Origin: a virus
Virus record (IMG/VR): IMGVR_UViG_3300017751_000039
Span: 1-44,936 of that record
Direction: 5' to 3' (one strand)
DNA: 44,936 nucleotides
The notes under the pieces were generated by a model. It ran no database searches. It saw only the letters and a program-made list of their open reading frames with translations, and was not told where the DNA came from. The position numbers and the translations under genes are program-made. Positions 1 to 44,936 of the stretch are shown here, piece after piece. How positions within the stretch are numbered: the stretch's first letter is position 1; each line of letters opens with the position of its first letter.

Positions 1-11
1 CGTATAATAAT
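1..11 (+). promoter_or_regulatory. Possible early/middle promoter element, cut by window edge
   Basis: The first bases read CGTATAATA, which would complete the TTCGTATATT-type motif seen before other non-structural genes (2306, 37547, 42910) if TT precedes the window. Its distance to the start at 33 (about 34 bases) matches those sites. The missing upstream bases make this weak. Confidence 0.25.
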
Positions 12-32
12 TAATTAAAACAAATAAAAGTT

Positions 33-842
33 ATGTTAGATTACACAAATTCAGAGTTCAAAAGTTTAGAAGAGTTAAGAGAAATCGCTCCAAGTATTTT
101 TACCCAAGTTGGTTCAGAAAATACAAGTGATAAGTACACCCACATTCCAACTGATCAAGTGATCAAAGATATGGAATTATTAGGTTGGGGAGTTGTTGAT
201 GCAAAAGAAGTTAAATCTAGAAAAGAATCAACAAATGGTTTCCAAAAACATTTAGTTGTTTTTAGAAATAATGATGTTGTTATTAATGGTGAAGATGGTG
301 ATACTGTTTACCCACAAGTATTACTTACAAATTCACATGATGGAAAAAATTCATTCCAATTTACAGCTGGATTGTTTAGAATGATTTGTGAAAATGGTTT
401 AGTTATAGCTACAGATACATTTGAGGATATTAAGATTCGTCATATGGGTTATGATTTTTCAACTTTACAAGATACTATTAAAGAAATGGTTGAAAAATTA
501 CCTTTAACTGTTGAAGCAATGAATAAGATGAAAGAAGTTGAATTACAAGAAGAACAAATGTTTGATCTTGCTAAATCGTTTCTAGATATTAGAGTAGAAG
601 GTACGGAAAATACCTTTGATGATCAAGCAATTGAAGAAGTTTTAGAAGCTCAACGTTCAAAAGATGAAGGTAATATGCTTTGGGAAGTATTTAATCGTGT
701 TCAGGAAAATATTATTGAAGGTAATTTCGAATATATTACAAAAACAGGAAAAAAACGTCAAGCTCGAGTTATTAAAAACTTTAAGCAAGATCAGATTGTA
801 AATAAAAAAATGTTTAGTAAAGCTTTAGAATTTGCAGCATAA
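33..842 (+). CDS. DUF932-family phage/plasmid protein
   Basis: This 269-residue protein resembles the DUF932 (phage/plasmid-related, TIGR03299-like) family. Supporting features are the central stretch around residues 88-125 (pattern YPQVLLTNSHDGKNSFQF, then a Gly-Leu-Phe-Arg-Met-Ile-Cys-Glu-Asn-Gly-Leu segment) and the helical, acidic C-terminal half. DUF932 proteins are common in phages and mobile elements. Their biochemical role is not firmly established; association with DNA metabolism has been suggested. The start is preceded by an A-rich leader (AAATAAAAGTTATG) like that of the HD and 42951 genes. The stop overlaps the next start (TAATG), so the lipoprotein gene is probably translationally coupled. 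The family call is from pattern recognition only. Confidence 0.7.
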   Translation: MLDYTNSEFKSLEELREIAPSIFTQVGSENTSDKYTHIPTDQVIKDMELLGWGVVDAKEVKSRKESTNGFQKHLVVFRNNDVVINGEDGDTVYPQVLLTNSHDGKNSFQFTAGLFRMICENGLVIATDTFEDIKIRHMGYDFSTLQDTIKEMVEKLPLTVEAMNKMKEVELQEEQMFDLAKSFLDIRVEGTENTFDDQAIEEVLEAQRSKDEGNMLWEVFNRVQENIIEGNFEYITKTGKKRQARVIKNFKQDQIVNKKMFSKALEFAA

Positions 843-1492
843 TGAAAAAGTTAATTTACATAAGTTTAGTAATTTCCCTCCTTGCATGTAGTAAGGAGGA
901 GATTACTTTATCTCCATATCCATGTTTAGATGGAAATTGTGATACCTTCTTTTATATTGACCCCGTAGTTTCTCCTGGGGTGTATCAAGATGGGAATGGA
1001 TATTGGCATATTCAACATTGGGGATATCAATATTTTACTATTAAAGGTGAACTAGATGAAATACATCCAGATTATATTATTAATGGTACTCCTTTAGTTG
1101 AAACTATATTTGATTCCAATTATTGGCTTTGGATAAATGGTCTTACTTTTACAGTACCCTTGTATAGTGTTCTTGGTTTTTTTACTAGTGGGGATTATTT
1201 AAATCCTATTCCTGTTGGAAATTTAACCTATACTATTGAAAATATGACTGAACTCCATCCTCCACTTAATATTGTAGGTTATGAGGTTAGTAAACACCAA
1301 TGTTTAGATTGTCCTTATACTTCTGAATTGTTAGGTACACGTAGTAAATACACTACATTTCCCCAACAACAAATTTTCTTTGATAATCAAATGGTAGGGG
1401 ACACAGCTACTATATTTATAAAAACTATATTTAATACCGATATAGGGCCTAAAGCTGAAGTTGAAAAAGAACTTAATATTATATTTGACTAA
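842..1492 (+). CDS. Phage-encoded surface lipoprotein, candidate superinfection-exclusion factor
   Basis: This 216-residue protein begins with a signal peptide (MKK, then a hydrophobic core at residues 4-14) and a lipobox Leu-Leu-Ala-Cys with Cys16 as the lipidation site. Directly after it comes Ser-Lys-Glu-Glu. Cys-X-Lys-(Asp/Glu)2 fits the lipoprotein export signal described in Capnocytophaga, which sends lipoproteins to the outer face of the outer membrane. The mature part is rich in Trp, Tyr and Phe and looks all-beta. It contains a Cys-Leu-Asp-Cys pair near residue 155 and an earlier Cys-X4-Cys at residues 28-33. No family is recognised. The gene overlaps the stop of the DUF932 gene (TAATG) and its own stop overlaps the next small ORF. 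Phage lipoproteins often block receptors or DNA entry by later phages; that role here is inferred. Confidence 0.75.
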   Translation: MKKLIYISLVISLLACSKEEITLSPYPCLDGNCDTFFYIDPVVSPGVYQDGNGYWHIQHWGYQYFTIKGELDEIHPDYIINGTPLVETIFDSNYWLWINGLTFTVPLYSVLGFFTSGDYLNPIPVGNLTYTIENMTELHPPLNIVGYEVSKHQCLDCPYTSELLGTRSKYTTFPQQQIFFDNQMVGDTATIFIKTIFNTDIGPKAEVEKELNIIFD

Positions 1493-1629
1493 TGAATTAC
1501 CAAATTAAAGAAAGATTATATTATAAAGTAAATAAAGCTATTGATTCTTTGGAATCACGAGATATTAATGGTACCTTACTTATATTAGAAAGTTTAAGAA
1601 AAGAAATACAAGATAAAATTTACGATTAA
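1492..1629 (+). CDS. Small hypothetical protein (45 aa)
   Basis: A short ORF begins at the ATG overlapping the lipoprotein stop (TAATG) and ends with TAA at 1627-1629. It encodes 45 mostly helical residues, beginning MNYQIKERLYYKV and ending KEIQDKIYD. The coupling to the upstream stop, complete tiling of the gap, and Lys/Ile/Glu-rich composition like its neighbours support it as real. No homologue or function is recognised. It may be a small regulatory or anti-host protein, but nothing in the sequence shows this. Confidence 0.55.
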   Translation: MNYQIKERLYYKVNKAIDSLESRDINGTLLILESLRKEIQDKIYD

Positions 1630-1633
1630 AATT

Positions 1634-1825
1634 ATGGAAAAACAAACATTAGAAGAACAAAAAGCAGAATTAATTAATGATTTATTAGCAGTTAGTACTG
1701 TAATGGATGAATTATGGGATTACCACCCAGATAACCCTAATAAAAAAGATGTTGTTCATGAATATAAAGTCTTAGAAAAGATTTTAAAGGATGTAGAACA
1801 GGAAATTAAGGAATTAGAGAATTAA
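1634..1825 (+). CDS. Small coiled-coil hypothetical protein (63 aa)
   Basis: This 63-residue, highly charged protein is rich in Glu and Lys. It has two heptad-like helices (residues 4-27 and 40-62) separated by a Pro/Asn-containing turn (YHPDNPNKKD). It starts four bases after the preceding stop, in the same tight operon. The helix-turn-helix hairpin shape suggests a small coiled-coil dimer or a binding partner of another phage protein. No family is recognised. Confidence 0.6.
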   Translation: MEKQTLEEQKAELINDLLAVSTVMDELWDYHPDNPNKKDVVHEYKVLEKILKDVEQEIKELEN

Positions 1826-1831
1826 TTTACA

Positions 1832-1840
1832 TATTTATAA
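1832..1840 (+). promoter_or_regulatory. Late-promoter-like motif TATTTATAA
   Basis: TATTTATAA lies 13 bases before the ATG at 1845 and 22 bases before the in-frame ATG at 1854. The same motif sits about 20 bases before the starts at 4391, 7599, 21195, 24998 and 40808. The T4 late consensus TATAAATA is its reverse complement. The role is inferred. Confidence 0.45.
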
Positions 1841-1844
1841 TTAA

Positions 1845-2279
1845 ATGACATTAATGATAGATAAAAATAAAATATTTCAACTATTTGTAGATGGTAAGGA
1901 AATCGAAGATGATAAGACCAAACAAGAAATAAAAGATTTTATGAATGGACCTTATGCTAAAATAGGGATGTTTGTTAAACTCATTCAAAATCATGAAATA
2001 TTCCATAAAAAATTAGAAAAATTTCTTAAACAAGAACAACCAGATTATAATGTTGAATCTACTAAGGAAGCATCTGAATATACTGTCTATCACAGGGCTT
2101 GGAGTTATATAAAGCAAATTAATTTAGATCAAAAAGATGATATTAATGCTATTATAAATTTTAATCCAAAAATATTTCTTAAAACTTTAGACAGCGCAAT
2201 CCAATTTTTTGAATCATATGAAGAATATGAAAAATGCGCACATATATATAAAATCAAAGAAATAGTTAAAGCAGTTTAA
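1845..2279 (+). CDS. Hypothetical helical protein (144 aa)
   Basis: This 144-residue protein is predominantly helical and Lys/Glu-rich, with aromatic clusters (residues 40-55 and 115-130). No family is recognised. A second in-frame ATG at 1854 would give MIDKNKIFQLFV. That start fits the usual 20-24-base spacing from the TATTTATAA motif at 1832 better than the ATG at 1845, which is only 13 bases from it. It is the first gene after a possible late promoter and lies upstream of the HD hydrolase. There is no signal peptide or membrane segment. Confidence 0.6.
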   Translation: MTLMIDKNKIFQLFVDGKEIEDDKTKQEIKDFMNGPYAKIGMFVKLIQNHEIFHKKLEKFLKQEQPDYNVESTKEASEYTVYHRAWSYIKQINLDQKDDINAIINFNPKIFLKTLDSAIQFFESYEEYEKCAHIYKIKEIVKAV

Positions 2280-2305
2280 AAATAATTAGGTTCCCCAAAA
2301 ATCTA

Positions 2306-2317
2306 TTCGTACATTAG
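2306..2317 (+). promoter_or_regulatory. Possible early/middle promoter motif TTCGTACATTAG
   Basis: TTCGTACATTAG lies in one of the few real intergenic gaps (2280-2354). Related TTCGTATATT sequences occur right after a stop at 37547 and in the gap at 42910. The element resembles a Bacteroidota -7 box (TAnnTTTG) only loosely. It may drive the small ORF at 2355/2415, the HD hydrolase and the sigma factor gene. Confidence 0.4.
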
Positions 2318-2414
2318 TATTACAGGTTTTGTAAGAAAAGGGAATAAGAAGGGATTGGAAATAAAGGTAATAAAAGGGGTTAAGGAATACCCTGTTAATC
2401 AATATAAATATATT

Positions 2415-2579
2415 ATGAAAAACAAAGATTATGTAATTCAATTATTAGAAAAATTAGAGGGTAAATTTGCCCAATTAGATTTTATCACTACCAGACAAGA
2501 ACCATTAGAAACTTATAAAAAGGTACTTAATGAGGGTAAAGATATTATATCAGATGTAAAAACAGCAATTGAAAGATAA
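2415..2579 (+). CDS. Small conserved-looking helical protein
   Basis: The ATG at 2415 gives 54 residues: a helical protein with pattern LLEKLEGKFAQLDF, then ISDVKTAIER at the C terminus. It resembles small T4-like marine-phage proteins of about 60 residues that lie near the sigma and UvsY region. A longer reading from TTG at 2355 adds 20 residues without evident conservation. That longer start would sit 49 bases from the promoter-like motif at 2306, so it cannot be excluded. The function is unknown. The gene ends 14 bases before the HD hydrolase. Confidence 0.55.
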   Translation: MKNKDYVIQLLEKLEGKFAQLDFITTRQEPLETYKKVLNEGKDIISDVKTAIER

Positions 2580-2593
2580 ATAAATAAAGGGTT

Positions 2594-3370
2594 ATGAAAT
2601 TAACAGCAGAGCAAATTCAAGCAAATTGGGTTGAATTTAATACTAATATCGAAACATATATAACTGGTGATCGTAAACAGAAATTACTTGATTTCTATAA
2701 AAAATATGAAGACCGTATTATTCTAATGCCGGCATCCCATAAGAAAGAATACCATTCAGCATTCCCAGGTGGGTATGTAGATCACGTTAATAGAGTAGTA
2801 AAAGCCGCTTTATCCATGTCCGCTGTATGGGAAGGATTTGGTTGTGATATGACTACTTTTACCCAGGAAGAATTGGTATTTTCGGCGATTAATCATGATT
2901 TAGGTAAAATGGGAGATGAAGAACATGAATCTTACATACCTCAGACTGATCAATGGAGAAGGGATAAATTAGGTGAAGAATATATGCATAATAAGAAAAT
3001 TGCATTTGCTTCTGTACCAGATCGTGGATTATTTTTATTACAATCATATGGGATACAATATACATTTAATGAAATGTTAGCTATCCAGACCCATGATGGT
3101 TTATATGATTCTGCTAATGAAAAATATTTAAAATCATTTATGCCAGAAACAAAACCTCGTACATCTTTACCATTTATATTACACCAAGCTGATATGATGG
3201 CTGCACGTATTGAATTTGAAATTGAATGGCTTCCAAAGTTTTCTAAAGATAGCGTGGCTACGCCAAAGAAGAATTATACATTGTCATCAAATAAAAAAAC
3301 TAATACCAAATCTAAGGCACTTAATACAATCACAAGCCCAGGTTTAAAAAATATGTTAGATAATTTGTAA
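2594..3370 (+). CDS. HD-domain metal-dependent phosphohydrolase
   Basis: This 258-residue protein carries an HD-superfamily metal site: His64 in GGYVDHVNRV, the His101-Asp102 pair in INHDLGKMG, a further His in the AIQTHDG segment, and Asp200 in HQADMMAARIE. HD enzymes hydrolyse phosphate esters, such as nucleotides or cyclic nucleotides; the substrate here is not visible. The C-terminal 40 residues are Lys/Ser/Asn-rich and probably disordered. The start has the A-rich leader AAATAAAGGGTTATG, and the stop overlaps the next start (TAATG). In a lytic phage it could adjust nucleotide pools or degrade a signalling nucleotide used in host defence. The role is inferred; the superfamily call is firm. 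Confidence 0.85.
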   Translation: MKLTAEQIQANWVEFNTNIETYITGDRKQKLLDFYKKYEDRIILMPASHKKEYHSAFPGGYVDHVNRVVKAALSMSAVWEGFGCDMTTFTQEELVFSAINHDLGKMGDEEHESYIPQTDQWRRDKLGEEYMHNKKIAFASVPDRGLFLLQSYGIQYTFNEMLAIQTHDGLYDSANEKYLKSFMPETKPRTSLPFILHQADMMAARIEFEIEWLPKFSKDSVATPKKNYTLSSNKKTNTKSKALNTITSPGLKNMLDNL

Positions 3371-3642
3371 TGATAGAAATCATAATTATTATATTAAGCT
3401 TATTAGTCGTTATCTTAGGATATACGACTTTTAACCTTTTACGTAAAAATGAAAGAGCAGAAGATATTATAATTCAATACAATGAATATATTGGTGAATT
3501 CAATAAACAACTTAAATTTACTAGTGATCGATTAAATAAAATTGATGCTAAAGGAATTTTTGAAAGTGATGATGAAATCGGTTGGTTTTTTAAACAAATA
3601 AAAAACTTACAAGACGGGATGAATAAGTTCCGAATCAACTAA
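3370..3642 (+). CDS. Small membrane-anchored protein next to the sigma factor
   Basis: This 90-residue protein has one N-terminal transmembrane segment (residues 2-22, almost pure Ile/Leu/Val), then a helical coiled-coil-like region and an acidic FESDDEIGWFFKQI motif near residue 65. Similar short proteins with an FESDDEVG-like motif are familiar from T4-like marine phages. The gene overlaps the HD gene by one base and its stop abuts the sigma factor start. The cytoplasmic part probably interacts with another phage protein. The function is unknown. Confidence 0.65.
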   Translation: MIEIIIIILSLLVVILGYTTFNLLRKNERAEDIIIQYNEYIGEFNKQLKFTSDRLNKIDAKGIFESDDEIGWFFKQIKNLQDGMNKFRIN

Positions 3643-4353
3643 ATGGCACTACCTAAAAAAAGAAGAAAAAAGAGTAAAAACTACTTTACTCAAGAGACAG
3701 AGGACTATATTGTTAAATATAATAACCAACCTGATCCAGAAATAAGAAGTGTGATATATGAACAACATATTCATTATCCCTTTTTTAAGCTTACTCAAAA
3801 TATAATTCATACTTTTAAATTTTATCATACTGAGGTTGAGAATTTAGAACATTTGCAACATGAAATAATAACCTTTTTATTGTCTAAGATGCATTTATTT
3901 GACCCTGGAAGGGGAGCAAAAGCCTATTCTTATTTTGGAACTATAGTAAAACGTTGGTTAATACTATATAACCAAAAAAATTACACTAAAAAAATAAAAA
4001 AAGTAGATGTAGATGTACTTACTAGTGAAAACTCAACCCATACTTATAAAATGGATGAGAATAAAACTAAAAGTGATTTAGATAAATATATAGATTTATT
4101 TGTAGATCATACTACTCAAAATATATTAGAACTTTTCCCAAAAAAGAATGATGCTCAAATAGCAGATGCTATTCTTGAATTATTCAGAAAAAGAGAAACA
4201 TTAGAAGTATTTAATAAAAAAGCACTTTATATATACATTAGGGAAATGGTAGATGTAAAAACTCCAAAAATTACAAAAATAGCGGATAAATTACATGATG
4301 TATTTAAATCACAATATATTTTTTACCTAGAGAACGGTTACGCTAAATTCTAA
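3643..4353 (+). CDS. 55: gp55-like late-transcription sigma factor
   Basis: This 236-residue protein resembles the T4 gp55 family of late sigma factors. It has a basic N terminus (KKRRKKSKNYF), then TQETEDYIVKYNN and EQHIHYPFFKLTQNIIHTFKFY. A sigma region 2-like core follows around residues 85-115, with FDPGRGAKAYSYFGTIVKRWLI. In T4, gp55 replaces the host sigma and directs RNA polymerase to late promoters together with the sliding clamp and gp33. Placement just before the structural genes, whose groups carry a TATTTATAAT motif, suggests this protein reads that motif. The residue 125-236 part is less conserved. It starts directly after the previous stop. Confidence 0.85.
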   Translation: MALPKKRRKKSKNYFTQETEDYIVKYNNQPDPEIRSVIYEQHIHYPFFKLTQNIIHTFKFYHTEVENLEHLQHEIITFLLSKMHLFDPGRGAKAYSYFGTIVKRWLILYNQKNYTKKIKKVDVDVLTSENSTHTYKMDENKTKSDLDKYIDLFVDHTTQNILELFPKKNDAQIADAILELFRKRETLEVFNKKALYIYIREMVDVKTPKITKIADKLHDVFKSQYIFYLENGYAKF

Positions 4354-4369
4354 ATCCTTTTTATATTCA

Positions 4370-4380
4370 TATTTATAATA
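4370..4380 (+). promoter_or_regulatory. Late-promoter-like motif before the tail module
   Basis: TATTTATAATA starts 21 bases upstream of the ATG at 4391. It lies in the short gap between the sigma factor gene and the first baseplate-region gene, where a late promoter would be expected. The same core occurs at seven other intergenic positions. Confidence 0.55.
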
Positions 4381-4390
4381 AAATAATATT

Positions 4391-4750
4391 ATGGGATCAT
4401 TGGATAGTGTTGTATTTGGGAAGAAAAAATTTTCCAATATTTTAGAAGAAATATACAACAATCAAAAAAAGAAAGAAAAACAAATATCAGGTTTAATCTC
4501 TGAACTTAAACCCCTTATTAATGATATAGGTGATGCAACTTTAATTGTACCCCTTATAAAAGAATATATGGATATTGGTGTTCGTAACGATGAACAATTA
4601 ATTAAAATGGCTACTATAGTACAACGTGCACTCAATAATAGTTCCAGCGAAGATTCTATGGGTATAACAGAAGAAGAAAAAGCAGATTTAATGGCTGAGT
4701 TAGACAAACTTAATAATAACTTCGAGGAAAAAAAGGAAAATAATGAATAA
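4391..4750 (+). CDS. Hypothetical protein opening the baseplate cluster (119 aa)
   Basis: This 119-residue protein is almost wholly helical. It has a Lys-rich segment at residues 24-32, a Leu/Ile-rich centre and a very acidic C terminus. It is led by a late-type motif and overlaps the gp5-like spike gene by eight bases, so it is probably co-translated with the spike. Position and size suggest a baseplate-hub assembly factor or chaperone, but no specific T4 counterpart is recognised. A reverse-strand ORF at 4462-4707 is a shadow of this gene. Confidence 0.65.
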   Translation: MGSLDSVVFGKKKFSNILEEIYNNQKKKEKQISGLISELKPLINDIGDATLIVPLIKEYMDIGVRNDEQLIKMATIVQRALNNSSSEDSMGITEEEKADLMAELDKLNNNFEEKKENNE

Positions 4751-6077
4751 AGCAGGATTTGGTGGTTTAAATTCTACATTTAATGCAACAATCCAGAATA
4801 GAGAAGATATTTTTTCTCAACTAGATTCATTAAAAGCTCAATTTATTACTGCTAGAGTAACGGATATAATTATTAGTAATACTCATCCCCTATTTAATAC
4901 TTATGGTGGGTGGAATGGGTTAGGTACTATATTTTTTGAGCCTATTTCTAATTTGGGATCAATTGAAGAAACAACTACTAATCCAACAGCAACCCCTTTA
5001 TTACCTTATTTAAAAAATTATCCTTTAATTAATGAAATAGTAGTATTATTTAACCTTCCAGGTAAAAATGTAAGTCAAATTACAAATAATACTAATATAT
5101 TACAATATTATTATCTTAATCCTGTAGGTATTTGGAATCACCCACATCATAATGCTTATCCTAATTCTTTAAGTACAAATAATCCTGGAAAAGAAGTAGA
5201 TTATGAACAAATTGAAAGTGGTATAGTTCGTAGAGTTACAGATTTTTCAACAGATATAAAATTAAATAGCCCCTTATTAGAAAAAGGTTCATTTGTAGAA
5301 AAAACCAATATCCATCCTTTACTTCCCTTTGCTGGTGATAATATATATGAAGGTAGATGGGGAAATTCTATAAGGTTAGGTAGTACAGTTCCTAAAAATT
5401 CAATATCGGGTTCTTCTAATACTGATGATTATCAAAATAATTGGTCATTTGTTGGAAAAAATGGAGATCCTATTACAATATTAAGAAATGGTCAACCTAA
5501 AGATTCATCTGATGCTGGATGGTTGCCTATTATAGAAGATATAAAAGAAGATTTATCATCTATTTATATGACTTCATATCAACAGATCCCTTTAAGAGCA
5601 GCAAGTGAAAATTATTCTGCATTAAACCCAGAACCTTTATTACCCCGAGAATTTTTTAATCCCCAAATAATTTTAAACTCAAATCGTTTAATATTTAATG
5701 CTTCTTCTGATAGTATATTAGCAAGTGCTCAGGATTCAATTTCTTTGTCTTCAAATAATCAAATAGGACTTACTTCTAAAAATATAAATATTTCATCCCC
5801 AAGTATTAAAATAGGAGGTACAACTGCAGATGAACCTGCTTTACTAGGAGGTTCTTTTATACAACAATTTAGTATTTTAGTTGAGCAAATTCAAGTATTA
5901 GCTGTTGCTTTAAATGGTTTAGAAGGTTATGATATAAATGCAACCAACATTGAAACATCAGGTGTTGATTTAGCTGCTCAATCTTTAATGGATGTATGTA
6001 AAAATATAAAAAATTTACTACCAAAAGATGGTAAGATTACATCCCCATTATTATCTAATTCTATAAGACTAAAATAA
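4743..6077 (+). CDS. 5: Baseplate hub/spike protein, gp5/VgrG-like, without lysozyme domain
   Basis: This 444-residue protein resembles cyanophage-type gp5. An N-terminal region (residues 1-150) has an OB-fold-like character. A conserved segment near residues 200-215 (IYEGRWGNSIRLGST) and NGDPITILRNG around residue 240 follow. Residues about 310-370 form Asn/Ser/Ile-rich beta-helix repeats (NRLIFNASSDS, ISLSSNNQIGL, NINISSPSIKIGG), as in T4 gp5 and VgrG needles. The protein would form the trimeric tip that pierces the outer membrane. Unlike T4 gp5, no lysozyme domain is apparent between the OB and helix regions. It overlaps the 4391 gene by eight bases and the next gene by one. Confidence 0.8.
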   Translation: MNKAGFGGLNSTFNATIQNREDIFSQLDSLKAQFITARVTDIIISNTHPLFNTYGGWNGLGTIFFEPISNLGSIEETTTNPTATPLLPYLKNYPLINEIVVLFNLPGKNVSQITNNTNILQYYYLNPVGIWNHPHHNAYPNSLSTNNPGKEVDYEQIESGIVRRVTDFSTDIKLNSPLLEKGSFVEKTNIHPLLPFAGDNIYEGRWGNSIRLGSTVPKNSISGSSNTDDYQNNWSFVGKNGDPITILRNGQPKDSSDAGWLPIIEDIKEDLSSIYMTSYQQIPLRAASENYSALNPEPLLPREFFNPQIILNSNRLIFNASSDSILASAQDSISLSSNNQIGLTSKNINISSPSIKIGGTTADEPALLGGSFIQQFSILVEQIQVLAVALNGLEGYDINATNIETSGVDLAAQSLMDVCKNIKNLLPKDGKITSPLLSNSIRLK

Positions 6078-7570
6078 TGGCAAAAGATAATTCAAATCCA
6101 AATAATGTAGGTAGTTTAGGTACTCAATCCTATTTAGCTTCTTCATCTTTAATTAGACAAGGAACTAATGATATAGGATATATTAACATTTTATCTTTAA
6201 ATGATGGTGCTTTAAAAACAGAAACTGTTGTAACTAGCACAGATTCAATACCTAATAAAATATCAGAAGCTTCAGATACTTTACCTAATGACCAATTAAT
6301 AATTAATGCCTTAGATGAACTTCAAAAAGATATGAATGTTGATCCTGGTACTTATACTATTAGTTCTACAACCTATTATGAAGTACCTAATACAATTAAA
6401 AAAGAATATATAATTAAGGGTACTGTAATTGACTTTTATAAAAATGAAACTATAGCTAATGCTAATGTAATATTACCTCTTCCTGGGACTAAGTTTAGTA
6501 CTAGAACAGATAAAAATGGAAGATTTAAAATTAAAGCTACCTACCCAGTTAATAAAGATACTGAAAAAGTTGCTATAAAACCCCCTATTTTAGTTACAGC
6601 AAAAGGATTTATTCCTCAAAAATTAACTCCGTATGCTTTAGATTCAACAGTAAGAGAAGATCTAAAAACTACAGAATTAAAATCTGTAAAGGGTTTAACA
6701 GATAAAGCTAAAGCCGATTTAGCAAGAACTAAAGCACAAACTATACTTTTAATACAAGCATTAGGCAAAAAAAGTACATTAAAAATTTTGCTAAAAATGT
6801 TTATTCAACAATGTAAAGAAAGATTAATACCTTTACTTTTAACTTTATTACAATCTTTTTTAATAGGTGAAATAATTAAATATCTAACTGGTCAAATCAC
6901 CGCAGAAGAATGTGAAGGACCATGCCCATCCCCAGAAGAAGTAGAAAAAATAAAGGCAAAAAGAAATAGAATTGTAAAACAGTTAAATCAAATTTATAAA
7001 ATGTTAAATACTGCTTTAATTATAGCAGGAATTTTAGGTGGATTATCAGCTTTACTTTTAATTGCTTCTCAAATTATTAAATCAATACCACTACCAACTT
7101 CTGTTCCTCCTGGTGTTGGTATCCCTACAAGTTTAATCCTTAGATTTCAAACCTTAATAACAAAACTAGAAACTTTATCTAAAACCATCTTCACCCTATC
7201 TTTAGGTATAGCAGGTGCATTACTTGTTTTATTAGGATTATTAAAACAAATAATTCAATTACTAAACTTATTAGACCAACAATTTGAAAGATGTAGTGAT
7301 ACCGAAGGGTTAGATGAACTTGATTTCCAATTAATCCCAGATGAAGCAGAATTAGATACTCCATCAAATGATACAGTAAATGGTTTTACTTTAACCACAG
7401 TAGCTGATAATAAAGGAATAGTTGGTTCATTACAAAAAAGATATGCTACGGCAACAGATTCATTAGGTGTTGTAGTTTTAAAAGGAGAACCATCATTTAG
7501 TGCAAGTGACCAAATTTTAATCGATGAACTTGCATTTTATATACGATCAAATGATTTAAAAGCAAACTAA
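6077..7570 (+). CDS. Tail/baseplate-cluster protein with CarboxypepD_reg-like domain and hydrophobic helices
   Basis: This 497-residue protein has three parts. Residues 1-110 form a low-complexity Ser/Asn/Thr-rich leader. Residues about 112-185 form a beta-sandwich resembling the carboxypeptidase regulatory-like domain (KGTVIDFYKN, then ANANVILPLPGTKF, TDKNGRFKI and a V-T-A-K-G-F segment). Residues about 230-400 are helical, with strongly hydrophobic stretches near 240-265, 309-335 and 368-395 and a Cys-rich turn at 277 (EECEGPCPSPEE). The C-terminal 90 residues are acidic and mixed. It sits between the spike and gp25 genes. This combination could be a hub component that enters the host envelope, but no known tail protein is matched. 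The domain call is moderately sure, the function unknown. Confidence 0.65.
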   Translation: MAKDNSNPNNVGSLGTQSYLASSSLIRQGTNDIGYINILSLNDGALKTETVVTSTDSIPNKISEASDTLPNDQLIINALDELQKDMNVDPGTYTISSTTYYEVPNTIKKEYIIKGTVIDFYKNETIANANVILPLPGTKFSTRTDKNGRFKIKATYPVNKDTEKVAIKPPILVTAKGFIPQKLTPYALDSTVREDLKTTELKSVKGLTDKAKADLARTKAQTILLIQALGKKSTLKILLKMFIQQCKERLIPLLLTLLQSFLIGEIIKYLTGQITAEECEGPCPSPEEVEKIKAKRNRIVKQLNQIYKMLNTALIIAGILGGLSALLLIASQIIKSIPLPTSVPPGVGIPTSLILRFQTLITKLETLSKTIFTLSLGIAGALLVLLGLLKQIIQLLNLLDQQFERCSDTEGLDELDFQLIPDEAELDTPSNDTVNGFTLTTVADNKGIVGSLQKRYATATDSLGVVVLKGEPSFSASDQILIDELAFYIRSNDLKAN

Positions 7571-7575
7571 TCTAA

Positions 7576-7588
7576 TATTTATAATAAA
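7576..7588 (+). promoter_or_regulatory. Late-promoter-like motif TATTTATAATAAA
   Basis: A full TATTTATAATAAA copy begins 23 bases before the ATG at 7599. It sits in a 28-base gap between otherwise nearly contiguous tail genes, as expected for an internal late promoter. Confidence 0.55.
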
Positions 7589-7598
7589 TCAATATAAC

Positions 7599-7994
7599 AT
7601 GAAATTAAGTCAATTAAAAACTATTGTAAAAGATGCTGTAAAAGAGGCAATTCAAGAGGAAATGAAAGACATTCTTATGGAAGCTGTACGCTCTCCTAAA
7701 CAAACTGTTTATGAAAATAGAATGGGTACTCCTACAACAAATGTAGCAGCACCAACCCCAATGAACCCAGTGATGCAATCATCACTTCCAGAAACCGATA
7801 AAGCAACATTAAGAGAAAATATGATGAATGTTTTAGATGGTATGAGACCTGGAGCTAATGGTACATTAAGTGCAAATACAAATAATATGCCTTTAAAAGT
7901 AGCAAGTGGTGATACAACATCTCCAAACGGAAGTTTACCTGAAGGAAATGTTAGTATGGATCAAATTATGGGATTAATGAAAGGTAAAGTATAG
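7599..7994 (+). CDS. Hypothetical structural or scaffold-like protein (131 aa)
   Basis: This 131-residue protein has an amphipathic, charged N-terminal helix (residues 1-35: MKLSQLKTIVKDAV, then EAIQEEMKDILMEA). A disordered Pro/Asn/Thr/Met-rich remainder follows and ends DQIMGLMKGKV. The N terminus resembles the start of T4-like scaffold or internal proteins, and it contains I-Q-E and L-M-E triplets that fit the (Leu/Ile)-X-Glu prohead-protease preference. Its position directly before gp25 instead suggests a baseplate-assembly role. No family is recognised. It is led by its own late-type motif and stops one base before the gp25 start. Confidence 0.6.
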   Translation: MKLSQLKTIVKDAVKEAIQEEMKDILMEAVRSPKQTVYENRMGTPTTNVAAPTPMNPVMQSSLPETDKATLRENMMNVLDGMRPGANGTLSANTNNMPLKVASGDTTSPNGSLPEGNVSMDQIMGLMKGKV

Positions 7995-7995
7995 T

Positions 7996-8403
7996 ATGGC
8001 ATTTGGAGCACAAAGAATATTTCCCAATGACCAAAGACCTCAAGTAGCAATTGGTTTTAACCTTCCTATGAATGAAGGTGGGGTATTCACTCCTAATTAT
8101 CAAACTAAACAAGCAATTAAAAACAATTTAATTAATTATTTTTTAACTAACCCAGGAGAAAGACCTGGTAATCCTACTTTTGGAGCAGGATTAAGAGAAT
8201 ATATTTTTTCTCAAATTGATAGTCAAGATTTAGATTATATTAGAGGTGATATACAACAAAAATTAATAGATTATTTTCCTAATGTAAGAGTAAATAATAT
8301 AACAGTATTACCAGCAGAAGAAGAAAATACCATAAATATAACCATAACATATAGTGTAGCAGATACAAATATAAATGATACACTAAATTTAAGCTTTAAC
8401 TAA
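7996..8403 (+). CDS. 25: Baseplate wedge protein gp25-like
   Basis: This 135-residue protein matches the gp25/GPW family. The conserved core AIKNNLINYFLTNPGERPGN-P-TFGAGLREYIF lies at residues 39-73, followed by the dimerisation and beta region with DYIRGDIQQKLIDYFP. gp25 is a wedge component that links gp6 and gp53 in the T4 baseplate and is shared with type VI secretion systems (TssE). Length is typical (T4 gp25 is 132 residues). It overlaps the gp6 gene by one base, the same order as in T4-like cyanophages. Confidence 0.92.
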   Translation: MAFGAQRIFPNDQRPQVAIGFNLPMNEGGVFTPNYQTKQAIKNNLINYFLTNPGERPGNPTFGAGLREYIFSQIDSQDLDYIRGDIQQKLIDYFPNVRVNNITVLPAEEENTINITITYSVADTNINDTLNLSFN

Positions 8404-10313
8404 TGGCAATAAGAAGAAATATAAATTATACGAATAAAAATTTTAGAGACTATCGTTCTCAATTAATTAATTATTCCCAAACCTATTTTCCAAATACCTA
8501 TACAGATTTTACAGAAACTTCTCCAGGTATGATGTTTATAGAGCAGGCTGCTTATGTTGGTGATGTTTTATCTTTTTATTTAGATAACCAGGTTCAAGAG
8601 AATTTTTTACAATACGCTAGACAAAGTAGTAATTTATATGATTTATCTTATATGTACGGCTATAAACCTAAAGTAACAGGTTTATCTTCTGTTGAATTAT
8701 CATTTTATCAATTAGTTCCATCTAAGATATCGTCAAGTATAGATTCAGGAGGAAATACAAATAACCTTTATGTTCCTGACTTTAGTTATGCTCTTTATAT
8801 TGGAGCTAATACTACTTGTCAAACAGATAATAGTATATCTTTTACTATAGAAGATCCAGTTGATTTTACAATATCTGGTTCATCTGATCCAACTAATATA
8901 AGTGTTGCTCAAGTATCTAATAATGAACCTACTTATTATTTACTAAAGAAAAAAAGAAATGCATTATCTGGAGCTATAAAAAATCAAACTTTTTCATTTA
9001 ATGAACCTCAGGAATTCCCTACAGTAGTACTAGAAGATAATAATATAGGAGGTATATTAGATTGTATTGATAGTCAAGGTAATCAATGGTTTGAAGTAGA
9101 TTATTTAGGACAAGAACAAATATTTACAAATATAAAAAATGTAAATGTAAATGATCCTAATAATTATGCTGAGAGTGATAATGCTCCTTATTTACTTCAA
9201 ACTAAACAGGTACAAAATAGATTTGCTACTAGATTTTTATCTTCCAATCAACTTCAAATACAATTTGGATCAGGAAATCCTGCAGATACAGATGAAGATA
9301 TAATTCCTAACCCTTTTAATGTAGGTTTAGGATTACCTTTTGAACGTAATAAATTAACAACTGCTTATTCTCCAACTAATTTTATATTTACTAATACTTA
9401 TGGAATAGCACCTAGTTTTACTACTTTATCAATTAGATATTTAAAAGGGGGAGGTGTTTCTTCTAATGTAGCTGCTAATAGAATTACAAAAATAAATACT
9501 AATAATACTAGATTCCAAACACAAACACTTAACTCTACAGTAGCTCAAACAGTATTTGATTCAATACAAGTAAATAATGAATCCGCGGCTAGTGGAGGTA
9601 GTAATGGAGATTCAACCGAAGAATTAAGACAAAATTCTTTATCCCAAATATCAAGTCAGTTACGAAATGTAACTGCAGATGATTATTTAGTAAGAGCCTT
9701 AAGCATGCCAGCAAAATTTGGTATTATTTCTAAGGCAATTACTCAAAAACCAAAAGCAAATGATCCTAATACTACTTTAGATTTATATGTTTTATCCCAA
9801 GATTTAAATGGTAATTTAACATATGCTTCTGATGCTTTAAAATCAAACTTAAGAACCTATATTAATCAATATAGAATGATAGGGGATACTATTAATATAA
9901 AAGATGCTTTTATAATTAATATATGTATTAATTACGAAATAATAACTCTCCCAGATTTTAATAATAGTAATGTATTAACTGCTTGTAATGTTGCTTTACA
10001 AAATATTTTTAATATAAATAGTTGGCAAATTAACCAACCTATATTATTAAGAGATATAAGTACAGCATTAGACGGTGTTCAAGGAGTTCAAACAGTAACA
10101 AATATATCTATTTCAAATAAAGCTGGAACACAATCTGGATATTCAAAATATGGATATGATGTAACTGGAGCTTTACAAAATGGTACTATATTTCCTTCTA
10201 TTGATCCAATGATATTTGAAGTAAAATATCCTAACACTGATATAGTAGGTAGAGTAGTTAGTTTAGGACAAGGTGGAGGAAGTACAACAAATGGTGGAGG
10301 TAGAAATTATTAA
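8403..10313 (+). CDS. 6: Baseplate wedge protein gp6-like
   Basis: This 636-residue protein is the gp6/baseplate J-type wedge subunit. Its N terminus (residues 5-80) shows NYTNKNFRDYRSQLINY, then TDFTETSPGMMFIEQAAYVGDVL and YDLSYMYGYKP, typical of T4-like gp6. A second conserved block at residues about 400-430 (GDSTEELRQNSLSQISSQLRNVTADDYLVRALSMP) is the usual gp6/gpJ core. Two gp6 subunits with gp7 form the baseplate iris that opens on contraction. Length is close to T4 gp6 (660 residues). It overlaps gp25 by one base. The C-terminal Gly/Ser tail is low complexity. Confidence 0.9.
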   Translation: MAIRRNINYTNKNFRDYRSQLINYSQTYFPNTYTDFTETSPGMMFIEQAAYVGDVLSFYLDNQVQENFLQYARQSSNLYDLSYMYGYKPKVTGLSSVELSFYQLVPSKISSSIDSGGNTNNLYVPDFSYALYIGANTTCQTDNSISFTIEDPVDFTISGSSDPTNISVAQVSNNEPTYYLLKKKRNALSGAIKNQTFSFNEPQEFPTVVLEDNNIGGILDCIDSQGNQWFEVDYLGQEQIFTNIKNVNVNDPNNYAESDNAPYLLQTKQVQNRFATRFLSSNQLQIQFGSGNPADTDEDIIPNPFNVGLGLPFERNKLTTAYSPTNFIFTNTYGIAPSFTTLSIRYLKGGGVSSNVAANRITKINTNNTRFQTQTLNSTVAQTVFDSIQVNNESAASGGSNGDSTEELRQNSLSQISSQLRNVTADDYLVRALSMPAKFGIISKAITQKPKANDPNTTLDLYVLSQDLNGNLTYASDALKSNLRTYINQYRMIGDTINIKDAFIINICINYEIITLPDFNNSNVLTACNVALQNIFNINSWQINQPILLRDISTALDGVQGVQTVTNISISNKAGTQSGYSKYGYDVTGALQNGTIFPSIDPMIFEVKYPNTDIVGRVVSLGQGGGSTTNGGGRNY

Positions 10314-10323
10314 AACATAAACA

Positions 10324-11472
10324 ATGGCAGTATATAAAATTTTCCCACTTCAAGATGCAACCATGTATTCAAGATATCCTCTTACAAATACAGGTATAGA
10401 TTCTATTCTTGAAATTTCAAATCTTAATCCTACAACAATAGGAACACCTGTTGTTGCTAGACCTATTATTCAATTTGATCAATCCCAAATTAATGATGTT
10501 ATAAACACTTTAAATACTGGTTCTACTGCAATATCTGCAAGTTTAAAATCATTTATTTCAACAGCTAATGGTATAGTGATGAAATCTGATTTATATGTAT
10601 ATCCTATCTCAGGATCTTGGAATAATGGAAGTGGTGAATATTCAGATAGCCCACCTACAACTAATGGTGTTAGTTGGGAATTTAGATCAAATAACGGGTC
10701 TAATGCTTGGTCTACTAATAATTTCGCAACTAATGTTACAGCTTCATTTATAACGGCATCTGAAGGTGGTGGTACATGGTATACAGCATCTAGTGATACT
10801 AGACTTAATTTAGAATATTCTCAATCTTTTAATTTAAGAACTGAAAAAGATATAAATGTAGATGTAACAGATATAGTTAAAACATGGTACTCTAGTTCAT
10901 ATAACATACCTGGTACTTATACTGAGATAGAAAATAATGGGTTTATTTTAAAATGGAGTGATGAAATTGAATTTGATTCTAATTTATCTATCCAACCTAA
11001 AATGCAATTTTATTCTGTTGATACAAATACCATATATCCTCCTCAATTAGAAATAAAATGGAGAGATTATAAATATTCTACAAATTTACCTATAATTAAT
11101 ACACCTGATTTATATCTAGCTATTGATAATAATCAAGGAGTATTTTATAGTGAAAGTATTAATCAATTTAGAATAAACTGCAGACCAGAATTTCCAACTA
11201 GAACTTTTCAAACCTCTTCTGTGTATACTGATAATTTTGCTTTACCACAAGAATCATATTATGCTATAAAAGATTTAGATACAAATGAATATATTATAAA
11301 TTTTGATGAAGAATTTACTCAAATTAGTTGTGATTCCACAGGAAGTTATTTTACATTATATATGAATGGACTAGAACCTGAAAGATATTATGAAATATTA
11401 ATTCAAACTACTGTAGATAATAATACTATAGTAAAAGATGATCAATATTATTTTAAAGTTGTAAATGGTTAA
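10324..11472 (+). CDS. DNRLRE/CBM96-like beta-sandwich tail protein
   Basis: This 382-residue protein resembles the DNRLRE (disaggregatase-related) domain. It starts with FPLQDATMYSRYPLTNTG and continues with RPIIQFD, an SDLYVYPISGSW strand pair and GVSWEFRSN. The closing block has INVDVTDIVKTW, then NNGFILKW and PPQLEIKW. These fill residues about 1-240. The rest (residues 245-382) is an all-beta, immunoglobulin-like extension. DNRLRE domains are linked to carbohydrate binding. Directly after gp6, it probably decorates the baseplate or connects the following giant protein. The domain call is moderately confident and the attachment role is inferred. Confidence 0.65.
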   Translation: MAVYKIFPLQDATMYSRYPLTNTGIDSILEISNLNPTTIGTPVVARPIIQFDQSQINDVINTLNTGSTAISASLKSFISTANGIVMKSDLYVYPISGSWNNGSGEYSDSPPTTNGVSWEFRSNNGSNAWSTNNFATNVTASFITASEGGGTWYTASSDTRLNLEYSQSFNLRTEKDINVDVTDIVKTWYSSSYNIPGTYTEIENNGFILKWSDEIEFDSNLSIQPKMQFYSVDTNTIYPPQLEIKWRDYKYSTNLPIINTPDLYLAIDNNQGVFYSESINQFRINCRPEFPTRTFQTSSVYTDNFALPQESYYAIKDLDTNEYIINFDEEFTQISCDSTGSYFTLYMNGLEPERYYEILIQTTVDNNTIVKDDQYYFKVVNG

Positions 11473-11477
11473 ATATT

Positions 11478-11948
11478 ATGCAAACTGAAAACATTGATTT
11501 AAAAAAAGAAGTTTTTAATAAAACTCAATATGAACAAGTAATTGACACCAATTTTTCTCAATTAGGCGTCCCTTCAGTTAGTGCTAGTGCTGAAGATACA
11601 ATAAGTGTTGAAGAATTTTTTTCAAATTATAATGCTATTTTTTATGATATACCACCTAATGGGGATACTAATTCACATCAATTTTTAGTAGAACAAAGTG
11701 GTCAATATATTAATTTTGATGATTTATCAGCAGAAATTATAGCACTACAAGAAGAAATTGCAGGTTTAAGAAAAGAATTACTAGCAGAACAAATAAAAGT
11801 ATTAGAATTAGAATCTGGAGTTTCATTTGATACTGGTTCTTTAGATTTAGGAGTAGATAATAACCCATTAACAAATATTTCTAGTAATATAGTAGCAGGT
11901 GGTGCATCAGCAAATAGTGGAACAGATACAAATACTAGTGTTTATTAA
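11478..11948 (+). CDS. Small coiled-coil baseplate-region protein (156 aa)
   Basis: This 156-residue protein has an acidic N-terminal region, a central coiled coil at residues about 78-112 (SAEIIALQEEIAGLRKELL continuing to KVLELE) and a disordered Ser/Asn/Thr/Gly-rich tail. It lies five bases after the DNRLRE-like gene and 12 bases before the giant tail gene. The coiled coil may trimerise, as in fibre connectors or fibre-assembly chaperones. No family is recognised. Confidence 0.6.
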   Translation: MQTENIDLKKEVFNKTQYEQVIDTNFSQLGVPSVSASAEDTISVEEFFSNYNAIFYDIPPNGDTNSHQFLVEQSGQYINFDDLSAEIIALQEEIAGLRKELLAEQIKVLELESGVSFDTGSLDLGVDNNPLTNISSNIVAGGASANSGTDTNTSVY

Positions 11949-11960
11949 TAGCAACATTAA

Positions 11961-14900
11961 ATGGAAAAAAACATAGTCATAAATACCGTAGATCCTCAAA
12001 CATTTGAATTTCAAGATTATTCTACTTCAGATGAAACTTTAATTGCTAATAACAGTTTAGATACTGCTTTTACTGCCTCTAGTGATTATATTGAAGCCTA
12101 CATATATGATGGGAACCAAAATAGAATTTCAAGTCAAGTTCCTTATACTAATTATAGTGTTACTGAAGGAGATATAGTATTAAAACCCTCTAATGATTTA
12201 GAAAGATTAGGTTTTGATATGGGTTCATATTATATATCATATGACTTTTATAGACCAAGATTAGGTTCTACTTTAAATACCCAATATTATATAAGTGAAA
12301 TTAGTTCGGATAGAACTGAAATTCGATTAGATAGTACCCAAATTACTAATGAATTATTAATAAGTTCTAGTTTAGAATTTATAGCATATAGAGATGAAGC
12401 AGAATATTTTGTAGATTTTTTCCTTAATTTTGGTAACAATCAACAAGTAATTGCTAATAATATTGAACTAGATTTAGAAGATGAATTAAACCCTACGGTT
12501 TTAATTAAATTGTATGAACCTCTTCCTAGTAATTTTACAACAAAATCTCAATGTACCGTTGTAGAACAAATATCTACACCTCAATCTTATAATGTTGTTT
12601 TTCCTCCATTAGATTTTACACCAGATGATTTTAGTTATATATCAGGCCCTAATTATAGTTTAAATATTAAAGGAGAATCAGGTACTCCTGGAATGGATTT
12701 TTCATATAATACTTTAGTAGAATCTGATTTAACGTCTTCTTTTAATCAAATAAATAGTTTACTTACTCGTAAAGAAATTGATATTAATATTAATTATGAA
12801 GATTATAATGATTTTATTTACTTTTCTTCTGCCTATACCAGATTACAAAACTTTTATCATAAAGTAGGAGTAATACAATCTGCTAGTTTACAGTTAGGTA
12901 AAATTACCTCAGCAACAACTGGCTCAGAAATTTATAGTTCTAGTCAAGCAGTATTTAGTCAAACAATTCAAGATACTATTAAAAATTTTGATGGTTATGA
13001 ATATTTTCTTTACTTTAACAGTGGATCAGATTCTTCTTATCCTAAATCTAATTCGGAACCACCATTTATTTTATATCCTACGGGTAGTACAGAAGTTTTA
13101 GAATGGTTAGGTTCAACAGATGATGAAAGCCCTTATTATGGTGGTCAATCAATTACTGCTTCTAATTATGATGAAGAAAATCAAAATTCATTATATTTTG
13201 CAATTCCAGAATATCTAAGAAGTGATCCTCAAAATGTCAAATATGAATTGTTTGTTGATATGGTGGGACAACATTATGATAATTTATGGTTATATACTAA
13301 AAATATTACTACTAAATTTGATGCTGATAACCGTCTAGATTATGGTATTGCAAAAGATATGGTAGCCGATGCTATTAGAGATTTTGGGGTAAAATTATAT
13401 TCTAATAATTTTAATACTAACGACTTATATACAGCATTTTTAGGACTAACCCCTTCAGGTAGTTCATTTCCTTTCCCATATATGACAGGATCAATTGGTG
13501 GTGCTGTTAATACACCTTCTGGGTATGAATATGTAGATTCAACAATATCTGCATCAAACGATATAGTTCCATTAGACGATGTTAATAAACGTTTATATAA
13601 ACGAATTTACCATAATTTACCTTATTTACTTAAAACTAAAGGAACAGTAGCTGGTTTAAGAGCATTAATTACTTCATATGGTATCCCAGATACAATTTTA
13701 AGAATAAATGAATTTGGGGGTAAAGATAGAAATAACTCCCAAGATTGGGATTTAAAACAAGATTTTTATAATGTTGGGTTAAATACAACCAGTTCAGCTT
13801 TTACTTCTTCATTTAATTTAAATAGTGATTTTAACGCAGATGAAAACTCACCGGGTGCTATTCAATTTAGATTTAAAACAAATGGAATACCTTCTGCTTC
13901 TAATACTCCTATCACTCAATCATTCTTTTATAGCAGCACAGGAGTTGGGAGTAAAATTGCAATGGCTTTAGAATATAATGAAAGTTTATTATTAACTGGA
14001 TCATATTCAGGATCAACAGAAAGTAAATATAAAAACTATGGTACTTTAAAATTTTGGCCTAATGAAACAATAAACCCTGGAAATTATGCTTCGTTATATT
14101 TACCATTTTGGGATGGTGATTGGTGGTCAGTTCAAATTAATAGAAAAGATGGTAAATTTGAATTATTATCTGCTAATGCAATAGGAGAAAATTTAGGATT
14201 TACAGGAAGTGATGAAATTAATGCTGATACTACTAAGTGGGAAGCTGCGGATCAAATGTTTTGGTTACCTCAAACTTATGTTTTATTTGATAGTACTTAT
14301 TACTTTCCATTCTCTGGATCATTACAAGAAGTAAGATATTTTACAGAACCCTTAAGTCAAAGTGTATTTTTTGATTATACTATGAATCCTTATTCATTTG
14401 AAGGAAATAATATAAATAGTGCTCCTAACCAACTAGCATTTAGATTACCATTAGGTACAATGTTAAAAACAGGTTCATTTAATACATCCATCCACCCTAA
14501 AGTTACTGGATCTTGGGTTACTACCTCTTCATTTAGAAATGATATAGCAAGTACTGCATCATTTTCATCAGCTAAACCTACATGGTTAAAAAATATAGAA
14601 GATGTATACCCTGATCAATCTCCATCAGGAATGAGAAATAGAGTAACAGATAAAATACAGACAGAAGCACTTATACTTCCTGAAGGTGATACTTTATCTG
14701 GATATGAATCAATACAACAAACTTCATATGTAAGTGAAAGTTTTACTCCTAGTATAAATTATTTAGAAGTAGCATTTTCACCTCAAGATCAAATTAATGA
14801 TGATATTACAGGTCAATTAGGGTATTTTAATATAGGGGAATATATTGGTGATCCACGATTAATATCCTCATCAGATAGAACTTATCCTGATTTAGATGTT

Positions 14901-17900
14901 TTAAGAGATGCATATTTTGAAAAATATATAACTAATTATGATGTAACTGATTTTGTTAGATTAATAAAATTCTTTGATAATTCATTATTTAAAATGATAG
15001 AAGATTTTACTCCTGCAAGAACAAGTTTATCTTCTGGTGTTGTTATTAAACAACATTTATTAGAAAGAAATAGACAAAGACCAGCTCAGGTAACTTCTTC
15101 TTTCCATAATTATTCAGGCTCAGTTAGAAATTTACCTAAAAATTATAGTTTAGGATCAAATGATTATCCACAATATTCAGATTCGGGTTCTGCTATATAT
15201 AAATTTAGTGGAGGTACAGGTGGTGGATTTGAACCTTTTAATGGTTTACAAACTTACCCATCTGGAACCTTAAATTTAGGTCCTGATAATAGATATTTTG
15301 TAACACAAAGTTGGAATGAAGCTTGGGAATCTATTAGTGGTTCAGCTCCAATTGATAGAACAGATCAAAGAGAATTTTATAATGGAGAGTTTAGTGGTTC
15401 TAATATTGAAGTAGGTTTAAATGATATTTGTAGTGCATATTTTAAAGTTAGTATGACTGAATATAGATATATACCTGTATTTTGGAGTGCTGATGGAAAT
15501 AATAATACTAATACTATTTCTGAACAAGACTTCTTAGACCCAAGTAATCAACCTCCATCAGGGTTTGTATGGTTTTGGAATAATGGTCAAACTTTAAGTA
15601 CTAATAGTGATGGAGTTGTAACTTATATAAAAATGTCTTTAGAGACATATAATGGTTATAATATTGCTTCTTTTATACAGGGAGTTGAATTTATTATATT
15701 TAGTTTTAGTAATGCAACAGATTTTAATGGGAATATATTAACTGAAAGAAATGCTACATATTATATAGAATCAGTAGCAATCCAACCAGCAGATTTATCA
15801 CCAAATGCTAATAGTGTTGGTGCCGCTTTAGCTTTTACAGTACCAGAAATTTCATCAACTGCTGTTTCTTCTGCAGATTCTGCATTTTTTGATTTTAACT
15901 TTTCAGCAAGTGGAGACTTTATTTGGTATGCTACAGATGATACAAGTACTGATCCTGATGTAGTAATAAACACAGGAATATCATCCTCAATACCACAAGG
16001 TTATTTCCCCTTACCTGGAAGTCCTTTAGTAAACAAAAACTACCCTACAGAATCATTTTTTAGAGGTTGGGCTAGTTCTAATTTTTATCAAAATGGTACT
16101 TTTATATCTTCTACAGGTATATTAAGTGATGTATTAGATAACTTTAATACAGGATCACATGAAATAGATAATACTGATACTACATTACAGTCAGGAACAG
16201 ATCCCGCAAGTAATTACCCATGGTTTATGAATGCTCATTTAGACCAACAGGGAAGTAGCTGGATACAAATTCCATCAGAATCATTTTTAGATTATTCTAA
16301 TATTCCGGATTCATCAGTAGGACCTGTAGCAACAAATAATTATTTTAATATAGCTTGGACTAGCCAAAGTTCGGCTCAAGGAGTAAATTATTATTATAAT
16401 GCTAGCAATAATGCTATTTATATATCTGGTTCTCAATTTCAAAACGATTTAAAAACCCCAGGTGCTTTATATTCAAGTAGTCTAGTAGCACAAATAATAT
16501 CTCAAGGAACTAATCTACCAGGAGGTTATACTCCTCCGGGTCAAACAAGTTTAACAATCCCAATTTCTAATGATAATGAATTATGGGTATACCAAGGAGA
16601 AAATAGTGGATTTACTGCTGGAGGTGAATGGCAAAATGCTGCCCCAGATGCAAATGCTTGGAGATATAATAGATATATCCATAGACCATTTAAAATTTAT
16701 TATTTAACAGAAACAGGATCAGGAGCTCCAAGTGAACCCTATTTAGAATATGATCCTATGGTATATAGTGGTAGTCCGATTATTTCGTTAACTGGTCCTC
16801 CACCCTATTATGATGATGTACGACGAAAATTTGCAACTATGTTGGGTACACAAGGAAATATTCCAAATACCTTAACCTATCAAAAACCTTTAAATGCAAC
16901 AGAAACTTTCCCATCAGTAACTCAAACATCAGGAAGTTTTCAAATATATAGTGAATTAAGACAAGTAAGACCTTTTATATTTACAACTTACCAAACTAAA
17001 CTAAATATTCCAGGTGCTATAGGTCCAGCTATTGGTTCTGGTTCAGCAATATCGATTTCACAATCAGATGGTACTCCTTTTGCTACATTAAGAATGTATC
17101 AAAATGAACAAGCTTCTGTACCACCACCAACTCCAACTGGAAATTCTTATGATGTAACTTGTAATGATTTTATATGTCAACTTTATTATACTGATGAAGA
17201 TGGAGTGCTTACAGGACCTATTTCAATGCTTAATAATCAAACAGTAGCTATTTGTGCAGATGCTAGTTTAAATCAAAGTCAAGTTATATCTCCAATTTCG
17301 TTTGGTAGTTTTTCAATTGTATTAGATGTAAATAATACAAATGGAGCTTGTTCAGCAGTTATTACTAATCCATTAGGAGGAGGAGGAGGTGGATTTAACC
17401 TACTTGGTGGTACTTATGTTAATCAACATCCTTATTTTTATGATTTAACAACCAATAATGGTGAAACAGTTCAAAATTCTACAGCTTTAGGATTTGGGCA
17501 AGATCCAATATTATTTGGAGAACTTTATGATGGTGAAAATACATCATCACTATCTCTTTTAACTGGAACACAACCCGCAGGAGATCAAACCTTACCTGAT
17601 ATAATATTTCCTAGAGGAGATTATATCTTCACAATGAGTGATTTTGATACTGGTAGATTTACTAATGGTAGAACAGAATTTGGTTTATGGACTAGATTTG
17701 GAGATTATGCAACTTATGATTTAGAAAACCAAGTAGGATCAGGACATAACCCTATTACTATAGATTATAAAGATACAAATAATACATCACAAACTATAGA
17801 TGTATATCAATTTGCAGCTGTTAGTTTTGATGGAGTTGGTCTAAGTCCTGGAGCTGATAATGGAGGAGCACAAAATATAAGTGAAGATATGCGATTCTTT

Positions 17901-20900
17901 GGTTTTCCATTTGGTCCTTCATATCGTAGAATAAATATTACAATTGGTGGTGATTATAATGTTAGACTTTTTAGAAATCAAAATGCTGGTAATCTAAGAA
18001 TATATATTAATAATGATATTACAACCACAGGACAAATAACATCAGCAGATGGATCCTCAGTATATTCATTACAATCAGGTTTATTATCTGCTGATACAAC
18101 AATTACATTACAAGCAGGACAACAGTTAGTATTATCTGTTGAAAATCCAGTTGTAGGATTATCAGTTAATTTTAGTGAAATATATAATACTTCATTACCA
18201 AACCCTCAAATTGATGCTGTTGTAGGTAGTCCATTTCCAAATGAACTTACAACTTGGAATAATCCTTATGTAGTAACAGGATCAGTAAGTAATAGATATG
18301 TAGGTGGAGTACCAATACCAGCAGGTTTTGCAACTAAAATTATAGATGCATATGTTGTATATTCTCAATCTGCAACTTCAAGTTTAGATGGTGCCTATAT
18401 ATTTGATGTAACACCACAATTTGGAACATTGTCAATGACTGCTTCTGTTTTTGTACAAGCTTTTGATGCCTCTGCTCCTACATCAGCATTATATGGAAAT
18501 GCTGAATATGGAACTGATGAATATGGCGGATCAGGAATTAGCCCAGCAGCGGGTGGTACATGGACAACAGCATCTCTAATAATATATTCAGGTTCAGCAA
18601 ACAACTTCCCTAATGAAATGCCAGAATTAGGTGGAGATATAATGTATATAACTAGTTCATATAGTACAGCTCATGGAAATGGAAAAAGAATTACATTACA
18701 AGAAAATATTTTACCTGCTCAATTAGATTATAATACAGTTTTAAAAATGGCTTTATTAGTAAGCAGTGGATCTAATAACGCAGCAGTAGTTCAAAAGGGA
18801 CTTATTGTTACTGAATATAGTATGAGTTTTTCTTCATCAATTCCTCCTAATGTAGATCCTTCTATACCTACTGTATTTAGTGATGATTCTAACTTTAATC
18901 TTGCTTTAGATTGCCAACCTTTATTAAATAATTATAGTGAAGGAAGAAAAAATGATAGATTACAAGATGTAGATTATAATTTTGGTACAGTTATACCAAG
19001 TAATTGGCAACAAATTATTGACTTTTCAGCTTCAAGAGCCTCAGTACCTGAATCTAATTATACTAAATTTTCATCTGCAAATCCTAGATATTTTGGTACT
19101 CGAACAAATAGTGCTAAAATAAATTCATGGACTCCTGGTGATTCTGGTGGATATGGAAAATTACCAAATATTGAAATATCAAGAGGATTTTTAGCTTATT
19201 TTAAAAATACTACAGATTTATATCCTTTATTAAATAATACTACTCAATATAACATACAATATTTAATTGGACAAGATGGAGCTGCTACTCAACCTAAATT
19301 ATCAGATATTACTTTATATAATGTTCAAGGTACATTTGATTCATATCCTGAGATATCTAAAGGAACAGTAGCTTTAAATCAAAATACAGATAATACTATA
19401 TTAAATCCTTTAAATGGATTAGTTGAATTTAAAAAAGTAACCCAAAAACCAGTTCCTATTATATACACTCAGAAATCAAATTTATTCCCTATAACATCTT
19501 CTTTTGATACCGCTACAGGCCTACCAGATGAGTTTTGTGAGGGACTAGATTTGATTGGAGATGAACCTGTGGATCCTACTATTGTTCCAACTTTTGCAAA
19601 TTATGGTTTTTTAGCCGAAAGTGAAGAAGTTGGGGTACAAGGAATAAACTTTACTGATGAATTTAATTCAACAGTCAAAAACCCAAATGGGAATGTTTCT
19701 CCTAATGTTACAGCTTCATTTGTAGATGGTAGTACTACTTATCAAGTATATGATACTGCAACAGGAATAATAAGAATCCCAAATGACGATGATTATCCAG
19801 TAGGTAATGCAGGCAATGGTAATTCTACTTCTCAACCTTATACTTTAGAAATGAAAGTAGGTATTGATACTTCCCCTCTTACTTATGCAGTTCAAACTTC
19901 AAATGAGAGTAAAAGTGGTAATTATAATACTTCTGTACAATTGGGAAGTATGAACATTAAGTTTCAAAGAACAAATACTCAAGGTCCTTCTAGTACCTCA
20001 TTTAATACCTTTGCACCATCAAATGTTAAAGTTGAATTAGTAACTTATATACTACAATCAGATGGTAATCTTTTAACAAATACTATTAATTATTCACAAG
20101 TAGCCCCTGCTTATATTACCGGTACTTCAGGAACTGGTGGAGTTACAGTTAATTGGAATGCCGATGTGATTGATGGTTTACTTGCTAATCAAGGTATAAC
20201 TGCTCAAGCAGTACAATTAGGAGGTACTATTCAAAAACAAAGATGGTATGTTTCATGTACAGTACCTTCATCTACTATTAGACAAGGTAGAAACTTTAGA
20301 GCTATAGGAACAGGTAATATGATTGTTTTAACCTCGGGTCAAAGAAATGTAGCATTAGATCCTGTATTTTTTCCAACGGGTCAAGGTGGTGGATTTGAAG
20401 TACGAATGGCATTAAATGGTGCACAAAGTAATCCTGTTACAGCAGCAGTTGCTCCTTTTTGGATATTTAAAGAAGATGGTAGTGGAAACAAAATTACTAA
20501 TACTTTAATAATGAGTTCATCTCAAATGAATAAGGCATATGGAAGAGGATTTATTCAAAAAGATTTAATTTATACTTCAAGTTTTAATAAAGATTTTCCT
20601 GATGGTATAGAACCTGGTTTTGCACAATTCCCAACAATTCAAACTGCATGGAATGTACAACCTTATGATGAAATTAGATTTATGGGTAAAGAAGAAGAAA
20701 CTTATTCTATAACATCAATCATTACTCCATCTCAACAACAAAATAGTAGTTATATACAAGATGGTGTTGGGATGTTAGAAGTAGTTTTAGATAGAGATAT
20801 ACATCCAAGTAATGATATTGTATTTGAATCTACTCCTGGGGGTATAGGTACATCTTTAGATGTTAAAGCAACAGCTTCTTTATATTCAGGTGATGAGGAA

Positions 20901-21152
20901 GGAACTATTCAACCACAAATTAAAAAAGTAAACTTTGGACAACAATCATTTAGACCTCTTGATTTTTTCTTAGTAAGAAGGTACGTGGAAGATGCAAGTT
21001 CTCTTATTACATTCCAACAATACCCTTACGGTAATCCACCTATAAGTGCATCCTCAACAGGGTTTATTGCACCGGAGTACCCAACATCAAACCTAAAAAC
21101 TAACCCAGATGAACTATTATCTGACTTAGTTGATAAAAAACTAATAGAGTAA
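11961..21152 (+). CDS. Giant baseplate/tail protein (3,063 aa), tail-protein-I-like and LamG-like regions
   Basis: The second-largest gene of the window encodes an Asn/Ser/Thr-rich, mainly beta protein. Residues about 450-600 contain KRIYHNLPYLLKTKGTVAGL and LITSYGIPDTIL, resembling the core of phage tail protein I. Residues about 625-810 form a LamG/concanavalin-like sandwich (AIQFRFKTNGIPS, later WDGDWWSVQINRKDGKFEL and SLQEVRYFTEPL). Residues about 993-1040 are helical (DFVRLIKFFDNSLFKMIEDFTP). The later two thirds alternate beta domains, a Gly-rich linker near residue 1810 and a conserved-looking block around 2315-2500 (LDCQPLLNN, QDVDYNFGTVIP). It follows gp6 where T4 has gp7 (1,032 residues) and may be a wedge protein fused to adhesin-like domains. 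There is no internal stop or frameshift. Short reverse ORFs at 15761 and 18395 are shadows. Confidence 0.7.
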   Translation: MEKNIVINTVDPQTFEFQDYSTSDETLIANNSLDTAFTASSDYIEAYIYDGNQNRISSQVPYTNYSVTEGDIVLKPSNDLERLGFDMGSYYISYDFYRPRLGSTLNTQYYISEISSDRTEIRLDSTQITNELLISSSLEFIAYRDEAEYFVDFFLNFGNNQQVIANNIELDLEDELNPTVLIKLYEPLPSNFTTKSQCTVVEQISTPQSYNVVFPPLDFTPDDFSYISGPNYSLNIKGESGTPGMDFSYNTLVESDLTSSFNQINSLLTRKEIDININYEDYNDFIYFSSAYTRLQNFYHKVGVIQSASLQLGKITSATTGSEIYSSSQAVFSQTIQDTIKNFDGYEYFLYFNSGSDSSYPKSNSEPPFILYPTGSTEVLEWLGSTDDESPYYGGQSITASNYDEENQNSLYFAIPEYLRSDPQNVKYELFVDMVGQHYDNLWLYTKNITTKFDADNRLDYGIAKDMVADAIRDFGVKLYSNNFNTNDLYTAFLGLTPSGSSFPFPYMTGSIGGAVNTPSGYEYVDSTISASNDIVPLDDVNKRLYKRIYHNLPYLLKTKGTVAGLRALITSYGIPDTILRINEFGGKDRNNSQDWDLKQDFYNVGLNTTSSAFTSSFNLNSDFNADENSPGAIQFRFKTNGIPSASNTPITQSFFYSSTGVGSKIAMALEYNESLLLTGSYSGSTESKYKNYGTLKFWPNETINPGNYASLYLPFWDGDWWSVQINRKDGKFELLSANAIGENLGFTGSDEINADTTKWEAADQMFWLPQTYVLFDSTYYFPFSGSLQEVRYFTEPLSQSVFFDYTMNPYSFEGNNINSAPNQLAFRLPLGTMLKTGSFNTSIHPKVTGSWVTTSSFRNDIASTASFSSAKPTWLKNIEDVYPDQSPSGMRNRVTDKIQTEALILPEGDTLSGYESIQQTSYVSESFTPSINYLEVAFSPQDQINDDITGQLGYFNIGEYIGDPRLISSSDRTYPDLDVLRDAYFEKYITNYDVTDFVRLIKFFDNSLFKMIEDFTPARTSLSSGVVIKQHLLERNRQRPAQVTSSFHNYSGSVRNLPKNYSLGSNDYPQYSDSGSAIYKFSGGTGGGFEPFNGLQTYPSGTLNLGPDNRYFVTQSWNEAWESISGSAPIDRTDQREFYNGEFSGSNIEVGLNDICSAYFKVSMTEYRYIPVFWSADGNNNTNTISEQDFLDPSNQPPSGFVWFWNNGQTLSTNSDGVVTYIKMSLETYNGYNIASFIQGVEFIIFSFSNATDFNGNILTERNATYYIESVAIQPADLSPNANSVGAALAFTVPEISSTAVSSADSAFFDFNFSASGDFIWYATDDTSTDPDVVINTGISSSIPQGYFPLPGSPLVNKNYPTESFFRGWASSNFYQNGTFISSTGILSDVLDNFNTGSHEIDNTDTTLQSGTDPASNYPWFMNAHLDQQGSSWIQIPSESFLDYSNIPDSSVGPVATNNYFNIAWTSQSSAQGVNYYYNASNNAIYISGSQFQNDLKTPGALYSSSLVAQIISQGTNLPGGYTPPGQTSLTIPISNDNELWVYQGENSGFTAGGEWQNAAPDANAWRYNRYIHRPFKIYYLTETGSGAPSEPYLEYDPMVYSGSPIISLTGPPPYYDDVRRKFATMLGTQGNIPNTLTYQKPLNATETFPSVTQTSGSFQIYSELRQVRPFIFTTYQTKLNIPGAIGPAIGSGSAISISQSDGTPFATLRMYQNEQASVPPPTPTGNSYDVTCNDFICQLYYTDEDGVLTGPISMLNNQTVAICADASLNQSQVISPISFGSFSIVLDVNNTNGACSAVITNPLGGGGGGFNLLGGTYVNQHPYFYDLTTNNGETVQNSTALGFGQDPILFGELYDGENTSSLSLLTGTQPAGDQTLPDIIFPRGDYIFTMSDFDTGRFTNGRTEFGLWTRFGDYATYDLENQVGSGHNPITIDYKDTNNTSQTIDVYQFAAVSFDGVGLSPGADNGGAQNISEDMRFFGFPFGPSYRRINITIGGDYNVRLFRNQNAGNLRIYINNDITTTGQITSADGSSVYSLQSGLLSADTTITLQAGQQLVLSVENPVVGLSVNFSEIYNTSLPNPQIDAVVGSPFPNELTTWNNPYVVTGSVSNRYVGGVPIPAGFATKIIDAYVVYSQSATSSLDGAYIFDVTPQFGTLSMTASVFVQAFDASAPTSALYGNAEYGTDEYGGSGISPAAGGTWTTASLIIYSGSANNFPNEMPELGGDIMYITSSYSTAHGNGKRITLQENILPAQLDYNTVLKMALLVSSGSNNAAVVQKGLIVTEYSMSFSSSIPPNVDPSIPTVFSDDSNFNLALDCQPLLNNYSEGRKNDRLQDVDYNFGTVIPSNWQQIIDFSASRASVPESNYTKFSSANPRYFGTRTNSAKINSWTPGDSGGYGKLPNIEISRGFLAYFKNTTDLYPLLNNTTQYNIQYLIGQDGAATQPKLSDITLYNVQGTFDSYPEISKGTVALNQNTDNTILNPLNGLVEFKKVTQKPVPIIYTQKSNLFPITSSFDTATGLPDEFCEGLDLIGDEPVDPTIVPTFANYGFLAESEEVGVQGINFTDEFNSTVKNPNGNVSPNVTASFVDGSTTYQVYDTATGIIRIPNDDDYPVGNAGNGNSTSQPYTLEMKVGIDTSPLTYAVQTSNESKSGNYNTSVQLGSMNIKFQRTNTQGPSSTSFNTFAPSNVKVELVTYILQSDGNLLTNTINYSQVAPAYITGTSGTGGVTVNWNADVIDGLLANQGITAQAVQLGGTIQKQRWYVSCTVPSSTIRQGRNFRAIGTGNMIVLTSGQRNVALDPVFFPTGQGGGFEVRMALNGAQSNPVTAAVAPFWIFKEDGSGNKITNTLIMSSSQMNKAYGRGFIQKDLIYTSSFNKDFPDGIEPGFAQFPTIQTAWNVQPYDEIRFMGKEEETYSITSIITPSQQQNSSYIQDGVGMLEVVLDRDIHPSNDIVFESTPGGIGTSLDVKATASLYSGDEEGTIQPQIKKVNFGQQSFRPLDFFLVRRYVEDASSLITFQQYPYGNPPISASSTGFIAPEYPTSNLKTNPDELLSDLVDKKLIE

Positions 21153-21154
21153 CA

Positions 21155-21163
21155 TATTTATAA
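21155..21163 (+). promoter_or_regulatory. Late-promoter-like motif, distal copy
   Basis: TATTTATAA sits three bases after the stop of the giant tail gene and 40 bases before the ATG at 21195. It is one of two copies in the same 42-base gap, the only gap with a pair. Confidence 0.4.
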
Positions 21164-21173
21164 CATATAATAA

Positions 21174-21182
21174 TATTTATAT
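21174..21182 (+). promoter_or_regulatory. Late-promoter-like motif, proximal copy
   Basis: TATTTATAT begins 21 bases before the ATG at 21195, the usual spacing for this motif. It differs from the common form at the last base. Confidence 0.5.
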
Positions 21183-21194
21183 CAAAAAAACAAA

Positions 21195-21869
21195 ATGGGA
21201 TATTTAAATAACGCAATAATTACAGTAGATGCTATTTTAACTACTAAAGGTAGAGAAGCAATGGCATCCAATGATGGTTCTTTTCAAATCACTCAATTTG
21301 CATTAGCCGATGATGAAATAGATTATACACTTTTTAATCCAACACATCCCTCAGGTTCAGCATATTATGGTGAAGCAATAGTAAATCAACCATTATTAGA
21401 GGCTTTCCCGTTAGAAAGCCAAATAATGAAGTATAAACTTACAACACTACCTAGAGGTACAGCAAAAATGCCAATATTAAATCTTGGTTATGCCGCTATT
21501 ACTTTACAACAAGGAGCACAATTAGCTATTACTCCTCAAACTTTGAATTATTTAGGTAATGATCAAACCTTTGAAACTAGTGGGTATTCTGCTACTATTG
21601 CAGATGTAAGAACTTTAGCTTCTTTTGAAGGATTAGGAATCCAAAACGCAGCTACAACAAATGCAAATGCAAATGCAACAACTACTGTTGGAACTAATGT
21701 ATCATCAACTGTAACAGGAACACAAATAAATTTAAGAGCAACAACAATTAATACTTTATTTGGAACAAATTCAACTTTAGTAACAACATTAACTGTAATT
21801 GGATTAGATAGTGGTGCAAGATTAACAATCCCAGTAACAATAACAAAACAATCATCCTTAACAGCATAA
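21195..21869 (+). CDS. Structural (tail/fibre-region) protein (224 aa)
   Basis: This 224-residue protein begins MGYLNNAIITVDAILTTKGRE and continues with GSFQITQFALADDEIDY, a signature seen in structural proteins of T4-like marine phages. The rest is beta-rich, ending in a Thr/Ala/Asn low-complexity stretch (residues about 150-175) and a small C-terminal beta domain. It heads a group of four structural genes before the long fibre and is led by two late-type motifs. It may be a fibre-base or baseplate-periphery protein. No T4 equivalent is recognised. Confidence 0.65.
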   Translation: MGYLNNAIITVDAILTTKGREAMASNDGSFQITQFALADDEIDYTLFNPTHPSGSAYYGEAIVNQPLLEAFPLESQIMKYKLTTLPRGTAKMPILNLGYAAITLQQGAQLAITPQTLNYLGNDQTFETSGYSATIADVRTLASFEGLGIQNAATTNANANATTTVGTNVSSTVTGTQINLRATTINTLFGTNSTLVTTLTVIGLDSGARLTIPVTITKQSSLTA

Positions 21870-21873
21870 AAAT

Positions 21874-22923
21874 ATGAGCTTTAATAGATTAGACCCAGAA
21901 GATTTTGTAGTAAGTGCCGATGCTGTTTCAGCAACAGTATGGTCACAAAATCAACCCTTTCTTACAACATTTTTTACATCTTCTGCCCAAGAAACAGGAC
22001 AATCCGGAGATTATTACTTAAATATATTAAATACAGCTTCAAGTGAACCTAATTCTGAGGTACAATTTGCAATTGCTTATGCTGATCAAACAGGTGGTGG
22101 TGCTTCATCTTATAATCCTGCAGTAAATAATTATTCTCCTTCAACAACAATATATGGTTCATACAGAACTTTGGTATTAGAAGATGAAAATTCTGAATTT
22201 ATATTTGGTGATGTATCTTCAAGCTTTTTTTATGCTATAAGTATTGATAGAGCTAGATATAAAGAAACTTTATTCCCAGGTTCTTTAAATTTACTATTAT
22301 CTAGTAGTATAGCAGGTTATGATACATTACAATTAACAGATAATTCTCAAGATGTTACTATACCACAATATTTTGGTACAATGAGAGCTTACCAAGTTAT
22401 TAGTGGATCTAATGGTTCAGCTTATAATAAAACTACAGGTATTAATAATAATAATGTAGGATATACAAACCAAAGTGGTTCTTATGGTTTATTCCTTCCA
22501 GATATTTCTACTATTTTATTAAATGCAAATGCCTTAGATATTTCTGATTCTCCTGAAGGTATTAATTTAGGTACTAATAGGACTTTAAATACCGATGCTA
22601 ATAATGCCCAAAAATTATACATACATATGTCTGGGAGTGGGGGATCATCATTTGGTTTAGGTTGCCAAGAAACTATTACATCAGATTATGTATTTGTAAG
22701 AGCAAGAAGTTCAGAAATTAACTACTCAGAAAACCCATCATTTATATCAGGTTCAACTGGAGAAGTAATTTATTCATATTTTATTAATAATCCAACTGTA
22801 TATCCAACAACTGTAGGTTTATATAATGATAATAATGATTTATTAGCAGTAGCTAAGTTATCAAAACCTATACAAAAAGATTTTACAAAAGAAGCTCTAA
22901 TACGAGTAAAACTAGATTTTTAA
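21874..22923 (+). CDS. Tail structural protein, paralogue A
   Basis: This 349-residue beta-rich protein has a conserved N-terminal part (FNRLDPEDFVVSADAVSATVW) and a C-terminal module with EINYSENPSFISGS, then TTVGLYNDNNDLLAVAKL and KPIQKDF. The same C-terminal module occurs in the next gene (EFNFSQNPSIISGS, TTVGMYNEQYELLAVGKL), so the two are paralogues. Its start is four bases after the preceding stop and it ends five bases before the paralogue. Such pairs could form hetero-oligomeric collars or fibre attachment sites. The role is inferred from position only. Confidence 0.65.
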   Translation: MSFNRLDPEDFVVSADAVSATVWSQNQPFLTTFFTSSAQETGQSGDYYLNILNTASSEPNSEVQFAIAYADQTGGGASSYNPAVNNYSPSTTIYGSYRTLVLEDENSEFIFGDVSSSFFYAISIDRARYKETLFPGSLNLLLSSSIAGYDTLQLTDNSQDVTIPQYFGTMRAYQVISGSNGSAYNKTTGINNNNVGYTNQSGSYGLFLPDISTILLNANALDISDSPEGINLGTNRTLNTDANNAQKLYIHMSGSGGSSFGLGCQETITSDYVFVRARSSEINYSENPSFISGSTGEVIYSYFINNPTVYPTTVGLYNDNNDLLAVAKLSKPIQKDFTKEALIRVKLDF

Positions 22924-22928
22924 GATGA

Positions 22929-23891
22929 ATGGCGGCTTTCAAACAATTCAATGCACCCGATATAATTGTATCACCATTAGAAGTAAATAAATCATTTACT
23001 TTTTCTGGTGACTCAGAATTATCAGCTTCAAATGTTGATGTTAATAGATTTTTAGGGGTAAATACAAATTTTACAGCTTCAAACAATCAAGCTACAGGAT
23101 TTAATTCAGGTAGCTTAATTTTATCTCAATCAACAGTATATGATAATATTAAACAATTATATTATTCTAATTATATAACTTCTAGTTTTGGTGATAATGC
23201 CGTAACTGCTAGCGTATTATTAGGTTCTGATGCATCTGGTGATGTGTTAATAGGTGGTGTGGGTTCTAACGGTAGATACTCAAATTATTTACAATCTACA
23301 TTAACTCAATCACGTTTTTTCCCTACAGGTTCAAATGAAGAAATTTTAGTATTTTCAATACCTTCTAAATTATATGGAGATTATATTCAACCAGAATCAT
23401 TTGCATTAACTCTTGGTTATGATAGTACTAATTTCACTGATTTAGCAGAAATTACAGATGATGGAGAAGGCAATTTATTATCTGCTAGTATTAATGTAGG
23501 ACAAATATTTTATCCTCATGGTATTGCTGTAATAACACAACAAGATTTTGATGGAAATAGTTTAGGAAATGCATATTTTAATACAGAAATATCTTGTTCA
23601 TTTTCAAGTTCATATACAATTTATGAAACACAATATAAATGTACTATTAATGAAAGTGAATTTAATTTTTCACAAAACCCAAGTATTATATCAGGAAGTA
23701 TAACAGATAATGCAATAACATCTAGTAATATACCTTATGATTTTGCCACTGGTTCTTATTTTAGTCCCTATGTAACTACTGTTGGTATGTATAACGAACA
23801 ATATGAATTGTTAGCTGTAGGTAAATTAGCACAACCTTTACCTACTTCACAAACAACTGATACAACAATTTTAGTAAATATAGATAGATAA
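22929..23891 (+). CDS. Tail structural protein, paralogue B
   Basis: This 320-residue protein is paralogous to its upstream neighbour. The N terminus is similar in layout (FNAPDIIVSPLEVNKSFTF) and the C terminus has the same NPSIISGS to TTVGMYNEQYELLAVGKLAQP module. The middle is a separate all-beta region of Ser/Asn-rich strands. The stop overlaps the start of the cysteine-rich fibre gene by one base (TAATG), implying linked translation with that fibre. No specific family name is certain. Confidence 0.65.
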   Translation: MAAFKQFNAPDIIVSPLEVNKSFTFSGDSELSASNVDVNRFLGVNTNFTASNNQATGFNSGSLILSQSTVYDNIKQLYYSNYITSSFGDNAVTASVLLGSDASGDVLIGGVGSNGRYSNYLQSTLTQSRFFPTGSNEEILVFSIPSKLYGDYIQPESFALTLGYDSTNFTDLAEITDDGEGNLLSASINVGQIFYPHGIAVITQQDFDGNSLGNAYFNTEISCSFSSSYTIYETQYKCTINESEFNFSQNPSIISGSITDNAITSSNIPYDFATGSYFSPYVTTVGMYNEQYELLAVGKLAQPLPTSQTTDTTILVNIDR

Positions 23892-24964
23892 TGGCATGTA
23901 CACTTTCAAATACAGGAATACAAACGGGTTGTACAATACTTGCTACACAAGTATCACAATCTATAAATGCTTTTACAAAAGCAGAAGCATATGATATATC
24001 AATATCTGGTTCTCTTGTAGTAACGGGTAGTACATTTTTCTCTAGTTCAAATGGAGCAATGTATTTACAAGGTATAGGTCAAAATACTCAAAATCACGTT
24101 TTAACTTATAATTCTAGTAATGGTAATGTAACATTTGCCTCTTGTCAATGTTTTGTATCTCCCCCGGCAACAGGTGCTTATATAACAGGAAGTGGAGAAG
24201 ATATTAGACCAATAGCAGGACAAAATTCTACTAACAATTGCCAAAACTCAGGAATAGGTAGTGGTGCTAATAATAATGTAACTTCTAGTTTTTCTTATAT
24301 TGGAGGAGGTAGATCAAATAATATTTCAAATGCTTCTGATTGTTCTATAATAGGTGGTGGAACATTAAACAATATTATTTCAGCTGATAATTCTAATATA
24401 TTAGGTGGATTCCGAAATACAATTAATAAAAATTCAGGTTATAGTGTAATATTAGGAGGGTCATGTAATGAAATAAATAGATGTGGTAATTCCCATTTAA
24501 TAAATGGGTGTGAGAATGAAATAATGGGTAGTGGAACAACTAATAGTTTTGGTACAATATTAAATGGTTGTTGTAATAAAATATGTGGTAATGCTAGTGG
24601 TTGTTCTTATAATACAATATTAAATGGTGAAGGTAATATTATTGAAAATTCAAAATATTCTGCTATACTAGGGGGGTTAGATAATAAAGTATGTGCACCT
24701 GGGGGTAATATAATTGGAAATGATAATGAAATCCAATTATCACACGATCAATCTGTTATGATAGGTAGTTGTTTAACAAGTTGTGCTGCTTGTACGGTTC
24801 ATGTAAATAATTTAAATGTAGGGTGTACAACACAAATGCAATTAAGAAATCCAATTGGTAGTGGACAAGCAGGAATGTTAGTAGCTTGTGATGCAGGAGG
24901 TGGAGCAGCTGAGTTATATTTTCATAATGGAACAGCATATAAAAAGGTATGCTTAGTACCATAA
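23891..24964 (+). CDS. Short cysteine-rich beta-helical tail fibre
   Basis: This 357-residue fibre has an N-terminal anchor (residues about 15-50, VSQSINAFTKAEAYDISISGSL) that closely matches the start of the following giant fibre. Residues about 115-290 are left-handed beta-helix or YadA-head-like repeats of the form Ile-Gly-Gly-Gly-X-X-Asn-X-Ile, for example SIIGGGTLNNI, VILGGSCNEI and TILNGCCNKI. Many Cys residues recur just before the Asn of a repeat. A closing region (residues 290-357) contains SCAACTVHVNNLNVG, similar to a segment within the giant fibre. It lacks the collagen arm and the S74 chaperone. It is probably a short companion fibre or an anchor plug that shares the attachment site. 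Confidence 0.75.
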   Translation: MACTLSNTGIQTGCTILATQVSQSINAFTKAEAYDISISGSLVVTGSTFFSSSNGAMYLQGIGQNTQNHVLTYNSSNGNVTFASCQCFVSPPATGAYITGSGEDIRPIAGQNSTNNCQNSGIGSGANNNVTSSFSYIGGGRSNNISNASDCSIIGGGTLNNIISADNSNILGGFRNTINKNSGYSVILGGSCNEINRCGNSHLINGCENEIMGSGTTNSFGTILNGCCNKICGNASGCSYNTILNGEGNIIENSKYSAILGGLDNKVCAPGGNIIGNDNEIQLSHDQSVMIGSCLTSCAACTVHVNNLNVGCTTQMQLRNPIGSGQAGMLVACDAGGGAAELYFHNGTAYKKVCLVP

Positions 24965-24979
24965 GAAATAATTTTATAA

Positions 24980-24992
24980 TATTTATAATAAA
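24980..24992 (+). promoter_or_regulatory. Late-promoter-like motif before the giant fibre
   Basis: TATTTATAATAAA begins 18 bases before the ATG at 24998, in the 33-base gap ahead of the longest gene. Confidence 0.55.
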
Positions 24993-24997
24993 ACCTA

Positions 24998-27900
24998 ATG
25001 GCTAAGAAGTTAGAAAATATTTTTAATCCAAATGTTGATGAAATTTCACAAGGTTTTACAATCAACTCTTGGCATGTATCTCAATCTGTAGATGCATTTA
25101 CCGCTGAAGATGCATATGATATATCAATATCAGGATCTTTAAATATAACAGGATCATCTACGTTATCAGGAAGTGTAGTAATTGATACTTTACCTGATGC
25201 TTCATCAGGATATGAAGTAGTAGTAGTAGATTCTTCAACAAAACAATTAAAAAAGGCATCAGCTATAAGTGCTGGTTCATCAGGCACTTCAGGTACTTCA
25301 GGAACATCTGGTTCATCAGGTACTTCAGGTTCATCAGGATCAAGTGGCTCTTCAGGTACTTCAGGTTCATCAGGTGTAAGTGGTACTTCAGGTACTTCAG
25401 GAGCAGATGGGGATAGATATCAAACAACTTCAACAACTTCAGTAGCAATAGGAACAGGTAATACTTGTATTACAGTAGAAACAGGATTAGCTTATTCAGC
25501 AGGCCAAGAAATGATTATGGCTAATAGTGATACTGCTTTTCAAACAGCTTTAGTAGTATCATATGATGAAGTAACAGGGGTACTCTGTTTTGGTAGTTTA
25601 ATAGAACAAGTAGGCTCAGGTACATATACATCATGGGAAGTAAACCTATCAGGTAATGTAGCAGGTTCAAGTGGTACATCAGGTACTAGTGGTTCTTCAG
25701 GAACATCAGGTGCTGATGGTAATGATGGTTCATCAGGTACTTCAGGTACTAATGGAACTTCAGGAACAAATGGAACTTCGGGAACAAATGGTTCATCTGG
25801 TACTAGTGGTACTTCAGATAGATATTCAACAACCTCAAGTACTTCATTTACATTAGGAGGAAATGGTACAATAACAGTAGAAACTGGTTTAGCTTATACT
25901 CCTGCTCAATCTATAATCATAGTTTATGATGTAAACAACTTCCAAGAATGTGAAGTTACATCTTATGATAGTTCTACAGGTGAATTAGTATTCCAATCTC
26001 CAACCAGAACAGTAGGTTCAGGAACTTATACAAGTTGGACAGTTAATTTAGATGGTGCTTCAGGTGGAGATGGTTCATCTGGTTCATCAGGTTCAAGTGG
26101 AACATCTGGAACAAGTGGAATTTCAGGTTCAAGTGGTACATCAGGAACTTCAGGTTCTTCAGGATCATCTGGTGTTAGTGGAACTTCAGGTTCATCAGGA
26201 ACAAGTGGAACAAGTGGTACATCAGGAACCTCAGGAACTTCAGGTACATCTGGTTCAAGTGGAACATCAGGTTCAAGTGGTTCAAGTGGAACAAGTGGAA
26301 CTTCAGGTACAGATGGTACATCAGGAACAAGTGGTTCAAGTGGAACTTCAGGTTCTTCAGGAACTTCAGGTTCTTCAGGAACATCAGGAACATCTGGTAC
26401 AGATGGAACAAGTGGAACAGATGGTTCTTCAGGCACATCCGGAACAAGTGGAACAGATGGTTCTTCAGGCACATCAGGAACTAGTGGTTCAAGCGGAACC
26501 TCTGGTACTTCAGGAACTTCTGGTACTTCAGGCACCTCAGGAACTTCAGGTACAGATGGGACAAGTGGTTCATCAGGAACATCAGGCACATCAGGAACTT
26601 CAGGTACAGATGGTTCTTCAGGAACAAGTGGAACTAGTGGGACTAGTGGAACCTCAGGAACATCAGGAACCTCAGGTACCTCTGGTTCAAGTGGGACATC
26701 AGGTTCATCAGGAACTAGTGGAACAGATGGTACTTCAGGAACAGATGGTTCATCAGGAACATCTGGAAGTTCAGGAACTTCAGGTACAGATGGTACAGAT
26801 GGTTCAAGTGGTACAAGTGGAACAAGTGGCTCAAATGGTACAGATGGCTCATCAGGAACAAGTGGAACAAGCGGTTCATCAGGAACTTCTGGAACAAGTG
26901 GAACAAGCGGTTCATCAGGAACTTCTGGTACCTCTGGTTCCTCAGGAACTTCAGGTACATCAGGAACTTCAGGTTCAGATGGTACAGATGGCACTTCAGG
27001 AACTTCAGGTTCTTCAGGTACATCAGGTACATCGGGAACAAGTGGTTCCTCAGGAACAAGCGGATCTTCAGGAACATCAGGAACAAGCGGAGAATCAGAT
27101 AAATATGCTACAACTTCAAGTACTTCTTTTACTTTAGGTAATAGTGGTACAATAACTGTTGATACAGGTCTTGCATATACCCCTGCTCAATCCATAATCA
27201 TAGTTTATGATGTAAATAATTTCCAAGAATGTGAAGTAATAACTTATGATGATACTAATGGTGAATTAGTATTTGGAAGTCCTACTAGAACAGTAGGTTC
27301 AGGAACTTATACAAGTTGGACAGTTAATTTAGATGGTGCTAGTGGTGGAGATGGTTCTTCAGGAACATCTGGGACTTCAGGAACTTCAGGTTCAAGTGGT
27401 ACAAGTGGTACATCAGGAACAAGTGGTACAAGCGGTTCTTCAGGAACAAGTGGTACAAGCGGTTCTTCAGGTACATCAGGTTCATCAGGAACTAGTGGTA
27501 CAGATGGTACTTCAGGTACAGATGGTTCAAGTGGAACATCAGGTACTACAGGTACTGCAGGTACAGATGGTTCAAGTGGAACATCAGGAACAAGCGGAAC
27601 TTCAGGTTCAAGTGGTACAAGTGGAACTAGTGGAACAGATGGTAGTTCAGGAACTTCTGGAACATCAGGTACTTCAGGTACAGATGGTAGTTCAGGAACA
27701 AGCGGAACTTCAGGTTCGAGTGGTACAAGCGGAACTTCAGGAACAGATGGTACAGATGGTAGTTCAGGAACTAGTGGAACTAGTGGAACAAGTGGTACTT
27801 CAGGAACTTCTGGTACATCAGGTGAAGTAGGAGATGATGGTTCTTCTGGTACATCAGGAACAAGTGGTTCAGATGGTTCTTCAGGTACAAGTGGTACTAG

Positions 27901-30900
27901 TGGATCTAGTGGTACATCAGGAACTTCAGGTTCAAGCGGAACAAGCGGAACTTCAGGTACAGACGGAACAGATGGTACTAGTGGTTCTTCAGGAACTTCA
28001 GGAACAGATGGTACAGATGGTACTTCAGGTACTTCAGGTACAGATGGAACAAGTGGCACTTCAGGTACAAATGGAACATCAGGTTCTTCAGGTACAAGTG
28101 GTACAAGTGGATCTTCAGGAACATCAGGAACATCTGGCTCAAATGGTACAGATGGAACAAGTGGTACTTCTGGTACTTCTGGAAGTAGTGGTACATCAGG
28201 TACTTCAGGTTCTTCAGGAACATCAGGAACCTCTGGTACAGATGGTACAGATGGCACTTCAGGTACTAGTGGTTCAAGTGGCACAAGTGGAACTTCTGGA
28301 ACAAGTGGTTCAAGTGGAACATCAGGAACAAGTGGATCTTCGGGAACAAGTGGATCTTCAGGTACATCAGGAACAAGTGGGGAATCAGATAAATACGCTA
28401 CAACTTCTTCTACTAGTTTTACCTTAGGTAATAGTGGAACAATAACAGTTGACACGGGTTTAGCTTATACAACAGCTCAATCTATAATCATAGTTTATGA
28501 TGTAAACAACTTCCAAGAATGTGAAATTGATTCATATGATAGTTCTACAGGAGAATTAGTATTTTTATCACCTACTAGAACAGTAGGTTCAGGAACATAC
28601 ACATCATGGGAAGTCAACCTAGATGGTGCTAGTGGTGGAGATGGTAGTTCAGGTACATCAGGTACTAGTGGTACTTCAGGTACATCAGGCTCAAATGGTA
28701 CAGATGGAACCTCAGGAACATCTGGTTCAAGTGGAACAAGTGGTGTTTCAGGAACAAGTGGATCATCAGGAACAAGTGGTACTAGTGGTACTTCAGGAAC
28801 TTCAGGTTCTTCAGGAACATCAGGAACTTCAGGTACAGATGGCTCTTCGGGCACATCAGGAACCTCTGGTACAGATGGTACAGATGGTACTTCAGGTAAT
28901 AGTGGTTCTTCAGGAACTTCAGGAACAAGTGGAACAAGTGGTTCAAGTGGAACTTCAGGAACTTCAGGATCAAATGGTACCGATGGTACTTCAGGTTCAA
29001 GTGGTACAAGTGGAACATCAGGTTCAAGTGGTACAAGCGGGACTTCAGGAACATCAGGCTCAAACGGTACAGATGGAACAAGTGGTACATCTGGTTCAAG
29101 TGGAACTTCAGGAACATCTGGTTCAAGTGGAACAAGTGGTGTTTCAGGTACAGATGGAACCGATGGTACTTCAGGTACATCAGGTTCTTCAGGAACTTCA
29201 GGAACAAGTGGATCATCAGGAACAAGTGGTACTAGTGGTACTTCAGGAACTTCAGGTTCTTCAGGAACATCAGGAACTTCAGGTACAGATGGAACAGATG
29301 GAACAAGTGGTTCTTCAGGAACATCAGGAGATTCAGGTTCTTCTGGGACAAGTGGTACTTCAGGAACAGATGGTACAGATGGTACCTCAGGTTCAAGTGG
29401 CACAAGCGGAACTTCAGGTTCAAGTGGAACAAGTGGAACTTCAGGTACAGATGGTACAGATGGTTCATCAGGAACAAGTGGTACAGATGGTACAGATGGT
29501 TCATCAGGAACTAGTGGTACATCAGGAACTAGTGGTTCAAGTGGTACATCAGGAACATCTGGCTCAAATGGTACAGATGGAACAAGTGGTTCAAGTGGTA
29601 CAAGCGGAACTTCAGGATCAAATGGTACTGATGGTTCTTCGGGTACAAGTGGAACATCAGGAACAAGTGGAACTTCAGGTTCTTCTGGTACATCAGGAAC
29701 CTCAGGAAGTTCAGGTACATCAGGAACAAGTGGGGAATCAGATAAATACGCAACTACATCATCAACTTCTTTTACTTTAGGTAATAGTGGTACAATAACT
29801 GTAGATACTGGTTTAGCTTATACAACAGCACAATCTATTATTATTGTATATGATGTGAATAATTTCCAAGAATGTGAAATTGATTCGTATAATAGTTCTA
29901 CAGGAGAATTAGTATTTTTATCTCCAACAAGAACAGTAGGTTCAGGTACATATACATCATGGGAAGTTAATTTAGATGGTGCTTCAGGTGGAGATGGTTC
30001 TTCAGGTACAAGTGGTACTAGTGGATCAAATGGTACAGATGGTAGTTCAGGTACTTCAGGAAGTTCTGGAACTAGTGGATCAAATGGTTCTTCAGGTACA
30101 TCCGGAAGTTCAGGTACATCAGGAACTTCAGGTACAGATGGAACAAGTGGTTCAAGTGGAACAAGTGGAACTTCAGGTTCAGATGGAACAAGTGGATCAT
30201 CAGGAACAAGTGGTACTAGTGGAGTAAGTGGCTCTTCAGGTTCAAGTGGTGAAAGTGGAACAGATGGTTCTTCAGGTACTTCAGGTTCTTCTGGAACAAG
30301 TGGTTTATCGGGTCCAACAGGTCCTTATGAATATCATGTTCCTGGGGACGAAGATTCAGGTATTCATCCTGTAAGTGGTTCAAATACTGCTAATGGTTGT
30401 TGGTCAACAATTGCTGGTGGTCAAAATAATGTTACAAATGGGAGTTGTGCATATGGATTTATTGGAGGTGGTTCTTCTAACTCAATAAATACTTGTGCTA
30501 TAGGTCAAGTTATTGTTGGTGGATGTGGTAATAGTGCCTCAGGAACCATTGGTGTTAATAAAGGAGATTATAACTTTATAGGTAGTGGTTGTGAAAACAG
30601 CAATACTGGTGGTATATCCGCTATTGTAGCTGGTAGAAATAACTGTATAACTGGTACAGGTCTTGGTGCTGCATTTACTGGTGCATCTGGTAGTTTTATT
30701 GGAGCTGGTGCCAATAACTGTATTAGTGCTGGGTGTTGTTCTGTAATTGTAGGAGGACGTCAAAATGTAAACTGTTCAAACATTAGTTTTATAGGTGGTG
30801 GAGCAAGACATACTCTTGGAAGTGACGCAACCCAAGATGTTTATAACGTAATTGTAGGTGGTCTTTGTAATTGTGCTTTTGATTTTTACAACTTTATTGG

Positions 30901-33900
30901 TGGTGGTCATAAAAACTTTATCTCTTCTAGTGTAGGTGAAAGTGGAATTGCAAATGTTGTAGTTGGAGGAGAATGTAATCGTATTGGGGGTTCGAATAGT
31001 TTTATAGGAGGTGGTATTTGCAATTACCTTACTGGTTCATGGGGTGTTATTGTTGGAGGTTCAACTAATAAAAGCCTTGATTATTCCAATGATAATTTTG
31101 TTATAGTTGGAGGTTTTAGTAATGAAAACTGTGCAGATTATACTTTTATAGGGGGTGGTTGTTGCAATGTAGCAGAACATCAACATGCTTTTATTCTTGG
31201 ATCAGATATAACTTCAGTTTCAGCTTGTACAACTCACGTAAATAAACTTAATATAGGTACTGTTAATACAGGTACTGAAGATGATGTTCTTATTATAGCA
31301 TCAGATGGTACTGTTAAAAAGAAAACAGCAGCAGCAACTTCAGGTACATCAGGTTCAAGTGGAACTTCAGGTACAAATGGAACATCAGGTTCAAGTGGAA
31401 CTTCAGGAACATCAGGCTCAAGTGGTACATCTGGTTCAAGTGGAACTTCAGGATCAAATGGTACAGACGGTACTTCAGGAACTTCTGGTTCATCTGGTAC
31501 TTCAGGTACTTCGGGTACATCAGGAAGTTCAGGAACTAGTGGAACTGATGGTACTTCAGGAACATCAGGTTCTTCTGGAACAAGTGGAACAAGTGGCACT
31601 TCAGGAACTTCAGGTTCAAGTGGCACTTCAGGAACATCAGGAACAAGTGGTTCCTCAGGAACTTCAGGAACAAGTGGTAGTTCAGGCACTAGTGGTTCAT
31701 CTGGAACAAGCGGAACAAGTGGTTCAAATGGTACAGACGGATCATCAGGAACAAGCGGAACAAGTGGTAGTTCAGGTACTAGTGGTTCAAGTGGTACAAG
31801 TGGAACTTCAGGTTCGAGTGGCACAAGCGGAACTTCAGGAACAGATGGTACAGATGGTTCATCAGGAACAAGTGGTTCATCAGGAACTAGTGGTTCTTCA
31901 GGAACATCAGGAACTAGTGGTACAAATGGTAGTTCAGGAACATCAGGTTCTTCAGGAACTTCAGGAAAAGATGGTAATTTTGGAGGTGCTACATTTGATT
32001 ATACTTTTAGTACATCAACTTCAATAGCAAATCCTGGAGGAGGTAATGTAAGATTAAATAATTCAACTCAATTTTCTGCTACAGAAATGGCAATTAGTGA
32101 GGTTGATGATCAAGGAGAAAGTATTCAAAGTTTCTTACAAACAGTAGATAGTTCAACATCAGCTGTAAAAGGTCACGTTAGGTTATCTGATAAAGATGAT
32201 CCATTAGATTTCCTTTTATTTGCAATCTCTGATTTAACAGATAATGGAGCTTGGTGGACAATTGATGTTAGTAATGAAGCATATGGGGGTAACAGTTTAA
32301 CAAATGGTGAAGACATTATAGTATCATTTGTAGTTACAGGTGATAGAGGTGACGATGGTTCTTCAGGTTCAAGTGGAACAAGTGGTTCAAGTGGCACGAG
32401 TGGATCATCGGGAACAAGTGGAACAAGTGGTTCATCAGGAACATCAGGTTCTTCAGGTACATCAGGAAACTCAGGTTCATCTGGTTCTTCAGGAACTTCA
32501 GGAACATCAGGTTCTTCAGGAACAAGTGGAACATCTGGTTCAAGTGGAACATCTGGTTCAAGTGGAACAAGTGGTTCAAATGGTACATCTGGAAGTAGTG
32601 GAACAAGTGGCACTAGTGGTTCATCAGGAACTTCTGGTACAGATGGTACAGATGGCACTTCAGGAACTAGTGGTTCAAGTGGCACAAGTGGAACTTCAGG
32701 TTCTTCAGGTACTTCAGGTTCAAGTGGTACAAGCGGAACTTCAGGTTCAAGTGGTACATCAGGTACTACAGGAACTGCAGGTACAGATGGTTCATCAGGA
32801 ACAAGTGGTTCTTCAGGAACATCAGGAAGTAGTGGTTCAAGTGGTTCAAGTGGTTCAAGTGGAACATCAGGAGTAGCTAATATATTAGATAATGCTAATA
32901 ATAGAGTTACAACAGCAACAGGAACACAAGGTGAATTACAAGCTGAAGCTAATTTAACATTTGATGGTACTCAATTAATGGTATCAGGATCAGGTAGTAC
33001 AATTTTAGATGTACAAGGTTCTCAAGGCCAATTATTTTCTGTAACTGATGATTTATTAGGAACAGTATTTGCAGCATCAGATATATCAGGAGTACCAATT
33101 TTACAAGTTAGTGCTTCAGGTTTAACACAACAAGATGGTGATATGTGTATCACTGGTTATACTCAAGTTAAGGGTAACTTTAACGTAAGACCAAATTCAA
33201 GTGGTGTTGGTGGAACTTTATCAGTATCAAGAAATGATGTTAATGGATGGAGCTCAGGTAGCCTTCAAATTAACCAAAATGGTACCATAAATAAATCAAC
33301 AATTACAGCAACGGGAAATAATGGAGGAGGAGGACTTGGTTCATCTGCTATGGGTTGTTTAGAATTCCTTACTAAGAATACATCAGCTGGTACTACCTCA
33401 AATCCATTAAATCTTAATAGTGGTACTGTAAACATGCCTTCATTATTAACTAAAACTTCTACTTGTGTAGTAGTAGTAGATTCAAATGGTGATTTAGGAT
33501 ATAGAGTAGAAGCAGGTTCTTCAGGAACATCTGGTTCTTCAGGAACATCAGGTTCATCTGGAACATCTGGTTCTTCAGGAACTTCAGGTTCATCTGGAAC
33601 ATCAGGTAATTCAGGTTCAAGTGGTTCTTCTGGAACTTCAGGTAATTCAGGTTCATCTGGTTCTTCAGGAACTTCAGGTTCATCTGGAACATCAGGTAAT
33701 TCAGGTTCAAGTGGTTCAAGTGGTACAAGTGGAGCAGCTACAATTACTAATTTAGGTAACAATAGAGTTACAACATCTACAGGAGTACAAGGAGAACTAA
33801 ATGCTGAAGCTAATTTAACTTTTAATGGCAGTACATTAGTAGCAATTGGATCATTAACTGTAGGTATGAGTAATTCTGATAGAATAAACTTTACTAGTGG

Positions 33901-35710
33901 TAGTACATCTAATCTTGGTAATTTAACATCTGTATTAGGTGGTCATGATCATCTTATTACTATGGGTACCCAAAATGCAACTATTGCCGGAGGAGCATGT
34001 AATATGAATAATGGTCAATGTTCATTTATTGGGGCAGGTTTTGCAAATACAAGTTCAGCACAAATGAACTTTATAGGAAGTGGATGTACAAATTATGCTA
34101 GTCGAGATCTTGGTGCTGTTGTTGCAGGACAAGATAATTGTAACGCAGGTATAGCATCTTTTATTGGAGCTGGTACTGATAATTATGTTGATTATTGTTC
34201 AGTTGCTACTAGTGTACTTGGTGGTAATAGAAATAAAGTATGTAATGCTTCTTGTTGTGCTGCCATAGTTGGAGGAGAAAAGAATAGCCTTTGTTTTGCT
34301 CCTTTTTCTACCATAGTAGGAGGTTGTATGAATACAATATCAGGTAGTTCCCAAATATCATTTAGTACAATAATCTCAGGTAAAGAAAATTTAGTTCAAG
34401 GAAATTATGCAGCAGCAGGTGGAGAATTTGCTCAAGCTACTGGAGATCAATCAATAGCTTATGGTTACGCAGTAACAGCATCAGGAGGTGCTTCTGCAGC
34501 ATTTGGTGCTGTTAATAATGCAAAAGGAGGTAATTCATTTGCACTTGGAGGTCAAACAAATTTAGCATCAGGATTAGATGCAGTTGCTTCAGGATGTGGT
34601 AATACAGCTAGTGGTTGTCAATCATTTGTAATTGGTACAGGTGCTACTGCTTCTGGTAATTCCTCATTTGCAGGAGGTGGATCTGGTACTAAAGCAACTA
34701 ATGAAGGTTCATTTGCATTTGGTCAAGGTAACTGTGCATGTCGTACAAACTCCGCAGTATTAGGAGGATGTTTGAATAAAGCTCTTGGTTCAGGTTGTGA
34801 TATTATAGCAGGTGGATTTTGCAATGAAATTACGAGTGGAATAGGAAATGCTATAGTAGGAGGAGCTCAAAATTATATCCAAGCAGGAAACCATAACTTT
34901 ATTGGAAGTGGAGGATCTAATTGTATCACCATGGATACTAACATAAATGGTTATACAGCAGTAAATGGAATTTGTAATATATCAGATGGGGATGGTAGTT
35001 ATTCATTCATGGCTGGGGGTTATAATAATAATTTTGGAGCATATAGTATAGTTCTTGGGAATGGATCAGTAGGAAGTAAAGGTAATGTTCAAGTTGCTAT
35101 AGGTTGTGGTATTACTACTCCAACAAGTGCAACTGCAGCTAGAGGAGATTCTCAAGTTATTGTTGGTAAATTTAATGATTATGCTGGTTCTACCTGTGTA
35201 CATAGATTTGCTGTTGGTAATGGTACTTCAGATACTTCAAGAAGTACTAAATTTGCTGTAATAGGAAGTGGTACATCTAATGGTCAAGTAGCAGTTAATT
35301 CTACAAATGGATGTTCTTTTTATACATTCTTTGTAAATGGTAGCGCAGCTAAACCATTTGGTGGAAGTTGGTCAAACTCTTCAGATGAAAGATTAAAAAC
35401 CAATATTCAAAACTATACTAAGAGTTTAAGTGATATTATACAAATCCAACCAAGAACATTTGATTATACTGGTGCAGCTAACCATCCAACAGGAAGTGGA
35501 ATTGGTATCATAGCCCAAGAAATACAAAGTATTTTCCCAGAAACAATTCATAATTTTACAGCTAAATTAAATGAAAATGATGAAGAAGAAACTACAGATT
35601 TATTAGGTTTCCAACAAGATCCACTTATATTTGCTGCTATTAATGCCATAAAGGAATTAAATACTAAAGTAGAACAACTAGAACAACGTATTCAAGAATT
35701 AGAAGGATAA
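24998..35710 (+). CDS. Giant collagen-like tail fibre with S74 intramolecular chaperone (3,570 aa)
   Basis: One uninterrupted frame encodes, in order: an anchor (residues 20-55, VSQSVDAFTAEDAYDISISG) shared with the previous gene; Gly-Thr-Ser/Gly-Ser-Ser triplet arrays totalling about 1,730 residues in nine blocks; five copies of an 80-residue beta module within the first arrays; a Cys-rich beta-helix (residues about 1,775-2,115); a beta insert (about 2,326-2,447); a second insert (about 2,626-2,839); and a long YadA-head/beta-helix region (about 2,912-3,461). The C-terminal 109 residues are a Peptidase_S74 chaperone with Ser3462 and Lys3467 in SSDERLKTN, ending in a coiled coil. S74 domains drive trimerisation and then cleave themselves off before the Ser. 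The fibre should be a trimeric receptor-binding arm. Proline is nearly absent from the triplets, unlike most collagen-like proteins. Confidence 0.88.
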   Translation: MAKKLENIFNPNVDEISQGFTINSWHVSQSVDAFTAEDAYDISISGSLNITGSSTLSGSVVIDTLPDASSGYEVVVVDSSTKQLKKASAISAGSSGTSGTSGTSGSSGTSGSSGSSGSSGTSGSSGVSGTSGTSGADGDRYQTTSTTSVAIGTGNTCITVETGLAYSAGQEMIMANSDTAFQTALVVSYDEVTGVLCFGSLIEQVGSGTYTSWEVNLSGNVAGSSGTSGTSGSSGTSGADGNDGSSGTSGTNGTSGTNGTSGTNGSSGTSGTSDRYSTTSSTSFTLGGNGTITVETGLAYTPAQSIIIVYDVNNFQECEVTSYDSSTGELVFQSPTRTVGSGTYTSWTVNLDGASGGDGSSGSSGSSGTSGTSGISGSSGTSGTSGSSGSSGVSGTSGSSGTSGTSGTSGTSGTSGTSGSSGTSGSSGSSGTSGTSGTDGTSGTSGSSGTSGSSGTSGSSGTSGTSGTDGTSGTDGSSGTSGTSGTDGSSGTSGTSGSSGTSGTSGTSGTSGTSGTSGTDGTSGSSGTSGTSGTSGTDGSSGTSGTSGTSGTSGTSGTSGTSGSSGTSGSSGTSGTDGTSGTDGSSGTSGSSGTSGTDGTDGSSGTSGTSGSNGTDGSSGTSGTSGSSGTSGTSGTSGSSGTSGTSGSSGTSGTSGTSGSDGTDGTSGTSGSSGTSGTSGTSGSSGTSGSSGTSGTSGESDKYATTSSTSFTLGNSGTITVDTGLAYTPAQSIIIVYDVNNFQECEVITYDDTNGELVFGSPTRTVGSGTYTSWTVNLDGASGGDGSSGTSGTSGTSGSSGTSGTSGTSGTSGSSGTSGTSGSSGTSGSSGTSGTDGTSGTDGSSGTSGTTGTAGTDGSSGTSGTSGTSGSSGTSGTSGTDGSSGTSGTSGTSGTDGSSGTSGTSGSSGTSGTSGTDGTDGSSGTSGTSGTSGTSGTSGTSGEVGDDGSSGTSGTSGSDGSSGTSGTSGSSGTSGTSGSSGTSGTSGTDGTDGTSGSSGTSGTDGTDGTSGTSGTDGTSGTSGTNGTSGSSGTSGTSGSSGTSGTSGSNGTDGTSGTSGTSGSSGTSGTSGSSGTSGTSGTDGTDGTSGTSGSSGTSGTSGTSGSSGTSGTSGSSGTSGSSGTSGTSGESDKYATTSSTSFTLGNSGTITVDTGLAYTTAQSIIIVYDVNNFQECEIDSYDSSTGELVFLSPTRTVGSGTYTSWEVNLDGASGGDGSSGTSGTSGTSGTSGSNGTDGTSGTSGSSGTSGVSGTSGSSGTSGTSGTSGTSGSSGTSGTSGTDGSSGTSGTSGTDGTDGTSGNSGSSGTSGTSGTSGSSGTSGTSGSNGTDGTSGSSGTSGTSGSSGTSGTSGTSGSNGTDGTSGTSGSSGTSGTSGSSGTSGVSGTDGTDGTSGTSGSSGTSGTSGSSGTSGTSGTSGTSGSSGTSGTSGTDGTDGTSGSSGTSGDSGSSGTSGTSGTDGTDGTSGSSGTSGTSGSSGTSGTSGTDGTDGSSGTSGTDGTDGSSGTSGTSGTSGSSGTSGTSGSNGTDGTSGSSGTSGTSGSNGTDGSSGTSGTSGTSGTSGSSGTSGTSGSSGTSGTSGESDKYATTSSTSFTLGNSGTITVDTGLAYTTAQSIIIVYDVNNFQECEIDSYNSSTGELVFLSPTRTVGSGTYTSWEVNLDGASGGDGSSGTSGTSGSNGTDGSSGTSGSSGTSGSNGSSGTSGSSGTSGTSGTDGTSGSSGTSGTSGSDGTSGSSGTSGTSGVSGSSGSSGESGTDGSSGTSGSSGTSGLSGPTGPYEYHVPGDEDSGIHPVSGSNTANGCWSTIAGGQNNVTNGSCAYGFIGGGSSNSINTCAIGQVIVGGCGNSASGTIGVNKGDYNFIGSGCENSNTGGISAIVAGRNNCITGTGLGAAFTGASGSFIGAGANNCISAGCCSVIVGGRQNVNCSNISFIGGGARHTLGSDATQDVYNVIVGGLCNCAFDFYNFIGGGHKNFISSSVGESGIANVVVGGECNRIGGSNSFIGGGICNYLTGSWGVIVGGSTNKSLDYSNDNFVIVGGFSNENCADYTFIGGGCCNVAEHQHAFILGSDITSVSACTTHVNKLNIGTVNTGTEDDVLIIASDGTVKKKTAAATSGTSGSSGTSGTNGTSGSSGTSGTSGSSGTSGSSGTSGSNGTDGTSGTSGSSGTSGTSGTSGSSGTSGTDGTSGTSGSSGTSGTSGTSGTSGSSGTSGTSGTSGSSGTSGTSGSSGTSGSSGTSGTSGSNGTDGSSGTSGTSGSSGTSGSSGTSGTSGSSGTSGTSGTDGTDGSSGTSGSSGTSGSSGTSGTSGTNGSSGTSGSSGTSGKDGNFGGATFDYTFSTSTSIANPGGGNVRLNNSTQFSATEMAISEVDDQGESIQSFLQTVDSSTSAVKGHVRLSDKDDPLDFLLFAISDLTDNGAWWTIDVSNEAYGGNSLTNGEDIIVSFVVTGDRGDDGSSGSSGTSGSSGTSGSSGTSGTSGSSGTSGSSGTSGNSGSSGSSGTSGTSGSSGTSGTSGSSGTSGSSGTSGSNGTSGSSGTSGTSGSSGTSGTDGTDGTSGTSGSSGTSGTSGSSGTSGSSGTSGTSGSSGTSGTTGTAGTDGSSGTSGSSGTSGSSGSSGSSGSSGTSGVANILDNANNRVTTATGTQGELQAEANLTFDGTQLMVSGSGSTILDVQGSQGQLFSVTDDLLGTVFAASDISGVPILQVSASGLTQQDGDMCITGYTQVKGNFNVRPNSSGVGGTLSVSRNDVNGWSSGSLQINQNGTINKSTITATGNNGGGGLGSSAMGCLEFLTKNTSAGTTSNPLNLNSGTVNMPSLLTKTSTCVVVVDSNGDLGYRVEAGSSGTSGSSGTSGSSGTSGSSGTSGSSGTSGNSGSSGSSGTSGNSGSSGSSGTSGSSGTSGNSGSSGSSGTSGAATITNLGNNRVTTSTGVQGELNAEANLTFNGSTLVAIGSLTVGMSNSDRINFTSGSTSNLGNLTSVLGGHDHLITMGTQNATIAGGACNMNNGQCSFIGAGFANTSSAQMNFIGSGCTNYASRDLGAVVAGQDNCNAGIASFIGAGTDNYVDYCSVATSVLGGNRNKVCNASCCAAIVGGEKNSLCFAPFSTIVGGCMNTISGSSQISFSTIISGKENLVQGNYAAAGGEFAQATGDQSIAYGYAVTASGGASAAFGAVNNAKGGNSFALGGQTNLASGLDAVASGCGNTASGCQSFVIGTGATASGNSSFAGGGSGTKATNEGSFAFGQGNCACRTNSAVLGGCLNKALGSGCDIIAGGFCNEITSGIGNAIVGGAQNYIQAGNHNFIGSGGSNCITMDTNINGYTAVNGICNISDGDGSYSFMAGGYNNNFGAYSIVLGNGSVGSKGNVQVAIGCGITTPTSATAARGDSQVIVGKFNDYAGSTCVHRFAVGNGTSDTSRSTKFAVIGSGTSNGQVAVNSTNGCSFYTFFVNGSAAKPFGGSWSNSSDERLKTNIQNYTKSLSDIIQIQPRTFDYTGAANHPTGSGIGIIAQEIQSIFPETIHNFTAKLNENDEEETTDLLGFQQDPLIFAAINAIKELNTKVEQLEQRIQELEG
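25274..25411 (+). repeat. Gly-X-Ser triplet array 1
   Basis: This 46-residue block of GTS and GSS triplets, coded by nine-base units of GGN plus mixed TCA/AGT/ACN codons, lies between the anchor and the first beta module. Confidence 0.85.
25412..25659 (+). repeat. Beta module copy 1 (divergent)
   Basis: This is the first and most divergent copy of the approximately 80-residue module: DRYQTTSTTS, then VETGLAYSAGQE, and closing GSGTYTSWEVNL. The GLAY and GTYTSW landmarks are shared with the other four copies. Confidence 0.8.
25664..25816 (+). repeat. Gly-X-Ser triplet array 2
   Basis: This 51-residue array includes GTN triplets (NGTSGTNGTSGTNG), linking module copies 1 and 2. Confidence 0.85.
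25817..26056 (+). repeat. Beta module copy 2
   Basis: The module begins DRYSTTSSTSFTLGGNG, has VYDVNNFQECEV in the centre and ends GSGTYTSWTVNLDG. It is close to copies 3-5. Confidence 0.85.
26063..27097 (+). repeat. Gly-X-Ser triplet array 3
   Basis: About 345 residues of GTS, GSS and GTD triplets. Long reverse-strand ORFs rich in Val-Pro-Glu (26026-26994) arise only because the repeated codons contain no reverse stops. Confidence 0.88.
27098..27337 (+). repeat. Beta module copy 3
   Basis: DKYATTSSTSFTLGNSG opens the module and GSGTYTSWTVNLDG closes it. It differs from copy 2 at few positions. Confidence 0.85.
27344..28387 (+). repeat. Gly-X-Ser triplet array 4
   Basis: About 348 residues of the same triplets, with one GEVGDDG interruption of composition near 27824-27840 but unbroken Gly period. 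Confidence 0.88.
28388..28627 (+). repeat. Beta module copy 4
   Basis: Nearly the same as copy 3, with TAYTTAQS-type changes: GLAYTTAQSI replaces GLAYTPAQSI and ECEIDSYDSS replaces ECEVITYDDT. Confidence 0.85.
28634..29740 (+). repeat. Gly-X-Ser triplet array 5
   Basis: This is the longest array, about 369 residues, with frequent GTDGTDG and GSNGTDG units. The nucleotide units are varied by synonymous codon changes. Confidence 0.88.
29741..29980 (+). repeat. Beta module copy 5
   Basis: Nearly identical in protein to copy 4 (GLAYTTAQSI, ECEIDSYNSS), but with many synonymous base changes, so the duplication is not recent or has been edited. Confidence 0.85.
29987..30325 (+). repeat. Gly-X-Ser triplet array 6
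   Basis: About 113 residues, ending GLSGPTGPY, the only place in the arrays where Gly-Pro triplets appear, just before the beta-helical region. Confidence 0.85.
31343..31975 (+). repeat. Gly-X-Ser triplet array 7
   Basis: About 211 residues of triplets between the first Cys-rich beta-helix and the GNFGGATFDYTF insert domain. Confidence 0.85.
32339..32872 (+). repeat. Gly-X-Ser triplet array 8
   Basis: About 178 residues, beginning GDRGDDG and ending in a run of GSSGSSGSSG before the next beta domain. Confidence 0.85.
33515..33733 (+). repeat. Gly-X-Ser triplet array 9
   Basis: This last array, 73 residues, contains GNS triplets (GTSGNSGSSG) repeated at about 45-60-base intervals. It precedes the distal head. 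Confidence 0.85.
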
Positions 35711-35716
35711 AAAAAT

Positions 35717-36040
35717 ATGAAACATACTTGGAAAATTTATGAATTAAATAGAAATGTAACTAACGGTGTAGTTAATAAAGTTAAGTTTGCTTGTATATCT
35801 TACATTAATAGTGGAAGTAAATCTTACTCTAGAAGAAAAGTAGGAGATATAGAAATATCTGGTAGTTCAACTGATGAAAATTTTGTTCCTTATGAAAACT
35901 TAACAGAAGGTGATGTATTAGCTTGGGTAACTAGTTCTATTGATTATACATCTTATGAAACATGGAATTCTGCTTCTTTAGCTTCTTCATTATTAGAAAT
36001 ATCAAATGTAACAGAAGCAACAGGAAAACCTTGGAATTAA
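35717..36040 (+). CDS. Small tail-associated protein, DUF7936-like
   Basis: This 107-residue protein starts KHTWKIYELNRNVTNGVVNKV and has FVPYENLTEGDVLAWV near residue 60 and a final TEATGKPWN. This layout (an opening Trp-X-Ile/Val strand, then PYxxLTExxVLxWV, then a terminal Pro-Trp) matches a small phage family found beside tail-fibre genes. It lies six bases after the giant fibre stop. It may cap or assist the fibre. The family name is recalled from pattern and should be treated as tentative. Confidence 0.6.
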   Translation: MKHTWKIYELNRNVTNGVVNKVKFACISYINSGSKSYSRRKVGDIEISGSSTDENFVPYENLTEGDVLAWVTSSIDYTSYETWNSASLASSLLEISNVTEATGKPWN

Positions 36041-36059
36041 TAAAATAATGTGGAAAACT

Positions 36060-36084
36060 AAGAATAATGTTGTATATTGTTCTT
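36060..36084 (+). terminator. Hairpin after the fibre operon, possible terminator or processing site
   Basis: A nine-base stem (AAGAATAAT at 36060-36068 with ATTGTTCTT at 36076-36084, one G-U pair) encloses a seven-base loop. No U-run follows, so termination is uncertain. The loop region TTGTATATTG also resembles the TTCGTATATT promoter motif, 35 bases before the ATG at 36104, so this could instead be a promoter. Confidence 0.35.
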
Positions 36085-36103
36085 ACTAAAATTAAAGTTA
36101 TAA

Positions 36104-36979
36104 ATGAATATAATATTCCAAATAGAGGGTGGTCTAGGTAAATCTATCATGGCTACAGCAATGGTAAAAGTTATTAAAAAACGTTATAAAAATTCTCATC
36201 TAGTAGTAGTTACAGCGTTTAAAGATGTATTTTTAAATAATCCAAATGTTGATGAAATATATAATATTAATAACACAAGTGGTTTTTATTTAAAATATAT
36301 TAAAGACAAAAAATGTAAAATTTTTGTAAATGAACCTTATAGAACCTCAAATTTTATTCTAGAAAAACCAATACATCTATTTAAAACCTGGTGTGATTTA
36401 TATGGATTACATTATAATAATGAACAACCAGAAATTTATTTAACACAACCTGAGTTAGATTATTTTAAACCCTTTTACCAAACAGATAAACCAATATTAG
36501 CAATACAACCAAATGGAGGTCCACAAAATTTAGGTTATAACTATGCATGGACAAGGGATTTACCTGATCCTACCGTAATAGATATAATTAATAGATATAA
36601 AGAATCCCATACTATTGTACATATAAAAAGAGAAGATCAAAAAGTTTATCCTGATACCTTACATGCTTTAGATGGATTTAGAAGTATAGCAGTACTAATA
36701 TTATTATCAGATAAAAGAATATTAATAGATAGTTTTGTTCAACATATGGCAGCAGCATTAAATTTAAAATCAACTGTATGTTGGTCAAATACAAAACCTG
36801 AAATTTTTGGTTATAAACTTCATGATAATATTAAATCAAACCCATTTACAAAAGAATTAAATTATGAAGAGGCATCATATGCTCCTTTTAATTTGTCTGA
36901 AGGTATACATAATTTCCCTTATAACGATTTAAGTGAAGTATTTGATAGTAATAAAATATTTCAATCTATAGAACAATAA
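36104..36979 (+). CDS. GT9-like glycosyltransferase
   Basis: This 291-residue protein resembles the ADP-heptose/GT9 glycosyltransferase group. Its N terminus (MNIIFQIEGGLGKSIMATAMV) is the first Rossmann strand, glycine loop and helix, followed by HLVVVTAFKDVF and NPNVDEIYN. The C-terminal nucleotide-sugar half has PILAIQPNGGP and, near residue 200, a loop equivalent to the GT9 acceptor/donor site (LLSDKRILIDSFVQHMAAAL). The first loop GGLGKS resembles a P-loop but is normal for this fold. It could glycosylate phage structural proteins, host lipopolysaccharide or DNA. Its place directly after the fibre genes favours a surface or fibre target, which is inferred. Confidence 0.7.
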   Translation: MNIIFQIEGGLGKSIMATAMVKVIKKRYKNSHLVVVTAFKDVFLNNPNVDEIYNINNTSGFYLKYIKDKKCKIFVNEPYRTSNFILEKPIHLFKTWCDLYGLHYNNEQPEIYLTQPELDYFKPFYQTDKPILAIQPNGGPQNLGYNYAWTRDLPDPTVIDIINRYKESHTIVHIKREDQKVYPDTLHALDGFRSIAVLILLSDKRILIDSFVQHMAAALNLKSTVCWSNTKPEIFGYKLHDNIKSNPFTKELNYEEASYAPFNLSEGIHNFPYNDLSEVFDSNKIFQSIEQ

Positions 36980-36993
36980 ATAATTATATATGT

Positions 36994-37014
36994 AGGTTAT
37001 TAATAATAATACCT
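36994..37014 (+). terminator. AT-rich hairpin, possible terminator
   Basis: AGGT(T)ATTA pairs with TAATACCT around a four-base loop, with one bulged T. It lies 14 bases after the glycosyltransferase stop and immediately before a late-type motif at 37018. The stem is short and no U-run follows. Confidence 0.35.
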
Positions 37015-37017
37015 TAA

Positions 37018-37027
37018 TATTTATAAT
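37018..37027 (+). promoter_or_regulatory. Late-promoter-like motif before the GIY-YIG gene
   Basis: TATTTATAAT lies 45 bases before the ATG at 37063, the longest spacing of the set. It sits in an 83-base gap that has no gene. Confidence 0.4.
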
Positions 37028-37062
37028 CACAAAATAGTTATATTACATTTAAATATAAAATT

Positions 37063-37545
37063 ATGAGTTGGACCTATAAACAGCATGAAATAGGAGATAT
37101 TACTCAATTCCCAGAAAATACATTCGGTTTCGTTTATATAACAACACATAAGCCTACGGGCAAGTCATATATTGGGAAAAAAGTATTATTTCATAATAGA
37201 AAACAAAAGTTAGGTAAAAAAGATTTAGCTAAACTTCAAGGTATAGTGGGTAGAAGACCTTCATATAAACTAGTAGTTAAAGAATCAGATTGGAAAAACT
37301 ATTATGGATCCCAATCTGACATTAAACAATTATTACTTGAGGGTAAAAAAGATGAATTTGATCGTACTATTTTAAAAATGTGCCCTGATAAAAAATCAAT
37401 GACCTATTTTGAAGTTAAATATCAAATGATATATCAAGTATTAGAAAAACCTGATGAATTTTTTAATGATAATATTTTAGGTAAATTTTTTACGAAAGAT
37501 TTAAATAATATAGAATTTGAAGATTTCGTGTCTTATAAAATATAG
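37063..37545 (+). CDS. GIY-YIG nuclease, SegE-like
   Basis: This 160-residue protein carries the GIY-YIG signature as Gly22-Phe-Val-Tyr25 and Tyr36-Ile-Gly38 (FGFVYITTHKPTGKSYIGKK). It is followed by a Lys/Arg-rich region, SDWKNYYGSQSDI and a helix with TYFEVKYQMIYQVL, which supplies the usual Glu. The arrangement resembles T4 SegE and related phage proteins. Such enzymes act as homing endonucleases or DNA-processing nucleases. It is a free-standing gene, not inside an intron. The catalytic Arg is not clearly located. Confidence 0.75.
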   Translation: MSWTYKQHEIGDITQFPENTFGFVYITTHKPTGKSYIGKKVLFHNRKQKLGKKDLAKLQGIVGRRPSYKLVVKESDWKNYYGSQSDIKQLLLEGKKDEFDRTILKMCPDKKSMTYFEVKYQMIYQVLEKPDEFFNDNILGKFFTKDLNNIEFEDFVSYKI

Positions 37546-37546
37546 T

Positions 37547-37557
37547 TTCGTATATTA
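37547..37557 (+). promoter_or_regulatory. Possible early/middle promoter motif TTCGTATATTA
   Basis: TTCGTATATTA begins two bases after the preceding stop and 32 bases before the ATG at 37579. It matches the motif at 42910 over ten bases, with similar spacing to a start codon. Confidence 0.45.
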
Positions 37558-37578
37558 AGTTATACAAAATAGTTTTAA

Positions 37579-39081
37579 ATGAGTAAAATAGATTTAGTTT
37601 CTAAGCAAAGAGAAGCGGCACATAAATATGCTGCTAAAAATGCTTATCCACCTTTTGAATGGGAAGTACAATCTAACCATATTAAGTTAAAAAATGGTAT
37701 CCCCCAAGGAAATATTAGGTATACTTTTTACGATGATGATAATGATCTTCAATATGAAGGTGATATTAGAATTATTGAAGGTGAAGATGGTTTAATTAGA
37801 CAAGATATTGATTTTAAATTAGTTGAAGGTCAATATGAAGATGTAGTTAATTCTTTTAATATATACCGACTTTATTCTACACAAGTTACAATTGGCTATT
37901 GGGTATGTGATACTTATCAGCACATTAATATTATTTGTATAAGAGGATATGGAGAGAAAGCAGCTATTAGAGCTAAGCTTGCTGCTCGTTATTGGAAACA
38001 AGTATTAGGAGTAGATTGTACCCCTAGTAAATTTTTAGGAGAAGATGTTTTAGAAGTTCCATTTAACCTCCCAGAACCTTTGTTTTATGATACAGATAAA
38101 ATAGATATTTTGCAAAAAATAAAATCAAAATTCCCTCAAATTCAACTAGAAATTTTAGATTATATTAAATCAAATGAATTTTATGATTATCCTAAATATG
38201 AAGTATCAAATGAATTGTATGATGGAGAATTATATAAAAATGATTGGAAAGCAATTCCTTTAAGTGAATTTGAAGAAGAGCATGTTGAATTAACTGAAGA
38301 TGATGCGGTTAAATCAGAAATAAATAATAAACTTCCTAAAATAAAAGGTTTAATTCCAACTTATAATAAAATAATTAAACAGGGTGAAAAAGAAGGATGG
38401 ATTAGAAATTCATTTCTTTCAAAATTAAATCCTGGGAGTATTATAGAACCCCATAAAGGATGGTCAAATAATTTTTTAAGATGTCATATTGGTATAGATG
38501 TAGATAATGAATGTTATATAACAAAAGAACTCCCCAATTCTGATTTAAAAATAAAAGAAACAAGAACTTGGAAAGAAGGAGAATGGATTGCATTTCAAGA
38601 TGGAGGTAATTATTTACATTCAGTAAAACATAAAGGAACAAAACCTAGAATAGTATTATCTTTAGATCTTAATTTGGATTATATATTTGAGGGTAGTTAT
38701 TTAAAATATGCACAAGCACCTTTACGATCTAATTTATATTATAGTTTTACAACTACTATTATTAAAGGAAGACAAAAAACCCCTTCTTTTCCAACTGCTA
38801 ATTTTAAAGAAAAACCTAATTTAAATTGTGGGTTATATATAGTAGATACTAATTTTGGTAAAGCCCTTTTAATCCATTTCCCCCCTTCTATAAAAAATCC
38901 ACAACCAACTTCAGTTCATATATTAAACTTTAACAAGGACATATATGAAAAAGAAATTACAATTTCTAACCCCAGAATAATTAATGATACAGAAAATGAT
39001 GATGTCCTTGTATCTAGTATAGGATTAGGATTTGATAGTCCTTTAATTGAATGTTTTAATAAATTTTGTGAAGAAATATAA
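37579..39081 (+). CDS. Large protein with Asp/Asn beta-hydroxylase-like (2OG oxygenase) domain
   Basis: This 500-residue protein contains, at residues about 275-370, the pattern of Asp/Asn beta-hydroxylases (PF05118-like). His292 lies in GSIIEPHKGW, followed by Arg301 and His303 in FLRCHIGID. Then come a WKEGEWIAFQDG segment, His347 and His351 in NYLHSVKHKG, and Arg357 before VLSLDL. This fits an iron- and 2-oxoglutarate-binding cupin. Residues 1-200 and the last 130 are unrecognised; the N-terminal part is highly charged. Such enzymes hydroxylate Asp/Asn side chains in proteins. A phage target is unknown. It starts after a TTCGTATATT motif and its stop abuts the primase start. A shadow ORF on the reverse strand covers part of it. 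Confidence 0.65.
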   Translation: MSKIDLVSKQREAAHKYAAKNAYPPFEWEVQSNHIKLKNGIPQGNIRYTFYDDDNDLQYEGDIRIIEGEDGLIRQDIDFKLVEGQYEDVVNSFNIYRLYSTQVTIGYWVCDTYQHINIICIRGYGEKAAIRAKLAARYWKQVLGVDCTPSKFLGEDVLEVPFNLPEPLFYDTDKIDILQKIKSKFPQIQLEILDYIKSNEFYDYPKYEVSNELYDGELYKNDWKAIPLSEFEEEHVELTEDDAVKSEINNKLPKIKGLIPTYNKIIKQGEKEGWIRNSFLSKLNPGSIIEPHKGWSNNFLRCHIGIDVDNECYITKELPNSDLKIKETRTWKEGEWIAFQDGGNYLHSVKHKGTKPRIVLSLDLNLDYIFEGSYLKYAQAPLRSNLYYSFTTTIIKGRQKTPSFPTANFKEKPNLNCGLYIVDTNFGKALLIHFPPSIKNPQPTSVHILNFNKDIYEKEITISNPRIINDTENDDVLVSSIGLGFDSPLIECFNKFCEEI

Positions 39082-40011
39082 ATGGTAAACCAATTATTAG
39101 TTACATTAGTAAATTCAGTATTGGGTTCGGGTAAAGCTACTGCTCGAAATAACTATGCTTACCATTGTCCTTTTTGTCATCACCACAAACCAAAAATGGA
39201 GGTTAATTTAACAGAAAATCGTGAAGGTAAAAACCCTTGGCATTGTTGGGCTTGTGATGTAAGAGGTACTACTATATATTCTTTATTTAAACAATTAAAA
39301 GTAGATGTAAGTAAATTTACTGAACTTAAATCACTTGTTAAAACATCTAAATCAATAAAAGAAACACAAGTTGTATCTAGTGTATCATTACCTAATGAAT
39401 ATATTAGCCTAAATAACGTGGATAATAGCGGGATTATGGCTAGACACGCGCTCGCATACCTAAAAAATAGGCATGTGAGTAAATACGATATACTCAAATA
39501 TAATATAGGTTATTGTAAAGAAGGTTTATATAAAAATATGATTATTATACCAACATATGATATAGATGGTAGATTAAACTACTTTACAGCTCGTTCATTT
39601 GAAAAAGAACCATATGTTAAATATAGAAACCCATCAGCATCTAGAGATATAATTCCAAATGAGCATTTAATAAACTGGAATGTACCAGTTATTATATGTG
39701 AAGGATTATTTGATGCTATGGCTATAAAAAGAAACGCAGTACCTTTGTTAGGTAAAAATATACAAAGTAGCTTAATGAAAAAGATAGTTACTTCTGTAGT
39801 AGATAAAATTTATATTGCATTAGATAGGGATGCAATTAAACAAGCTTTAAAATTCTGTGAACGATTAATGGCAGAAGGTAAAGAAGTCTATCTTGTAGAT
39901 TTACAAGATAAGGATCCGAGTGAAATGGGTTTCGAAAATTTCACTAAATTAATACAAAAAACAGTTCCATTAACCTATTATGATTTAATGGAGCAAAAAC
40001 TAGCTTTATGA
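39082..40011 (+). CDS. DNA primase (zinc ribbon plus TOPRIM)
   Basis: This 309-residue protein is a phage primase. A four-cysteine zinc ribbon (Cys29, Cys32, Cys55, Cys58, in CPFC and WHCWAC) lies at the N terminus. A TOPRIM catalytic core follows: Glu207 in CEGLFDAM, then the Asp248-Arg-Asp250 motif in YIALDRDA, and a distal DKDPSEMG. It makes RNA primers for lagging-strand synthesis at the replisome, as T4 gp61 does with the gp41 helicase. The size is similar to gp61. It begins directly after the previous stop and overlaps the nuclease gene by four bases (ATGA). Confidence 0.85.
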   Translation: MVNQLLVTLVNSVLGSGKATARNNYAYHCPFCHHHKPKMEVNLTENREGKNPWHCWACDVRGTTIYSLFKQLKVDVSKFTELKSLVKTSKSIKETQVVSSVSLPNEYISLNNVDNSGIMARHALAYLKNRHVSKYDILKYNIGYCKEGLYKNMIIIPTYDIDGRLNYFTARSFEKEPYVKYRNPSASRDIIPNEHLINWNVPVIICEGLFDAMAIKRNAVPLLGKNIQSSLMKKIVTSVVDKIYIALDRDAIKQALKFCERLMAEGKEVYLVDLQDKDPSEMGFENFTKLIQKTVPLTYYDLMEQKLAL

Positions 40012-40787
40012 TCAAAAAATCATATAAAAGATTATTAGAAATTTCAGATGATTATCAACAAGTTACAATGCCTGATTCAAGGTATTATAGACGTAATGGT
40101 AAATATTACCCATCAGTAACTCATGTTTTAGGTTCTTACCCAAAAGGTAAATATTTTGAAGACTGGCTTAAAAAAGTAGGTTATAGTGCTGAATGGATTG
40201 TTAAAAAAGCAGCAGAAGAAGGAACATTAGTTCATGAAATGATTGAAGATTGGTTAAATGGTCAAGAAGTTACATTTTTATATAAAGATGGTAACCCTAA
40301 AATGCCTATTCATGTATGGCAAATGTTTTTACGCTTTGTAGATTTTTGGGAGACTTATAATCCAACTCTAATTGAAGCTGAAGTACATTTATTTTCAGAT
40401 AAGATTCAAGTAGCAGGTACTTGTGATTTAGTATGTGAAATTGAAATAGATGGTAAAATGGAACGTTGGATTATAGATTTTAAAACCTCTAATCATTTAC
40501 AAACTACTTACGATTTACAAAGTGCAGTATATGCTCAATGTTATGAGGAATGTTTTGGTAAAAAAATAGATCGTATTGGGGTTTTATGGTTAAAATCAAA
40601 ATCAAGGGGCGAAGATAAATCAGGTAAACGTTTAAAAGGTAAAAATTGGGAAGTATATGAGTCACCTCGTACACAAAAACAAAATATAGAAATATTTACT
40701 CATGTTAAAGCCTTATTTGATATTGAAAACCCAAAACCTAAACCTTATACTAATACCTTTAAAACTATATCAAAAAGAAAAATTTAA
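40008..40787 (+). CDS. PD-(D/E)XK nuclease (RecB/Cas4-like)
   Basis: This 259-residue protein has the RecB-family nuclease motif order: His76 in GTLVHEMIED, a Glu in IEAEVHLF (residues 123-125), Asp140 in GTCDLV, the Asp157-X-Lys159 pair in WIIDFKTS, and a Gln-X-X-X-Tyr helix (LQSAVYAQCYEE). No iron-sulphur cysteine cluster is evident, so it is nearer to plain RecB-type nucleases than to Cas4. It overlaps the primase by four bases (ATGA), consistent with a role in DNA replication or recombination. Its start is a good ATG and the C terminus is basic. The nuclease call is firm, the role inferred. Confidence 0.85.
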   Translation: MIKKSYKRLLEISDDYQQVTMPDSRYYRRNGKYYPSVTHVLGSYPKGKYFEDWLKKVGYSAEWIVKKAAEEGTLVHEMIEDWLNGQEVTFLYKDGNPKMPIHVWQMFLRFVDFWETYNPTLIEAEVHLFSDKIQVAGTCDLVCEIEIDGKMERWIIDFKTSNHLQTTYDLQSAVYAQCYEECFGKKIDRIGVLWLKSKSRGEDKSGKRLKGKNWEVYESPRTQKQNIEIFTHVKALFDIENPKPKPYTNTFKTISKRKI

Positions 40788-40800
40788 TATTTATAATAAA
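40788..40800 (+). promoter_or_regulatory. Late-promoter-like motif before the LamG gene cluster
   Basis: TATTTATAATAAA starts right after the nuclease stop and 20 bases before the ATG at 40808, supporting late expression of the three lectin-like genes. Confidence 0.55.
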
Positions 40801-40807
40801 ATATTAG

Positions 40808-41524
40808 ATGGCATTTTTTAGAGGACCAAATATTGCACGTACAGATAAAATTATTGCATCTTATGATGCAGCTTCTAACAAAAGCTATACTACTGGAACC
40901 CAGTTTAAGAATTTGATAGATGATAATAATAATTTAACAGTAAACGGTTCACCTACATTTAGTGATGGTCAAAATGGAGATGGATATGGTTATTTTACTA
41001 TGACATCTAATCAAACAACAAAGTATTTTCAAGCTTCTGCCTTTCCTTTTCCTACTACTGATATTACAATAGAAATATGGTGTAGAACCACAGATGCAAC
41101 TAAAAATCAGGCTTTAATAAGCTATGCTGTATCTGGAGATAGTAATGAAAACTTATTATTCTATGCAGGTACAAGTAGCCAAAAAATGAATCTTTTTGGA
41201 CCCGTTGGTTCTATATCTTCTTTTAAAGCTCTTACAGAAAATGCTTGGACCCAAGTTGTTTATACTAGAAAAAGCTCATCAGGAACTACAAAATTATTTT
41301 ATAATGGTGTTGAAGAATTTTCAACAACTTTAGCAGCGGGAACAAATTTTACAACTAAGGGAACATTAAATTTTGGTCAAGAACAAGATAATGAAGGTGG
41401 TGGATTTGATCCTTCTCAATGTTGGATTGGAGATTATTCTATTATTAGAATTTATGATCATGTTTTAGATGTAATTGAAATAGAGCAAAATTACAATTCA
41501 CAAAAATCAAGATTTGGATTATAA
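40808..41524 (+). CDS. LamG/concanavalin-like protein 1
   Basis: This 238-residue protein is a jelly-roll of the LamG_3 type. It begins GPNIARTDKIIASYDAAS, has DITIEIWCRTT as the central sheet, AWTQVVYTRKSS and a strand LFYNGVEEF, and closes with YDHVLDVIEIEQNYNSQKSRFGL. The closing motif (IEQNYN-X-K-SR) recurs in the next two genes, so the three are tandem paralogues. They probably bind carbohydrate or decorate the virion. It is led by a late-type motif. The function is inferred from fold. Confidence 0.75.
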   Translation: MAFFRGPNIARTDKIIASYDAASNKSYTTGTQFKNLIDDNNNLTVNGSPTFSDGQNGDGYGYFTMTSNQTTKYFQASAFPFPTTDITIEIWCRTTDATKNQALISYAVSGDSNENLLFYAGTSSQKMNLFGPVGSISSFKALTENAWTQVVYTRKSSSGTTKLFYNGVEEFSTTLAAGTNFTTKGTLNFGQEQDNEGGGFDPSQCWIGDYSIIRIYDHVLDVIEIEQNYNSQKSRFGL

Positions 41525-42153
41525 TGGGAACATATGGAGGAGCACATATAGTAAGAGATGGATTAGTATTATTACTAGATGTAGCATCTAAATTATCATA
41601 CCCAGGTACAGGAACAACTTGGTATGATTTAAGTGGGAATAATTTTGATTTTACCATAGATGGAAGTGGACTAACTTATGACCCCTCCCCTAATGTACAA
41701 AAAGTCCCTGCTTTTGATTTAGATAATGGAGGAGCTAGTTACTCAGGTACTATTACTAATAATACTACTTGTACTTTTGTATTTTGGATAAGAACACAAG
41801 ATACCCAAGCATTATTTTGGCAAGGTCCAACTACTAGTTATTATTTGGGTGCATATAGATCTGGTAATAAGGAATACTATGGAAACTTTGGAACTCCAGA
41901 TTATTACCAGAATACTGTAGAAAAATCAAATATCTACGATAATTTAAGAAATAATGAATGGAATATGGTAGAATTTAAAAATGTAAATATGTCTACTGTT
42001 ACTGCTAATCATTTTAATCAATATAGTGGTTATACGTTTGGAACAGGTTATATAGGAGCAATTTATATATATGATAGAAATTTAACAAGTGAAGAATCTG
42101 CTCAAAATTATAATGCATTAAAAAGTAGATACCGATACGAACCAGAACCTTAA
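41524..42153 (+). CDS. LamG/concanavalin-like protein 2
   Basis: This 209-residue paralogue opens with GGAHIVRDGLVLLLDVAS, then GTGTTWYDLSGNN. A shortened sheet (TFVFWIRTQDTQALFW) follows and it ends IYDRNLTSEESAQNYNALKSRY. It overlaps gene 1 by one base. It is shorter than its neighbours in the region between the central sheet and the last strand. The virion-decorating role is inferred. Confidence 0.75.
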   Translation: MGTYGGAHIVRDGLVLLLDVASKLSYPGTGTTWYDLSGNNFDFTIDGSGLTYDPSPNVQKVPAFDLDNGGASYSGTITNNTTCTFVFWIRTQDTQALFWQGPTTSYYLGAYRSGNKEYYGNFGTPDYYQNTVEKSNIYDNLRNNEWNMVEFKNVNMSTVTANHFNQYSGYTFGTGYIGAIYIYDRNLTSEESAQNYNALKSRYRYEPEP

Positions 42154-42160
42154 ATAAAAT

Positions 42161-42874
42161 ATGTATACAGGACCACACATAATAACAGATGGATTACAAA
42201 TACATTTAGATGCTGCAAGTTTTAGATCATACCCTAGAACTGGTACTACATGGACTGATTTAGTATCTAATACTGTATTTAACCCAGATAATGGTACTCC
42301 AACTTTTGATAGTGAAGGATTAGTATGGGATTTTGAAAATGGTAGTCAGAACAATTTTAAATGTGAAAGCAATCTACCAGATACAAATACACAACAAGAA
42401 TACACTAGAATAGCATGGTTTAATCCAGAAACAGTAGCTGGAGGAAATCCTTATTATATATTTTTAAATGAAGTAGGTAATAATGGAGATATGATGTTAG
42501 GTATATCTAATTCAAAAATATGCTACCATTCATATGTTAATGCAGATTCTGCAGGAACAGGTAACCAAGATTATACTTTATCAGGTCAAACTACATTACA
42601 AATAGGTAATTGGTATATGGGTGCAGTTACTTTTAGTAGAAGTAATTTAATAGTAAACTTATATCTCAATGGTGTATTAGATAAACAACATACAAGTATA
42701 AGACCAGTAGGAAACGCTGGTTCTGATAATTTATTTGTTGGTGGGGCAGAAAACTATATACAATCAAGAACTTTTGATGGGTTAATTAGTGTAGTACAAC
42801 ACTATAATAGAGTATTATCTGCAACTGAAATTGCACAAAACTACAACGCATTAAAAAATAGATTCGGTCTATAA
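42161..42874 (+). CDS. LamG/concanavalin-like protein 3
   Basis: This 237-residue paralogue opens with GPHIITDGLQIHLDAAS, followed by RTGTTWTDLVSN. It has TRIAWFNPETV, NWYMGAVTFSRSNLIVNLYLNG and the same ending, AQNYNALKNRFGL. The preserved sugar-binding-like sheet in three copies suggests differing ligand specificity or a heteromeric appendage. It lies seven bases after gene 2. Confidence 0.75.
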   Translation: MYTGPHIITDGLQIHLDAASFRSYPRTGTTWTDLVSNTVFNPDNGTPTFDSEGLVWDFENGSQNNFKCESNLPDTNTQQEYTRIAWFNPETVAGGNPYYIFLNEVGNNGDMMLGISNSKICYHSYVNADSAGTGNQDYTLSGQTTLQIGNWYMGAVTFSRSNLIVNLYLNGVLDKQHTSIRPVGNAGSDNLFVGGAENYIQSRTFDGLISVVQHYNRVLSATEIAQNYNALKNRFGL

Positions 42875-42894
42875 ATTCCCACGTAAAAATTTGG

Positions 42895-42907
42895 CTACCC
42901 GGGATAG
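42895..42907. promoter_or_regulatory. Near-palindrome CTACCCGGGATAG, possible operator
   Basis: A 13-base, nearly symmetrical GC-rich sequence (one mismatched pair) lies in the 76-base gap, three bases before the TTCGTATATT motif at 42910. It stands out in a very AT-rich genome and could be a binding site or short hairpin. Confidence 0.3.
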
Positions 42908-42909
42908 GG

Positions 42910-42920
42910 TTCGTATATTC
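42910..42920 (+). promoter_or_regulatory. Possible early/middle promoter motif TTCGTATATTC
   Basis: TTCGTATATTC lies 41 bases before the ATG at 42951 and matches the site at 37547 over ten bases. The gap has no other gene and no tRNA. Confidence 0.45.
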
Positions 42921-42950
42921 ACCACGTATTAATGATTAAAAATAAAGGTT

Positions 42951-43277
42951 ATGTCTATTTTAAGTAAAAAAATCAAAAGTTTAAACGACGGAGAAAGTTT
43001 CAATTTTATCTATAAGGATAAAGAATATGAATTTTGTTGTTATTCCTATTCAGATGAAAAAAAACATTACTCAATTCGTGATGCAAGCAGCTTTTTAGGT
43101 GCAGGTATGAATGTTGAAAAAATTACCAAAAAGTATATTTCATTATATGATTATAACTTATTTAATGTTAGATCAACATATAAAATTCCAGTTAATAGTA
43201 TTACTCTTAAAATAAAAGACATTCCAGGTTTTGAAGGAACTATGGAAGGGTTAAATGAAATTACAATTAGAAAATAA
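42951..43277 (+). CDS. Hypothetical protein (108 aa)
   Basis: This 108-residue mixed alpha/beta protein has a basic N terminus, an aromatic YEFCCYSYSDEKKHYSIRD stretch at residues about 26-44, and a Tyr/Ile-rich second half. No family is recognised. It follows a TTCGTATATT motif with the A-rich leader AAATAAAGGTTATG, and it heads an operon that continues with the esterase, two bases after its stop codon. It may be a nucleic-acid or protein-binding factor, but nothing specific is visible. Confidence 0.55.
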   Translation: MSILSKKIKSLNDGESFNFIYKDKEYEFCCYSYSDEKKHYSIRDASSFLGAGMNVEKITKKYISLYDYNLFNVRSTYKIPVNSITLKIKDIPGFEGTMEGLNEITIRK

Positions 43278-43278
43278 T

Positions 43279-43734
43279 ATGAAAAAAATAGTATATTTAC
43301 ACGGTTTAGAAAGTGAAGCAGGAGGCCCAAAAGTGTCTTTCCTTGCTGAAAAAGGTATGGTTTATGCTCCTGCTATGAATTATGAAAGTTTAAACTTACA
43401 TGAATTTATCCTTACTTTAGGTATGCCGGATTTAATTATAGGCTCTAGTATGGGTGGTTATGTTGCCGATGTTATAGGTTCAAGATTAGGAGTTGATGTT
43501 TTATTATTTAATCCTGCTTTACATAGTAGATCAATCCCAGTAAATCATGAATATTACGGTAACACATATAAACGTACAATTGTTTTAGGTACTGAAGATG
43601 ATGTTATTGACCCTGAAACAACTAAAAAGTTATGGCCTGTCCATTATAATAAAGCAATATTTGATGAAGTAGAGGGTATGAGTCATAGAACGCCACTTGA
43701 TGTTTTTATCAATATGTATAATAAACATGCTTAA
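43279..43734 (+). CDS. YqiA/UPF0227-like alpha/beta-hydrolase esterase
   Basis: From the ATG at 43279, immediately after the previous stop, this is a 151-residue compact alpha/beta hydrolase. The first strand and oxyanion loop are KIVYLHGLES, the nucleophile elbow is GSSMGG with Ser57, a later Asp lies in TEDDVIDP, and the catalytic His is in GMSHRTP. These match YqiA-type esterases, which are small and use a Ser-His-Asp triad. An upstream ATG at 43255 would overlap the previous gene by 23 bases and add eight unsupported residues. The substrate in infection is unknown. It sits in the operon with the GNAT-like and kinase genes. Confidence 0.8.
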   Translation: MKKIVYLHGLESEAGGPKVSFLAEKGMVYAPAMNYESLNLHEFILTLGMPDLIIGSSMGGYVADVIGSRLGVDVLLFNPALHSRSIPVNHEYYGNTYKRTIVLGTEDDVIDPETTKKLWPVHYNKAIFDEVEGMSHRTPLDVFINMYNKHA

Positions 43735-43736
43735 TT

Positions 43737-44282
43737 ATGATTAAATTAGTAGATCTATTAAATGAAATAGATATCCCTAAAAATAAATGGGTTACTATTC
43801 CCGCCTCTGAACTAAAAGACTATAGTGAAGAAATCTATAAATTAATTGACAATGCTTATGCACCAATTGGTGGTCATCCCAACTATAAATCCGCGGACAA
43901 TGTATCAGGTAGTGAATCCGATGCAGAATATGAAATAATTGATTTAGACGATGACCCTGAAATTGATGCAGTATCCGCTTCTAAACTTAAAGCCGCAGGT
44001 AAAAAATTTACAGCAACAGGACATGATGGATCTAAACCAGCTAAATCCAGTGTTGTAAATCATAAGGCAAATCAATTAAAATCTGGAGGGTATTATGTTG
44101 AGGTATCAGGTGTAATAAAAGATATATTTAAAGCTAAAGGTGTAGAAGCTATTGATGATGAAGAATTAGTACGTAAAGTACTTAAAGGAAAAGAAATTGA
44201 GTGGTTAGGTAATGGAGAATATAAAAGAACAATTGGTGGTAAAGAATTTACCAAAGCATTAATGGGAAAACCAACAGTATGA
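43737..44282 (+). CDS. Conserved phage protein, GNAT-like fold suspected
   Basis: This 181-residue protein begins MIKLVDLLNEIDIPKNKW. It then has IDNAYAPIGGHPNYKS near residues 37-52, acidic IDLDDDPEIDAVSASK, a TGHDGSKPAKS loop around 98-108, and KGKEIEWLGNGEYKRTIGGKEF at the end. The pattern matches a family seen in several phages, thought to be acetyltransferase-like, though no clear acetyl-CoA motif is seen. The N terminus has the M-x-x-L-x-x-L-L-x-E layout seen also in the next gene. It overlaps the kinase gene by four bases. Confidence 0.6.
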   Translation: MIKLVDLLNEIDIPKNKWVTIPASELKDYSEEIYKLIDNAYAPIGGHPNYKSADNVSGSESDAEYEIIDLDDDPEIDAVSASKLKAAGKKFTATGHDGSKPAKSSVVNHKANQLKSGGYYVEVSGVIKDIFKAKGVEAIDDEELVRKVLKGKEIEWLGNGEYKRTIGGKEFTKALMGKPTV

Positions 44283-44936
44283 TAAGTTTAGTACAATTAT
44301 TAAGAGAAGCACAAGGTAGCCCAAAAGCGGTTATCTTAGCAGGAGCACCTGGAGCAGGTAAAGGATACATTTTACGTGGTTTAGACTTAGGAGGTCTAAA
44401 AGTAATGAATGTAGATGATATTTATGTTCCTTTACTAAAAAAAGCTAATGTTACATTAGATTTAAAAAATGCAACACCCGAAGAAAGAAGTGAGCAAGCT
44501 AAACAAATGGCAGCCGCTAATAAACAATTCAAAGGTGAAATGGAACAAATAATAGCAGGTAAAGAATCGTTTATATTAGATGGTACCGCTGCATCATATA
44601 ACACCACAGCTAAACTAAAAGCTGAGTTAGATGAAGCGGGATATGATGTGTTTATGCTATACGTGTATACTGATTTAGAACGTTCATTAAGCCAAAACCA
44701 AGACAGATACGTAAAATCAGGAGGTGAAGATAGAAGTTTAGCACCCGCAATTGTAATGCGTACTTGGAAAAGTGTGACAGATAATTTACCTAAATATGAA
44801 GAATTATTTGGTAATAATTTTGTAGCAGTAGCTAACACATTAGATGATAGAATGCAAGATATAGATAAAATTATACAAAAATATCTTAAACCATTTACTC
44901 CTCAAGGTACTAAACCTAAAACACCAGCTCAGCAAA
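44279..44936 (+). CDS. P-loop kinase, zeta-toxin-like, 3' end outside window
   Basis: The start is the ATG overlapping the previous stop (ATGA), and the frame stays open to the window edge (219 codons). The N terminus reads MISLVQLLREAQGSPK. A Walker A motif (Gly22-Ala-Pro-Gly-Ala-Gly-Lys28) follows, then VMNVDDIYVPLL, a FILDGTA strand near residue 100, and LYVYTDLERSLSQNQDRY with the kinase Arg pair. The layout resembles zeta-toxin/polynucleotide-kinase-like P-loop enzymes that phosphorylate nucleotides or UDP-sugars. The substrate cannot be told. A reverse ORF at 44422-44838 is its shadow. Confidence 0.75.
   Translation, partial: MISLVQLLREAQGSPKAVILAGAPGAGKGYILRGLDLGGLKVMNVDDIYVPLLKKANVTLDLKNATPEERSEQAKQMAAANKQFKGEMEQIIAGKESFILDGTAASYNTTAKLKAELDEAGYDVFMLYVYTDLERSLSQNQDRYVKSGGEDRSLAPAIVMRTWKSVTDNLPKYEELFGNNFVAVANTLDDRMQDIDKIIQKYLKPFTPQGTKPKTPAQQ

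Follow-up and report, generated by a model that had tools for sequence, protein, structure and literature searches.

The stability of collagen is commonly taught as a matter of its Pro and Hyp content. Among phage fibres, a collagen triple helix has been demonstrated for EPclA, encoded by a prophage of E. coli O157:H7, in which the collagen stretch is Pro-rich and has a Tm of 42 C (PMC3368898), and triple collagen repeats together with YadA domains have been mentioned for pelagimyophages (PMC7029224). Burkholderia Bucl3 consists of 38-63 GTS and GSS triplets without Pro, and those Bucl proteins that do not belong to the four most stable ones have predicted melting temperatures of 20-35 C (PMC4565658). 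Likewise, at 25 C the Pro-free (GAS)19 stretch of Bucl8 had the CD spectrum of a triple helix, with a shallow peak which its authors considered a possible helix-coil mixture (PMC7682875). A much longer arm is found in Bacillus F-BclA, whose 701-residue collagen region (45% Ser/Thr) was predicted to be 196 nm long and measured at 204 nm (PMC11952670).

A long tail-fibre gene follows the baseplate genes

The window, by which we mean the whole stretch of DNA analysed here, is a virus record of 44,936 bases. On its plus strand we found a long tail-fibre gene (24998-35710; 3,570 aa, no internal stop), located 3' of conserved baseplate and tail genes. Its neighbours, gp25 and baseplate J, and the synteny with the tail region of Flavobacterium phage immuto place it in a tail/baseplate operon. 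The baseplate J-like protein of the window has counterparts in immuto (160 kb; 44% identity), Microcystis phage Mel-JY01 (42%) and a 484-kb uncultured phage (35%); gene order agrees with all three up to the fibre position, after which a DNA primase gene is found. Judging by its genes, the window phage is contractile-tailed and a kin of immuto, and going by immuto one might guess at a host among the Bacteroidota. Two related phages (W01 and W03) share the same baseplate genes and are devoid of any collagen arrays, and thus this tail type can do without the collagen arm.

A PHROGs search with the fibre led to tail-fibre families, and Pfam reported Collagen (PF01391, E=2e-219, 709.9 bits versus a cut-off of 27.2) as well as Peptidase_S74 (PF13884, E=7e-11, 42.7 bits versus a curated cut-off of 22), the latter being an intramolecular chaperone domain at 35381-35545 (+). 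These matches bear out the initial annotation, made from the letters of the window, which had described a collagen-like fibre with an S74 domain. The reading of a collagen-like, S74-ended and probably trimeric fibre is well supported.

Nine Gly-X-Y arrays make up about half of the fibre

Nine unbroken Gly-X-Y runs, all on the plus strand, amount to 586 triplets, i.e., 1,758 aa or 49.2% of the protein, in good agreement with the nine uninterrupted blocks of about 1,730 residues, nearly half of the fibre, counted in the initial annotation. Arrays 1 (25274-25417, 16 triplets) and 2 (25664-25816, 17 triplets) are short, and they are followed by three long ones, namely array 3 (26054-27097, 116 triplets), array 4 (27335-28387, 117 triplets) and array 5 (28625-29740, 124 triplets), and then by array 6 (29978-30328, 39 triplets), array 7 (31343-31990, 72 triplets), array 8 (32339-32878, 60 triplets) and array 9 (33515-33739, 25 triplets). 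At 0.286 nm per residue, fully helical arrays would extend over about 503 nm, so the arithmetic behind an arm of roughly 0.5 micrometre stands, provided that the arrays are helical.

The composition of the arrays is very uniform, with GTS (309), GSS (156) and GTD (56) as the most frequent triplets. Position X is occupied by Thr in 375 cases, by Ser in 171 and by other residues in 40 (Thr/Ser 93%), and position Y by Ser in 486, Asp in 69, Asn in 18 and others in 13 (Ser/Asp/Asn 98%). The two positions are thus non-equivalent, Thr being found 375 times at X and 3 times at Y, while Asp and Asn together occur 87 times at Y versus 12 at X. The initial annotation, correct in its main points, had described Y as mostly Ser or Gly-flanking Asp; for X, its list of Thr, Ser, Asp and Asn was right about the first two, whereas the last two belong mainly to Y. 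Gly makes up one third of the arrays overall and occupies X in 5 of 586 triplets. Only 2 of the 1,172 X and Y positions are Pro (in GPT and GPY), and array 6 has both of them, at its end, just as had been noted earlier. Stabilisers that are typical of collagens without defining them, Pro/Hyp or charged pairs, were not seen in the arrays beyond these two Pro, and Lys and Arg are almost missing.

Four contigs from other, separate assemblies have the same nine run lengths, which rules out an assembly artefact. Each differs from the window in 8-10 codons; taken together, these near-identical contigs show 13 distinct SNPs in the arrays relative to the window, every one of them synonymous. Chance or a frame artefact can be dismissed as well, given the single frame, the Pfam E-value of 2e-219 and the synonymous SNPs, and it is the repeat itself that gives rise to the ORFs listed on either strand within 26026-33762. 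We conclude that the arrays are real, well conserved and biologically sensible.

Gly is held at each third place while X and Y drift

We assessed the N/S ratio by triplet position in related arrays from many phages, using 236 ungapped in-frame blocks of 80-98.5% identity (about 18,000 codon pairs). It was 0.028 for Gly, 0.749 for X and 0.472 for Y; the phase filter, requiring 85% local Gly, brings in some bias to conserved Gly, and paralogous blocks may be among those used, yet Gly and X/Y stand far apart all the same. Constraint on Gly is about 17-27 times that on X or Y, which is a collagen signature, and the listed Gly changes in these blocks are all to or from Ala. Selection holds Gly at each third place and leaves X and Y free to change, for the most part between residues that are small or polar. 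Such a pattern is demanded by a triple helix and not by a plain flexible linker.

The longest exact repeat within the arrays is 96 nt, as compared to 37 +/- 4 nt expected from protein-preserving codon shuffles. Because long exact repeats are in excess, we conclude that the arrays grew by segmental duplication followed by synonymous drift, and the same shuffles rule out active recoding against DNA repeats. GSS avoids GSS neighbours in the window and in many relatives, but not in all of them; a universal rule of triplet order is thereby ruled out, and the avoidance is probably a matter of lineage history.

A 79-aa beta module bridges the arrays

Arrays 1-6 are separated by five 79-aa modules, all on the plus strand. 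Copy 1 (25412-25651) is divergent and, by the count used here, shares two residues with the end of array 1; copies 2 (25817-26053), 3 (27098-27334), 4 (28388-28624) and 5 (29741-29977) follow. An AlphaFold2 model of copy 3, based on an alignment with 45 relatives, is all-beta, with a mean pLDDT of 97. The module has no family in Pfam or PHROGs, and a search for a known fold gave no PDB match at E<=0.001, but the model is close to predicted viral structures named 'Collagen triple helix repeat' in BFVD.

Scanning for the module returned 59 loci in IMG/VR and 4 in GTDB genomes, the latter all titled as Bacteroidota members. In 60 sequences, the window included, the module occurs 130 times, in 112 cases between two Gly-X-Y arrays, and we thus regard it as a dedicated array-bridging module. 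The arrays that it joins differ by phage: they may be Pro-free GTS arrays, GPT/GAT or GVQ/GPQ arrays with about 9-20% Pro, or GST/GFT arrays. Since one and the same module joins Pro-free arrays here and Pro-containing arrays there, the arrays look interchangeable.

The predicted virion end is conserved and the tips are swapped

The first 92 aa (24998-25273, +), for which no match was found among sequenced phages, are predicted to be the virion-attachment end. In three related phages, residues 1-352 show 73-85% identity, arrays 1 and 2 stay at 16 and 17 triplets, and the later arrays differ in length; counted over four relatives (L010, L011, L013 and L020), both of these arrays are as long as in the window. 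The tips differ, with S74 in the window and other C-termini in L013 and L020. A conserved N-terminus with swapped tips is the common arrangement, in which the virion end stays fixed and the receptor end varies.

Between arrays 6 and 7 lies a 338-aa non-collagenous region (30329-31342, +) with head-like GGG repeats. On its own it has no Pfam, PDB or phage match, but it is 31% identical over 236 columns to the C-terminal head region; because of this resemblance, head-like and probably trimeric domains flank the arrays on both sides. A non-collagenous 116-aa domain (31991-32338, +), shared with roughly a dozen of the phage loci retrieved, separates arrays 7 and 8, and a likewise non-collagenous 212-aa region (32879-33514, +) without any significant family separates arrays 8 and 9. 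The 656 aa C-terminal of array 9 match the trimeric autotransporters BpaC (E=1e-6), YadA and UspA1, best at 34400-34771 (+), and also CbpF and the S74-type domain of myelin regulatory factor.

An Asp/Asn beta-hydroxylase gene lies nearby

A separate gene (37579-39081, +), which the initial annotation had left unmentioned, lies 1.9 kb downstream of the fibre gene and encodes a 500-aa product in which an Asp/Asn beta-hydroxylase domain (PF05118, E=3e-20) is fused to a flavokinase-like domain. It matches AspH in the PDB at E=9e-4, and the residues HxG...RxH...H...R are visible by inspection. This product is a possible modifying enzyme of the arrays, a candidate that we put forward as a lead only.

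In the baseplate-related set, the 5 contigs with the hydroxylase all bear arrays, while 16 further collagen-bearing records are without it. Among the module-bearing contigs 5 of 45 have it, these being mostly close relatives and fragments (fragments may hide genes). This distribution (5/21 and 5/45) does not support the enzyme as a general stabiliser.

Pro-free arrays are widespread among environmental phages

A tblastn query made of one array returned no match, as such sequence is masked by low-complexity filtering. A survey of IMG/VR with a degenerate DNA pattern for GTS repeats yielded at least 120 stretches. Among the matches listed, Pro is below 1% in 101 of 112 loci with at least 20 triplets; one locus (L189) has a single unbroken run of 843 triplets and another (L209) at least 1,015 triplets, including one run of 639. 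The 735-kb uncultured huge phage LR756503 has one ORF of about 770 triplets (301+44+424). Within this widespread class the window fibre is large and typical; it is not unique, and longer ones exist. The general class of Pro-free fibres is weightier than this single gene. Environmental phages appear to be rich in Pro-free Gly-Thr/Ser-Ser arms with hundreds of unbroken triplets. Such arms offer a ready test set for the true requirements of a triple helix and might serve as a source of collagen materials that need no hydroxylation; they also predict phage fibres half a micrometre long, which could be sought by microscopy.

How the arms may fold

We consider it likely that the gene encodes a homotrimeric long tail fibre in which weak, imino-poor collagen triple helices, clamped by globular domains, serve as spacers; from the features described above we infer the trimer, the helix, its length in the virion and the binding of a receptor alike. 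In this scenario, three identical chains would assemble starting from the C-terminus, with their register set by a trimeric head of beta-roll type together with the S74 chaperone, and the nine arrays would then wind into triple helices. As the chains would be clamped by globular modules each 16-124 triplets, each helix would need to be stable only when tethered at both ends and at the temperature of the host. Thr and Ser at X and Y would give a uniform, well-hydrated surface, uncharged to mildly acidic. The N-terminal end would bind the virion and the variable C-terminal tip the host surface, and the arrays between them may form a long, semi-flexible spacer that reaches up to about 0.5 micrometre and whose length duplication can change.

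GTS and GSS are weak triplets, which is a point against a triple helix, and one may ask whether the arrays are instead intrinsically disordered Gly/Ser/Thr tethers between trimeric clamps, providing reach without a rigid helix. Their composition is indeed that of flexible linkers, as in synthetic GGS linkers, they are without Pro and of low helix propensity, and arrays 3-9 vary strongly in length among related phages. A linker, however, has no need for Gly at exactly each third place, where it is 17-27 times more constrained here, nor for Thr confined to X and Asp to Y, and unbroken runs of up to 843 triplets occur elsewhere among the IMG/VR matches listed; we thus find a disordered tether unlikely. 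Another alternative is a polyglycine-II-like packing, as proposed in the initial annotation, or some other three-fold packed bundle; PGII geometry is closely akin to that of collagen. Known PGII fibres, phage S16 gp38 among them, have Gly as the majority residue, whereas here it is exactly one third; glycine-dominated blocks of that kind were not found in the arrays, where only 5 of 586 triplets have Gly at X, and X and Y are strongly non-equivalent. Such packing is therefore less likely and, in our opinion, quite improbable, even though a 10/3 helix is the form toward which imino-poor collagen stretches relax (PMC13138384).

It had also been claimed that stability must come from something else than Pro, for example from glycosylated Thr. 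This claim is weakened by the Pro-free (GAS)19 of Bucl8 (PMC7682875), by the GTS/GSS triplets of Bucl3 (PMC4565658) and by the wide occurrence of similar phage arrays. A triple helix formed only through modification, either by the phage hydroxylase or by host O-glycosylation of Thr/Ser, would agree with the PF05118 gene and its visible HxG...RxH...H...R residues 1.9 kb from the fibre, with the arrays found in all five hydroxylase-bearing contigs of the baseplate-related set and with Asp or Asn at 87 of 586 Y positions. Against it, only 5 of 21 collagen-bearing records of that set have the enzyme, as do 5 of 45 module-bearing contigs, mostly close relatives in both cases, and the window genes that were scanned included no glycosyltransferase; we give a strict dependence on modification very little credence. 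Equally speculative, for the giant-fibre class as a whole, is the idea that Gly-Thr/Ser-Ser could be a complete Pro-free collagen code, kept stable across hundreds of uninterrupted triplets by side-chain and water hydrogen bonds together with clamps and, in the clade of the window phage, tuned further by a phage Asp/Asn beta-hydroxylase acting on Asp/Asn at Y.

Comparison with known systems

The clamped triple-helical fibre that we favour resembles the side tail fibres EPclA and EPclB, phage fibres with a Gly-X-Y stretch between trimerisation domains (PMC3368898). Their helix, however, is short, Pro-rich and provided with other caps, while the window fibre has 586 triplets with 2 Pro and S74 and head-like caps around a putative helix. 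Bucl3 has the same GTS/GSS triplets and no Pro, but it is bacterial, with one array of 38-63 triplets and without phage fibre domains (PMC4565658). The (GAS)n array of Bucl8 is also Pro-free, but it has 19 triplets with Ala at X and is a part of an efflux channel (PMC7682875). The F-BclA tip fibril is a very long Ser/Thr-rich collagen arm with a trimeric head at its end, a likeness drawn on overall Ser/Thr content, whereas it is a spore appendage and has other caps (PMC11952670).

Phage LR756503 combines the same 79-aa module with Pro-free GTS arrays, but it has several such ORFs per genome and is otherwise unrelated at the level tested. Proteins of uncultured Caudovirales called 'Collagen triple helix repeat' and of Virus NIOZ-UU157 (BFVD) contain this module as judged by both fold and sequence. 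Their names come from automatic annotation only. To our knowledge, there is no functional study of these proteins.

Within the open-access literature, we found no paper that deals with phage fibres bearing giant Pro-free arrays. Phage fibres with a collagen helix, GTS/GSS collagens and the Pro-free (GAS)19 triple helix have already been published; what is new here is the scale, the near-total absence of Pro, the nearby Asp/Asn beta-hydroxylase gene and a 79-aa array-bridging beta module without a Pfam entry.

Triplet succession in the fibre arrays is non-random

Within the Gly-X-Y arrays of the fibre gene (24998-35710), the order in which triplets succeed one another was found to be non-random. 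GSS was followed by GTS 138 times, against 80 expected, while a second GSS came after it 15 times instead of the expected 42, and GTD, for which 13 occurrences were expected, never did. A triplet-order bias resembling that of the window is also seen in relatives, though it is not universal.

Genes surrounding the fibre gene

Upstream of the fibre gene, on the same (+) strand, lies a gene for a 3,063-aa protein (11961-21152) for which no family was found in Pfam or PHROGs. The related Flavobacterium phage immuto has a protein of 1,265 aa that shares 36% identity with the N-terminal approximately 600 aa of this one, so the window's version is greatly enlarged. Close to the fibre gene, a single 500-aa protein (37579-39081, +) combines an Asp/Asn beta-hydroxylase domain with a flavokinase-like C-terminus; its matches are distant and confined to a few Prochlorococcus and Pseudomonas phages. 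Three genes that lie side by side further downstream (40808-42874, +) encode products of about 210-240 aa, two of them with concanavalin A-like/pentaxin domains, that resemble C-terminal portions of large phage virion proteins, and a zeta-toxin-like kinase domain (44279-44935, +) is located at the contig end.

Collagen-like arrays in other phages

In several ORFs of a 735-kb phage genome (LR756503.1) there are GTS arrays that lack Pro; one of these ORFs includes a run of 424 triplets. The longest run among the matches listed lies on a 240-kb virus contig and extends without a break over 843 Gly-X-Y triplets, none of them with Pro. In the arrays of the related fibres L051 and L052, X is mostly Val and Y mostly Gln (GVQ), with Pro at about 9-12%. 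The Gly-Ser/Phe-Thr arrays of two other related fibres, L053 and L054, are nearly without Pro, as in the window, and show a further unusual collagen-like composition; in L053, Phe fills 166 of the 449 X positions.
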